A stretch of 48,943 bases of DNA from Chimaeribacter arupi (GTDB lineage: Bacteria > Pseudomonadota > Gammaproteobacteria > Enterobacterales > Enterobacteriaceae). Within the stretch, counting starts at the first letter, position 1, and the number at the start of each line of letters is the position of its first letter. Location of the stretch: positions 1-48,943 of the forward strand of contig NZ_PJZI01000038.1 in the NCBI RefSeq assembly GCF_002858805.1. The letters run 5' to 3'. Below the pieces are notes generated by a model. It had not been told where the DNA came from, did not search any database, and saw nothing but the letters and a program-made list of their open reading frames with translations. The translations under genes were made by a program, and so were the position numbers. This document shows, piece after piece, positions 1 through 48,943 of this stretch.

Positions 1-68
1 CAGGTAAGAACTTTCAGACTCCCACAATGTGCGTGATTGAGACAAAGCAAACGGGCACATTTCATTGA

Positions 69-275
69 ATGTCTGAAGTCAAAGAGGAGCCTGAATTCGA
101 CGCAGTTTATTGGCAAGATGCGTGGTCGCCCAGTAAAAGGTTCTACAGAAACAGAGACATTAACCTGGTCTCAGACATGGGTTATGCGATACCGGAAGAT
201 TTCAGTGATGGATAGCGCAGAAGCTTTCTGACTCGGACTAAGCATGTCGAGGATGACGACTGGCTTGATGGTTAA
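69..275 (+). pseudogene. Broken coding remnant at the left edge
   Basis: The frame starting at 69 reads like real protein (acidic, rich in W, Y, D) for 48 codons, meets an in-frame TAG at 213-215, then continues protein-like to TAA at 273-275. A different frame at 3-62 also reads protein-like up to its stop. This suggests the 3' part of a gene broken by a frameshift and an in-frame stop. I do not recognise the family. No convincing ribosome binding site precedes 69. A chance ORF remains possible. Confidence 0.25.
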
Positions 276-276
276 G

Positions 277-300
277 GTCTGCTATCAGCGAACAGCGGAC
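277..300. repeat. GTCYGY-N12-GCGGAC element, copy 1
   Basis: GTCTGC, 12 nt (TATCAGCGAACA), then GCGGAC. The same 6-12-6 arrangement occurs at 853-880, 893-916, 2563-2586 and 18449-18476, always between genes. The spacer here is nearly that of the 893-916 copy. See the finding on this repeat family. Confidence 0.6.
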
Positions 301-396
301 CACAATACCAGAGGGAAAGCATCACTGTTAATGTCCGGACAATTCATGCTAAAACCCTGTATGACATTTTTCATCGACGATTAAAAGGGGCTGTTA

Positions 397-807
397 ATGG
401 CTACAGTTGAGGTATTAAAAGTGAAGTATCCAGGCGCAGATGCCTGGCAAATGGGTGACAGTCCGGAACTGGCCAGCAAGCTTGCTGACCTGATTAAAAA
501 AGGGATCAAAACGGCCTCCTGTGGATCTCTTACCTCTTACCAGCAGGAAGAGTTTGTCCCGAAGATTGGGAGCTATAACATCATCCTTGATGGCCAGAAC
601 GTCCCGGTCTGCGTGACCAGACTGGTTTCAATGCGACTGGTGCGTTTTTGTGATGTTACTGAGGCGTTTGCACGTAAAGAAGGTGAAGGCGATTTAAGCC
701 TTGAATACTGGCAGAAAGAGCATCAGAGGTTTTTCACCTGCACAGGACATTTTTCAGACGATATGGAGCTGATCGCAGAAGAATTTGAGGTGATTGAGGT
801 GCTGTAA
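397..807 (+). CDS. ASCH-domain protein
   Basis: 136 aa. ASCH domains are beta-barrel folds related to PUA and are thought to bind RNA or modified nucleosides; some members hydrolyse acetylated cytidine. Family signs are the KTAS-type motif near residues 38-41, a hydrophobic strand followed by a basic segment, and the EGEGD..SLEYW..H..FF block near residues 96-114. The length fits a single-domain stand-alone ASCH protein. A strong AAAAGGGG ribosome binding site lies 6-7 nt before the ATG, so the start is secure. It is transcribed alone: the next gene is 244 bp away behind its own promoter. The substrate is unknown. Confidence 0.85.
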   Translation: MATVEVLKVKYPGADAWQMGDSPELASKLADLIKKGIKTASCGSLTSYQQEEFVPKIGSYNIILDGQNVPVCVTRLVSMRLVRFCDVTEAFARKEGEGDLSLEYWQKEHQRFFTCTGHFSDDMELIAEEFEVIEVL

Positions 808-852
808 GATAAAATAAACGTTCTGGCGTTTGATCCCCTGCCATTTATAACA

Positions 853-880
853 ATGTCCGCTTCTGGCACAGAGCGGACAT
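853..880. repeat. GTCYGY-N12-GCGGAC element, copy 2
   Basis: ATGTCCGC, 12 nt (TTCTGGCACAGA), then GCGGACAT: an 8-bp perfect inverted repeat between the ASCH gene and the ArsR-type gene. The spacer is of the TTYTGGCAC type, shared with 2563-2586. Confidence 0.65.
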
Positions 881-892
881 GCGCAGGGCAAG

Positions 893-916
893 GTCCGTTA
901 TGAGCGAAAAGCGGAC
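893..916. repeat. GTCYGY-N12-GCGGAC element, copy 3
   Basis: GTCCGT, 12 nt (TATGAGCGAAAA), then GCGGAC. It lies 12 bp after copy 2 and has the spacer type of copy 1, so one unit of each subtype stands in tandem here. Confidence 0.6.
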
Positions 917-990
917 GTTCAATTTGCAGTTGATGTAGCTTGAACTGTTTGAATTTGTTTTACGGCAATTAAGGAACATGGCAAACAGGG

Positions 991-1042
991 TTGACTGTTC
1001 GGTAAATATCGAACTAATATTGTTCTACATTTACCGAACAGT
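991..1042 (+). promoter_or_regulatory. Promoter inside a 14-bp inverted repeat operator
   Basis: A good sigma-70 promoter is visible: -35 TTGACT (991-996), an 18-nt spacer, -10 TAATAT (1015-1020). A perfect 14-bp inverted repeat, ACTGTTCGGTAAAT at 994-1007 and its complement at 1029-1042, brackets the -10: the left arm overlaps the -35 and the right arm covers the expected start of transcription. An inner GAAC/GTTC pair (1011-1014, 1022-1025) echoes the arms. The downstream ArsR-type gene starts at 1052, so autorepression by its product is the natural inference. Confidence 0.75.
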
Positions 1043-1051
1043 AGAAGCTTT

Positions 1052-1363
1052 ATGACTCGCTCCTATCAACATCCGGCCCCAGAAGAAGTTAATTTGTCAC
1101 AAGTACTGTTTGCTTTAAGCGACCCTACACGACTGCAAATGGTCCGTATTCTCGCTGGCCGGGAATATGTTAACAGCCTCGACCTGGCACCAGACATGCC
1201 TAAATCCACCGTAACGCATCACACCGGTACGCTGCGTAAGGCGGGTATAACTCACACTCGTCCTGAAGGTCGCAACTGCTGGATCAGCCTGCGACGTGAC
1301 TTACTGAACGCCAGGTTTCCCGGACTTCTGGACGCTATCCTGAACCAGGAACCAGGCTCATGA
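1052..1363 (+). CDS. ArsR-type winged-helix transcriptional regulator
   Basis: 103 aa, the size of a minimal ArsR/SmtB-like repressor. The block LSDPTRLQMVRIL (about residues 23-35) is the hallmark of the family, followed by a recognition helix region (PKSTVTHHTGTLRKAG, about residues 50-65) and a wing containing EGR. No cysteine cluster typical of metal sensors is visible, so it more likely senses an organic ligand, perhaps a substrate of the exporter encoded next. Its TGA overlaps the ATG of the MFS gene (ATGA at 1360-1363), indicating translational coupling. The inverted repeat at 994-1042 is the likely operator. Confidence 0.85.
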   Translation: MTRSYQHPAPEEVNLSQVLFALSDPTRLQMVRILAGREYVNSLDLAPDMPKSTVTHHTGTLRKAGITHTRPEGRNCWISLRRDLLNARFPGLLDAILNQEPGS

Positions 1364-2490
1364 TTTGTCTGTTATGGCCGCTGATACTTGGGGGTTTTGC
1401 GCTTGGTCTGGATGCTTATGTTCTGGCTGGGCTTCTGCCGGGCATGGCACGGGATTTACAAACAACGCAGGCTATGGCTGGCCTTGGTGTCGCGTTATTC
1501 ACCGTAGCTTATGCGGTAAGTGCGCCTGCTTTAGCCTCTGTTTCGACACGTTATTCGACACGGACAGCGTTGTTGGCCGGTATTGGCCTCTTCACCGTGG
1601 GCAACTTAGCGACAACTTTCGCCCCCACACTGAAGATCTTATTCGTCTCCCGCGTGATTGCTGGCGTTGGGGCTGGTTTATACTCACCGCTGGCTACAGC
1701 GAGCGCTGCCGCCATGGTCAATTCATCCCAACGTGGCCGGGCACTTTCCCTGATACTTGCAGGCTTAAGTGCCGGGACAGCCTTAGGGGTTCCTTTCGGG
1801 TTATTGCTCGAAGCACACTTTGGCTGGAGATGGACCATCGGGTTAATCATTCTGTTGGGCGTTCTGGCTGCGTCAGGGGTAGCAGGGGCCGGCTCCTTTC
1901 CAACCCTGACGCCTGTCAGATGGAAAGAACGACTCAGTGTACTAACTGAACCTTTTATCCTCTCCACACTGGCCGTGACGCTGTGCACAGGCATTGCATC
2001 ACTGGGGCTATATACCTATATGGCTGAAATATTATCATCCAGGGCCATGGGGGATTTTACTGGCAGCTTTATATGGTTCTGGGGATTGGGGGGGATGGCC
2101 GGGGCATTATTCATCGGGAAAGCTATTGACCAATGCCTTACCTCTGCCAGGGCGACGTTATTACTGCTCATCGTGTTGGGAATGGGCTTTGCGTTAATGG
2201 GATATGCACCCGTGGCATTAGCAGGTATAGGATGTTTTATTTGGGGGATGTGCGGTTGGGCCAGTATGGCACCCCAACAGCATGTTCTGGTGTCTTATGC
2301 ACCGAAACAAGCCACGGCCTCTGTAGCCTGGAATTCATCGGCTAACTATCTCGGTAGTGGTATTGGTGTGGCGCTGGGTTCTGCGGCATTGAATTCAGGC
2401 GTCCCAGCCAACTGGCTGCCAGCCGGGTCAATGATAGCCGTACTGCTGGCATTAACGCTTCACTCGTTCAAACGCCATTACCCCAAATAA
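1360..2490 (+). CDS. MFS drug/sugar efflux transporter
   Basis: 376 aa, almost entirely hydrophobic with about 10-12 membrane segments, of the AraJ/Cmx-like proton antiporter group in the inner membrane. The RVIAGVGAGLYSPLA region in helix 4 and the GTALGVPFG stretch in helix 5 (antiporter motif C position) support this. Substrate cannot be read from sequence; related exporters act on chloramphenicol-like drugs, purines or sugars. It is coupled to an ArsR-type gene, which suggests induction by the exported compound. The first membrane helix starts almost at the initiator, so the N-terminus is short for the family. Base composition is lower in GC than the genes at the right end of the window, fitting an accessory region. 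Confidence 0.85.
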   Translation: MICLLWPLILGGFALGLDAYVLAGLLPGMARDLQTTQAMAGLGVALFTVAYAVSAPALASVSTRYSTRTALLAGIGLFTVGNLATTFAPTLKILFVSRVIAGVGAGLYSPLATASAAAMVNSSQRGRALSLILAGLSAGTALGVPFGLLLEAHFGWRWTIGLIILLGVLAASGVAGAGSFPTLTPVRWKERLSVLTEPFILSTLAVTLCTGIASLGLYTYMAEILSSRAMGDFTGSFIWFWGLGGMAGALFIGKAIDQCLTSARATLLLLIVLGMGFALMGYAPVALAGIGCFIWGMCGWASMAPQQHVLVSYAPKQATASVAWNSSANYLGSGIGVALGSAALNSGVPANWLPAGSMIAVLLALTLHSFKRHYPK

Positions 2491-2562
2491 ATGGCTTCAG
2501 ATCCACAAACAATATATTTCTGTATTTATGGCACATCGTTGTTATTAGTTCAATGTGTCAAC

Positions 2563-2586
2563 GTCCGCTTTTGGCACTTAGCGGAC
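2563..2586. repeat. GTCYGY-N12-GCGGAC element, copy 4
   Basis: GTCCGC, 12 nt (TTTTGGCACTTA), then GCGGAC, between the MFS gene and the first aldo/keto reductase. The spacer is close to that of copy 2. Confidence 0.6.
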
Positions 2587-2691
2587 TGCTCGCCCCCTCA
2601 CATTAATGAACACATCTAATAAACCCTAGCGAATTACCCCATCTAATCGAATAAATCACATTGCGTTATGCTTTTCCTACTCAACCGCTGA

Positions 2692-4582
<1,891 letters not shown>

Positions 4583-4604
4583 AAGCGGGGCGGGAAACAC
4601 AAAG

Positions 4605-4648
4605 AGTACGCAGGCCAACATCTTTATGGCCTGCGTACTGGAGTACGC
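4605..4648. repeat. Nested inverted repeat with two competing hairpins
   Basis: AGTACGCAGGCCA (4605-4617) pairs perfectly with TGGCCTGCGTACT (4627-4639) over 13 bp with a 9-nt loop. The right arm also pairs with AGTACGC at 4642-4648, giving GCGTAC-TGGA-GTACGC. The two structures share the middle segment and exclude each other. It lies between convergent genes. No T-run follows, so it is not a plain intrinsic terminator; a REP-like or bidirectional stop element is possible. Confidence 0.6.
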
Positions 4649-4786
4649 TATATCATCTTTAAAATGGCCAGGCTGCCCGATGTTATACCACTATTATCGT
4701 GACATGGCCGGGTGAGGCGGAATAAGGTCTCCAGCCCGGCTATTTTCTCCTGGCCGGTATTATCTCCGGAAAAGGAGATACTGGCA

Positions 4787-5350
4787 TCAGCGCACCCATT
4801 TCGGTGGTGGCGGCGTGTATGACAGCGCCTTTTCAATCAGCTCATCAGGATCATCTGAGATAATAAGCATCTCTGAATACGCTTTTTTCATGAATCCGTC
4901 ATCGATCATGCGTTCAAAAAAGGTAAACAGGGAATCAAAATAGCCATTCACGTTGAAAAAGGCACAGGCCTTATTATGCAGGCCCAGTTGCGCCCAGGTC
5001 CATGCTTCAAATATCTCTTCCAGCGTACCGGCACCGCCGGGAAGTGCAATAAAGAAATCTGCATTTTCAGCCATCGTTGACTTACGTTCATGCATATCTT
5101 TGACGACTTTCAGCTCGCTGACACCGCGATGCGCCAGCTCATGGTTCACCAGCGAGTGTGGCATAACCCCAATAACATGAACACCGGACGCGATGGCCGT
5201 ATCCGCCAGCGTTCCCATGAGGCCAACGTGGCCGCCGCCATAAACCAGGCTGACGTTCCTGTCAGCCATCGCCTGAACCAGGCGCTCAGTTTCTTTAATA
5301 AAAGCGGGATCAGTTCCGTGAGCCGATCCGCAGAAAACAGCTGCGCGCAT
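4787..5350 (-). CDS. LOG-family nucleotide 5'-monophosphate phosphoribohydrolase
   Basis: 187 aa, Rossmann-fold LOG (TIGR00730) family. The signature PGGAGTLEE is at residues 104-112, and MHERK at 86-90 carries the conserved catalytic/phosphate-binding arginine. The N-terminal CGSAHG and YGGGHVGLMG motifs bind the nucleotide. Characterised relatives split the N-glycosidic bond of nucleoside monophosphates, releasing base and ribose 5-phosphate; some make cytokinins and others, such as PpnN, act on purine and pyrimidine nucleotides. Often misnamed lysine decarboxylase. It is on the same strand as, and downstream of, the pyrE/pyrD-like cluster, but 309 bp separate them, so cotranscription is uncertain. 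Confidence 0.88.
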   Translation of the reverse strand: MRAAVFCGSAHGTDPAFIKETERLVQAMADRNVSLVYGGGHVGLMGTLADTAIASGVHVIGVMPHSLVNHELAHRGVSELKVVKDMHERKSTMAENADFFIALPGGAGTLEEIFEAWTWAQLGLHNKACAFFNVNGYFDSLFTFFERMIDDGFMKKAYSEMLIISDDPDELIEKALSYTPPPPKWVR

Positions 5351-5659
5351 ACTTTCCTTCGTCCTTTCCTAAAAATAGAACACGATAGACATTTTTCGTC
5401 CTGATTATCACAAAACAGGCCGGTCAGTACCAATACAATTCCTGCAAAGAGATATTATTATGGCAATGTCTGGCCGGCCTGCCGGTTTAATACAGCGCTG
5501 GATAATAACCCTAAGTTAATATGACCCCGCTGAATTAACGGCGTGCCATGCCACCTGAACAAGGCGCAGGCTGATTATTTTCGACGGACCCAATAACGAT
5601 AACCCTGCCTGTTCCCGCAGCCAATTCAACGTATACCCGGCCTTGGGTTTAAATATATA
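5351..5659. other. Intergenic gap without a recognised gene
   Basis: 309 bp, AT-richer than its surroundings, between the LOG gene and the ParB/SbnI-like gene (both minus strand). I found no protein-like reading frame and no clear intrinsic terminator. It presumably carries the LOG promoter. Confidence 0.4.
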
Positions 5660-6088
5660 TCAGCCTATACGCAATTCATCCAAAGAAATCCGCACCTCCG
5701 GCAGCAAGGGACTAAACCGGTGCTTCGTTGTTTTAAAAGGCAGCAGTACTCTGCGCGCTATCTCGGCACTGATCTGAGTCGTTGGGTAAGGTGTTTCATT
5801 ATCCCATCTCAGCACACTTACCCGCGGGTCGTCATAACGCAGTCTGACCACGGGAAGATGGGTTAACCCCAGATGCCGGGCCACGTTTAACCTGTGATTA
5901 CCGTCCATCACCCAGCCTGACGCCCACTCAACAGGGATAACCGTGGTCCATATTCCTTCACAGAGAATACGCGCAGACAACCCCTTTACCGCCTCGCTGC
6001 TGATCTCTTCTGACTGCCGGAGACAGGTAATCTTCTCAAGTTGTACAATGTAATTCACTGATGTCTCTGTCGCGACGTGTTCAGACAT
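5660..6088 (-). CDS. ParB/Srx-fold protein, SbnI/SerK-like
   Basis: 142 aa from the ATG at 6088, chosen because GGAG lies 7 nt upstream and overlaps the pyrE-like stop; a TTG at 6106 is the only longer start. The core motif VMDGNHRLNVA (about residues 60-70) is the DGHHR-type motif of ParB N-terminal-like proteins. The remainder (PVVRLRY, then PFKTTKHRF) resembles free-serine kinases such as SbnI, which make O-phosphoserine for 2,3-diaminopropionate synthesis. Too short and without a helix-turn-helix to be a partition ParB. It begins 4 nt after the pyrE-like stop. Context with an SbnA-like remnant supports a serine-kinase role, but this is inference. Confidence 0.6.
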   Translation of the reverse strand: MSEHVATETSVNYIVQLEKITCLRQSEEISSEAVKGLSARILCEGIWTTVIPVEWASGWVMDGNHRLNVARHLGLTHLPVVRLRYDDPRVSVLRWDNETPYPTTQISAEIARRVLLPFKTTKHRFSPLLPEVRISLDELRIG

Positions 6089-6092
6089 GGTA

Positions 6093-6743
6093 TTACTCCG
6101 CGCCAAATTCCTTGAGGTAAATTTCTATCTTTCTTACTTTGCCCTGTGCGTCAGGCGCGTCTCTTAAACACGACACAATATGACCAATGGTGGTTATCGA
6201 ATAGATATCAATATTAAGCCGCGCTGCCGCACGTTGCAGCGCAGAGCCGGAGCCCTCCGCCCCGCGCTCCTGCCGGTCAAGCGCCACGAGATAAGCCGCC
6301 GGGAGGCCGCCTTCAGCCCGTATCAGCTTAATGCTGTCGTCAATGGTCATCCCTGACGTAATGACATCATCAACAGTGACTATTCTTTTATGTTGCAAAG
6401 CGGCGCCAACCATTAACCCGCCGTCACCATAGCTCTTTATCTCTTTACGGTTGAAGGCGTAATTTACCTCGGTGTGGAAATCACGCTGAAGAGAAAGCGC
6501 AATGGCGACGCCCAGGGGTATCCCTTTATAAGCCGGCCCAAAAATTACCTCAGGGGATAAGTTATTCTCCGAAATAAAACGCGCATAAAACCAGGCGGCT
6601 TTATTAAGAAGACGGGCACTGGAAAGTTTGCCGAAATTAAAGAAATAGGGACTGTTCCTGCCGGACTTTAACGTAAAATCCCCGAATTCAACCACATCAC
6701 TGCTAATCAAGAAATCCGCAAATTCATGCTGTGCGTCTGACAT
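6093..6743 (-). CDS. pyrE: Orotate phosphoribosyltransferase (PyrE-like)
   Basis: 216 aa. Catalyses orotate + PRPP to orotidine 5'-phosphate. The PRPP loop VDDVITSG is at residues 124-131; GDFTLKSGRNSPYFF (21-35), FGPAYKGIPL (68-77) and FNRKE (97-101) are standard PyrE motifs. The ATG at 6743 was chosen because AGAGGA lies 7 nt upstream; an upstream start at 6767 would overlap pyrD by 44 nt. It still overlaps the pyrD-like 3' end by 20 nt, so the two are tightly coupled. The housekeeping enterobacterial pyrE normally sits beside rph, not here, so this is probably an extra copy. Confidence 0.88.
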   Translation of the reverse strand: MSDAQHEFADFLISSDVVEFGDFTLKSGRNSPYFFNFGKLSSARLLNKAAWFYARFISENNLSPEVIFGPAYKGIPLGVAIALSLQRDFHTEVNYAFNRKEIKSYGDGGLMVGAALQHKRIVTVDDVITSGMTIDDSIKLIRAEGGLPAAYLVALDRQERGAEGSGSALQRAAARLNIDIYSITTIGHIVSCLRDAPDAQGKVRKIEIYLKEFGAE

Positions 6744-7779
6744 AATATGATCCTCTGGCTTGGTCAATTGAGCTGAACCCGTCCCGCTGCATGCACGCTT
6801 TCATTTGCTTAAGCATGGCCGGTATCAGGGAGGGGCCATCATAAATAAAGGCCGTATATATCTGGCAAAGTGTGGCCCCCATACAAATTCGCAGGTAGGC
6901 CTCTTCGCCGCTGTTAATGCCCCCGGATGCGATAATAGGTTTACTGTTCCCGATGGCCGTATATGCCCTTTGCAGCATGTCGCGCGATTTTTTCTGCAAC
7001 GGTGTCCCTGACAAGCCCCCTGTTTGCAGATGTGAAGGCAGATTATTAAGGCTATCCCTGCTGGTGGTGGTATTGCTGATGATAATCCCATCAACCACAG
7101 ATCGCGCTAAATAGGTAAGCAGCTCGGATTCTTCACCCGGTGCCATATCCGGGGAGAGCTTAATCAGCAGAGGGCACCCCGGTTTCCTTTGCTGCCTTAA
7201 GGTATCCAGTCTCCTGAGCAAGGGATCTATCGAGGCCGCCTGCTGAAGATCTCTTAATCCCGGTGTGTTGGGCGAAGAGAGGTTAATGGTCAGGTAATCC
7301 GCAAATGAGATAAGCGTTTCCGCTCCCTTGATAAAATCATCCATATCGTTGGCAGAGGTCTTATTCTTGCCCAGATTGACTCCCAGCGTGAGGTCACCTT
7401 TGTGGTTGATGAGACGCTGCTGCACATACGCCATACCCTTTGAGTTAAACCCATAGCGATTGATAATGGCTCTGTCATCTTTCAGGCGGAACAACCGGGG
7501 ACGGGGGTTCCCAGGCTGAGGCTGAGGGGTGACTGAGCCTACCTCAACAAAACTGAACCCAAGGCGGGCAAGCGCTTGATACGCCTCGGCATCTTTGTCA
7601 AAGCCTGCGGCCATCCCCACGGGGTGGGTAAAGTGTTTTCCCCATACGTTCAGGGAAAGCCCATCAGGAATGCGGAGAGTTTGAGCCGGCGCAAACCGGC
7701 GCAGGCCGAGGATGGCAAGGTGATGTGCGGTTTCGGGATCAAGCCGCAACAGCGCTTTACGGCTGAGTTCAACGATCAT
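6724..7779 (-). CDS. pyrD: Dihydroorotate dehydrogenase, class 2 (PyrD-like)
   Basis: 351 aa FMN enzyme oxidising dihydroorotate to orotate with quinone as acceptor; class 2 type, membrane-associated through its N-terminal helices. Motifs: GMAAGFDKDAEA (55-66), VGSVTPQPQPGNPRPRLFRL (80-99), and INLSSPNTPGLR (165-176) with the class 2 catalytic serine. From memory it differs clearly from the E. coli housekeeping PyrD and resembles alphaproteobacterial/mitochondrial class 2 enzymes. Its ATG overlaps the stop of the upstream SbnA-like remnant (7776-7779) and its end overlaps the pyrE-like start. Probable acquired second copy in a small operon. Confidence 0.88.
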   Translation of the reverse strand: MIVELSRKALLRLDPETAHHLAILGLRRFAPAQTLRIPDGLSLNVWGKHFTHPVGMAAGFDKDAEAYQALARLGFSFVEVGSVTPQPQPGNPRPRLFRLKDDRAIINRYGFNSKGMAYVQQRLINHKGDLTLGVNLGKNKTSANDMDDFIKGAETLISFADYLTINLSSPNTPGLRDLQQAASIDPLLRRLDTLRQQRKPGCPLLIKLSPDMAPGEESELLTYLARSVVDGIIISNTTTSRDSLNNLPSHLQTGGLSGTPLQKKSRDMLQRAYTAIGNSKPIIASGGINSGEEAYLRICMGATLCQIYTAFIYDGPSLIPAMLKQMKACMQRDGFSSIDQARGSYYVRRTA

Positions 7780-8170
7780 TTCACGACGTCCAGGGTGGCA
7801 TCAAATGCCTTCAGGCTTAACGCCAACTGCTGCCTCAGTTGCTCGCATGACAGTAACGGCATCTTTTTATCCGCCAGCCATTCATCGTCGTAGAACTGTT
7901 CCAGATAATTAATGCCGGAGTCGGGTGCTATCGCCATCACTGACTGAATATCGTCAAGCTGCAGCGCCATCAATGCGCTGAAGATGACCACGCCTGAGGA
8001 GCCACCCAGCAGGAGGCCGGTATCCCGCGCAAGCAGGCGGCACAACGAGATGGCATTCTGATCGGTGACGCTGTTGAGAAAATCAAATGCCGCAGGATGC
8101 CGCCGCCATCCATTATTCCGGCATGCTGAATTTTAGGAATATCGCCAAAATAGTGTAGGTAAATCAGCAC
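7776..8170 (-). pseudogene. Decayed 3' end of an SbnA/cysteine-synthase-like PLP enzyme
   Basis: The minus frame from about 8100 to 7776 reads as the C-terminal part of a cysteine synthase-fold PLP enzyme: ISLCRLLARDTGLLLGGSSG, where GGSSG sits at the cofactor phosphate side, then about 65 more residues. The open frame has only a TTG candidate start at 8045, but homology-like sequence continues upstream (NSVTDQNA) to a stop near 8133. Another frame, 8170 to about 8110, supplies a plausible preceding segment (FGDIPKI), so a frameshift is likely. About two thirds of a roughly 330-residue protein is missing. SbnA makes N-(1-amino-1-carboxyl-2-ethyl)-glutamate from O-phosphoserine. Confidence 0.6.
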
Positions 8171-8468
8171 TAAAACGTCTTAAAGGCCTAGCGATGCAGA
8201 ACTGAGCAGCATCGCGGCAGCAATGCCCTTGCTGCCCGATTAATGGAGGGGGCTCATGACAGCATTCGGTATCGCCGGCTAAAGAAGCGGCCGGGAGCAG
8301 CTGTATTCAAAAGTGAGGAAAGAATATTTTCCTTTGTCAGAACAGAAAGCGTCGACTGTTGACTATTGCGGAGGGGGGGCCAAGCCAATGCTGCCAGCCG
8401 GAATACTGAATGCGTTTAAAGCAAAAAATATCAGGCTGGTACACCTGGATTAACCGGCGTACCCCACA
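8171..8468. other. Gap without an intact gene, probable decay zone
   Basis: 298 bp between the truncated SbnA-like gene and the LysR gene. Short protein-like stretches occur in more than one frame but none forms a credible gene. The missing 5' part of the SbnA-like gene is not here, so a deletion is likely. Confidence 0.35.
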
Positions 8469-9377
<909 letters not shown>

Positions 9378-9508
9378 TCACGATGGCATACATAGTGGCG
9401 CACAGCCCTGGTTTACCCGGTATTGCGCGCCGGGCAAACGGCAGGGTGAGCAGTGTAGCGTAAAAGGGAGGGCCTTCCCCAGCGGGAAAATTGACGGGAA
9501 GCGCCGTG

Positions 9509-9543
9509 AAAAAAGGCTGAATACCCTGTCCGGTATTCAGCCT
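9509..9543 (-). terminator. Intrinsic terminator of treZ-treY
   Basis: On the minus strand AGGCTGAATACC (complement of 9532-9543) pairs with GGTATTCAGCCT (complement of 9514-9525) over 12 bp with a 6-nt loop, followed by six T (9509-9514). It lies 21 bp after the treY stop. Confidence 0.85.
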
Positions 9544-9563
9544 GTGTGGGTTACCCGGTGCCG

Positions 9564-12101
9564 TTATGGCAGGCTGACCAGGATCACCGCGGAGCAGCAA
9601 TCCACTGACTCGAGCGTCAGGCGGTCGGTGAGGGCGATCTCCTCCCCGCTGAGAATGTCACGGTAGCGGCGGTTGGCCAGCGCGTCCGGCAGGGCGATGG
9701 CCGTCCCGCTGAAGCGTTGCTTGTGCGGCAGGCTGTTGCTTTCCTGAAGCAGGCCCAGCACCAGGCGCGGGGTGATGACGATCAGCGCATCGTCGCCATT
9801 TACCCGCGCAAAGGTAATGACGTTGCGCGCCCAGGTGCCGGTGGCGGTGAGCGGCAGGTAATCACCTTTGCGGAACAGCGCCGGTTTCTCCTGGCGTAAC
9901 CGCAGGGTTTTGGCAATCGCGTGCTGGTTCACCCGGCCGCTCAGCCAGTCCTGCTCCGTGGCCGCCGTGGGCTTCTCAAAACCGTCCAGCATCTTTTCCA
10001 GGGCCGCGAAATCCGGCTCACGCCGGTTGTCCGGGTCAACCAGGCTGAAGTTCAGCGCCTCACTGCCCTGATAAATATCCGGCACGCCCGGCGCGGTGAG
10101 TTTTACCACCGTCTGCGTCAGGCTGTTGACCAGCCCGGCACGGATAAACGGCTGCAGGGTGCTGACGAAATCCTGCAAAAAGGCCGGGTTGTCCGGGGAG
10201 AGCAGGTGGCGGGTATAGTTGAGCACCGCCTCTTCGTAAGCATCATTGCTGTCGGCCCAGTCGGTGCGCAGTTTCGCTTCCCGCAACGCTTTTTCCACAA
10301 ACGCCAGGAACCGCTCCTCCAGCGCCTTCAGGCCCGCGGCATCAGCCGGTTGCAGCCTGACCGGCCAGACACCGGCCAGCGCCTGATAGAGCATCCAGGC
10401 ACCGGCGGCTTTGGGGGCCGCGCCATCGTCGAGCATCGAGACTTTCGACTGGTTCATCTGCCGCCAGCGGGCAACGCACTCAGCCCAGCGCGCCGGGGCT
10501 TCGGTGAGCGTGTAGAGCCGCGCGCGGGCATCTTCACCGCGTTTGGTGTCGTGCGTCGAGGTGCCGGAGAGTGCATCCGGCTGATGATCAAGGCGGGTCT
10601 TCATCTCCGCATGGAAGCGTTTAAGCGAGAAGTCGCCGGGGATCGGCTCTGCCCCTACCTCATTCAGCGCCAGCTCCATGTTCTGGCGGAAGAACAGCGT
10701 ATCCTCCACCGATTTTGCCATCAGCGGGCCGGTAAGCTGCTGGAAGCGGGTGCGGAAGGTTGCCGCCTGCGCGGCTGCGGCATCTGACACCTCGCCGGTC
10801 AGGATCTGGCTGATAAACGCCAGCGCCGCCGGATCGGGCGCATGTGCCCCGGCGTTGACTTTGCTCACGACTTTTTGCAGCAACTGACGGCCTTCCGGCG
10901 GCAGCCCGGCCTGGGTGCCGTAGGTGCGGTAGACCGGGAAGGCGATCAGCAGCTCACGCAGCGCGGCGCGTACTGCCTGCTCATCCTGTTTGCTGCCTTG
11001 TGCCCCGGCAATCTCCAGCGCAATGCGCAGCAGCGTGGTGAATTCCCCTTCGAAATTCCGGTCCACCATCAGCAGCTTGGCGGCGCGCAATTCGGCTTTC
11101 ATGTCCACCGGTTTGCCCACTACCTCGTCATAGGCGTCACGCAGGGTATCGAGCTTGCCGCCGTCCACCAGGGCATCTGAGAGCGCGGCCACGAATTCAT
11201 AGCCGGTGGTGCCGGACACCGGCCAGTCCGCCGGTAACTGCTCCCCTTCGCCGAGGATTTTTTCCACGGTGAGGTAGCATTCCGGCCCGGTTTCCCGGCG
11301 CAGGCGCTCAAGATAGGCTTTCGGGTCAGCCAGCCCGTCCACGTGGTCTACCCGCAGCCCGTCCACCGCGCCGGAACGCACCAGTTCCAGGATCAGCCGG
11401 TGCGTGTCGTCAAAGACGGTATCCTCTTCCACCCGCACGCCTACCAGCCCGGTTATCTCAAAGAAACGGCGGTAGGAGAGGTCACGCGGCGCATCACGCC
11501 ACGACATCAGCCGCCAGGGCTGGCGCTCATGCAGCGCCGCAATCGCGGCAGGGTCGGTGAGTGCCAGCACCTCATCTTCGCGATCTGCCCAGGTTTCCGG
11601 GTTCAGCGGATAAAAACTCTCGTAATAAGCGAGCGCCGGTTTGCCGGTGTCCGGGTCACGTTTCACCGTGATTTCACCGTTCTCCAGCGCGGCCTCAAAA
11701 GTGTCGCCCAGGAACGGCAGGGTCAAACGACGCGACCAGTCGATGTCGAAATGGCGCGCATACCGGCTTTTTTCGCCGTGCTCAATCACGTCATACCACC
11801 AGGTATTCTCCAGCGAGGCCGCCATATGGTTCGGCACGATGTCGAGGATCAGGCCGAGATCGGCGGCTTTCAGCGCCTTGACCATGCGGTCGAAGCCCTC
11901 ACGGCCGCCAATCGCCGGGTCGATCTCGTTGGCGTCGGTCACGTCATAACCGTGGGTGGAGCCGGCAGTGGCGGTAAAGATCGGTGAAGCGTAAAGGTGG
12001 CTGATGCCGAGCCGTTTCAGGTAGGGCACCAGCCCTGCCACGCGGTCAAAGGTCATGCCGTTACGGAACTGGATGCGGTACGTCGCGCTGGGTATCGTCA
12101 C
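9564..12101 (-). CDS. treY: Malto-oligosyltrehalose synthase
   Basis: 845 aa, GH13 enzyme that isomerises the reducing-end glucose of maltodextrins into an alpha,alpha-1,1 linkage, first step of the TreYZ trehalose pathway in the cytosol. Motifs in order: IPSATYRIQFRNGMTFD at the N-terminus, HGYDVTDANEIDP, DIVPNHMA, DGLRVDHVDGL with the nucleophile Asp, the TVEKIL glutamate, and STHDTKRGEDARAR with the third acidic residue. Length is typical. The start is a GTG at 12101 overlapping the treZ stop (GTGA), so translation is coupled. The pair gives trehalose from glycogen or maltodextrin under osmotic or stationary-phase stress. Confidence 0.95.
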   Translation of the reverse strand: MTIPSATYRIQFRNGMTFDRVAGLVPYLKRLGISHLYASPIFTATAGSTHGYDVTDANEIDPAIGGREGFDRMVKALKAADLGLILDIVPNHMAASLENTWWYDVIEHGEKSRYARHFDIDWSRRLTLPFLGDTFEAALENGEITVKRDPDTGKPALAYYESFYPLNPETWADREDEVLALTDPAAIAALHERQPWRLMSWRDAPRDLSYRRFFEITGLVGVRVEEDTVFDDTHRLILELVRSGAVDGLRVDHVDGLADPKAYLERLRRETGPECYLTVEKILGEGEQLPADWPVSGTTGYEFVAALSDALVDGGKLDTLRDAYDEVVGKPVDMKAELRAAKLLMVDRNFEGEFTTLLRIALEIAGAQGSKQDEQAVRAALRELLIAFPVYRTYGTQAGLPPEGRQLLQKVVSKVNAGAHAPDPAALAFISQILTGEVSDAAAAQAATFRTRFQQLTGPLMAKSVEDTLFFRQNMELALNEVGAEPIPGDFSLKRFHAEMKTRLDHQPDALSGTSTHDTKRGEDARARLYTLTEAPARWAECVARWRQMNQSKVSMLDDGAAPKAAGAWMLYQALAGVWPVRLQPADAAGLKALEERFLAFVEKALREAKLRTDWADSNDAYEEAVLNYTRHLLSPDNPAFLQDFVSTLQPFIRAGLVNSLTQTVVKLTAPGVPDIYQGSEALNFSLVDPDNRREPDFAALEKMLDGFEKPTAATEQDWLSGRVNQHAIAKTLRLRQEKPALFRKGDYLPLTATGTWARNVITFARVNGDDALIVITPRLVLGLLQESNSLPHKQRFSGTAIALPDALANRRYRDILSGEEIALTDRLTLESVDCCSAVILVSLP

Positions 12102-13885
12102 TGGGAACCTCCCTGGGAAAAACGGACAAGAATAGAATGCTGCGGCAGGTCATTGCCCGCCTTTGGCCAGGCAAAGATCGCCTCGCCCGGTTGGTCCGGC
12201 AGGGGCCGGGTACTGTCGCCGATGTTCAGCGCTATCGACAGCGTGCCGGCCGGGAACGTCCAGCTCACGGCCACAAAGCCCTCTGCGGTCGTGATGACCT
12301 TGCCGCACCGGCCGCCTGCGGTGGCCAGCAACGGCACCACCTTCTCGCGGCGTACGGCCAGCAGTTGCCGGGTGAAATCCAGCCAGGCGCTGCCCTCTGC
12401 GCCGGCGGGTTTTGCCCAGTCAAGTTTTGACAGGGTGAAGGTGCTTTCGGCGTTGGGGTCGGGCACATCCTCGCCCTCATGCCCGGCGTGGCCCTCGAAC
12501 TCCCTGGCGCGCCCCTCGCGCACCGCGTTGGCGAGATCACCCTGGAAATCGGTAAAGAACAGGAACGGGTTGGTCTCGCCATACTCTTCGCCCATAAACA
12601 GCAGCGGGATATGCGGCGACAGCAGCAGTGTTGCCAGCAGGACTTTGGTGCGCTCGGCCCCGGCCAGCGAAATCAGCCGTTCGCCCTGGGCGCGGTTGCC
12701 TATCTGGTCATGGTTCTGGATAAAATCCACAAAGGCTTGCGGCGGCTGGCCGGTGCTGTCGACGCCGCGTTTCTCGCCTTTCTGCCGCGAGACTTCGCCC
12801 TGATAGACAAAGCCCTCGGCCAGCGCCCGCGCGACGCGTTTTTCCGGCTCGTCGGCAAAATCCTGGTAATAGGCGTGGGTTTCGCCGGTTGCCAGCACAT
12901 GCACCGCGTTATGGAAATCATCATTCCATTCGCCGGTGAACAACGGCGTGCTGCCGTCTTCATTGCGCGGGTGCAGGAAAATCACGTTGCGGCTGTCTTC
13001 GGTGGTGAGGTGGATCGGCCGGTCAGTGATCTCAGTGCGGATGCGTTCCGCAATCTCGATCAGCACATGTTTGTCCGCACTGTCTTCGATCTGGTCGATG
13101 GCGTCGAACCGCAGGCCGTCCAGGTGGAACTCCTGCAACCAGTAGAGCGGCGCCTCAACAATGTAGTCACGGGTGGCGGCGACATCATAAGCGATGCCCG
13201 CGCCCCAGGGCGTCATGCGATCTTTATGGAAGAAATCGGGTGACAGGGCCGGCAGGTAATTGCCCTCCGGCCCGAAATGGTTCAGCACGATGTCGAGCAC
13301 CACGGACAGGCCGTGGCCGTGCGCGGCATCCACAAAGGCTTTGAAATCGTCCGGCGTGCCGTAGGCGGAGTGCGGGGCGTAAAGCAATACGCCGTCATAC
13401 CCCCAGCCCCGGTTGCCGCCGAACTGCGACACCGGCAGCACTTCCAGCATGGTGATGCCAAGTTCGGCAAGGTAGGGCAGTTTCTCGATCGCGGCGCGGA
13501 AGGTACCTTCCGGCGTAAAGGTGCCGATGTGCATCTCGTAGACCACCGTCTCTTCCCACGGGCGGCCTTGCCAGCCGCTGTGCTGCCAGTGGTAGCGGGT
13601 GGGGTCGATAACCAGTGACGGGCCGTTCACATCGGCTTTCTGCGCGCGGGAAGCCGGGTCGGGGATCGTCAGGCCGTCGGCCAGCTGATACTGGTATTCG
13701 GTGCCGGGCGCGATGCCGGTAGCCTGGTGTTCGAACCACCCCTCACCGGCCGGGCGCATGGCAATTTCTTCGCCGGCAAGCCTGAGCGTGACGTTTTCCT
13801 GCCCGGATGCCCAGAGACGGAAGCGAACTGTGTCGGCGGCCACATACTCAGCGCCCCAACGTTTATGAAATGACTTGGACTCCAT
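12098..13885 (-). CDS. treZ: Malto-oligosyltrehalose trehalohydrolase
   Basis: 595 aa, GH13 enzyme releasing free trehalose from maltooligosyl trehalose. N-terminal CBM48-like beta domain (about residues 8-100), then the barrel: YEMHIGTFTPEGTF, DIVLNHFGPEGNY, DGLRFDAIDQI (catalytic Asp), LTTEDSRN (acid/base Glu) and QNHDQIGNRAQG (third acidic residue), then LLFMGEEYGE. It is the first gene of the operon and overlaps treY by 4 nt. GAGG stands 8 nt before the ATG. The usual third partner, treX, is not in this window. Confidence 0.95.
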   Translation of the reverse strand: MESKSFHKRWGAEYVAADTVRFRLWASGQENVTLRLAGEEIAMRPAGEGWFEHQATGIAPGTEYQYQLADGLTIPDPASRAQKADVNGPSLVIDPTRYHWQHSGWQGRPWEETVVYEMHIGTFTPEGTFRAAIEKLPYLAELGITMLEVLPVSQFGGNRGWGYDGVLLYAPHSAYGTPDDFKAFVDAAHGHGLSVVLDIVLNHFGPEGNYLPALSPDFFHKDRMTPWGAGIAYDVAATRDYIVEAPLYWLQEFHLDGLRFDAIDQIEDSADKHVLIEIAERIRTEITDRPIHLTTEDSRNVIFLHPRNEDGSTPLFTGEWNDDFHNAVHVLATGETHAYYQDFADEPEKRVARALAEGFVYQGEVSRQKGEKRGVDSTGQPPQAFVDFIQNHDQIGNRAQGERLISLAGAERTKVLLATLLLSPHIPLLFMGEEYGETNPFLFFTDFQGDLANAVREGRAREFEGHAGHEGEDVPDPNAESTFTLSKLDWAKPAGAEGSAWLDFTRQLLAVRREKVVPLLATAGGRCGKVITTAEGFVAVSWTFPAGTLSIALNIGDSTRPLPDQPGEAIFAWPKAGNDLPQHSILVRFSQGGSQ

Positions 13886-14150
13886 TCAATTGCCTCTTTT
13901 ACCCAGAAAATAATGGACGGCATCGCGCGGTGCGTGTTCCGCATGCCGTGACGGATTGCCGGGGCTGTGCCGGAATCAGGGAAGGGAAACGATGCCGCCG
14001 GTTCCGGTTCAGACCGTATACGCAGAACAATCATAGACTATGGGGCGGGAAATGAAGTGACGGTGTCACCTTGTGGCGGCAGGAAAGCGGGGAAAATCAG
14101 CCTTTACCGCCCAGGTATGCCCGCACCGGGTGGCCGGGCATTAATGTCAC
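13886..14150. promoter_or_regulatory. Upstream region of treZ
   Basis: 265 bp carrying the promoter of treZ-treY. A minus-strand -10 candidate, TATGAT in the context CTATGATT, lies at 14035-14030. GTGAC-GGT-GTCAC at 14057-14069 is a perfect 5-bp dyad with a 3-nt centre. ATGTCAC and GTGACAT (14144-14150, 14161-14167) form a 7-bp inverted repeat that spans the stop of the small gene at 14151. All assignments come from pattern alone. Confidence 0.4.
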
Positions 14151-14393
14151 TTAATGGTAGGTGACATCCTGAATATCCTCTTTGGTGAACCCTTCCGAAC
14201 GCAGATGCTGGATGGCTTCCTGCAAGACTTCTTCATCACTGTAATTTTTCGGCAGGGTATTTTGCCAGGCGCACTGGCCTTCGAGACGTTTCTCGCCTTT
14301 TTCCTCTGTTGGGGAGGTAAAGATTTTATAGGTCTTGCCGGTATTCTCATCGGCAGAGAAGATCTCGATACGAATATATTTAGAATCTGACAT
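14151..14393 (-). CDS. Small conserved-looking hypothetical protein
   Basis: 80 aa, soluble, no signal peptide or membrane segment. AAGGAG lies 5 nt before the ATG. The sequence is regular (alternating strands, then a helix near residues 50-70) and acidic, and has normal codon use, so I accept it as a gene. I do not recognise the family. It is transcribed toward treZ and could be cotranscribed with it, 265 bp upstream, although the 14144-14167 dyad may interrupt. Confidence 0.65.
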   Translation of the reverse strand: MSDSKYIRIEIFSADENTGKTYKIFTSPTEEKGEKRLEGQCAWQNTLPKNYSDEEVLQEAIQHLRSEGFTKEDIQDVTYH

Positions 14394-14532
14394 TTACACT
14401 CCTTATAAACCGAAAAAAAGAACAGGGATTATTGCTCCCACCTTCTTTTAAACATAGTTGCGCCTGCCGGTGAAATCAATGTTTCACCGGGAAGGCCAAG
14501 TTAAAGCCGTGGGTAACAGGCGCTAAAGCTGC

Positions 14533-14554
14533 ACCTTTTTGGTACCAAAAAGGT
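14533..14554. promoter_or_regulatory. 22-bp perfect palindrome centred on GGTACC
   Basis: The centre TTTTTGGTACCAAAAA is flanked by ACC and GGT, giving a perfect 22-bp palindrome. Related half-sites (TTTTTGGTGC near 14580, AAAAGGTAT near 14600) follow within 70 bp. It lies in the 425-bp space between the small gene and the RES-domain gene. An operator for a toxin-antitoxin-type promoter is plausible. Confidence 0.55.
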
Positions 14555-14672
14555 ATTTAAATAGTGTTTTTATAGCGTCTTTTTGGTGCTTTTTTACAGC
14601 TAAAAGGTATGCGTGTTTTTCACGGGTCTGTTGATTTGCCCACCGAAATGCAGAAGCTGGGTGCAGTACAAT

Positions 14673-14700
14673 AACGTTTAACCCTAATGGGTTAAACGTT
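14673..14700. promoter_or_regulatory. 12-bp inverted repeat with TAAT loop
   Basis: AACGTTTAACCC (14673-14684), TAAT, GGGTTAAACGTT (14689-14700): perfect arms. No T-run follows on the plus strand. It sits just before the open frame of the RES gene, so it could be an operator or a hairpin in its leader. Confidence 0.55.
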
Positions 14701-14818
14701 CTGTGGGGAGTTATTCCTCAGAGGTAATTTAAGAAATCGTGTAAGAAAAACAGCAAATGGAGAAACCAAATTAGGAAACATTAAGATTAAAAATTCCATT
14801 ATAAAAGCCGAGCAAGGT

Positions 14819-15229
14819 TTGGCTGCATTAAAAAAAACGGGCAGGATCCCCGCTATTACACTGCATTCAGGTACCACATTGATGCGCAGTCAACCGGGTA
14901 AATATGAGAGTGGCATCCATTACTCAGCCCCGGTGGAAGCTAGGGAATGTGGCCGGTTTAACCCGCCGGGCGGGCAGATTGCCGTCTTGTATGCGGCTGA
15001 TGCTTCGATAACCGCGATGGCTGAGGTCTATGGCCGGACATGCCAGTTGGAGGGTTCGGTTATTTATCCGGAATCCGTGCTTGACCAGCATTACCTCTGC
15101 GCAGTGGAAACGCTCATGACAGTTAAAGTGATTGATATAATTGGACTTTTACAGTGCATGCATATCCCCTTTAGCGATCTTGAAGGTGAGGATTACCGGT
15201 TACCACAATGGTTAATGGCCCGCCTGTAT
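14819..15229 (+). pseudogene. RES-domain toxin-like gene, 5' half, cut by the Tn3-family element
   Basis: RES-domain proteins are toxins that degrade NAD by phosphorolysis. This half holds LMRSQPG, CGRFNPPGG (residues 44-52), VLYAADASITAMAEVYGR (56-73): the conserved Arg and Glu region. The serine region lies in the 3' half at 28214-28468. The gene stops being homologous exactly at the TGTAT target duplication. Joining 14819-15229 to 28214-28468 gives 666 nt, 221 codons plus stop, without frameshift. The start is uncertain: the frame is open from 14696 and the first standard start is TTG at 14819; no strong ribosome site is visible. Transposon sequence currently adds a foreign tail ending at 15352. 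Confidence 0.8.
15225..15229. repeat. Target-site duplication, left copy (TGTAT)
   Basis: The 5 bp immediately outside the left inverted repeat are TGTAT, identical to 28209-28213. Five base pairs is the duplication length made by Tn3-family transposases. Confidence 0.9.
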
Positions 15230-15267
15230 GGGGTCAGTTTGGATATCGAACATTATTGTACGTTAAG
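15230..15267 (+). repeat. Tn3-family terminal inverted repeat, left
   Basis: 38 bp starting GGGGTCAGTTTGG and ending GTACGTTAAG, the typical GGGG...TTAAG form and length of Tn3-family ends. It differs from the complement of 28171-28208 at one position (the 21st). The tnpA stop codon (15253-15255) lies inside it. Confidence 0.93.
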
Positions 15268-18240
15268 GTTTTTTTTTGACCTTTGTACTTTAGCCGGCCT
15301 CAGCCGACGAAAGTTTCCGGAAGCCGGTATCCGGTTGCTTTTCCAGATATAATCGCCTGTCAGATTGATGTGCTCCCAGCCTAACGGCGACAAATGCGAT
15401 AGCAGTTGCTCGTTGATCTTCACCCCTTTACGCTTTAAGGCCTCGACCGCTCTTTCCATATAGACGGTATTCCACAGGGATATGGCAGCTGTCAGGAGCG
15501 TCAGTCCACTGGCGCGATAGCTCTGATTTTCCGGTTTTCGGTCCCTGATTTCACCCAGGCGGTGCAGGAATACCGCACGCGCCAGCGCGTTACGGGCTTC
15601 TCCTTTATTCAGCCCCGCCTGTACCCGCCGACGAAGTCCCCGATCGCGGAACCAGTCGAGCATAAACAGCGTTCGTTCAATACGGCCAATTTCCCTCAAT
15701 GCTTTGGCAAGTCCGTTTTGCTTGGGATAGCTGGCAAGCTTTTTTAGCATCAAGGATGCCGTCACGGTTCCCTGTTTTATCGAGGTGGCCAGACGCAGCA
15801 CTTCACGCCAGTGAATTTCGATCTCTTTCAGGTTCAGGCTGGTCGTTGATATCAGTGACTGAAGCGCCGGGTACTGGTCCGCTTTCCCTTTGATAAACAG
15901 CTTTTTGTCGTGGAGATCCCTGATTCGCGGACAGAACGCAAATCCCAGCAGATGCATCAGGGCAAAGACATGATCAGTGAAACCAGCGGTATCAGTGTAA
16001 TGCTCCCTGATTTCCAGGTCGCTTTCGTGGTACAGCAAGCCATCGAGAACATGGGTTGAATCGCTGACCCGGCTGATTATGCAGGTGTAAAACGGGCTGT
16101 ATTGATCCGAAATATGGGTATAAAACTGACGTCCAAGCTCCTGCCCATATTTCGGGTTAACCTGCCCTGCGTAGCGGCCTGAGCTGCCTGTTCTGAAATT
16201 TTGTCCGTCTGATGATGACGTTGTCCCATCACCCCAGAATGCCGCCAGCGGCCTTTTCCCCTGCGCATTTACCAGCTCTGCAAGGGCGGCTGAATAGGTT
16301 TCGTCACGGATGTACCATGCCTGAATATCTTCGAGTGATGATTTGGTGCTCCCGGGGCAGGCTTCTGCCATTTTGGTCAGGCCAAGATTGATGCCATCCG
16401 CAAGAATGGTGGTGAGAAGCAGCCGGGGATCGGGACGGGTAAGGTCATTTTTTATATGCGAAAAATGTCGGGTAAACATCGTCCAGCTGTTTACCTCATC
16501 GAGAATTTCAGTGATTTTAGGTCGCGGTAGCATGCTGTAGACCAGCTCTGCCAGCGGTGAAACCTGCGCCGGAACGCAGTTATCCAGCGGAGAGACTTTT
16601 ACGCCTCTGTCAGATATTTCCACATCGGGCAGTTCACCAAGGGCAGCCATGGCATTGACCTCTTCAAGTCTGGACTGAAGCAGGGTCATACGGCTGGTAA
16701 TGTACTCATGATAATCAGCTGATACGGGCAGTGGCAGCGCCGGTGTGAGTTTGTCAAAATCCTTTTCGGGCATGAGGTAATCATCAAAATTTTTGTAGCG
16801 GCGCGAGCCTTTAACCCAGATATCCCCAGATCGCAACGCACCTTTAAGCTCGCTGAGAGCACAAAATTCATAGTACTGCCTGTCAATACCCGCAGGTGTA
16901 ATCACCACCTTGCGCCAGCTTTCAGGAACAAACTCAAGCGGCGCTGTCACCGGAACTTTACGTGACTGCTTCCGGTACATATCCTTAATCACAACCAGCG
17001 CATCAGCCAGAGGTTGCGCTGCCGGGGTTGCGACTAACTGTAAAGCAGACAACATGCGCGGGGCATATTTCCGTAATGTGCTGTATTTCTCGGTAATAAT
17101 ATGCAGCGGGTCAAAATTATCTTTCCTGGCGAGGTGGCGTGTTTCCTCCAGACTGGCGACAAATTCAGGCCATGGCAGTATGTTTTCTATTGCGAGCCAT
17201 GGATCGCCACCGGAATCACGGGCTTCAGACAGAGCCTGGCCGACATCGATATATTGCCTCAGTTTGGAGTGGATCAGCTTTCCGGTCTGCTGAAGGCGCT
17301 CAGCCTGTGTTCTTTTGGCTTTGCTGAAAAGGCTGTTTAGCATTCGCTCATGCAGTTCAATCACTTCGTCTGTCAGAGTGGCTCTGGCTTCTTCCAGTAC
17401 GCACACCAGGATCGCATGACGCCAGGCTGCTGAAAATCGGGTCAAATCCCGGCTACTCATCTTTCGGCCTTCCCGTGCCATTTTAAGCAACCGGTTCTGG
17501 TGAATGGTACGATCTATACCTTCCGGTAATGCCAGCGATTCAATGCAACTGAGCCGATCAAGGTGTTGCAGCACGTTCTTACCATTGATTTTACCCGGCG
17601 GTTGCAGAAGCCATGTCAGCCTGGAAGACTGATTATCTGAGGACTCAAGTAAACGCTCTAGGGCATCCCTGTGAGCCGGGGTTAACGGGGCATTCAGAGT
17701 CTGAAATACGATTTTATCGCCGCCTGTCATGGCCTCCGCACAGGTACGCTCCACTACATCAATCGCGGGGATTATCACGTGGTTCTGCCGGAGATAGATC
17801 AGTAACTCTTCGGCCAGGAGAATACCTTTATCGGTGCGCGTCGCCATCGACAGCAGATGTGTAATACAGTCCTGCTGTATTTTGCCGGAGAATGCCTTTA
17901 CGCCAAGATAGCGGTACAGTTCGGTTAAATGCTCACGCCGGGTTGTATCCCTGCCGGAAAGGTAAGCGGGCCAGAGATCCCCGGTGAGTTTTAGCCTGCT
18001 GGCGATATGCTTCAGTAGTGCATCAGATGGGGAGATTTTTTTATCCGGAGCAAAACCGACATTTTTCAGATAGCAAAGAAGGACGGCAAAACCAAAACGG
18101 CTGGCAGGTTTACGGTGAGCACTGATAAGCGCCAGATCATGTTCACTGAAATAGGCCATTCGGGTCAGCGTTAATTCATCGTCCGGTAATGCCAGTAATG
18201 ATTCTCTTTCCGACAGAGAAAGAATCTGCCTCCTTGCCAT
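15253..18240 (-). CDS. tnpA: Tn3-family transposase
   Basis: 995 aa from the ATG at 18240, chosen because GAGGG lies 7 nt upstream and the protein then begins MARRQILSLSERESLLALPD, the common Tn3-family start; an upstream start would add 19 unlike residues. DDE catalytic region: WGDGTTSSSDGQ, then HVLDGLLYHES, with the glutamate in the C-terminal third. It acts on the 38-bp ends to form cointegrates by replicative transposition. Full length with no internal stop, so probably active. The stop codon lies inside the left inverted repeat, as in many relatives. Confidence 0.96.
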   Translation of the reverse strand: MARRQILSLSERESLLALPDDELTLTRMAYFSEHDLALISAHRKPASRFGFAVLLCYLKNVGFAPDKKISPSDALLKHIASRLKLTGDLWPAYLSGRDTTRREHLTELYRYLGVKAFSGKIQQDCITHLLSMATRTDKGILLAEELLIYLRQNHVIIPAIDVVERTCAEAMTGGDKIVFQTLNAPLTPAHRDALERLLESSDNQSSRLTWLLQPPGKINGKNVLQHLDRLSCIESLALPEGIDRTIHQNRLLKMAREGRKMSSRDLTRFSAAWRHAILVCVLEEARATLTDEVIELHERMLNSLFSKAKRTQAERLQQTGKLIHSKLRQYIDVGQALSEARDSGGDPWLAIENILPWPEFVASLEETRHLARKDNFDPLHIITEKYSTLRKYAPRMLSALQLVATPAAQPLADALVVIKDMYRKQSRKVPVTAPLEFVPESWRKVVITPAGIDRQYYEFCALSELKGALRSGDIWVKGSRRYKNFDDYLMPEKDFDKLTPALPLPVSADYHEYITSRMTLLQSRLEEVNAMAALGELPDVEISDRGVKVSPLDNCVPAQVSPLAELVYSMLPRPKITEILDEVNSWTMFTRHFSHIKNDLTRPDPRLLLTTILADGINLGLTKMAEACPGSTKSSLEDIQAWYIRDETYSAALAELVNAQGKRPLAAFWGDGTTSSSDGQNFRTGSSGRYAGQVNPKYGQELGRQFYTHISDQYSPFYTCIISRVSDSTHVLDGLLYHESDLEIREHYTDTAGFTDHVFALMHLLGFAFCPRIRDLHDKKLFIKGKADQYPALQSLISTTSLNLKEIEIHWREVLRLATSIKQGTVTASLMLKKLASYPKQNGLAKALREIGRIERTLFMLDWFRDRGLRRRVQAGLNKGEARNALARAVFLHRLGEIRDRKPENQSYRASGLTLLTAAISLWNTVYMERAVEALKRKGVKINEQLLSHLSPLGWEHINLTGDYIWKSNRIPASGNFRRLRPAKVQRSKKNLNVQ

Positions 18241-18688
18241 ATGGTTTCCCTCATAAATTATTCGATGTGGTATTTTTAACAAAAATGGTTCTCGCATAAG
18301 GGTAACCCCACAGGATGGAGCATCGGGTAACTGTCTCCCCCCGGGGTCTTCATGTTTAGCGACTAACAGTCGATTAGACGTTCTTTCTTAAGGTGTCAGC
18401 TGCGATATAAATACCGAGACCGCCTCTGCCGACTGATTGATATCAGTAATGTCTGCTGTGTGCCAGCAGCGGACATTGCACATGTTGAGTTGTACTAAGA
18501 AAAAGGGATTGGGTCAGTAGCATTGAAGAATTTATGTCGTTATAGAAACGCCTAAACACGTATTTCCCCCCTTATAAAACTCAGCGATGATCTTCTCCCC
18601 GGAAAGCTATCCGGGTAATAACGCATAAAAGTTACTTTTCGCTATTTAACTTTGTGAATTTCATCTGCAATGTTTTTAAGGGTATTCC
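18241..18688. other. Space between tnpA and the cargo
   Basis: 448 bp between divergent tnpA and the MFS gene, where a resolution site would be expected in a Tn3-family element. It contains the GTCYGY-type element at 18449-18476 and no protein-like frame. I cannot identify resolvase-type dyads. It must hold the promoters of both tnpA and the exporter gene. Confidence 0.45.
18449..18476. repeat. GTCYGY-N12-GCGGAC element, copy 5, inside the transposon
   Basis: ATGTCTGC, 12 nt (TGTGTGCCAGCA), GCGGACAT. Arms and spacer length match the four copies at the left end of the window. GTGCCA in the spacer is the complement of the TGGCAC in copies 2 and 4, so this copy may be the same element in the opposite orientation. 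Confidence 0.6.
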
Positions 18689-19867
18689 ATGCAAAATAAA
18701 AGCACCCTGCTTTTACTGGCGCTGTCTGTGGCTGTTTTCGGGGTAATCACCACCGAAATTGCCATCATCGGCTTACTGCCAAAACTGGTTTCTCAGCTCC
18801 ACGTTACGCCCACCCAGGTCGGTTTTCTTGTCAGCATCTATGCCATTATCGTGGCCGTAACCGGACCTTTTATCACGCTAATGCTGTCTGGCTTTAACAA
18901 GAAAACGGTTCTGCTGAGCATTCTGGTCGTCTTTATTGTCTCAAACCTGATTTATGCCACCACTGACGTGTTCAACCTGATGTTGGTGTTTCGCATTCTG
19001 CCTGCGCTGGCTCATGCCGTCTTTTTTGCCGTTGCGCTGGTCGTGGCGGCCAATTCCGTACCGAAAGAAAAAGCCGCAGGCGCTGCAGCAAAAGTGTTTG
19101 CCGGGGTGGCTATTGGCCTGGTGTTGGGTGTCCCCCTCAGCTCTCTGATTGCCGAGCATTTCTCTTTATCCGCAGCGTTTTACTTTGGTGCTGTAGCGTG
19201 CGTGCTGGCCTTCTTGGGCGTCCTGTTCCTGATGCCTTCAATGCCGACCCTGCATAAGGTTTCCTTTGCCAGCCAGCTTTCCGTTCTGCGTAACGGCAAG
19301 CTGTGGCTGACCATCTCAACGGTAACGTTAATTTTCGCCGCAATGTTTTCCAGCTTTAGCTACGTCGCAGATTATCTTTCACGCGTTACTCACCTGAACA
19401 ACAATTACATCAGCGCCATGCTGATCCTGTTCGGCGTCTGTGGCTTTGCCGGTAACTTCGTGTTCAGCAGTTTCCTGCAAAAAAGCGTTGTTAAAACAAC
19501 ACTCGTTTACCCGCTGCTTTTCACATTGCTTCTGCTATTGGTATGGTTCTTCGGCTTCTCACCGTTGGTGATGTGCCTGCTGACCGTGTTCTGGGGCGCA
19601 TTCCACTCCTCCGGCCTGGTGGTCAGTCAGACCTGGCTGATGCGCGAAGCCAGCGAAGCGCCGGAGTTTGCCAACAGCCTTTATATGTCGTTCTCCAATC
19701 TGGGAATTACCCTCGGTTCACTGACGGGCGGATGGTTTATCGCCCGCCTGGGGACGCACTCCGTGGTACTGAGCAGCGTGATCTTCACTCTGCTGGCATT
19801 TGTCAGCATTCTGATTAAGCACCGCTCTGATACTAAAGCAGTACCGGTTCAGGAAGAGATGGCCTGA
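18689..19867 (+). CDS. MFS efflux transporter, transposon cargo
   Basis: 392 aa, about 12 membrane segments, AraJ/YdhP-like drug or sugar proton antiporter of the inner membrane. Visible signs are the N-terminal VFGVITTEIAIIGLLPKL helix with TTE, the RILPALAHAVFFAVA segment (helix 4), and GVAIGLVLGVPL (antiporter motif C, helix 5). AAGGG stands 8 nt before the ATG. It is the first cargo gene after tnpA and ends in its own terminator at 19909, so it is separate from the next gene. Likely exports a substrate or product of the neighbouring flavoenzymes, or a toxic compound they handle; this is inference from context. Confidence 0.85.
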   Translation: MQNKSTLLLLALSVAVFGVITTEIAIIGLLPKLVSQLHVTPTQVGFLVSIYAIIVAVTGPFITLMLSGFNKKTVLLSILVVFIVSNLIYATTDVFNLMLVFRILPALAHAVFFAVALVVAANSVPKEKAAGAAAKVFAGVAIGLVLGVPLSSLIAEHFSLSAAFYFGAVACVLAFLGVLFLMPSMPTLHKVSFASQLSVLRNGKLWLTISTVTLIFAAMFSSFSYVADYLSRVTHLNNNYISAMLILFGVCGFAGNFVFSSFLQKSVVKTTLVYPLLFTLLLLLVWFFGFSPLVMCLLTVFWGAFHSSGLVVSQTWLMREASEAPEFANSLYMSFSNLGITLGSLTGGWFIARLGTHSVVLSSVIFTLLAFVSILIKHRSDTKAVPVQEEMA

Positions 19868-19908
19868 GAAAAATTATGACGGATCGCTGCTGTAAGTAGA
19901 ATCTATGG

Positions 19909-19938
19909 AACCTCTGTTCGGAATAGAACGGGGGTTTT
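19909..19938 (+). terminator. Intrinsic terminator after the cargo MFS gene
   Basis: AACCTCTGTTC (19909-19919) pairs with GAACGGGGGTT (19926-19936) over 11 bp including two G-U pairs, with loop GGAATA, ending in TTTT (19935-19938) before ATT. Confidence 0.7.
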
Positions 19939-19991
19939 ATTCCCTCTTTCAGCACCGCATTATGGAGTTCAGTGATTAAAAGGAGCCTGTA

Positions 19992-21101
19992 ATGGAAAAG
20001 TTGTTTACTTCATACACCGTCGGCGACACGACAATTCAAACCCGTATTGTCATGGCACCGATGACCCGTTCCCGGGCCAGAGAAGGGGATATTGCCGATA
20101 ACCTCACCGCTAAATATTATCGTCAGCGCACATCAGCAGGCCTTATCGTCAGCGAAGGCTCTCAAATTTCCGTTCAGGGGCAGGGGTATCTTTTTACGCC
20201 TGGTATCTACTCTGCTGCACAGGTAGAGGGATGGAAGAAAACGACTCAGGCCGTTCATCAGGCAGGCGGCAAAATATTCATCCAGCTCTGGCATGTTGGG
20301 CGAATTTCTCATGTCAGTCTGCAAAAGAATGGCGCCGCCCCCGTCAGCTCAGTTGCCGTCAGGGCTGAAAACTCGACGTGTTATGCCCGTGATGAAAATG
20401 GCATTGCTGGACCTGTTCCGGTTTCATTCCCACGCGCTCTTTCAGCCAAAGAGATCGGTTTGGTCATTCAGGATTATGTACAGGCCGCTGAAAATGCTAT
20501 TGAAGCGGGTTTTGACGGCGTTGAAATCCACGCGGCAAACGGCTATCTGCTGGAACAGTTCATTAATGGCGCTCTGAACACGCGCAGCGATGAATTCGGT
20601 GGAGAGAGTATTGAGAACCGACTGCGGTTCGTGCTTGAAGTGACTGACGCTGTATCACGGGCGATCGGTGCAGGAAAAACCGGCATACGACTTGCGCCAT
20701 TTGGTCGTCTGTTTGATATGCATGCATTCAGCGGTGAAGAAAAAACCTGGCTGACTCTGGCAGAAAAGCTCACGACACGCCGGCTGGCCTATGTTCACCT
20801 TAGCGATCAACAGACTTTAGGTGAACAGGCTATTCCTGAAGGGTTCATTGATAAATTCAGAAAGGCCTACAGCGGCACGCTCATTATTGCAGGGGGATTC
20901 GATAAGCAACGAGCCGAAATCTATTTGCAGGAAGGAAAAGCGGATCTCATTGCTTTTGGCAGACCCTATATTGCCAATCCTGACCTCACAGAACGGATGA
21001 AAAACGACTGGCCGCTGAATGAAGTTAACCGGGCAACAATGTATGGTGGGGCTGAGGAAGGCTATACCGATTATCCGTTCTGGCCAGACACAACGGCATA
21101 G
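19992..21101 (+). CDS. Old Yellow Enzyme-family alkene reductase 1 (NemA-like)
   Basis: 369 aa FMN ene-reductase that reduces activated C=C bonds of enones or nitro compounds with NAD(P)H. Motifs: VMAPMTRSRA (18-27), IQLWHVGRISH (about 97-107), and GVEIHAANGYLLEQF (about 176-190), where H and N are the substrate-binding pair of the classical OYE group. The C-terminal FGRPYIANPDL binds FMN phosphate. AAAGGAG lies 8 nt before the ATG. It is paralogous to the gene at 24014. It converges on the LysR gene with only 8 bp between stops. Confidence 0.93.
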   Translation: MEKLFTSYTVGDTTIQTRIVMAPMTRSRAREGDIADNLTAKYYRQRTSAGLIVSEGSQISVQGQGYLFTPGIYSAAQVEGWKKTTQAVHQAGGKIFIQLWHVGRISHVSLQKNGAAPVSSVAVRAENSTCYARDENGIAGPVPVSFPRALSAKEIGLVIQDYVQAAENAIEAGFDGVEIHAANGYLLEQFINGALNTRSDEFGGESIENRLRFVLEVTDAVSRAIGAGKTGIRLAPFGRLFDMHAFSGEEKTWLTLAEKLTTRRLAYVHLSDQQTLGEQAIPEGFIDKFRKAYSGTLIIAGGFDKQRAEIYLQEGKADLIAFGRPYIANPDLTERMKNDWPLNEVNRATMYGGAEEGYTDYPFWPDTTA

Positions 21102-21109
21102 TCGTACCA

Positions 21110-22021
21110 TCAGTCAAGTAAGCCGTCATCTGCTGCCTTTATCAACGTGTCCACAACATAACGAATTTTAGGTAACAGCTGGCGGTTTTTAGGCCAGAGC
21201 GCACTGATGGGCATTTCTCCACCGGAATGTCCGACCAGAACCTCTTTCAGCTCCCCTGATTCAAGATATTTTCCAACCAGCCATAACGGCAGTTGTGAAA
21301 GCCCACAGCCAGCCAGCGTGGCCGATAATATCGCATCTCCGTCCGCAAACTCATGGGTCGGTGGCGGCGTATACCGCGAAATCTGACCATCATTTTCTTT
21401 GAGTAGCCAGGAGATCGGCTGATTCCGGCGAAACCCCACCACACACTGATGCTGGCTCAGTTCTTCAGATGAAACGGGTTCTCCACCGTACAGTAAATAG
21501 TCAGGGGAAGCGCAGATAACCAGTTTCTGCGTGGTCAGCCTTCTGGCAACCAGCCCACTGCTGTCGGCAAGTTCACCAATGCGGATGACAAGGTCAATAC
21601 CCTCCTCAATGAGGTCGACAAACCGTTCGCTGAAAGTGACGGTTAATGCGAGTTCGGGATAACGGCGTGTAATCTGCAGCAGGATCGGCAAAATACGCTG
21701 TCTGCCAAAGGCTGCGGGTAAGTCCACCCGTAGCCTCCCTGAAGGCTGGCAGATATGAGAGGTCAACTCGGCTTCTGCCTGCTCAAGAATATCCATGGCA
21801 TTTTGACAACTTATCAGGAAACGCTCACCATCCGGCGTCAGGCTCAGACGCCGCGTGGATCGCAGAAACAGTTTAAGTCCCAGCCTGGCTTCAAGACGAC
21901 CCACACTTTTACCCACGGCTGATTTTGTCAGCCCGAGTCTCTCAGCCGCCGCGGTAAAACTTCCCTGCTGTGCGGTAGTGACAAAGGCGGTAATTCCGCC
22001 CAGGTGATCGGTATTTCGCAT
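21110..22021 (-). CDS. LysR-family regulator of the transposon cargo
   Basis: 303 aa. Helix-turn-helix near residues 18-60 with GSFTAAAERLGLTKSAVGKSVGRLE and STRRLSLTPDGERFL; C-terminal effector-binding domain of the usual size. It follows the NTF2-like gene by 22 bp on the same strand, so the two form an operon divergent from the monooxygenase operon at 23019. The 22779-23018 spacer is therefore the probable binding region. The effector would be the compound metabolised by the cargo; not readable from sequence. Confidence 0.92.
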   Translation of the reverse strand: MRNTDHLGGITAFVTTAQQGSFTAAAERLGLTKSAVGKSVGRLEARLGLKLFLRSTRRLSLTPDGERFLISCQNAMDILEQAEAELTSHICQPSGRLRVDLPAAFGRQRILPILLQITRRYPELALTVTFSERFVDLIEEGIDLVIRIGELADSSGLVARRLTTQKLVICASPDYLLYGGEPVSSEELSQHQCVVGFRRNQPISWLLKENDGQISRYTPPPTHEFADGDAILSATLAGCGLSQLPLWLVGKYLESGELKEVLVGHSGGEMPISALWPKNRQLLPKIRYVVDTLIKAADDGLLD

Positions 22022-22043
22022 GTTGAATATTCCGTTAAGTGCT

Positions 22044-22778
22044 TCAGGACCAGTCTGCGTGACGAATGACGAGGTAGCGGCCTCCCTCTTCAGCCAGTTC
22101 CAGGCTGAGTCTTCGTTTAGTACCGTCTACAGGGAGTAACAGGGTGCACTTCATCGCCAGAATGTCTGTCTCTTCAATATTCATCCCGTCGGGATCGGCA
22201 CTGCGTAAAAATACGGGTAAATTCTGCCGTGTATTCTCATCGGCATTCCCGGAAACGATCGTTGAAACAACCCCAGGCCTTGCAGTCAGCATAAGCTGAG
22301 AGAAACGGGCTATAAACGAATGTACCCGGTTTTCACTGAATGACTCACGGAATACCTTATCAGGGTTTTGATATACGGGAGTTTTCTGCAGGAAAGTAAA
22401 AACAGCGTCCTCTCCCTCACCGAATAAGAGCGTTGTCCGGTATTCCGAAAGTGCCCCTCCCACCGTCAAATCACTTTCGACCCTCTGGTAGCCAATATCC
22501 ATATTAACGGTTGCCTCGTTTTCCTGGCCGGGGATAAATTCAAAGCGTCGGATAAAGTGCGAGCCCTTTTCGTATGGCAGGCTTTTCAACCAGCTATCCA
22601 TTCCGTCTTTTCCTTCAGCCAGAAGATGCGTGCCGGCATGAACCAGCCTGACGTACGGAGAGAAAATATCCAGATGCCGGCTGACCTCCTCTGTTTGCCC
22701 CTCAAAAAAAGCAAACCAGCGATGGGCAATATCACATGCCGAGTAATACCGGGCTTTCCAAATCTGCTCTTCAGTCAT
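22044..22778 (-). CDS. NTF2/SnoaL-like hypothetical protein
   Basis: 244 aa, soluble. N-terminal half looks like an NTF2-like alpha+beta cone: WFAFFEGQTEEVSRHLDIFSPYVRLVHAG, the usual first helix and strand of SnoaL-like polyketide cyclase or dehydratase-fold proteins. The C-terminal half (about 120-244) has a second similar pattern (VHSFIARFSQLML..., ending VIRHADWS), so two fused units are likely. AAGGA lies before the ATG at 22778, immediately beside a (TGTC)7 tract. It precedes the LysR gene in an operon. A catalytic function is unproven; it may share a role with the double NTF2 protein at 26636. Confidence 0.65.
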   Translation of the reverse strand: MTEEQIWKARYYSACDIAHRWFAFFEGQTEEVSRHLDIFSPYVRLVHAGTHLLAEGKDGMDSWLKSLPYEKGSHFIRRFEFIPGQENEATVNMDIGYQRVESDLTVGGALSEYRTTLLFGEGEDAVFTFLQKTPVYQNPDKVFRESFSENRVHSFIARFSQLMLTARPGVVSTIVSGNADENTRQNLPVFLRSADPDGMNIEETDILAMKCTLLLPVDGTKRRLSLELAEEGGRYLVIRHADWS

Positions 22779-22863
22779 TGTTTTTCCTTGTCTGTCTGTC
22801 TGTCTGTCTGTCTGTCGCGTCGTGTCGCAGGTGGTTTTGGTTTGTTGACGCAGAGTAAGACAT
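22771..22863 (-). other. Possible leader ORF running through the repeat tract
   Basis: An ATG at 22863 opens 30 codons that run through the repeat and stop at TGA 22773-22771, just inside the NTF2-like gene, in another frame. The distance from this ATG to the gene ATG is 85 nt. Loss of one 4-nt unit makes it 81 nt and fuses the two frames with no stop. No strong ribosome site precedes 22863, so its translation is uncertain. Confidence 0.3.
22789..22816. repeat. (TGTC)7 tetranucleotide tract
   Basis: Seven perfect tandem TGTC units (GACA on the minus strand), 10 bp upstream of the NTF2-like start codon at 22778 and adjoining its AAGGA ribosome site. Tracts like this change length by slipped-strand mispairing. 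Confidence 0.9.
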
Positions 22864-23018
22864 CAAAGATACCCGTAAAGAAGAAGCAGGATTGTAGAAC
22901 CTAAGTCCGCATAGATGCGACCGAAACCCGATTTATCATCCGTGTAAAAACAATCATAGTAATTTCCGAAATGATTAATTTACCTCCGGACGACTGTTCC
23001 GGCGATGTGGAGATAATG

Positions 23019-24014
23019 ATGAAAGAGAAAACAATCCCCCTGTCACTGCTTGACCTGGCACCCATTACCGAAGGCAATACCCTTTCTGACGCCATTACCA
23101 ACAGCGTGCGGCTGGCGCAGGCCGCCGAAAAAGCCGGGTATCACCGTTTCTGGATGGCAGAGCATCACAATATGGTCGATATCGCCAGCGCGGCGACGGC
23201 GGTGATACTCAGCCATATCGGCGCAAAAACTGAAAAAATCCGTATCGGCTCGGGTGGCATTATGCTGCCAAACCATGCACCGCTTGTTGTCGCTGAGCAG
23301 TTTGGCACGCTTGAGATTATGTATCCGGGCCGCGTTGATTTAGGTCTGGGCCGTGCGCCGGGCACTGACCAGGAAACATTGCAGGCGCTGCGCCGTGAAA
23401 CCCGCGCCAAAGGTCTCGACTTTCCCGACATGCTGGATGAACTACAGCATTTTCTTGCGCCTGCGCAACGCGGGCAGCGTATTACGGCCGTGCCGGGTGC
23501 GGGACTCGATATTCCGTTGTGGCTGCTGGGTTCGAGTACCTTCAGTGCACAGCTGGCGGCGCAGAAAGGTTTGCCCCTTGTTTTTGCCTCTCACTTTGCG
23601 CCTGATGCCATGCTTGCTGCCATTGATACCTATCGTTCAGGCTTCCGCCCCTCAGAATCGCTTGCCGAACCGTATGTGATGATTTGCGTCAACGTCGTCG
23701 CCGCTGAAAGCCAGAGCGAAGCAGACTATCTGGCGACTACCGAACTGCAGAAGTTTGTAAATCTGGGGCGGGGCGTTGAGGTGAAATTACCGAAGCCGGT
23801 AGACGATATGAATGCGCTCTGGCATCCGGTCGAGGCTCAGCGCGTACTGACTCAGCTGCGTGAATCGGTGTGGGGCACAAAAGAGACCGTCCGGACCGGA
23901 CTGAATGACCTGGTCCGCCGTACCGGTGCGGATGAAATTATGGTGAATTCGTGGATACATGATGCCGATGCAAGGATCAGGTCACATCAGCTCATCGCTG
24001 AAGCCTGGAACTGA
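23019..24014 (+). CDS. Luciferase-like monooxygenase 1 (YhbW-like LLM)
   Basis: 331 aa, flavin-dependent LLM class enzyme, TIM barrel. Family blocks: [14 protein letters not shown] at the N-terminus, [10 protein letters not shown] (about 41-50), [26 protein letters not shown] (about 75-100) and [23 protein letters not shown]. Uses reduced FMN and oxygen supplied by a separate reductase. The ATG at 23019 was preferred because GGAG is 6 nt upstream; ATG at 23016 and 22971 are alternatives. The gene opens the plus-strand cargo operon and overlaps the next gene by one base (TGATG). Substrate unknown. Confidence 0.9.
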
Positions 24015-25108
24015 TGGCGATGAAGAAGCTATTTACCGGCTACAGGCTCGGCGATATCACGCTGAAAAACCGCTTTATCATGGCGCCCATGACGCGCTCC
24101 CGCGCACGGGACGAGCATGCTGATGCCTTAACGGCACTTTATTACGCACAACGTGCCAGCGCCGGATTAATTATTTCTGAAGGTTTACCGGTCTCTCGTG
24201 AAGGCACTGGCTATCTCTTTAATCCGGGGATCTATCTCGACAGTCATGTTGAAGCCTGGCTGCCCGTCACACAGGGCGTGCATAAGAAAGGAGGAAAAAT
24301 ATTTGCTCAGCTCTGGCATGTTGGACGGGTATCTCATACCAGCCTCCAGCCTGAGGGGCAGCCCCCTGTCAGCGCCGTCGCCGTTCAGGGTGGCAGCGCC
24401 TTTGCCTGGGATGAAAATGGTGAACCTGCAACGGTTCCTGCAAGCCCGCCCCGCGCCCTGCTGACTGAAGAGATTAAGCAGATAGTGGCTGATTTTCGCA
24501 AGGCCGCTGCCAACGCCATTTCGGCGGGGTTTGATGGCGTGGAGGTGCATGGTGCCAATGGCTATCTCATTGAACAATTCATTAATCCTGTACTGAATAC
24601 GCGCGATGACGGCTATGGCGGCGGAAGCCTGGCAAGCCGTACGCGCCTTCTTCTGGAAATTGTTGACGCCATTTCAGATGAAATTGGTACAAGCCGGACG
24701 GGCGTGCGCCTTTCCCCCTGTAATCAACTTCAGGACATGGCTCCTTACGCCGATACCTCAGAAACCTATCTTTATATCGGTAAGGAGCTTAGCCGCAGAG
24801 GGATAGCTTATGTCCACCTGATGGCCCAGGGGCCCGTGATGTTTAACGGCCTGTTGCGCGATTTCCGAAAGGTATGGCGTGGCACGCTTATCCTCGCCGG
24901 TGGCCTTACTCCCGTTCAGGCCGCGGCACTTATCGACGATGGGCTGACCGATCTTGCGGCTTTTGGCAGTCCGTTTATCGCCAATCCAGATTTTGTTGAG
25001 CGGGTCCGCAAGGGCTGGCCACTCACTATGGCCAGGCGCAGTTCCTATTACGGCGGGGGGGAAGAAGGCTATACCGACTATCCCTTCCATGGTGAGGATC
25101 ATGTCTGA
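24014..25108 (+). CDS. Old Yellow Enzyme-family alkene reductase 2
   Basis: 364 aa, paralogue of the enzyme at 19992. Motifs: IMAPMTRSRARDE (21-33), AQLWHVGRVSH, GVEVHGANGYLIEQFINPVLNTRDD with the substrate-binding H and N, and FGSPFIANPDF for FMN phosphate. Translationally coupled to the monooxygenase before it. A reductase paired with a monooxygenase suggests consecutive steps on one enone or aromatic substrate: C=C reduction and oxygenation. The 150-bp gap after it, before the EthD gene, contains no terminator that I can see, so the operon may continue. Confidence 0.92.
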   Translation: MAMKKLFTGYRLGDITLKNRFIMAPMTRSRARDEHADALTALYYAQRASAGLIISEGLPVSREGTGYLFNPGIYLDSHVEAWLPVTQGVHKKGGKIFAQLWHVGRVSHTSLQPEGQPPVSAVAVQGGSAFAWDENGEPATVPASPPRALLTEEIKQIVADFRKAAANAISAGFDGVEVHGANGYLIEQFINPVLNTRDDGYGGGSLASRTRLLLEIVDAISDEIGTSRTGVRLSPCNQLQDMAPYADTSETYLYIGKELSRRGIAYVHLMAQGPVMFNGLLRDFRKVWRGTLILAGGLTPVQAAALIDDGLTDLAAFGSPFIANPDFVERVRKGWPLTMARRSSYYGGGEEGYTDYPFHGEDHV

Positions 25109-25258
25109 GGCGCAGCCAGTGAAACTCCAGGCACCACTAACCTGCTATTAGCCAAACTTAATGGCATTGCGTCAGGATGCACCAGAAAACGCGCGTCAGC
25201 TTCATCAATTACGCTGTTTCAAACAATATTTGCAGATAACTGTACACAGGAGAACACG

Positions 25259-25585
25259 ATGACATCTTCAAACGGCTTCAAGCATGTGGGCTTTCTTACC
25301 CGTAAAAAGGGACAGAGCTTTGAGGAGTTTGTAAAGCACTGGGATGAAGTACACACGGAAATTGCACTGCGTTTACCGGGATTACGGGGCTACGTCCTTA
25401 ACCCTGTCGATCGTGAAAAATACCCGGATGCACCGGTCGATGGGTTCTCTGAATTATGGTTCGACTCCATTGAGGATGCCGTGGCCGCCTTTGACTCGCC
25501 GGTTGGTCAGGAAGCCTTCCGGGATGTGCCGAACTTTGTCGATAGTGCCGCCATCACCTACATCACCGAAATCAGAAAACGTTAA
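25259..25585 (+). CDS. EthD-domain protein
   Basis: 108 aa, a single ferredoxin-like EthD/Dabb-type unit. Family features: VGFLTRKKGQSFEEFVKHWDEVHTEIALRLPGLRGYV near the N-terminus (the H..VH and LPGLRGY pattern) and a C-terminal strand ITEIRKR. EthD relatives act as small lyases or cyclases, or as accessory proteins in ether degradation and polyketide tailoring. AGGAG stands 7 nt before the ATG. It lies between the flavoenzymes, so it may process an unstable intermediate. Confidence 0.85.
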   Translation: MTSSNGFKHVGFLTRKKGQSFEEFVKHWDEVHTEIALRLPGLRGYVLNPVDREKYPDAPVDGFSELWFDSIEDAVAAFDSPVGQEAFRDVPNFVDSAAITYITEIRKR

Positions 25586-25634
25586 GACATCACTCTTAGC
25601 CAGCGTTCGCGCTGGTTAACACCGGACCGTCAAA

Positions 25635-26639
25635 ATGACCCCATCAGACAGTGAAATCTCGAAAATGCCACCGGCTCTCTCAACGCATGCCGGATATGCC
25701 CGGATCTTTCAGCCGGGAAAACTCACCTTTGGCTTCATAATGCCACTGGAAGGGTATCCATTCTCTCCCTGGCCTACGATGCATCAGCATCTTGAACTCG
25801 CGAGTAAGGCCGACAGCGCTGGATTCAGCAGCCTTTGGTTACGCGATGTGCCTTTCTTCGATCCGGCTTTTGGTGATACCGGCCAGATTCTGGACCCGAT
25901 GGTTTATCTTGGTGCCCTGGCGACGACCACGAAGCAGATAACTCTAGGTACTACAGGGATTGTTCTTCCCCTTCGCGATCCTGTGATAACGGCCAAACAG
26001 GCAATGTCAGTGGATTTTCTCTCTCACGGCCGGTTTGTTATGGGACTTTCTACCGGTGACCGCCCGACTGAGTATCCCGCATTTGGCGCGAATTATGATA
26101 ATCGAGCAGCGCGCTACCGCGATGCATGGGATTTGATTGAGACACTGACGCAAAAGAATTTCCCCAAAGCAAAATCTGAGTTTTATGGCGAGTTAAACGG
26201 CAACCTCACGATGATGCCCAAGCCTGTCAGTAAGAAAATCCCCACAATCGTAGTGGGCCGCGCGCGACAGGAAATTAGCTGGATAGCTGAACGCAGCGAT
26301 GGCTGGATATGGCACATCGGTGATTTTGGACAACTTTCTGATCTCATCACCTGGTGGCGCTCATTACTCCCTGCTGGTGTATTTAAACCTTACGGGTATG
26401 CCACCTTCTTTGATTTGGACGAAAATCCCGACCTCCCTCTACAGCAGGGTTTCAACGGCATCCGGACAGGCAGAAATGCACTGATAAACCTGTGGAAAAC
26501 GCAGGAATCCCAGGGCGTATCGCATATTGCCCTTAACCTCAAGCCTGCCCGCCGACCCGCCGCAGATATCCTGCAGGAGATGGCAGAATTTGTATTACCT
26601 CACTTTCCAGGCGCTGTACAGAAAGGAGATACTCAATGA
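25635..26639 (+). CDS. Luciferase-like monooxygenase 2 (TIGR03571-type LLM)
   Basis: 334 aa flavin-dependent oxidoreductase of the bacterial luciferase superfamily. Blocks: LTFGFIMPLEGY, SLWLRDVPFFDPAFGDTGQ, LGTTGIVLPLRDPVITAKQAMSVD (first 20 residues are diagnostic), and GRFVMGLSTGDRPTEYPAFG. The first about 25 residues are extra and the ribosome site is weak, so a later start is possible. Its TGA overlaps the ATG of the next gene (ATGA at 26636-26639). It is only distantly related to monooxygenase 1, so the cargo carries two different LLM enzymes. Confidence 0.88.
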   Translation: MTPSDSEISKMPPALSTHAGYARIFQPGKLTFGFIMPLEGYPFSPWPTMHQHLELASKADSAGFSSLWLRDVPFFDPAFGDTGQILDPMVYLGALATTTKQITLGTTGIVLPLRDPVITAKQAMSVDFLSHGRFVMGLSTGDRPTEYPAFGANYDNRAARYRDAWDLIETLTQKNFPKAKSEFYGELNGNLTMMPKPVSKKIPTIVVGRARQEISWIAERSDGWIWHIGDFGQLSDLITWWRSLLPAGVFKPYGYATFFDLDENPDLPLQQGFNGIRTGRNALINLWKTQESQGVSHIALNLKPARRPAADILQEMAEFVLPHFPGAVQKGDTQ

Positions 26640-27589
26640 TTACCCCTCTTAGCCGCTCAGATGCACTCGGTTTTATGGAAAAACTTCGCAAAAACTGGGA
26701 ATCCGGCCTCTGGGCCGATGCGGAAGACTTTATGGCTGATACGGTCAAACTCAGAAGCAGCCACAAAGGCATGCTTCATGGTAAAGAAGCCTTAATCGCA
26801 GCACTACGTGAAGATACAATGTCTGAAAAGCATCTGAATCTGGTTACTTCTAATTATTATGCAGCTGCGAACGGAGAAGGGACCGCCATGGTAAGCGCCT
26901 ATCTGTATGGTGAGGTGGCGCCAGGCGCAAAATATAATCCCGTTGCCCTTTTTGGTGCAGTGTTGCGACTGACGCTGAAAGCAGAGTCTGACGGCTGGAA
27001 GCTTACCGAAGTGCTTATAAACATTGGCTGGGCGGAAGGTGACAGTGATTATCTGGTTAACTGGCGTCTGCCTCCTGGGCAGCAGGGGTGGCGTCCGGGA
27101 GATGCCCCACCTGTTCTGGTCAGTGAGCTGGATTCCCCCTGGCATTGCATTGCGCACAACCAGATAAAGGCGACTGAAGAAGAGCAAATTGAGGAGTCGT
27201 ATTCACGCTATTCGTGGGGGATCGACCAGAATGATTTTAGCCAGTTCCGCACCTGTTACACCGTAGATGCTTGCGGACAATTTCCTCCTCTGGGACCCTT
27301 AAACGGCCTGCACAATATTGTCGGATCGCTGAAAGAGTTTCGTCGTCACTGGCCATGGATGCAGCATTATGGCGTCCCACTAAAAATTACCCTTGGAACT
27401 GACGGTAAAACGGCTGAAATGTGGACGGGCCGCTTAATCCCCGGGCAGATAAAAAATGAGAATGGTGAGTGGATGTACGGTGCTCACTATCGAATCGAGC
27501 TTCGCAAAGAAGAGGGTTTGTGGAAGTTCAGCTGGAGCGAGTACGTTCCCGGTTGGTTCACTGAAGAGAATCCTCCATTTCTGAACTGA
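26636..27589 (+). CDS. Double NTF2/SnoaL-like domain protein
   Basis: 317 aa with two NTF2-like units. Unit 1 (about 10-130): FMEKLRKNWESGLWADAEDFM, then GMLHGKEALIAAL, the usual SnoaL helix and G-K-E-A turn. Unit 2 (about 180-310): EEEQIEESYSRYSWGIDQND, then LNGLHNIVGSLKEFR and WMQHYGVPLKITLG. Such folds serve as cyclases, dehydratases, isomerases or ring-hydroxylase small subunits. AAGGAGAT precedes the ATG and it overlaps the monooxygenase gene. It is the last gene of the plus-strand cargo operon and is followed by a strong hairpin. Confidence 0.78.
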   Translation: MITPLSRSDALGFMEKLRKNWESGLWADAEDFMADTVKLRSSHKGMLHGKEALIAALREDTMSEKHLNLVTSNYYAAANGEGTAMVSAYLYGEVAPGAKYNPVALFGAVLRLTLKAESDGWKLTEVLINIGWAEGDSDYLVNWRLPPGQQGWRPGDAPPVLVSELDSPWHCIAHNQIKATEEEQIEESYSRYSWGIDQNDFSQFRTCYTVDACGQFPPLGPLNGLHNIVGSLKEFRRHWPWMQHYGVPLKITLGTDGKTAEMWTGRLIPGQIKNENGEWMYGAHYRIELRKEEGLWKFSWSEYVPGWFTEENPPFLN

Positions 27590-27611
27590 AACTCTTGGCG
27601 CCTTTTTTGGG

Positions 27612-27644
27612 CAATTAAGCTTTCAGGCTTTGAAGGCTTAATTG
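27612..27644. terminator. Strong hairpin after the cargo operon
   Basis: CAATTAAGC (27612-27620) pairs with GCTTAATTG (27636-27644); the stem extends through a G-U pair and TTCA/TGAA to a 5-nt GGCTT loop, 14 bp in all. It lies 22 bp after the stop. No clean T-run follows (TTAAGTCGTTG), so termination efficiency is uncertain. Confidence 0.55.
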
Positions 27645-27949
27645 TTAAGTCGTTGTTTGAAGTAAAAATCCCCTCAGCCACTACAATTCATAAAGACAAT
27701 TGCTAATATCCCGAAAAATATCACCGGTGAAAGTTATGAGATTCGATCGGGTCATCCCTTTACTCCGCTATAAAAGTACAAAAAAGCACCTTAAGTACAA
27801 TATTTCCGTTTCCCAAACGGGGCCCTATAAGGTCTTGCCAGGGGTATCAAGAGTGCCAGATCAAGTCCGGGCTAATACAGACTACGCTATACAAGAGATA
27901 TTATTTATCTGGCTTTTCCAACGTGGTCCAGCTTGATCTCTATGATCAA
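27645..27949. other. Right-end segment of the transposon without a recognised gene
   Basis: 305 AT-rich bp. A 78-codon open frame at 27700-27936 lacks a ribosome site and does not look like protein. I see nothing else here. Confidence 0.35.
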
Positions 27950-28093
27950 TCATTGGGCTACTTCCATGAGTAATTCTGGTTCATCATTCTTGTTGGCAAA
28001 AAAAGCATAAAATGACATGCCAATTTCATCCCCTTTAGCCGCAATCCTGGCTTCACATACCTTCACTGTCTTCGCTCGAATGATGGCTCTCAT
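27950..28093 (-). CDS. Possible 47-aa protein near the right transposon end
   Basis: Starts MRAIIRAKTVKVCEARIAAK and ends LLMEVAQ; basic N-terminal strand, acidic C-terminus. AGGGA lies about 9 nt before the ATG and the sequence looks protein-like. It ends without a terminator and may be a truncated 5' part of a longer gene whose rest was lost. Family not recognised. Confidence 0.4.
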   Translation of the reverse strand: MRAIIRAKTVKVCEARIAAKGDEIGMSFYAFFANKNDEPELLMEVAQ

Positions 28094-28170
28094 GACCTAT
28101 CCCTGGTGTGGTTGCGGAGGCCCCTGACTATCACACAGCGGTTAACGAGAGGGGTAGGTCAAAATTTAGC

Positions 28171-28208
28171 CTTAACGTACAATAATGCTCGATATCCAAA
28201 CTGACCCC
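28171..28208 (-). repeat. Tn3-family terminal inverted repeat, right
   Basis: 38 bp, CTTAACGTACAATAATG at the inner side to AACTGACCCC at the outer edge; complementary to 15230-15267 except at one position. Confidence 0.93.
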
Positions 28209-28213
28209 TGTAT
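28209..28213. repeat. Target-site duplication, right copy (TGTAT)
   Basis: Identical to 15225-15229 and directly outside the right inverted repeat. Confidence 0.9.
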
Positions 28214-28468
28214 GCAGACTATGGGGAAACATTTGATGGCATCGCCTATGACAGCAGGCATCGCCGATATAAGAAATGCTACGCTTTCTGGCGTCAGCCA
28301 GGGAGAACGATCCCTTTCAGAGATACACCGGGGGGAATGTGGACATTGAGGGAATACAAAGAGTATGACTCCGCGATATTCCCCTCTGGCTGGGCAGAAT
28401 CTTATATGACGGGCGAAGCATTGCTTGAAGAGGGGCTAAACTTCCAGATTGCCTCAGACCCGTACTGA
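28209..28468 (+). pseudogene. RES-domain toxin-like gene, 3' half
   Basis: Begins with the second copy of the target duplication TGTAT (28209-28213) and continues in the frame of 14819-15229: YGETFDGIAYDSRHRRY..., ending IASDPY and TGA at 28466-28468. DGIAYDS is the C-terminal RES motif carrying the conserved serine. An intrinsic terminator follows at once. Without the transposon the gene would be intact. Confidence 0.82.
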
Positions 28469-28472
28469 TGAC

Positions 28473-28500
28473 AGAGGGGCACCGTTGCGCCCCTCTTTTT
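28473..28500 (+). terminator. Intrinsic terminator of the RES gene
   Basis: AGAGGGGC (28473-28480) and GCCCCTCT (28489-28496) form an 8-bp stem with an 8-nt loop, followed by TTTTT to 28500. It overlaps the stop of the convergent gene by 2 bp. Confidence 0.85.
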
Positions 28501-29113
28501 AACCTGCCATCTGCTGACCAAAAAGATGGGCGTTACGCACCAACACGGCCATCTCTTTTTCGTTTGCGCCGTTCTGTAATATCTCAATGGGGGTTCTGTA
28601 AACGCCCTCATCATGCACATCGATCGGCGTTTTCAGATGATTCAGCATCAACATTGGGTGAAGCGCAGGATCATAGGCACTCATCACCTCTTCAAAGCCG
28701 GGCAGTAAACCCGCTTCAGTAAACTGGAAACGTGGGTAGATAAAATCGCCGTTCTGTTTAAAGGCCAGCAGCCTGTTCTTTTTCACACGGGCATTCACGC
28801 CTTGCCGGGAAATACCCAGAATATTCGCGACATCATTCACTTTGAGGGTGCCGCCCAATGCCTGAAGCTGCTCGTAGAATTTTTCCAGGTTTTCACGGCG
28901 ACGGCGGGCCTTACGCAGTTCACTGTCGGGTACCCGGGTGTTTTGCTCGAGCATCGTCGTGTATAAACGCTGGATTAACGTTTTATCATCCAGGCTGACC
29001 GCGTTCATGGCCTCTGCCTTGTCTTCAAATTCAGGCATTAAGGCCAGTGCTATGTTGTTGATGCGCTTAAGCAGGTTAAGCTGATACTCATTCAATTTGG
29101 CCGCATGTGTCAT
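28499..29113 (-). CDS. Antitoxin-like DNA-binding protein
   Basis: 204 aa. A basic, helical N-terminal half with a charged stretch RKARRRRENLEKF (68-80), then a helix-turn-helix at about 91-112 (KVNDVANILGISRQGVNARV). The C-terminal tail (about 150-204: P.L...L....GVYRTPIEILQNG.....V..AHLFG) follows the pattern of the toxin-binding tail of Xre/MbcA/ParS antitoxins that partner RES toxins. It lies tail-to-tail with the RES gene, 30 bp apart, rather than in an operon with it. I infer that it is the cognate antitoxin or a derived regulator, now left without an intact toxin. Confidence 0.6.
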   Translation of the reverse strand: MTHAAKLNEYQLNLLKRINNIALALMPEFEDKAEAMNAVSLDDKTLIQRLYTTMLEQNTRVPDSELRKARRRRENLEKFYEQLQALGGTLKVNDVANILGISRQGVNARVKKNRLLAFKQNGDFIYPRFQFTEAGLLPGFEEVMSAYDPALHPMLMLNHLKTPIDVHDEGVYRTPIEILQNGANEKEMAVLVRNAHLFGQQMAG

Positions 29114-29156
29114 AAATTACCCCTCTTGAATGTACAGTATACAGCCAGTTTACCAG

Positions 29157-29185
29157 TTACTAAAGTCGTTATCTGTTATTAGTAA
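29157..29185. promoter_or_regulatory. TTACTAA/TTAGTAA dyad upstream of the antitoxin-like gene
   Basis: TTACTAA (29157-29163) and TTAGTAA (29179-29185) are inverted with a 15-nt spacer, 44 bp upstream of the start at 29113. A possible autoregulatory operator. TGTACAGTATACA nearby (about 29131-29143) is a second small dyad. Confidence 0.4.
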
Positions 29186-29297
29186 AGCATTACGGCGAAT
29201 TGTGCAATTCGCACACAGAAATCACGACAGCGCAGGCACATCATAGCTCTCTTCCATTGCCCCTCGTATCCGCGATAGATTCACCCTAAACTCACCT

Positions 29298-29332
29298 AAA
29301 TGATTCCATACTTGGAAGGTATGGAATCATTT
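29298..29332. promoter_or_regulatory. 14-bp perfect inverted repeat before the recombinase gene
   Basis: AAATGATTCCATAC (29298-29311) and GTATGGAATCATTT (29319-29332), 7-nt spacer. It lies 38 bp upstream of the recombinase start. Arms and spacer have the size of a tyrosine recombinase core site, but an operator or a leader hairpin is equally possible. Confidence 0.55.
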
Positions 29333-29370
29333 TCACAAGCGCGCTATGCTGAACAAAATCTTACGGAGAA

Positions 29371-30468
29371 ATGGCCATGATCAAAGGCTTCAGTGAAGAT
29401 AAAGCCGCAGAAAACTGCTCGGCTGAAACCATCGCTTACCTGAACGCGACACTCGCGACCCCGATTGAGCAGCTGGAAGATTATTCCGATAACGATCCGC
29501 CGTTCAGCAAAGCGTTCATGCTGTTTACCCGGTTGTCACTGATGGTCACACGCCGCCGCCCGGAGCTGGGGGTGCATTGTATTCTGATCCACGTCATGCC
29601 GAAAATTGCTGACCTGCCGATCTCAAAAATCACCAAAGTCACGGTGAACCGGCTGACCAACCCGCTGATTATGCAAGGGAAAATTGTGCAGAGTAAGCGC
29701 GTGTTTTCCCTGATGAAACAGTTTCTGGCCTGGTGTGTTTATCAGGGCTACCTGGAGCAATCGCCGGTTGGGGACATCCCGATCAATAAAGTCGGCGGCA
29801 CGGCACCCGCGCCCCGCGAGCGCACCCTGTCAGACGCTGAAATCTGGGTGTTCTGGCACATCTGGGATTACCACAATGTCAGCGAATCCACCCGCTGGGC
29901 TTCCCGGTTGGTGCTGGCCGCCGCGCGCCGCCCGGATGAGGTGCTGCGCGCCAGGGTCAGCGAGTTTGATCTGGAAAATAACATGTGGAACCAGGGCAAC
30001 CGCAATAAATCCCACCGTGATCACCGTCTGCCCATCAGCCCGATCATGAAACTCTGCATTGAAAAGCTGATTGCGGCGGGTAAAGGCAGTGAATGGCTGG
30101 TGCCGTCCAACAAAAAGCCCAACGCGCCGATGTCCAAAGTGGTGCTCAGCCAGGCGTTACGGCGGATGACCAGTGACCCGACCATGCCGGCGCTGGACCC
30201 TTTTTCACCACGCGATTTACGCCGGACGGCCAGGAGTTGCCTGGCGTCACTCAATGTCACCAGCGATGTTTCGCGTAAAATCCTTAACCAGAGTCTGGTC
30301 GGGCTGGACCGCACCTATGACCGGCACGACTATATTGAGCAGATGCAGGACGCGCTGTGCAAATACTCTGACTTTCTTTTCACATTGATAGAGCATGATG
30401 GCGTAGGCGAACTGAACCATAAATACAAAGGCGATCGCCTTGATGTGGGAAATAGCCGGTTAGGGTAA
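29371..30468 (+). CDS. Tyrosine recombinase/integrase, atypical active site
   Basis: 365 aa. N-terminal SAM-like DNA-binding region (about 70-150), then the catalytic domain: AARRPDEVLRARVSEFDL holds the first arginine, a beta-hairpin lysine is likely in NRNKSHRD, box II reads FSPRDLRRTARS, and the nucleophile is in RTYDRHDY. Where most integrases have His before DLRRT there is Arg; a subgroup of integrases shares this. The second His position (usually NH) reads NQ. So the enzyme may be divergent or impaired. GGAG precedes the ATG; a second ATG is 6 nt further. I found no tRNA or att repeat nearby. Confidence 0.82.
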   Translation: MAMIKGFSEDKAAENCSAETIAYLNATLATPIEQLEDYSDNDPPFSKAFMLFTRLSLMVTRRRPELGVHCILIHVMPKIADLPISKITKVTVNRLTNPLIMQGKIVQSKRVFSLMKQFLAWCVYQGYLEQSPVGDIPINKVGGTAPAPRERTLSDAEIWVFWHIWDYHNVSESTRWASRLVLAAARRPDEVLRARVSEFDLENNMWNQGNRNKSHRDHRLPISPIMKLCIEKLIAAGKGSEWLVPSNKKPNAPMSKVVLSQALRRMTSDPTMPALDPFSPRDLRRTARSCLASLNVTSDVSRKILNQSLVGLDRTYDRHDYIEQMQDALCKYSDFLFTLIEHDGVGELNHKYKGDRLDVGNSRLG

Positions 30469-30494
30469 AATCCATTTTATTTACCCTAACCGGC
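30455..30494. repeat. 15-bp inverted repeat at the recombinase 3' end
   Basis: GCCGGTTAGGGTAAA (30455-30469) and its perfect complement at 30480-30494, with a 10-nt loop. It spans the recombinase stop codon and lies between convergent genes. No T-run follows on either side, although the stem base pairs near the loop are A/T. Confidence 0.6.
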
Positions 30495-30512
30495 GTGAGG
30501 CGGAAAAATAGA

Positions 30513-31001
30513 CTAGGTGCGGGTGAGTGCGTTATTTTCCTGCTGCTCAAGGGCCGATTTCGCCACCTGATAACAGGCATTCACATGGGCATTGCCCACA
30601 TATTTCATGGCGGTAAAACCAATGCCCGCGGCAATAATCTGGCCGGCGAACGGCACATATTTTACCAGTTGCTTTGAGGCCATTTTCACGCCCACTTTTT
30701 TCAGCAGCCTGATCACCAAATCACGGGTAATTGAATGCCCGATCACCTTGGAGCCAATGCTGCCGGCAGTGGTCAGCACCAGGGCTTTGGTGGTTGGGTC
30801 CAGCGCCTCGATATCCGCTTCTGACAGCTCAAACTTCTTGCTGATCGCCGGTAACATCTCCAGCAAAATCGCGGCATCGGAGCCGACATCGATCCCCGGC
30901 AGCGGCACGGCAGACGCCACCCCCGAAAGTGATGAACGGCGGGTGACCAGGCGATAGCAGTCATCACGGACTTTATTGAGTTCTTCCATTGTCTTGATCA
31001 T
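30513..31001 (-). CDS. Small hydrophobic EcsC/DUF697-like protein
   Basis: 162 aa from the ATG at 31001. A longer start at 31097 was rejected because a sigma-S-type promoter (CTATACTTA) lies between the two and the extra residues look non-coding. The N-terminal helix (MIKTMEELNKVRDDCYRLV) precedes a GVASAVPLPGIDVGSDAAIL stretch and further glycine- and alanine-rich helices (about 85-140), suggesting insertion in or contact with the membrane. Similar proteins are annotated as EcsC-like or DUF697; function is unknown. The promoter points to stationary-phase or stress expression. Confidence 0.55.
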   Translation of the reverse strand: MIKTMEELNKVRDDCYRLVTRRSSLSGVASAVPLPGIDVGSDAAILLEMLPAISKKFELSEADIEALDPTTKALVLTTAGSIGSKVIGHSITRDLVIRLLKKVGVKMASKQLVKYVPFAGQIIAAGIGFTAMKYVGNAHVNACYQVAKSALEQQENNALTRT

Positions 31002-31027
31002 GCGGGCACCCCGTTTTGCGTCAACAT

Positions 31028-31043
31028 GGAAATAAGTATAGCT
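31028..31043 (-). promoter_or_regulatory. Sigma-S-like -10 element
   Basis: On the minus strand CTATACTTA occurs at about 31042-31034 with -10 hexamer TATACT (31040-31035). It matches the extended sigma-S consensus. The start of transcription would fall near 31028, 27 nt before the chosen start codon. Confidence 0.55.
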
Positions 31044-31245
31044 AAGGTTCTGGTTTTCCGCGTTTTCCGGCGTTTCGCCTGATGTTTTTTCGCGCATTTT
31101 TATCGGGCGTGCGGTGTGCGGCGGCTAAAAGGCGAGCTGCATACTGCTTAAAAAATATTCATCGCGCAACGGCCCGTTGCCTCTTGCCCGCTGTATTTAT
31201 TTACAGTAATTTAGTGGTTTGACTACCCCCCACCGTGAAGACACT

Positions 31246-32025
31246 ATGATTTACCTTAAATGGTTTAGTCTCTGTTACCTTTGTATCGTCTTTTTATCAC
31301 TGGGATATAGCTTTGCCAGAGCCTCGCAGGACAGGGAAACCCCGGCCGCCCAGAGCTGGGCGAGCGCCCGCCGGGACTCCGCCCGCCTGGCGCCGGACCC
31401 GGCCGCATTCAGTAAAATCGCCATTGTGCAAGTCTATGCCGCACCCACTTATGGCTGGCGCGGGAAGGTGGCGCTGCACCCGTGGATCATCTTTAAACGG
31501 GCGGGTGAAACCCAATACACCCGCTACGATGTGATCGGCTGGGGCGGCAATAATGTGGTGCGCCGTAACTACGCGATCCCGGACGGCTTCTGGTTCGGCT
31601 CACAGCCTGCGCTGCTGGCCTCCCATCAGGGCGTGGATGCTGAAGCGATGATCCCGCGGATTGAGGCGGCTATCGAACGTTATCCGTTCCCGCACACCTA
31701 TCACGCCTGGCCCGGCCCCAACAGCAACACCTTTATGGCGCACATTGGCCGGGAAGTGCCTGAACTGGCGCTGGATCTGCCGTCCAATGCCATCGGCAAG
31801 GATTACCGGCCGCTGCTTAGCCCGGTAGGGCTGCCGCCTTCCGGCCGGGGGGTGCAGGTGTCGTTGCTGGGCGTGCTCGGCGTCACGGCCGGGGCGCAGG
31901 AAGGGCTGGAGTTCAACATCCTGGGCCTGAATCTTGGGGTGGACATCGCTTCGCCGGCGCTGCGCTTGCCGTTTATCGGCCGTGTCGGCTTCACCGGTAC
32001 ACCGGCCGTGGCCGGGAAGGAATAA
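31246..32025 (+). CDS. DUF3750-family protein
   Basis: 259 aa from the ATG at 31246, which puts a hydrophobic N-terminal helix (LKWFSLCYLCIVFLSLGYSF, residues 3-22) right at the start, a signal anchor or signal peptide. The remainder is periplasmic: VQVYAAPTYGWRGKVALHPW, then WGGNNVVRRNYAIPDG, and YHAWPGPNSNTF, all typical of DUF3750. The conserved H, W and N residues suggest an enzyme but no activity is established. It precedes uvsE by 80 bp on the same strand. Confidence 0.85.
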   Translation: MIYLKWFSLCYLCIVFLSLGYSFARASQDRETPAAQSWASARRDSARLAPDPAAFSKIAIVQVYAAPTYGWRGKVALHPWIIFKRAGETQYTRYDVIGWGGNNVVRRNYAIPDGFWFGSQPALLASHQGVDAEAMIPRIEAAIERYPFPHTYHAWPGPNSNTFMAHIGREVPELALDLPSNAIGKDYRPLLSPVGLPPSGRGVQVSLLGVLGVTAGAQEGLEFNILGLNLGVDIASPALRLPFIGRVGFTGTPAVAGKE

Positions 32026-32105
32026 CGCCGGGCAGCCTTTTCTGCGCGGCTTTCCCCCAACTCACTGTGAGCTGTTACACTTATATCACGTTCACAGGGG
32101 GTATA

Positions 32106-33074
32106 ATGAAACTAGGCTTTGCATGTAAATATCTTGATTCTGACCTGAAACAGGCTTACCCGTTCCGGGCCACCACCCGCAAGCGTTTTCTCAGTTTACC
32201 TGCTGAAGAACAGAAAAAGCTGATTTATGATCTCTCCGTGGTTAATTTAACCAACCTCTATTTAACGCTGGAGCAATTGGCTTTATTACCGGAAGCTTTA
32301 AGGATGATGCGCATCGGCAGCGATCTGTTGCCGTTATATACCGTACCGGAAGCCACGCCGATCTATAATGATTTCCTGCCGGAGCTATACCCGTTATTTA
32401 CCCGCTGCGGCGAGATTGCCCGGCAGTATAATATCCGGCTCTCTTTCCACCCTGGGCAATATTCAGTGCTGGCATCGGATACGCCATTGGTGGTCGAGCG
32501 GGCGATTGAGGATGTCGAATACCATGCGCTGTGCGCAACCTTAATGGGGTACGGCAAAACCTTCCAGGATTTTAAAATCAATATCCACATGAATGGCCGG
32601 AAAGGGTTTGCAGGATTCCAGGCAGCATTCGGGCAGCTCAGCGAAGCCGCGAGGCGGATGCTGACAGTGGAAAATGATGAGATCTCCTGCTCGCTGGATG
32701 ACGTGCTGCAAGCGGCCCCTCTCTGCCCGATCGTGCTGGACATCCACCACAACTGGGTAAAAGAGAATGAATTCATTATGCCGGATGATCCGCGCGTGGC
32801 GCAGGTGATTGCCTCCTGGCGCGGCGTCAGGCCGGTGCTGCACTACTCTATTTCGCAGGAAGGCCTGATCCCGGAGCAGGGTTTCCCGGACCAGCTGGTG
32901 CTGGGGCTGCCAAAGACCAAACTGCGGGCGCACTCCGATTACTACTTCAATAACACCCTGAATGACTGGGCGCTGTCGTTTGGTGAGTTCGACATTATGT
33001 GTGAGGTGAAAATGAAAAACCTCGCCAGAGACGGGCTGTATAACCACGCGCAACGCCGCGGGATCATCCAGTAA
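32106..33074 (+). CDS. uvsE: UV DNA damage endonuclease
   Basis: 322 aa from the ATG at 32106 (AGGGGG 6 nt upstream; upstream starts add unlike residues). UVDE is a TIM-barrel metalloenzyme that nicks DNA 5' to UV photoproducts and abasic sites, an alternative to UvrABC. It begins KLGFACK; RIGSDLLPLYT, RLSFHPGQYSVLASD, NIHMNGRKG, LTVENDEISCSLDDVL and PIVLDIHHNW hold the metal-binding His, Glu and Asp residues, and LHYSISQEG and AHSDYY finish the site. Length is typical. Patchily distributed in enterobacteria. Confidence 0.93.
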   Translation: MKLGFACKYLDSDLKQAYPFRATTRKRFLSLPAEEQKKLIYDLSVVNLTNLYLTLEQLALLPEALRMMRIGSDLLPLYTVPEATPIYNDFLPELYPLFTRCGEIARQYNIRLSFHPGQYSVLASDTPLVVERAIEDVEYHALCATLMGYGKTFQDFKINIHMNGRKGFAGFQAAFGQLSEAARRMLTVENDEISCSLDDVLQAAPLCPIVLDIHHNWVKENEFIMPDDPRVAQVIASWRGVRPVLHYSISQEGLIPEQGFPDQLVLGLPKTKLRAHSDYYFNNTLNDWALSFGEFDIMCEVKMKNLARDGLYNHAQRRGIIQ

Positions 33075-33078
33075 TGCC

Positions 33079-33109
33079 CCACCGGGCCGACGCCGTGTCA
33101 GCCCGGTGG
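33079..33109. terminator. Hairpin between convergent uvsE and DUF4432 genes
   Basis: CCACCGGGC (33079-33087) and GCCCGGTGG (33101-33109), 9 bp, 13-nt loop, without a T-run. Confidence 0.4.
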
Positions 33110-33118
33110 CCTGCGCCG

Positions 33119-34336
33119 TTACTCAACGGCGATCGGTTTTTCGTCCACCTGGACTTTCTCGTCACCCTGAATCCGGGTGATCCGCTGTTGCACCTGCTTC
33201 ACCGCGTCAGCATCTTTCAACAGTGAGTAGGTCAGCACAAATTCAGTGCTCTGCCCCGGCTGCAACTGCTTCACCCGGCCCTGCTCTTTCTCAATTGTCA
33301 CCGGGTAGGCGTAGTTGGTGCCCGGCTCAATGCCGGTTACGTAGCCCTGCTTCTGGGTATCGGTGTTCTTCCACATCGTCAGCAGCGGCAACTGGCGGGT
33401 ATCAAACTCAATTGCGGCACCTTTGTCCCCTTTGCTGTTCACCACGGCCGCCACGGTTTTGCTGTTGCTGTCCGCTTTCGGCACCAGGTTAAACACCATT
33501 TCATCGAAATCTTTGGTCGGCGCGCCGTAGACATTCCAGTCCGCCAGCCCTTTTTTCGCATAGTCATTGAACGGCGAAACCGATTTCAGCGGGGCCAGGA
33601 AACGCGCGTCTTTTTCCAGGATCGGCATCCCGAAGTTGCTGTGATAAATAATCTGATAATCATGCGGATAGTCCGCTTTATTGGTCAGCACATCATGAAG
33701 GGTGAAGGAGTCCGCGCCCGGCACGTAGCGCAGCTCCGTCCAGGTTTCGAGTTTGGCTTTTTTGAATGTCGTCTCTTTCAGCAGGCCCCGGATACGGATT
33801 TCATGCGGTGCCTGGTCATCGACAATCACTTCGACTTTTGAGGCCGGGGTGTTGCCCGCTTTGCCGTGCAGGGTGTAGATCATGCCGTCTTTGGTGACCG
33901 GGTGGCCGGTCCACTCAAAGCCGCAACGCACCATCATCTCATTGAACCCTTCCAGCCAGCCCAGCCCGTTGCGGCTCTCCAGGTTGATATAGGCGGGGTT
34001 AACCACTTCATCCACCGGCGAATCCCAGCCGAGGCGCACGCCGTGGCCGTTCACATGCAACAGATCCATGCCGCGGGTCGGGCTGAGGGTGATGGTCAGG
34101 CCGTTTTCACTGGTGAGGGTCAGCACTTTTGAGCCTTCCTGCTTGCCGCCATGCAACACTTTCTGTTGCAGGCTGAAGGGCTCACTCGACAATTTCAGCT
34201 GTTGGCTGCTGACCTGCCAGTTTCCCAGCTCGGTACTGCTTTCAGCATCTGTCAGCACCCAGCTTTGTGCCGCCGCCTGCCCACTGATTGCCGCCATGAT
34301 CATCCCTGCCAGACACGCTTTTTTCATTTTCTTCAC
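33119..34336 (-). CDS. Secreted DUF4432 (aldose 1-epimerase-like) protein
   Basis: 405 aa. A clear signal peptide: KK..KK start, hydrophobic core to about residue 20, cleavage near AAA-Q (23-24). The mature protein is a galactose mutarotase-like beta-sandwich of the DUF4432 group: LSPTRGMDLLHVNGHGVRLGW (first 20 diagnostic), WLEGFNEMMVRCGFEW and YHSNFGMPIL, with a conserved H, E and C region. Probably binds or epimerises a sugar in the periplasm. Two CRP-like sites lie upstream, consistent with control by carbon source. Confidence 0.85.
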   Translation of the reverse strand: MKKMKKACLAGMIMAAISGQAAAQSWVLTDAESSTELGNWQVSSQQLKLSSEPFSLQQKVLHGGKQEGSKVLTLTSENGLTITLSPTRGMDLLHVNGHGVRLGWDSPVDEVVNPAYINLESRNGLGWLEGFNEMMVRCGFEWTGHPVTKDGMIYTLHGKAGNTPASKVEVIVDDQAPHEIRIRGLLKETTFKKAKLETWTELRYVPGADSFTLHDVLTNKADYPHDYQIIYHSNFGMPILEKDARFLAPLKSVSPFNDYAKKGLADWNVYGAPTKDFDEMVFNLVPKADSNSKTVAAVVNSKGDKGAAIEFDTRQLPLLTMWKNTDTQKQGYVTGIEPGTNYAYPVTIEKEQGRVKQLQPGQSTEFVLTYSLLKDADAVKQVQQRITRIQGDEKVQVDEKPIAVE

Positions 34337-34394
34337 CCTGTTGCTGAATTGATTTAGCTAACGAGCCGCAAGAGTACAAACAGCGGCCGGTGGA

Positions 34395-34462
34395 AAACGT
34401 GACTGGCATCACCGCACCCGGTATCCGGGCATTTTAGCGCTGATAAACGTGAATGGTGTCAC
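34395..34462. promoter_or_regulatory. Two CRP-like sites upstream of the DUF4432 gene
   Basis: AAACGTGACTGGCATCAC (34395-34412) and AAACGTGAATGGTGTCAC (34445-34462) match at 15 of 18 positions, and each has GTGA-N6-TCAC, the CRP core. Their centres are 50 bp apart, close to five helical turns. Confidence 0.5.
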
Positions 34463-34544
34463 TTAACACCCTGAATCATTACTTTTTTGCAGCACTTTCT
34501 GTAACGTAAATCACTCTTTATTCACAGGATATTAAAACGATTCA

Positions 34545-34572
34545 GCCCGCTATCGCTGTTCGCGGCGGGCTT
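34545..34572 (-). terminator. Candidate terminator after the VOC gene
   Basis: AGCCCGC (34545-34551) and GCGGGCT (34566-34572), a 7-bp stem. Reading the minus strand it is followed by GAATCGTTTT. The rest of 34337-34642 holds only the CRP-like sites and the DUF4432 promoter. Confidence 0.45.
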
Positions 34573-34642
34573 AACCCGATGCGGATAACCGGCAATAAAT
34601 GTTGATTAATCCGTTACATAAAGCCCGCAGGCCTGAGGGGCA

Positions 34643-35007
34643 CTAATCCGGTATACAGACCCGCAGCCGGTGGCCGTCCGGGTCACACGCCACAAAGGTT
34701 CGGCCAAATACCGCATCATGCGGCGGCTGTTCAATCTCCACCCCCAGCCCGGCCAGCGGGCGTACAGCGCCTCAACCTCCTGCCGGTCTTTTACCATAAT
34801 GCTCAGTTCGGTGGCCGGGCCGGGGCCACCTGAGGCAAAATCCCTGGCATGGGTCGACCACAGCCCCAGATGCAGGCCATTGTCAAAAGCAAAGGCGGCC
34901 CAGGTCGGCAGCACGACTTCGGGCGCGCGCTCAAACAATTTTTCATAAAAGGCACTGCTCGCCGGGGGGCTGGCAACATAGAGAATGAACAGGTTCGGCA
35001 TTATCAT
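34643..35007 (-). pseudogene. VOC (glyoxalase-fold) protein gene with a single-base frameshift
   Basis: From the ATG at 35007 (AAGGAG 8 nt upstream) the product reads as a VOC dioxygenase/glyoxalase-like protein (FILYVASPPASSAFYEKLF, LGLWSTHA) up to about 34755. There the VOC frame jumps: the other frame continues LGVEIEQPPHDAVFGRTFVACDPDGHRLRVCIPD (quoted here as LGVEIEQPPH and DPDGHRLRVC) to TAG at 34643-34645. The span is 365 nt, one short of 122 codons, so one base is missing. It is divergent from the WYL regulator at 35064. A sequencing error is the alternative. Confidence 0.78.
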
Positions 35008-35063
35008 GGGGTTTTCTCCTTCAGGAATGGAGGCCACACTCTGTCACGGAGCAATGACAAAAC

Positions 35064-35771
35064 ATGTCAGCATCAGGCATTAACCGGGCGGAACGCCTGT
35101 TGAACCTGCTTCAGCATTTACGCCGCCGCCGTTACCCGGTCAGCGGGCAGCAGCTTGCCGGGGAACTGGGCATCAGCCTGCGTACCCTCTACCGGGATAT
35201 CGCCTCCCTCAACGCGCAGGGCGCGGACATCCGCGGCGAAGCCGGGCTGGGCTACGTCCTGCATGCCGATAACCTGCTGCCGCCGATGATGTTTTCCCGT
35301 GATGAGATGGATGCGCTGCTGCTCGGCATCCATTGGGTGACGCGGCACGGCGACCCGGCCTTAAGCCTCGCCGCCCAGGATGCGCTGGCAAAAATTCACG
35401 CGGTGCTGCCGGAATGCGCCCGGCAGTCGGTGCATTCGCAACGTGTGTTGGCCGGCCCGCCTGAACAGCCGGTGTCGACACGGTTCCAGGCTGAACTGCG
35501 CGAGGCGATCCACGGCCGCTATAAAGTGGCACTGATATACCGGACGGCGCAGGCTGAGGCGTCAGAGCGGGTGATCTGGCCGGTGACATTGGGCTATTTT
35601 GATGCTGCCACCCTGCTGGTGGGCTGGTGTGAGTTGCGCCGGGCTTTCCGCCACTTCAGAACCGACAGAATAGACGCGCTGAGGGTGCTGGCGCAGCGCT
35701 ACCCCAGCTCCCACCCGGCGCTGCTGCAGGCGTGGAAAACACAACAGGGGATTGTAGTGGATGGGCCGTAG
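35064..35771 (+). CDS. YafY-type regulator (HTH + WYL domain)
   Basis: 235 aa. N-terminal winged helix-turn-helix (about 7-65: RLLNLLQHLRRRRYPVSGQQ, then LAGELGISLRTLYRDIASL), then the WYL-like effector domain (about 140-225: REAIHGRYKVALIYRTAQ, RVIWPVTLGYFDAATLLVGW), where W and Y stand in the usual positions. It probably regulates the divergent VOC gene 56 bp away; this pairing is common. With the VOC gene broken, its regulon here may be only itself. Confidence 0.88.
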   Translation: MSASGINRAERLLNLLQHLRRRRYPVSGQQLAGELGISLRTLYRDIASLNAQGADIRGEAGLGYVLHADNLLPPMMFSRDEMDALLLGIHWVTRHGDPALSLAAQDALAKIHAVLPECARQSVHSQRVLAGPPEQPVSTRFQAELREAIHGRYKVALIYRTAQAEASERVIWPVTLGYFDAATLLVGWCELRRAFRHFRTDRIDALRVLAQRYPSSHPALLQAWKTQQGIVVDGP

Positions 35772-35777
35772 CCGCAT

Positions 35778-35807
35778 GGCCGCCCTGCGGCTGGTCACAG
35801 GGCGGCC
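35778..35807. terminator. Hairpin between convergent genes
   Basis: GGCCGCCCTG (35778-35787) and CAGGGCGGCC (35798-35807), 10 bp with a 10-nt loop; no T-run on either side. Confidence 0.45.
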
Positions 35808-35815
35808 TGACAGGA

Positions 35816-36913
35816 TCAGGACGGCAGCTCACTCTCTTTAATGTCGGCGATTGGGCCGAGGATATCGCGGTTGAAATCACGCAGCGGCTCGCCCTGGCGG
35901 ACGCGCTCAGGCCAGTCGTGGTTAGCCAGCGCGCCGCGGCCCAGTGCGATCAAATCTGCGCCCTGTTGCAGGCTCAGTTCCGCTTCCGCTACCTGATGCA
36001 GGCTGCCGTTGGCTATCAGCGTCACACCCGGCGCGAATTTACGTGCCAGCGCCACCAGCGACAGCGGGTTGTCAGCAAACGCCGGCTTCCACGCCTCGTA
36101 CTCCGTCACGTGGATATAATCCACGCCAGACGCCGCCAGCAGCGTGAACACCGTGCAGGCATCCTCTTCGCCGTTCGCCCATTTATGGTGGAAATCATTC
36201 ACCTTGCCCTGCGAAATGCGGATCCCGACCGGGATATCCTGGCCCACGCGGGCGCGGACAGCCTTGATCACCTCGAGGATCACACGCAAACGCCCGGCGG
36301 TGTCTCCGCCCCAGGCGTCGGTGCGCAGGTTGGTGTGCGCCGTCAGGAACTGGTCGAGCAAATAGCCGTTTGCGCCGTGAATTTCCACCCCGTCAAAGCC
36401 CGCTTCACGCACAGCCCGCTCTGCGGCATCGGCAAAATGCGTGATGATCGCCTGAATCTCTGCTTCCTCCAGTGCGCGCGGCACCGGGTAGCGCCCCTCG
36501 CCGCGGTAAAAGGTGAGCTGCTCCCCGGCGGGCTGTACCGCTGAAGGGGCGACGCTGCCTGAACGGTGGGCGTTCCCCTGCGACAACGCACCGGCATGCT
36601 GGATCTGGGCAATGATCCGGCTGCCCTGCGCGTGGACGGCGTCGGTAATGCTGCGCCAGGCGCCCGCCTGTTTGCTGGTGACCATGCCTGACTGGAACGC
36701 GTAAGTCTGCGACCATTCTGCATCGATATAGATGCCTTCGCTGATCACCAGGCCAAAGCCGCCACGGGCGAAGTCCTGGTAATAGGCTTTCATCCGTTCA
36801 CTGGCGATGCCGTCTTCCGAGGCGCTGACGCGGGTCATGGGCGCGACCACCAGGCGGTTTTTAAGCGGGCGGCCGTTCAGGGTGAAGGGGCTGAAAAGGG
36901 GTGAAGCAGTCAT
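35816..36913 (-). CDS. NADH:flavin oxidoreductase (Old Yellow Enzyme family)
   Basis: 365 aa from the ATG at 36913 (GGAG 6 nt upstream). FMN TIM barrel: VVAPMTRVSASEDG near the N-terminus, AQIQHAGALSQG, GVEIHGANGYLLDQFLTAHTN with the His/Asn pair, and ALGRGALANHDWP for FMN phosphate. Chromosomal, not close to the two transposon OYEs. Divergent from a LysR gene 145 bp away, which probably controls it. Reduces enones, quinones or nitro compounds. Confidence 0.92.
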   Translation of the reverse strand: MTASPLFSPFTLNGRPLKNRLVVAPMTRVSASEDGIASERMKAYYQDFARGGFGLVISEGIYIDAEWSQTYAFQSGMVTSKQAGAWRSITDAVHAQGSRIIAQIQHAGALSQGNAHRSGSVAPSAVQPAGEQLTFYRGEGRYPVPRALEEAEIQAIITHFADAAERAVREAGFDGVEIHGANGYLLDQFLTAHTNLRTDAWGGDTAGRLRVILEVIKAVRARVGQDIPVGIRISQGKVNDFHHKWANGEEDACTVFTLLAASGVDYIHVTEYEAWKPAFADNPLSLVALARKFAPGVTLIANGSLHQVAEAELSLQQGADLIALGRGALANHDWPERVRQGEPLRDFNRDILGPIADIKESELPS

Positions 36914-37058
36914 GGTGTCTCCGGGGGTCTGATTTATCTCTCCCTGCAATATAATCCGTCCCGATCCCCGTTTGAATCTCCTATCCGGATAGGCCGGTAT
37001 AACCTTTCACGTTATACTGGCCGCTCTTACCCTGTGATCTCCGGGAGCGTGTGACAAG

Positions 37059-37946
37059 ATGAACCTCAGCGATGTGCACCTGTTTCTGGTGATCGCCGAA
37101 AGCGGCAGTATGGCGCAGGCTGCGCGCCGCCTTAACCTGTCGCCGATGTCCGTTTCACGGCGGCTGGCGCTGCTGGAACACGAAGTGGGCAAGCGGCTGA
37201 TCCAGCGCACCACCCGCGCCCTGTCGCTGACGCAGGAGGGCGAAGAGTTTATCCCTTACGCCAGGGCGATGACGGACGCCGAAGCCAGCGCCAAGGCCCT
37301 GTTTATGCCGGAAGCGCAGGGCGCGGGCGGGCTGTTGCGCATCACAGCCCCTTCCGGGTTGGGCCGCAGGACGATTGTGCCGCTGATCCCCGATCTGCTG
37401 CTGAATAACCCGGAAATGCGGGTCGATTTGCAGCTCAATGATGAAGTGGTGGACATCGTCAGCCGCGGTATTGATGTGGCCGTCCGGGTCGCCCCACTGC
37501 GGGACTCCAGCCTGGTGGCGCGGAAAATCGCGGATAACCCGCGCATCCTGTGCGCCTCGCCTGATTACCTCGCCCGCCACGGCAAGCCGGGCGTCCTCAG
37601 CGATCTCCGCGCCCATAACTGCCTCAGGCTGACCAACGTGCTGAACTGGTCATTCGAGGTGGACAGGCAGATCATCAGCCACAGCGTGGACGGGCGCTTC
37701 ACGTCCAGTAACGTTGAGGGCATCAGGGCGTTATGCATTCAGGGGCTGGGGCTTTCCCAGCTGACGTACTGGGATGTGAAAGAGGAGTTAAGCCAGGGCA
37801 GCCTGGTTGAGATTGCGTTGGGTGATGCCGCCCCGCAGCCGCTCTCCATCTGGGCCGTGTTACCCACCGCGCGTTATCTGCCGCGCCGGGTGACGCTGTT
37901 TATCGACGCCCTGAAAACCGCGCTGAGGCCGGTGGCCGGGGTATAG
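37059..37946 (+). CDS. LysR-family regulator
   Basis: 295 aa. Helix-turn-helix near residues 14-50 (SGSMAQAARRLNLSPMSVSR, then RLALLEHEVGKRLIQRTTR), C-terminal effector domain (VDLQLNDEVVDIVSRGIDVA). Divergent from the OYE gene and 89 bp before an AraJ-like MFS gene, so likely to regulate both. Confidence 0.92.
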   Translation: MNLSDVHLFLVIAESGSMAQAARRLNLSPMSVSRRLALLEHEVGKRLIQRTTRALSLTQEGEEFIPYARAMTDAEASAKALFMPEAQGAGGLLRITAPSGLGRRTIVPLIPDLLLNNPEMRVDLQLNDEVVDIVSRGIDVAVRVAPLRDSSLVARKIADNPRILCASPDYLARHGKPGVLSDLRAHNCLRLTNVLNWSFEVDRQIISHSVDGRFTSSNVEGIRALCIQGLGLSQLTYWDVKEELSQGSLVEIALGDAAPQPLSIWAVLPTARYLPRRVTLFIDALKTALRPVAGV

Positions 37947-38035
37947 CCGAAAGTTGACTAAAATCAGGGATATCGTGAATCCCCGGCTGGTGCGTAAGGC
38001 GCTACCCTACAACAAACCACACAAAGGGCAATCGG

Positions 38036-39220
38036 ATGAAAAAGGTAGTCATCGCGCTGGCGATGGGGGCATTCGGGCTGGGTATGGCCGAATTCGGCAT
38101 GATGGGCGTATTGACGGAGCTGGCGCACGACGTGCAGATCCCGATCCCTGACGCCGGGAATATGATTTCGTTTTACGCGCTCGGCGTGGTCATCGGCGCG
38201 CCGGTGATGGCGCTGGTTTCCAATAAGTTCTCGCTGAAAAGCCAGTTGCTGTTTCTGGTGGCGCTGTGCGTGCTCGGCAATGCGCTGTTCGCCTGCTCCT
38301 CCTCCTATCTGATGCTGGTTATCGGCCGGCTGCTGTCGGGCTTTCCGCACGGGGCCTTCTTTGGCGTCGGGGCGATTATGCTGACGAAAGTCGCCCGCCC
38401 CGGCAGGGTCACCGCCGCGGTGGCGGGCATGGTCTCGGGGATGACGCTGGCGAACCTGGTCGGCATTCCGCTCGGCACCTGGCTGAGCCATGAATTCAGC
38501 TGGCGCGCGCCGTTTTTGCTGATTGCGGCGTTCTTCCTCGCGGTATTGCTGGCGGTGATACGCTGGATCCCCACGCTCTCGGACACCTCCACGGCCAAAC
38601 TCCGCGAACAGTTCCGGTTTTTGAAATCACCCGCGCCTTGGTTGATCTTTCTGGCCACCCTGTTGGGTAACGCCGGGGTGTTTGCCTGGTTCAGCTACAT
38701 CAAACCGGTGATGCTGGGTGTCTCCGGCTTCGCGGAAGCGGCGATGCCGGCCATTATGATGCTGGCCGGGCTGGGCATGGTGCTGGGGAACCTGGCAAGT
38801 GCCCGATTATCTGCCCGTGTCCCTCCGCTGCGTATCGCGGTGATTACCGACCTGGTGATTGTTATCTCGCTGGTGATGATTTTCTTCTTCTCCGCGCACC
38901 AGGCGGCCTCGCTCAGCTTCGCGTTTATCAGCTGCGCCGGGCTGTTTGCGCTCTCGGCACCGCTGCAAATCCTGCTGCTGCAAAATGCGAAAGGCGGTGA
39001 AATGCTCGGCGCGGCGGGCGGGCAGATCGCCTTCAACCTCGGCAGCGCGCTGGGCGCATTCTGCGGCGGGCTGATGATCACCCTGGATTTCGCGTACAAC
39101 TACGTCGCCCTGCCGGCGGCGCTGCTGTCGCTGTCGGCCATGCTGTCGTTAATGCTGTATGGGCGTTTGACTACCCCAAACCGCACAAATATCAACTCGC
39201 CGGCGCAGGAAAGGCACTAG
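38036..39220 (+). CDS. AraJ-like MFS efflux transporter
   Basis: 394 aa, 12 predicted membrane segments. Signature parts: GAFGLGMAEFGMMGVLTELA in helix 1, GALVIG-like region FYALGVVIGAPVMALVSNKF (helix 2 and the following loop), GRLLSGFPHGAFFGVGAIM (helix 4) and GMTLANLVGIPLGTWL (motif C). Inner-membrane proton antiporter for sugars, arabinose-like compounds or drugs. It is 59 bp before the next OYE gene, so the two probably form an operon; the paired design (MFS with OYE) repeats that of the transposon cargo. Confidence 0.9.
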   Translation: MKKVVIALAMGAFGLGMAEFGMMGVLTELAHDVQIPIPDAGNMISFYALGVVIGAPVMALVSNKFSLKSQLLFLVALCVLGNALFACSSSYLMLVIGRLLSGFPHGAFFGVGAIMLTKVARPGRVTAAVAGMVSGMTLANLVGIPLGTWLSHEFSWRAPFLLIAAFFLAVLLAVIRWIPTLSDTSTAKLREQFRFLKSPAPWLIFLATLLGNAGVFAWFSYIKPVMLGVSGFAEAAMPAIMMLAGLGMVLGNLASARLSARVPPLRIAVITDLVIVISLVMIFFFSAHQAASLSFAFISCAGLFALSAPLQILLLQNAKGGEMLGAAGGQIAFNLGSALGAFCGGLMITLDFAYNYVALPAALLSLSAMLSLMLYGRLTTPNRTNINSPAQERH

Positions 39221-39279
39221 GCTGTTTGCCCTTGCCCATTTCACCGGGCACGCTATTTCATGACAAAGAGAAGATAACG

Positions 39280-40380
39280 ATGGCTCAGCTATTTACACCG
39301 TTCACGCTGAAAAGCGTGACACTCAAAAACCGTATTGCCGTACCCCCGATGTGCCAATACTCGGCGGTTGACGGTCTGGTAAATGACTGGCACCGGGTAC
39401 ACTACGCCGGGCTGGCACGCGGCGGCGCGGGTCTGGTGATCGTCGAGGCAACTGCGGTGGCCCCGGAAGGGCGCATCACCCCAGGGGATCTCGGCATCTG
39501 GAATGATGAGCAGGCGGCAGAGCTGGCGAACATCGCCAAAGCAATCAAAGAGGCAGGTGCCGTGCCGGGCATCCAGATCGCCCATGCCGGGCGTAAAGCC
39601 AGCGCGAATGCGCCGTGGGAAGGCGACGACCATATCCCGGAAGGCGATGCCCGTGGCTGGGAAACCCTGTCACCGTCTGCGGTCGCGTTCGGCAAAAACC
39701 TGCCGAAAGTGCCGAAAGCCATGACCAAAGCGGACATCCAGCGCGTCACGGAGGATTTCGTGGCAGCCGCGCGCCGCGCGCGTGATGCCGGGTTCGAGTG
39801 GCTGGAACTGCACTTCGCCCACGGCTATCTGGCACAGAGCTTCTTCTCAGTGCACGCCAACCAGCGTACCGACGAATACGGCGGTGATTTCACCGGCCGC
39901 AGCCGCTTCCTGATTGAAACCTTCGACGCCGTGCGCGCCGAGTGGCCGCAGGATCTGCCGCTGACCGCCCGTTTTGGTGTGATTGAGTATGACGGCCGCG
40001 ACGAGGAAACCCTGTCGGAGGCGATTGCCCTGACCAACATCCTGCGCGAAAAAGGGCTGGATATGCTGAACGTCAGCGTCGGCTTCTCCACGCCGGACAG
40101 TAACATTCCGTGGGGGCCGGGCTTCCTGGCACCGGTGGCCCGCCGTGTTCGCAACGAAGCAGACCTGCCGGTTGCCTCCTCCTGGGGCGTGGAAGCGGCT
40201 TCCGTTGCGGAACGCTGCATTGCCGAAGGGGATATGGACCTGGTGATGATTGGCCGCGCCATGCTGGCTGACCCGCACTACAGCTACCGTCTGGCGCAGC
40301 AACTCCAGGTGGAGAAACCCTCCTGGGTGCTGCCGGCCCCTTACGCACACTGGCTGGAGCGTTACCGGATCGGCGAGTAA
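39280..40380 (+). CDS. XenA/YqjM-like NADH:flavin oxidoreductase
   Basis: 366 aa from the ATG at 39280 (matches the usual N-terminus MAQLFTPFTLKSVTLKNRI). This is the thermophilic-like OYE class: PPMCQYSA (about 22-29) holds the redox-tuning Cys, IQIAHAGRKASANAPW and LELHFAHGYLAQSFFS hold the substrate-binding His pair (H..H rather than H..N), and WGVEAASVAERCI and GRAMLADPHY bind FMN. Reduces enones and xenobiotics with NADPH. A bidirectional terminator follows. Confidence 0.93.
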   Translation: MAQLFTPFTLKSVTLKNRIAVPPMCQYSAVDGLVNDWHRVHYAGLARGGAGLVIVEATAVAPEGRITPGDLGIWNDEQAAELANIAKAIKEAGAVPGIQIAHAGRKASANAPWEGDDHIPEGDARGWETLSPSAVAFGKNLPKVPKAMTKADIQRVTEDFVAAARRARDAGFEWLELHFAHGYLAQSFFSVHANQRTDEYGGDFTGRSRFLIETFDAVRAEWPQDLPLTARFGVIEYDGRDEETLSEAIALTNILREKGLDMLNVSVGFSTPDSNIPWGPGFLAPVARRVRNEADLPVASSWGVEAASVAERCIAEGDMDLVMIGRAMLADPHYSYRLAQQLQVEKPSWVLPAPYAHWLERYRIGE

Positions 40381-40401
40381 TCGCCGCGATACGTGTATGC
40401 A

Positions 40402-40428
40402 GGGCGGCCGGTGGCCGCCCTTTTTTTT
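40402..40428 (+). terminator. Intrinsic terminator after the XenA-like gene
   Basis: GGGCGGCC (40402-40409), GGT loop, GGCCGCCC (40413-40420), then eight T (40421-40428). It stands 5 bp before the end of the convergent NicO gene. Confidence 0.93.
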
Positions 40429-40433
40429 CGCCG

Positions 40434-41360
40434 TTAACACCCGGCGGCGATGAAATCCCCGTTGGCGCTGACCGGGATCACCGAGGTAAACAGCACCAGC
40501 GCAAACAGCATCAGCAGCGCGCCGCCGCACATCATCACGCCACGGGCCACCGGCGGCAGATAACGCCCTGCCAGCCCGCCCGGCGCGGCAATAATCCGTT
40601 CCCGCGCGTGGTGCACCAGCGTCGCCAGCAGTGTGACGGCCAGGGCCGTGCCGAGCGCCATCGCCATCACCGCGATCATGCCCCAGGTAAACATGCCGAG
40701 GGCATTGGCAAACACCAGGATCAGAATCGCGCCGCTGCAAGGCCGGATGCCGATGGCCGCGATCACCCACAGGGCGTTTTTCCCGCCGGTATCCGGCGGG
40801 TGAGAATGCCCGCAACCGCAGCCCGCGTCATGCTGCGCACTGCCGCGCCCATTCACCCCGGCGGCGCGCAGCATCACCACCAGCCCGAACGCGGCGATCA
40901 GCAATGCGCTGATTTTCTCCACCCAGTAGCGGCTGCGGCTGAGATCGCCCATCGAGAAATTAAACAGCACCGCCAGCACCAGCACGAACAGGATCGCGGT
41001 CACCCCCTGCGTCAGGCTGCCGAGCAGGGTGATGATCCGGCTGGTGTTCAGTTGCTGCCGGTGGCTGGCCAGATAGGTGGTGATAACAAATTTACCGTGG
41101 CCCGGCCCCACTGCGTGCAGCACCCCGTAGAGAAAACTGCACAGCGTCAGCATCAGCCCGCCGCTGGCCTGGTGGTTATGCTGTTGCAGCAGATAGAGCA
41201 CCAGAGAGCGGTGCAGGTAAATCTGCGCATTGAGGCAGGCCTGGATAAAGTCCGGCCAGTAGCGGCTGAGCAGCGCCGACGCGGCAGCCAGCAGGAGTGC
41301 GCCGGTCGCGAGCATGGCGAGGGCGGCAGGGTTGGCATTTTTCAGTGACAGACTCTTCAT
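40434..41360 (-). CDS. NicO-family nickel/cobalt transporter, last gene of the ABC operon
   Basis: 308 aa from the ATG at 41360, which overlaps the TGA of the permease gene by one base (TGATG). A longer open frame upstream is only the permease gene read in another frame. Six membrane segments; HAVGPGHGKFVITTYLASHR is the NicO HX4DH-like signature, a cytosolic loop carries CGCGHSHP, and GIRPCSGAILILVFA is the conserved PCSGA segment. Such proteins move Ni, Co or Zn across the inner membrane, some outward (RcnA). Its place at the end of an ABC importer operon suggests balancing the same metal. Confidence 0.88.
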   Translation of the reverse strand: MKSLSLKNANPAALAMLATGALLLAAASALLSRYWPDFIQACLNAQIYLHRSLVLYLLQQHNHQASGGLMLTLCSFLYGVLHAVGPGHGKFVITTYLASHRQQLNTSRIITLLGSLTQGVTAILFVLVLAVLFNFSMGDLSRSRYWVEKISALLIAAFGLVVMLRAAGVNGRGSAQHDAGCGCGHSHPPDTGGKNALWVIAAIGIRPCSGAILILVFANALGMFTWGMIAVMAMALGTALAVTLLATLVHHARERIIAAPGGLAGRYLPPVARGVMMCGGALLMLFALVLFTSVIPVSANGDFIAAGC

Positions 41361-43150
41361 CAGGCAGCCCCAATAGTGGTTGACCTGTTGACTATAGTTG
41401 CCCGTGTCCGTCTGCGCCGCCCCGCCAGCCCGGCGGTGGTCACCGCCAGTACTGAAAACAGCACCAGCGCGCCACCGGGCGCAAGCACTGCCCAGCCTGC
41501 ACGCTCGAGGTACGGCATCCCTTCGGCCAGCACCCGCCCCCACTCCGGCGCGGGCGGCGGTGCGCCCAGCCCCAGGAAACCGAGCGCCGCCAGCGCCAGC
41601 ACAATCCCCGGCAGCCGTAACATCGCATGGCGCAGCAACGGCCCGCTCAGCGCCGGAAGCAGATAACGCAGCGTCCGCCGCCACGGGCCGACCCCCAGCA
41701 CCGGCAGAATGCGGATATGCGGCTGGGCGTTGATCTCGCTGACCAGCGCGGCGGTGTGCGCCGCCAGCGGTGCCCAACTGGTGGCCATCACCGCCAGCGC
41801 CGCGCCCCCGGCGGTCGGGCCGTTCACCGCCGCCACCACCAGCCCGGCAATCACCGGCGGCATGGCGTTGGCGACCTCCACCGGGCCGCTGCTCAGGCGC
41901 GGAAACAGCCCGGCCAGCAGCCCGATCGCCAGGCTGGCAAACGTCACCGCCAGCGCCAGCGCACAGGTATGCAGCGCGCCATGCGCAACCCGCGCCAGCA
42001 GATCGCGCCCGGTGGCATCCGCCCCGAACGGCAGATCCCAGCCGGGCGGCTGCAAGCGCATAAACATCGGCGTGACAGGGTCACGCGGCAGGCCGGCGAT
42101 AACCGTAATGAGCAGCAGCAGCGCACACGCAGCCGGGACGATCCACGCCCCCGGCGGCAGGCGGGGCGCCGGCATGGCAGCCGGTAACGCCCCGGCGTGC
42201 AGTGCCGGGCCAAGCAGTGCGCGCCGTCCCAGATTGGCCGCTGCACCGACGCCACACGCCAGCAGCAACAGCAGCAGCAGGCCGGTCTGCAACGCCGGGA
42301 GATCCTGCGCCGCCACCGCGCCCAGTGTGGCGCGCCCCAGCCCCGGAATGGCGAACACTTTTTCCACCGCCATTGCCCCGCCGGTCAGCCCGATGATCAC
42401 CAGCCCGACCTGTGACAGCAGCCCCGGCAGCGTGCGCCGGAACACTGCCGCGGCAATCTGGCTGCGCGGCACACCGGCCATCTGCCAGGTCAACAGCCAT
42501 TTCTCATGGAAGGTGGCGGCGAACGCATCAGAAAAGAGCCGCCCCAGCAGCCCCCCGGCCGGGATCCCCAGCGCCAGCGCCGGTAACACCGCATGGTGCA
42601 GGCTGCGCCAGCCAAAGGGCGGGAACGCCTGAAGCCAGACCGCCCCCACCAGCAACAACAGGGAGGCCAGCAAAAACTCCGGCAAGGCGGTCAGCGCGGC
42701 GGGCACGCTGCCGCCGGGGCGCTGCGCCCGGCCTTTCAGCCCGGCCAGAAACGGGCGCAGGCAGATAAGCCCGGCCACCAGCACGGCCACCAGCAGCGCA
42801 AACGCCATCAGCGTCAGGGAGACACCGGCTGCCTGCAACATCCCCGGCCCGACCGGCTGGCCGGACACCCAGGAGGTGCCGGCATCGCCGTGCAGCAGGC
42901 CGCGCAGCCACTGTTGCAGCAGTGCCGGCGGCCCTTGTTCCAGCCCGAGCGCCTCGCGGATGGCGTTGAGTGTCTCCGGTGTCGCCTCCTGATCGCCGGA
43001 TCGCGCCCGCAGCAGCGCCAGCGCCGGATCGCGGCCGGAGAGCCACGGCAACATCCCCACCAGCGCCACCACCGCGCCCAGCGTGACGAGGCGTGACAGC
43101 AGCGGCAACAGCCTGTCTGCCCCCAGGCAGAATCGATGAAAAACGCGCAC
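41360..43150 (-). CDS. Fused double permease of a Nik/Dpp-type ABC importer
   Basis: 596 aa, two BPD_transp_1 permeases in one chain. The first (about 95-310) is NikB/DppB-like, with the EAA loop at QMAGVPRSQIAAAVFRRTLP; the second (about 375-585) is NikC/DppC-like, with LPFGADATGRDLLARV and the EAA loop near VLGVGPWRRTLRYLLPAL. In most systems these are two proteins. The start is a GTG at 43150, 3 bp after the substrate-binding protein stop. The fused form fixes the heterodimer stoichiometry. It belongs to the peptide/nickel importer group. Confidence 0.9.
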   Translation of the reverse strand: MRVFHRFCLGADRLLPLLSRLVTLGAVVALVGMLPWLSGRDPALALLRARSGDQEATPETLNAIREALGLEQGPPALLQQWLRGLLHGDAGTSWVSGQPVGPGMLQAAGVSLTLMAFALLVAVLVAGLICLRPFLAGLKGRAQRPGGSVPAALTALPEFLLASLLLLVGAVWLQAFPPFGWRSLHHAVLPALALGIPAGGLLGRLFSDAFAATFHEKWLLTWQMAGVPRSQIAAAVFRRTLPGLLSQVGLVIIGLTGGAMAVEKVFAIPGLGRATLGAVAAQDLPALQTGLLLLLLLACGVGAAANLGRRALLGPALHAGALPAAMPAPRLPPGAWIVPAACALLLLITVIAGLPRDPVTPMFMRLQPPGWDLPFGADATGRDLLARVAHGALHTCALALAVTFASLAIGLLAGLFPRLSSGPVEVANAMPPVIAGLVVAAVNGPTAGGAALAVMATSWAPLAAHTAALVSEINAQPHIRILPVLGVGPWRRTLRYLLPALSGPLLRHAMLRLPGIVLALAALGFLGLGAPPPAPEWGRVLAEGMPYLERAGWAVLAPGGALVLFSVLAVTTAGLAGRRRRTRATIVNRSTTIGAA

Positions 43151-43153
43151 GGC

Positions 43154-44659
43154 TTAGTCCGTTAACACTGTGGTGTCAGAGGTGACCAGCATCCGTTCAC
43201 GCGGATCGCGCGCCGCCTCGCGTACGCCCGCCGCTTCGCCCTGGATAACCCGTTCATGCAGCAGCGGCAGGGCCGCATCAGAGGCCAGAATCCGCTGCTC
43301 GGCCGCCATGATCGCCTGCCGCCGTTCAGCCCCGGCCGGGATGGCCGCCGCCTGCTCCAGCGCCTGATCGATGCGCGCATCACAGAGTTGCGACAGGTTA
43401 AACGACCCTTTACAGGCGAAATCGCTGTAGAGATAGGCCACCGGGTCGCCTGAGTCCAGCACCGTGGCGCGGGAGAGGATAAAGGCATCGAACTTGCCTG
43501 CCAGCGCGTCCGCTTCGATATGCGCGTACTCCCGCACCACCTGTTTCACCGTGAACCCGGCGGCGCTGAGCTGCTGGGCGAGATAGGTCGCGACTTCCGG
43601 CAGTTCGGCACGGTCACTGAAGGTCGCCAGGGTGATGGTCGCGCCGTTGGGTGACGCCGGTGCAGTGGGTGCGGCCACCGGTTGACGCAACGCGGCCGCC
43701 CACGGCAGCGCCGGGCCAAGCAGCCCGTCGGCACGGTCAGCGCGGCGTTCGTAGACGTTGTCGATCAGTTGCTGCCGGTTAAGTGCCTGACGTGCCGCCG
43801 CCCGCAATGCCGGGTCACGGAACGGGCCGGTGCGGCTGTTGAGGTACAGGGTATTGGTGCGCGGCATCGGCACTTCATGCACCCGTTGCGGGTCGAGCAG
43901 CGCCACCTGTGACACCGGCACCGCCTCGACGATGTCCGCGGTGTGGGTACGCAGGGCGGCGGCGCGCGCGGTGCCGTCCGGCACAAAGGCCACATCAATG
44001 CCCGCCGCGCGTGCTTTGGTGCCCCAGTAATGCGCAAAACGGTCGAGCCGGGCGCTGCTGGTGCCGTTGACCTGCGTCAGCACAAACGGCCCGGTGCCGG
44101 CTTTCACCGGGTTGACCACGCCGTTTTTGCCATAGGCGGAAGGCGCGAGGATGGCGAGTTGCGGGCTGGAGAGCCGCTGCGGGATCAGCGGGTCAGGCCG
44201 GGCGGTGGTGACGATCACGTTGTGATCACCGTCCGCCACCGCGTCCAGGGTCACGCCGTCGAGGATGCGCGGTTTCGGCGCGGCATGGGCGGCGGTGGTC
44301 AGCGCATTCACCACACTGGCGGCGGTCAGTGGGCTGCCGTCGTGGAACTGCACGCCTTCGCGCAAGGTAAAACGCCAGCGCCGGGCATCAAGCTGTTGCC
44401 AGTGGGTCGCCAGCGCCGGTTGCGCCTCGCCTAATGGGTCCAGCGTCACCAGGGTTTCCGCCGTGCGCCAGCGGGAGAGCTTAAAGGCGTCGTCACTCAG
44501 CGGCGTCAGCCCGGAACGCGGCGGCTGAAGCATCGCCAGCCGGATCCGCGGCCCGTCGTCCTCCTGCGTTTCCGGCGGCGGTTCATTGAAACAGCCTGAC
44601 AGCAACAGCATTCCGGCCAGCAGACCGGCCTTCGGCAGGGAAAAAAACGGGTTATTCAC
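43154..44659 (-). CDS. ABC substrate-binding lipoprotein (Nik/Dpp-like, SBP_bac_5)
   Basis: 501 aa from the GTG at 44659 (AAGGA 8 nt upstream). A lipobox LLLSGC at about residues 18-23 predicts a membrane-anchored periplasmic lipoprotein. The body is SBP_bac_5: ETLVTLDPLGEAQPALATHW, WRFTLREGVQFHDGSPLTAA, GTGPFVLTQVNG and LCDARIDQALEQA. The ligand may be a nickel or metallophore complex or a peptide; the metal-related neighbours favour metal. 20 bp separate it from the upstream ATPase gene. Confidence 0.9.
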   Translation of the reverse strand: MNNPFFSLPKAGLLAGMLLLSGCFNEPPPETQEDDGPRIRLAMLQPPRSGLTPLSDDAFKLSRWRTAETLVTLDPLGEAQPALATHWQQLDARRWRFTLREGVQFHDGSPLTAASVVNALTTAAHAAPKPRILDGVTLDAVADGDHNVIVTTARPDPLIPQRLSSPQLAILAPSAYGKNGVVNPVKAGTGPFVLTQVNGTSSARLDRFAHYWGTKARAAGIDVAFVPDGTARAAALRTHTADIVEAVPVSQVALLDPQRVHEVPMPRTNTLYLNSRTGPFRDPALRAAARQALNRQQLIDNVYERRADRADGLLGPALPWAAALRQPVAAPTAPASPNGATITLATFSDRAELPEVATYLAQQLSAAGFTVKQVVREYAHIEADALAGKFDAFILSRATVLDSGDPVAYLYSDFACKGSFNLSQLCDARIDQALEQAAAIPAGAERRQAIMAAEQRILASDAALPLLHERVIQGEAAGVREAARDPRERMLVTSDTTVLTD

Positions 44660-44679
44660 GGGATTGTCCTTTTTAACGC

Positions 44680-45456
44680 TCAGGAGGCGAGGCGCGGGGC
44701 CGTCAGCCGGGGAACCGCAGCCAGCAGGGCGCGGGTACAAGGGTGGGCCGGGCCGGCCAGTAACTGGGCGGTGGGGCGATCTTCCACGATCTGCCCCTGC
44801 TCCAGCACCACCATCCGCGGGCACAGGGCGGCCACGCAGGCCATATCATGGGAGACCATCAGCATCCCCATGCCGGTTTCCGCCGCCAGGTGGGCGAACA
44901 GCGCGGTAATCTGCTCACGCAGCGGCAAATCCAGGCTGCTGAGCGGCTCATCCGCCAGCAAAAAGTCGGGCCGCAGGATGATGGCGCGGGCGATCGCCAC
45001 CCGCTGCGCCTGCCCGCCCGAGAGCTGCCCGGCGCACTGGTGCGCGATGCTGCCCGCCAGCCCGACCTGATCCAGCACCTCGGCGATGCGTCGTGCCGGG
45101 TCACGTTCATGGCCCAACCGGCGCAACGGCTCAAGCAACAGATCGCTGACGCGCATCTGTGGGTGCAGGCTGGTGGCCGGGTCCTGCGGGATGTATTGCA
45201 CGCGGCGTCGGTAGTCGCGCAGCGAGCGCACCGACCCCGGCCGCACCGGCTGTTGTAAGCAGCAGATGGTGCCTTGCGTGGCCGGGGCCAGCGCCAGCAG
45301 CAGGTTCAGCAGTGTGGATTTGCCGCTGCCGGAGCGCCCCACCAGCCCGATGCGCTCGCCCGCCTGCATATGCAGCGTGATGTCATGCAGCAGCGGCTGG
45401 GCGGTGTGCGGCGGGCGGTAGCTTACGCTGTCCATTGTCAGGAAAGGCATCGTCAT
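44680..45456 (-). CDS. ABC transporter ATPase (NikE/DppF-like)
   Basis: 258 aa. Walker A GRSGSGKST (40-48), Q-loop in YIPQDPATSLHPQM, signature QLSGGQAQRVAIARA, Walker B LLADEPLSSLD, switch histidine in VSHDMA. Drives import together with the ATPase encoded just before it; start and stop overlap (ATGA, 45453-45456). Confidence 0.93.
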   Translation of the reverse strand: MTMPFLTMDSVSYRPPHTAQPLLHDITLHMQAGERIGLVGRSGSGKSTLLNLLLALAPATQGTICCLQQPVRPGSVRSLRDYRRRVQYIPQDPATSLHPQMRVSDLLLEPLRRLGHERDPARRIAEVLDQVGLAGSIAHQCAGQLSGGQAQRVAIARAIILRPDFLLADEPLSSLDLPLREQITALFAHLAAETGMGMLMVSHDMACVAALCPRMVVLEQGQIVEDRPTAQLLAGPAHPCTRALLAAVPRLTAPRLAS

Positions 45457-46271
45457 AGCGCCCTCACCGCAGGCATCGCCGGGTGCAGCGGGGCAATCGC
45501 CTCCCCCGCGCGGCGGGCGGCGCTCACCAGCTCACGGGTATAGGGGTGTTGCGGGGCGTGGGTCAGCTGGTCAAAGGTGCCCTGCTCCACGATCCGCCCT
45601 TGCGCCATCACCAGCGCGCGTTGGCATAAATGGGCCGCGAGCACGATATCGTGGGTGATAAACAGCAGTGCAGGCGGTTCCGGTTGGGCGGTCAGGCGGG
45701 TCAGCGCGGCCACCACATGCTGCTGGGTGGTGAGATCCAGCGCGGTGGTCGGCTCATCGGCCACCACCAGCCGGTGGCGGCAGGCCAGCGCCAGCGCAAT
45801 GCAGACCCGCTGGCGCTGGCCGCCGGAGAGTTGCATCGGGTAACGGGACAGGATGGCCGCCGGGTCGTCAAAATCCACCTCGCGCAGCAGCGACGCAGCC
45901 CGCGCGGCGGCGTCGCCCGGCTGGGTCGCCAGCACCTTCATCAGTTGCTTGCCGACCGTCACCAGCGGGTTGAGCGCAGAGGCGGAGTCCTGAAAAATCG
46001 CGGCCACCCGCTGCCCGGCTGCGCGCCGGGCTGGGTGCAGCCCTGCTACCTCATGGCCGTCAAGGCGTACACTGCCGCGCCAGGTGGCCTCTGGCGGCAG
46101 CACGCCGAGCAGCGCCCCGGCCGTCAGGGATTTTCCGCAACCGGACGCGCCAATCAGCGCCACCCGCTCACCGGCCCGCAGGCTAAACGAGAGCGGCGAC
46201 AGTTTTTCCTCACCGGCAATCGCCAGTGAAAACGCTGAAACAACCAATAACTCTGCGGTTCCGTTCGCCAA
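45453..46271 (-). CDS. ABC transporter ATPase (NikD/DppD-like)
   Basis: 272 aa, first gene of the five-gene operon. Walker A GASGCGKSL (about 41-49), Q-loop FQDSASALNPLVTV, signature QLSGGQRQRVCIALA, Walker B LVVADEPTTALD, switch His in ITHDIVLAAHL. Operon order: two ATPases, binding protein, fused permease, NicO protein. The Zur-like dyad at 46302-46323 lies 31 bp upstream of the start. Confidence 0.93.
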   Translation of the reverse strand: MANGTAELLVVSAFSLAIAGEEKLSPLSFSLRAGERVALIGASGCGKSLTAGALLGVLPPEATWRGSVRLDGHEVAGLHPARRAAGQRVAAIFQDSASALNPLVTVGKQLMKVLATQPGDAAARAASLLREVDFDDPAAILSRYPMQLSGGQRQRVCIALALACRHRLVVADEPTTALDLTTQQHVVAALTRLTAQPEPPALLFITHDIVLAAHLCQRALVMAQGRIVEQGTFDQLTHAPQHPYTRELVSAARRAGEAIAPLHPAMPAVRAL

Positions 46272-46301
46272 AACGTCTGCCCTTTATCCAAATTCTGCTT
46301 C

Positions 46302-46323
46302 TTGATATGTAATAACATAACAA
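46302..46323. promoter_or_regulatory. Zur/Fur-like dyad upstream of the metal ABC operon
   Basis: TTG-A-TATGT-AATA-ACATA-A-CAA: a 22-bp palindrome with one mismatched pair, 31 bp upstream of the first ATPase gene. Its ATGT...ACAT core and flanking G/C resemble a shortened enterobacterial Zur box, so repression by zinc is a guess from pattern. Confidence 0.4.
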
Positions 46324-46377
46324 TTTGTCCACAGAGCTTGCAACCACGGCTTACCGGAAAAGGCAAAATTCAGGCAT

Positions 46378-46400
46378 AAAAAAGGGAAGCGATGCCTCCC
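46378..46400 (-). terminator. Intrinsic terminator of the zevAB-like operon
   Basis: On the minus strand GGGAGGC-ATC-GCTTCCC (one G-U pair) is followed by six T (46383-46378), 8 bp after the stop of the NicO gene. Confidence 0.8.
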
Positions 46401-46408
46401 TGTGGGGG

Positions 46409-47419
46409 TTAGCGCAGCAAGGGATTGCCGCTGCCGGTCAGCCCCGGCTGGGCGCTGAACCAGAGGAACAGCCCGGTCGCCAGCAGCAACAGCCCCCCGG
46501 CGAGGGTCAGGGAGGCGCGGCCGATACGCCGCCAGGCGGGCACCGGGCCGCTGCGCAGGTTGCGCATCAACAGCCGCTGGAGGCTGTGCACGCCCAATGC
46601 CAGCAGCGAAATGGTCAGCGAGGTGCCGAACGCCATCACAAACGCCGCCACCACGCCCCAGAGGTAAGCGCCGATCACCTTGGCGAACAGCAGCATCATG
46701 ATGGCGCCCGAGCAAGGGCGCAGCCCCATCGACAGCACCAGCGCGACGCGGGTGCGCCAATCCCCCGCCGCCGCCAGTGCCTCATCGGTCGGCATATGGC
46801 GGTGGCCACAGCCGCAGTGTTCGCTGTGCACATGCGGCTCCCCCTTCAGCGGCCGCAATGCCCGGAACGGCTGCCGCAGGCTGTGCCACTGTTGGCGCAG
46901 CGCCCTGAATGCGCGGCCCATCAACAGCACGCCCAGCCCCATTACCAGCAGGTAACTGCCGCGCTCCAGCCAGAAACTGCTCTGGTGCAACTGGCGGGAG
47001 GAGAGATCAAACACGCCGAGCAGCAGCGTCACCAGCGCCACCGCCACGCTGCCCTGCAACAGCGACGCGGCAAAGGTCAGGCGCAGGCTACTTTTCAACC
47101 GGGAGGGGTGGGTCGCCAGATAGGTGGTGATCACCAGTTTGCCGTGCCCCGGCCCGGCTGCGTGGAGGATGCCGTACAACAGGCTGAACAGCACCAGAAC
47201 CAGCCCGGCGCGTTGCGGCTCGGCCCTGACCTGCTGCATCAGCGCGGCGATCTGCCCGTTCAGGCTGCGCTGCCACTGGGTGCCCTGCCACAACAGCGAG
47301 GGCCAGTGCTGCATCAGCCACAACCCGCCCAGCAGCAGCACGGCTGCCAGCAACAGCAGCGGCCAGAGCTGGAGCCAACGGCGGCGGCGTAACGTCTGTG
47401 TCTGGGAAATCACTGGCAT
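46409..47419 (-). CDS. NicO-family metal transporter, ZevB-like
   Basis: 336 aa, six or more membrane segments. HAAGPGHGKLVITTYLATHP is the NicO signature, then a metal-binding loop HVHSEHCGCGHRH, and GLRPCSGAIMMLLFAK. In Haemophilus the ZevA-ZevB pair (DUF1007 plus NicO) takes up zinc; this arrangement is the same, with a 10-bp overlap with the DUF1007 gene. It is a distant paralogue of the NicO gene at 40434. Confidence 0.86.
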   Translation of the reverse strand: MPVISQTQTLRRRRWLQLWPLLLLAAVLLLGGLWLMQHWPSLLWQGTQWQRSLNGQIAALMQQVRAEPQRAGLVLVLFSLLYGILHAAGPGHGKLVITTYLATHPSRLKSSLRLTFAASLLQGSVAVALVTLLLGVFDLSSRQLHQSSFWLERGSYLLVMGLGVLLMGRAFRALRQQWHSLRQPFRALRPLKGEPHVHSEHCGCGHRHMPTDEALAAAGDWRTRVALVLSMGLRPCSGAIMMLLFAKVIGAYLWGVVAAFVMAFGTSLTISLLALGVHSLQRLLMRNLRSGPVPAWRRIGRASLTLAGGLLLLATGLFLWFSAQPGLTGSGNPLLR

Positions 47420-48036
47420 GTCAGGGTCACCTTCTGGGCAAACTGGCGGCCGAGATCCATGTCTTCCGGCGGCGCATCGGCTTTATCCAGCGACAGGGCA
47501 TAGTTCTGGAGCGAGGCGTCAGGCGTTGGGGTGTCCAGCGTAATGGTGCAGGCGTCCATCTCCGGCGGGAGGTGCAGGCTGGCGGCGTTTTCATAATGCA
47601 TATCAACGAAATAGGTTGGGTCAAAGGTGGAGAAGGTATACGTCTGGCCTTTGAGCGGCTGCGGCGTGGCCAGCGGCAGCACATACTCCAGCACCGCCTT
47701 ATGCCCTTCACGCAGCAGGCGGTAAGAGGGCGGCAGGTTATGGAATTTGACCCGCTGGCCGCCATGGTAGAACTCGGTGAAATAGTGCTGGCCCAACACG
47801 TTGGCCATCACCTCAGCGGCGAGCTTTTTCCATACTTCCGAGTCGGGCGGCGCGTCCCCGGCGTCATACAGCAGATCGGCAGAAGTGATTTCATCCATCG
47901 TCCAGCGCATCTGCAGGCCGGTCAGCTGCGCATCCTGCTGGAGGAGCGTCGCCTGCATGGTGATAAAGCTGTGCGGGTGCGCCCACGCCAGCGGCGCGCA
48001 AACCGACAACAGCAGGGGCAGATAAGAGAGTCGCAT
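47410..48036 (-). CDS. DUF1007-family periplasmic protein, ZevA-like
   Basis: 208 aa. Signal peptide about residues 1-19 ending AWA, then mature HPHSFI: the HPH motif at the mature N-terminus is the hallmark of DUF1007 and a probable metal ligand. MRWTMDEITSADLLYD follows, another conserved block, and the protein ends in a beta-rich part with two cysteines (about 161 and 207). Probably hands metal to the NicO partner. Confidence 0.88.
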   Translation of the reverse strand: MRLSYLPLLLSVCAPLAWAHPHSFITMQATLLQQDAQLTGLQMRWTMDEITSADLLYDAGDAPPDSEVWKKLAAEVMANVLGQHYFTEFYHGGQRVKFHNLPPSYRLLREGHKAVLEYVLPLATPQPLKGQTYTFSTFDPTYFVDMHYENAASLHLPPEMDACTITLDTPTPDASLQNYALSLDKADAPPEDMDLGRQFAQKVTLTCQ

Positions 48037-48219
48037 AGTGCTACGGCGTCCTGGTTGTTAACCACAAGCGCGGACAATATCGGCTCCGGGCGGTGGTGGC
48101 AAGCGTGGGGAAAGCAGGCCCGCCGCCGCGGCGCCCTGTGCCATGTGGCACATCACCCGAATTTCTCGTTGCGCGTATGATACTCCGCAATTTATCCACA
48201 TAGATTGCAAGGGATTCTT

Positions 48220-48717
48220 ATGCCGCAACACTACACCAATGCTCTGACCCCGGCCTTAGTGGCGTCGATAAATGAACCTGTGTTTACCGCCGCTCAGCGT
48301 GCGGAGATGAACGACGACGCCCGAGCGCTGATAGCCACCCAGGAAGCATTCCATCGCGCGCATCCGGTAACGGCCATTTACCGCCTCGCCGTGGCAGGCA
48401 GCCTGACCCGCCGCGGCGGCGTGGCCGATGAGTTTAACCCTGACCCAGAACAGGGCTATAAAATCCGGCTCAGTGACGGCCAATGGGTGAGTGTGCTGAC
48501 AGAAGGCTGCACCGTCACCTACCCGGACGGCAGCACCGCGCGGATTATCAGCAGTGCCGGCAGCCTGCACACCTACCAGGACCTGGGCGTGGCGCTGGTT
48601 GGCAGCCGCCTCGATAACGGCGATGAGATTATCAGCACGCCCCAGGGCAGCTGCTACCTCATCGCGCAGCAGGGCGTGCCGATGCCGGAGGATTTCCTGC
48701 ACGTCACCGGGGCGTAA
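48220..48717 (+). CDS. Hypothetical protein preceding a PAAR gene
   Basis: 165 aa from the ATG at 48220 (AAGGGA 7 nt upstream; a TTG at 48205 is the alternative). No signal peptide. N-terminal helical part, then a beta-rich part (about 70-155: GYKIRLSDGQWVSVLTEG, then TVTYPDGSTARIISSAG and VALVGSRLDNGDEI) that could be a PAAR-like or chaperone/adaptor fold. It ends 3 bp before the PAAR gene, so the two form an operon and probably serve the same type VI spike. Family not recognised. Confidence 0.7.
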   Translation: MPQHYTNALTPALVASINEPVFTAAQRAEMNDDARALIATQEAFHRAHPVTAIYRLAVAGSLTRRGGVADEFNPDPEQGYKIRLSDGQWVSVLTEGCTVTYPDGSTARIISSAGSLHTYQDLGVALVGSRLDNGDEIISTPQGSCYLIAQQGVPMPEDFLHVTGA

Positions 48718-48720
48718 ATC

Positions 48721-48943
48721 ATGGGATACCGGCCCAATATTCACGGGCGCGGCAAAGCGCTCTCCTGTGATAAAACCACCACCGGCGCACGGCTGCTCCC
48801 CTCACTCCCGCTCGCCCAGTACAACGTTTATGGCCACGCAGTTATCCGGCGCGGCGATGTCACCACCGACTGCCCTAAGTGCGGCCGGCGCGGCCGGGTG
48901 ATTGACGGCGACACGCGCTTTACCATTCATGGCAGCCCGGTGG
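48721..48943 (+). CDS. PAAR-domain protein (type VI secretion spike tip), partial
   Basis: First 74 codons; the window cuts the 3' end. GKALSCDKTTTGARLLPSLP is the PAAR start (G...L..DKTTTGA), and AVIRRGDVTTDCPKCGRRGR holds the GD.TT.CPKC segment with the zinc-binding Cys. PAAR proteins cap VgrG in type VI secretion and often carry effectors at the C-terminus, which would lie beyond this window. Confidence 0.88.
   Translation, partial: MGYRPNIHGRGKALSCDKTTTGARLLPSLPLAQYNVYGHAVIRRGDVTTDCPKCGRRGRVIDGDTRFTIHGSPV

What the first reader, a model, noticed from the sequence alone, without database searches (positions are those of the whole stretch)
15225..28213. Complete 13-kb Tn3-family transposon with exact ends, target duplication and interrupted gene
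38-bp ends at 15230-15267 and 28171-28208 match at 37 of 38 positions, 5-bp TGTAT copies flank them, tnpA is intact, and the RES gene halves rejoin in frame (666 nt, 221 codons plus stop). These independent signs agree on the borders to the base. Near-identical ends suggest recent insertion.
Basis: seen in the sequence. Interest (0 to 1): 0.85.

Follow-up and report, generated by a model that had tools for sequence, protein, structure and literature searches.

The report
Metabolic-cargo transposon lacking its resolvase
A 13-kb jumping DNA element of a well-known family has landed inside a small toxin-like gene, carrying nine genes that look like a small-molecule breakdown or detoxification pathway; the kind of event is ordinary, but this element has lost the enzyme that normally finishes the jump.

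Summary
Confirmed to the base. 38-bp ends at 15230-15267 and 28171-28208 match at 37 of 38 positions, TGTAT flanks both, and the 12,979-bp element splits a RES-domain gene. Uninterrupted RES homologues exist; on two plasmids and in a sister species they sit beside the same convergent DNA-binding gene that lies past the right end here. TnpA is full length (995 aa), 89.8% identical to a TnEc1-labelled transposase and 34.5% to a Tn5403-labelled one. 'Complete' needs a qualifier: tnpR is absent, and homology to relatives stops at, or within about 10 bp of, the centre of the inferred res site I. The right end is a DUF6500-IRR segment of the same clade, preceded by a remnant end of a sister Tn3 clade. 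Between lie nine genes (MFS, two OYEs, LysR, unknown, two luciferase-like monooxygenases, EthD, SnoaL-like), eight of them collinear in another genus of the family. No second copy was found in the collections searched. A sister species lacks both transposon and RES pair at this locus, so an exact orthologous empty site was not found. Verdict: a real new member of a known kind with unusual mosaic anatomy; near-identical ends do not show recency.

The parts
15225..15229 (.). left copy of the 5-bp target duplication TGTAT
15230..15267 (+). left 38-bp terminal inverted repeat
   Evidence: 1 mismatch to the form of the end in relatives
15253..18240 (-). tnpA, Tn3-family transposase, 995 aa plus stop (coding 15256-18240); the ORF is open to an upstream ATG at 18297; D678, D750 and E881 align with the DDE triad of Tn4430 (identity of the triad recalled)
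18241..18304 (.). tnpA-side part of the inferred res region; homology to relatives stops here or within about 10 bp, at the centre of the best palindrome
   Evidence: alignments and palindrome scan
18305..18521 (.). 217 bp of unassigned origin between the res break and the passenger homology
18689..19867 (+). MFS transporter
   Evidence: PF07690; 89% aa in G423
19992..21101 (+). Old-yellow-enzyme family flavoprotein 1
   Evidence: PF00724; 79% aa in G423
21110..22021 (-). LysR-family regulator
   Evidence: PF03466, PF00126; 88% aa in G423
22044..22778 (-). 244-aa protein of unknown family
   Evidence: no Pfam or NCBIfam family above cut-off; relatives in 2 of the other 393 genomes of the order searched
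22971..24014 (+). MsnO8-family luciferase-like monooxygenase
   Evidence: TIGR03558 above cut-off; 88% aa in G423
24014..25108 (+). Old-yellow-enzyme family flavoprotein 2
   Evidence: PF00724; 77% aa in G423
25259..25585 (+). EthD-family protein
   Evidence: PF07110, TIGR02118; 81% aa in G423
25635..26639 (+). TIGR03571-family luciferase-like monooxygenase; no counterpart in the G423 cluster
   Evidence: TIGR03571 above cut-off
26636..27589 (+). SnoaL/NTF2-like protein
   Evidence: PF13577; 73% aa in G423
27775..27838 (-). remnant end of a sister Tn3 clade (TnpA of that clade 76% identical to the window's)
   Evidence: 58 of 66 columns identical to L078; local score 24 against the outer end, at most 15 in 20 letter shuffles
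27876..28208 (.). right end segment of the parent clade (DUF6500 region plus IRR), 272 of 333 columns identical to L017
27890..28093 (-). DUF6500 gene with a premature stop (47-aa ORF 27950-28093)
28171..28208 (-). right 38-bp terminal inverted repeat
28209..28213 (.). right copy of the target duplication TGTAT
14819..15229 (+). left piece of the interrupted RES gene (first start codon in frame is TTG)
28214..28468 (+). right piece of the interrupted RES gene
28499..29113 (-). DNA-binding protein gene convergent with RES; conserved partner
   Evidence: 64%, 61% and 48% aa beside RES in L084, L085 and L040

Best explanation
Shown by sequence: a Tn3-family transposon of the clade whose nearest labelled member here is TnEc1 inserted into a RES gene, with a 5-bp duplication and its own 38-bp ends as borders, and it carries a nine-gene flavoenzyme cluster. 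Inferred: its TnpA made the insertion by replicative paste-and-copy transposition. The element descends from a compact parent (IRL, tnpA, res, tnpR, DUF6500, IRR; 4,161 bp in L017) in which tnpR and the tnpR-side part of res were replaced by the cluster and by one end of a sister Tn3 element. Because tnpR and most of the inferred res are gone, the cointegrate was probably resolved by host homologous recombination. Most likely origin of the join, with lower confidence (about 0.5): resolvase-mediated recombination at the crossover point of res site I. Cargo role, inferred: LysR-controlled uptake or export plus ene-reduction and flavin-dependent monooxygenation of a small molecule.
For: Ends, duplication and single copy. 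Full-length transposase and conserved residues. TnpA 89.8% to TnEc1-labelled protein. Same ends bounding different cargo: 4,161 bp L017, 6,394 bp L018, 17,859 bp L055, 5,192 bp L073, 4,744 bp L074, with an exact 5-bp duplication in L018 and L055. tnpR not found. Homology break at or near the centre of the best palindrome between tnpA and tnpR (13 of 18 arm positions; next best 10 of 18). Right end from the same clade. Inner sister end. Collinear cluster in G423, 8 of 9 genes, without a tnpA match and with no stretch closer than 17 mismatches to the 38-bp end. RES and partner adjacent in L040, L084 and L085.
Against: No exact orthologous empty site: sister species G001 lacks RES and its partner as well, with a 221-aa ORF in that place. 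The sequence right of the res break does not match any relative's right half-site beyond a few bases, and no second tnpR follows, so a simple res-by-res exchange does not fully explain the join; the palindrome had no shuffle control and res itself is inferred. Resolution in trans is not excluded: the genome holds one serine recombinase, 48% identical to the clade's TnpR. Two of the five relatives with both ends show no target duplication and have a broken tnpA (L073, L074). Transposition activity is untested.
Confidence: 0.9

Rival explanations
1. tnpR was lost by an ordinary deletion or illegitimate join whose breakpoint fell near the res centre by chance; the resolvase played no part.
For: 217 bp of unassigned sequence lie between the break and the cluster; no hybrid res or second tnpR follows. 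A broken tnpR also occurs in L018, so the gene can be lost in other ways.
Against: The break falls 0 to about 10 bp from the centre of the best palindrome in the 174-bp stretch. Resolvase exchange at res site I is proposed for other Tn3 elements (PMC7157771, section 9 read).
Confidence: 0.4
2. The cluster arrived inside the sister Tn3 element, whose right end survives at 27775-27838, and a later deletion fused the two elements.
For: Remnant end well above shuffles, 83-88% to the tnpA-side ends of two sister elements, oriented so that its body would lie on the cluster side.
Against: No sister tnpR found inside the element and no second tnpA; the left end of such an element was not seen (scan).
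Confidence: 0.45
3. The 13 kb came in by homologous recombination or an assembly join, and the ends and duplication are coincidental or inherited.
For: Only this genome was found to hold it.
Against: Duplication, ends and the split point of RES agree; the end pair is unique in the genome.
Confidence: 0.03
4. Cointegrates of this element are resolved in trans by the genome's own serine recombinase.
For: One PF00239 protein in the genome, 48% identical to the clade's TnpR over 202 residues.
Against: The tnpR-side part of the inferred res site is missing, so a resolvase would have little to act on.
Confidence: 0.1

Closest known systems
TnEc1 (as labelled on E. coli plasmid p602A1-220K-mcr3, CP100014.1)
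   Same: TnpA 89.8% identical over 990 aa; the label is the record's own.
   Different: A recombinase gene lies beside tnpA there; none here.
Compact element on Pectobacterium atrosepticum plasmid pLPa1526 (L017)
   Same: TnpA 96.6%, same ends, same DUF6500-IRR right end.
   Different: 4,161 bp with tnpR and an unbroken DUF6500 gene; no flavoenzyme cargo.
17,859-bp element on an Erwinia pyri plasmid (L055)
   Same: TnpA 95.9%, same ends, TAAAA duplication, large metabolic cargo.
   Different: tnpR present; cargo is a sorbitol PTS operon plus other genes.
Tn4430
   Same: Nearest solved transposase; alignment over residues 3-981.
   Different: Distant; uses a tyrosine recombinase, TnpI (PMC7157771 passage).
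Tn5403 (label in record NZ_CP182332.1)
   Same: Tn3 family; TnpA 34.5% over 970 aa.
   Different: A different lineage; the window element is not Tn5403.

Membership tests
Tn3-family transposon | Tn3-type DDE transposase of about 1000 aa | tested here: met
   NF033527 positions 2-954 of 954, PF01526 389 of 389 positions; residues at the Tn4430 triad conserved
Tn3-family transposon | about 38-bp inverted ends beginning GGGG | tested here: met
   37 of 38
Tn3-family transposon | 5-bp target duplication | tested here: met
   TGTAT on both sides
Tn3-family transposon | resolution module (resolvase gene and full res site) | tested here: not met
   no tnpR by tblastn at E up to 1; res homology ends at or near the site centre. 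Transposase and ends, not the resolvase, are taken as the essentials here (recalled: resolvase-less members such as IS1071 are known)
Tn3-family transposon | replicative transposition through a cointegrate | not testable with these tools
   needs a transposition assay
TnEc1-like clade | close TnpA and same terminal repeats | tested here: met
   TnpA 89.8%; the right end matches the TnEc1-labelled record at 88.7% over 53 bp
Tn5403 | close TnpA | tested here: not met
   34.5% over 970 aa
Composite transposon | cargo flanked by two copies of one IS | tested here: not met
   single tnpA match and single pair of ends in the genome

The most novel reading that the evidence does not exclude
The element records how a Tn3-family transposon swaps its own resolution module for a metabolic operon at the resolvase crossover point, becoming a transposon that jumps with TnpA alone and relies on host recombination, while keeping nested ends of two Tn3 clades as a trace of the steps.
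Probability: 0.3. Interest if true: 0.5.

Novelty: new member of a known kind. Interest (0 to 1): 0.35.

Why it matters
It gives an exactly bordered example of a metabolic gene cluster mobilised by a Tn3-type element, outside the usual resistance cargo. It shows that this clade moves cargo of very different kinds between the same ends: flavoenzymes here and a sorbitol operon in Erwinia pyri. If the res-centre fusion is right, it makes the question of how such elements load and lock cargo testable.

Tried and rejected
Tn5403 membership: my own recollection and one record's label suggested Tn5403, and a notebook entry says so. Comparison with the Tn5403-labelled TnpA in L019 gave 34.5%, so this was dropped. 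The literature search on Tn5403 (listing only) is therefore of no use here.

Exact empty site in sister species: G001 matches the window up to 14602 and again from 29277; between them it has a 221-aa ORF and neither RES nor the transposon. G002 has about 10.5 kb of other DNA there. This shows a variable spot next to an integrase gene and does not test the border.

Other copies: 0 of 72,556 plasmid records (2,415 with any match) and 0 of 5,426 E. coli genomes (409 with any match) hold a place that covers 80% of the element; the tool warns that records very near the window's genome may be left out. The passenger alone gives no match in plasmids at near-identity and only short, partial matches (31-517 bp, 65-94%) in the other 3 genomes of the genus.

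Further negative results: the DNA-binding partner gave no match at E 1e-15 in the other 393 genomes drawn from the order, and the left RES piece matched 5 of 198 genomes of the family, own included, so the pair is rare on chromosomes sampled. Three distant RES-type loci (L017, L023, L024) did not confirm the split.

The one genome-contig scan, with the TIGR03571 protein, found a single 49% relative on a 7-kb contig; reading its ORFs by eye showed no cluster. The 18305-18690 stretch found 6 plasmid records, five with a 31-32 bp match and one with a 132-bp match upstream of an MFS gene. Paper searches for a comparable cargo cluster and for a sorbitol-carrying Tn3 element gave 0 papers; a catabolic-Tn3 search gave 1 paper and a TnEc1 search 4, seen in the listings only, as was a RES search. 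These searches cover one open-access library and do not show absence from print.

A first script failed on a file name and a family search failed on wrong coordinates; both were redone with correct inputs.
Full report
Borders. The two 38-bp ends match at 37 of 38 positions and TGTAT flanks both. With 3 mismatches allowed the end occurs exactly twice in the window, and 0 of 100 shuffles gave two matches. In the own genome (4.88 Mb, 121 contigs, 99.9% complete) the first 201 bases of the element match only at these two ends, and TnpA matches once. The element is 12,979 bp.

Interrupted gene. The left RES piece (14819-15229) and the right piece (28214-28468) were searched apart. Seven other RES-type loci were examined with both pieces. 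In four (L025, L040, L084, L085) the pieces align next to each other, 2 to 4 codons apart, at 32-54% identity; L025 and L084 are 97.5% identical DNA, so three cases are distinct. L017 (left none, right E 0.74), L023 (left only) and L024 (neither) are too distant to confirm it. In L084 (Pantoea agglomerans pAJ2b_D) and L085 (Klebsiella pneumoniae pC696_1) the gene is annotated as an uninterrupted 711-nt RES family NAD+ phosphorylase with a convergent DNA-binding gene 37-38 bp away. The window's partner (28499-29113) is 64% and 61% identical to these and 48% to the one in L040; the L025 contig ends right after RES, so its partner cannot be seen. So the DNA left and right of the transposon belongs together.

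Orthologous locus. In sister species G001 the left flank matches to 14602 and the right flank from 29277; between them lies a 221-aa ORF, with neither RES nor transposon. In G002 the same interval holds about 10.5 kb of other DNA. The site is a variable spot beside an integrase gene (29371-30468, PF00589). This is compatible with the transposon reading and is not a direct empty-site test.

Transposase. The tnpA ORF covers NF033527 nearly whole, and the 995-aa form aligns with the solved Tn4430 transposase over residues 3-981. D678, D750 and E881 stand opposite the Tn4430 catalytic positions (which residues form the triad is recalled). TnpA is 96.6% identical to L017, 89.8% to a TnEc1-labelled protein, 76% to a sister clade (L078, L079) and 34.5% to a Tn5403-labelled protein.

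Parent anatomy. Five distinct tnpA-bearing relatives with both ends were measured: L017 4,161 bp, L018 6,394 bp, L055 17,859 bp, L073 5,192 bp, L074 4,744 bp. L018 and L055 have exact 5-bp duplications (TTGTA, TAAAA), L017 has a 6-bp TATATA on both sides, and L073 and L074 show none and have tnpA in pieces. tnpR aligns over at least 208 residues in L017, L055, L073 and L074 and in two pieces in L018; the window has none. L017 reads IRL, tnpA, res region, tnpR, DUF6500, IRR. A sixth pair of ends, in L077, bounds 2,362 bp with a CTGTA duplication and no tnpA or tnpR match. L075 and L076 showed only one end each in the stretch held.

How the window element differs. On the left, homology to relatives runs to 18304; beyond that only a few scattered bases agree (blastn carries the match on to 18308 or 18314). 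This is the centre of the best palindrome between tnpA and tnpR (13 of 18 arm positions, next best 10 of 18, scanned in L003 without a shuffle control). The seven aligned relatives (six distinct, because L004 and L055 are the same plasmid) continue with a shared right side that the window lacks. On the right, 27876-28208 is 82% identical to the DUF6500-IRR end of L017, and DUF6500 carries a premature stop. Just inside it, 27775-27838 is 88% identical to the end of a sister Tn3 element; its score against the outer end is 24, against at most 15 in 20 letter shuffles. The element is therefore a mosaic of at least two Tn3 clades plus cargo. Exchange at res site I has been proposed for other Tn3 elements (PMC7157771: passages, section 9); here no second tnpR follows the break, so that mechanism would explain the breakpoint but not the whole join.

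Cargo. Nine genes: MFS, OYE1, LysR, a 244-aa unknown, MsnO8-type LLM, OYE2, EthD, TIGR03571-type LLM and SnoaL-like. In G423, another genus of the family, 8 of 9 are collinear at 48-89% aa identity; the TIGR03571 gene is missing there and no tnpA match lies within the 17 kb held. DNA homology to G423 runs from 18522 to 27565 with gaps. G438 has 7 of 9 and Rhizobium pAtAB2-73d 6 of 9, both rearranged and each with a single OYE gene that matches both paralogues. Two Pantoea plasmids, one Cupriavidus and one Erwinia plasmid hold parts of the set. The gene content suggests uptake or export plus reduction and monooxygenation of a small molecule under LysR control; the substrate is unknown. The MFS protein scores well below the curated cut-offs of the 22 transporter families listed.

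Distribution. 0 of 72,556 plasmid records and 0 of 5,426 E. coli genomes hold a place covering 80% of the element. Of 394 genomes drawn from the order, 18 match some part of 15230-18304 (own included), many of them only an end or a short stretch; besides the own genome three match over at least 3,000 bases, G034, G121 and G153. The 244-aa cargo protein matches 3 of 394, own included. The element as a whole is known from this genome only, within these searches.

Mechanism. Shown: borders, duplication, full-length transposase, missing tnpR and mosaic ends. Inferred: TnpA-driven replicative insertion, cointegrate resolution by host recombination, and origin of the join at res. A trans-acting resolvase is not excluded, since the genome has one serine recombinase 48% identical to the clade's TnpR, but the site it would need is incomplete.

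Verdict. The insertion is an ordinary kind of event; the loss of the resolution module at its crossover point, the nested ends and the conserved metabolic cargo make it somewhat more than routine.

Noticed in passing
14819-15229 and 28214-29113; L040, L084, L085: The RES gene and a 204-219-aa DNA-binding protein form a conserved convergent pair, also on a conjugative plasmid (L085); the window's partner has no Pfam family above cut-off. Described RES systems are, as recalled, co-directional with an Xre-type partner.
   Followed up: partly
L055 101-17959: A 17,859-bp sister transposon on an Erwinia pyri plasmid with perfect 38-bp ends and a TAAAA duplication carries a sorbitol PTS operon and other metabolic genes.
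   Followed up: partly
L077 5863-8224: A 2,362-bp stretch in G044 bounded by the clade's ends and CTGTA on both sides has no tnpA or tnpR match, only two ORFs of 181 and 117 aa inside: probably a non-autonomous relative.
   Followed up: partly
14603-29276: The interval between the treZ side and the integrase gene differs in the window, G001 and G002, suggesting an integration hot spot.
   Followed up: partly
18448-18479: A stretch of 31-32 bp recurs at 94-97% in five records of Klebsiella, Pantoea, Mixta and Salmonella; its nature is unknown.
   Followed up: no
L019 9001-15749: On an E. coli plasmid a Tn5403-labelled element sits inside the tnpA of a copy of the window's transposon clade.
   Followed up: no
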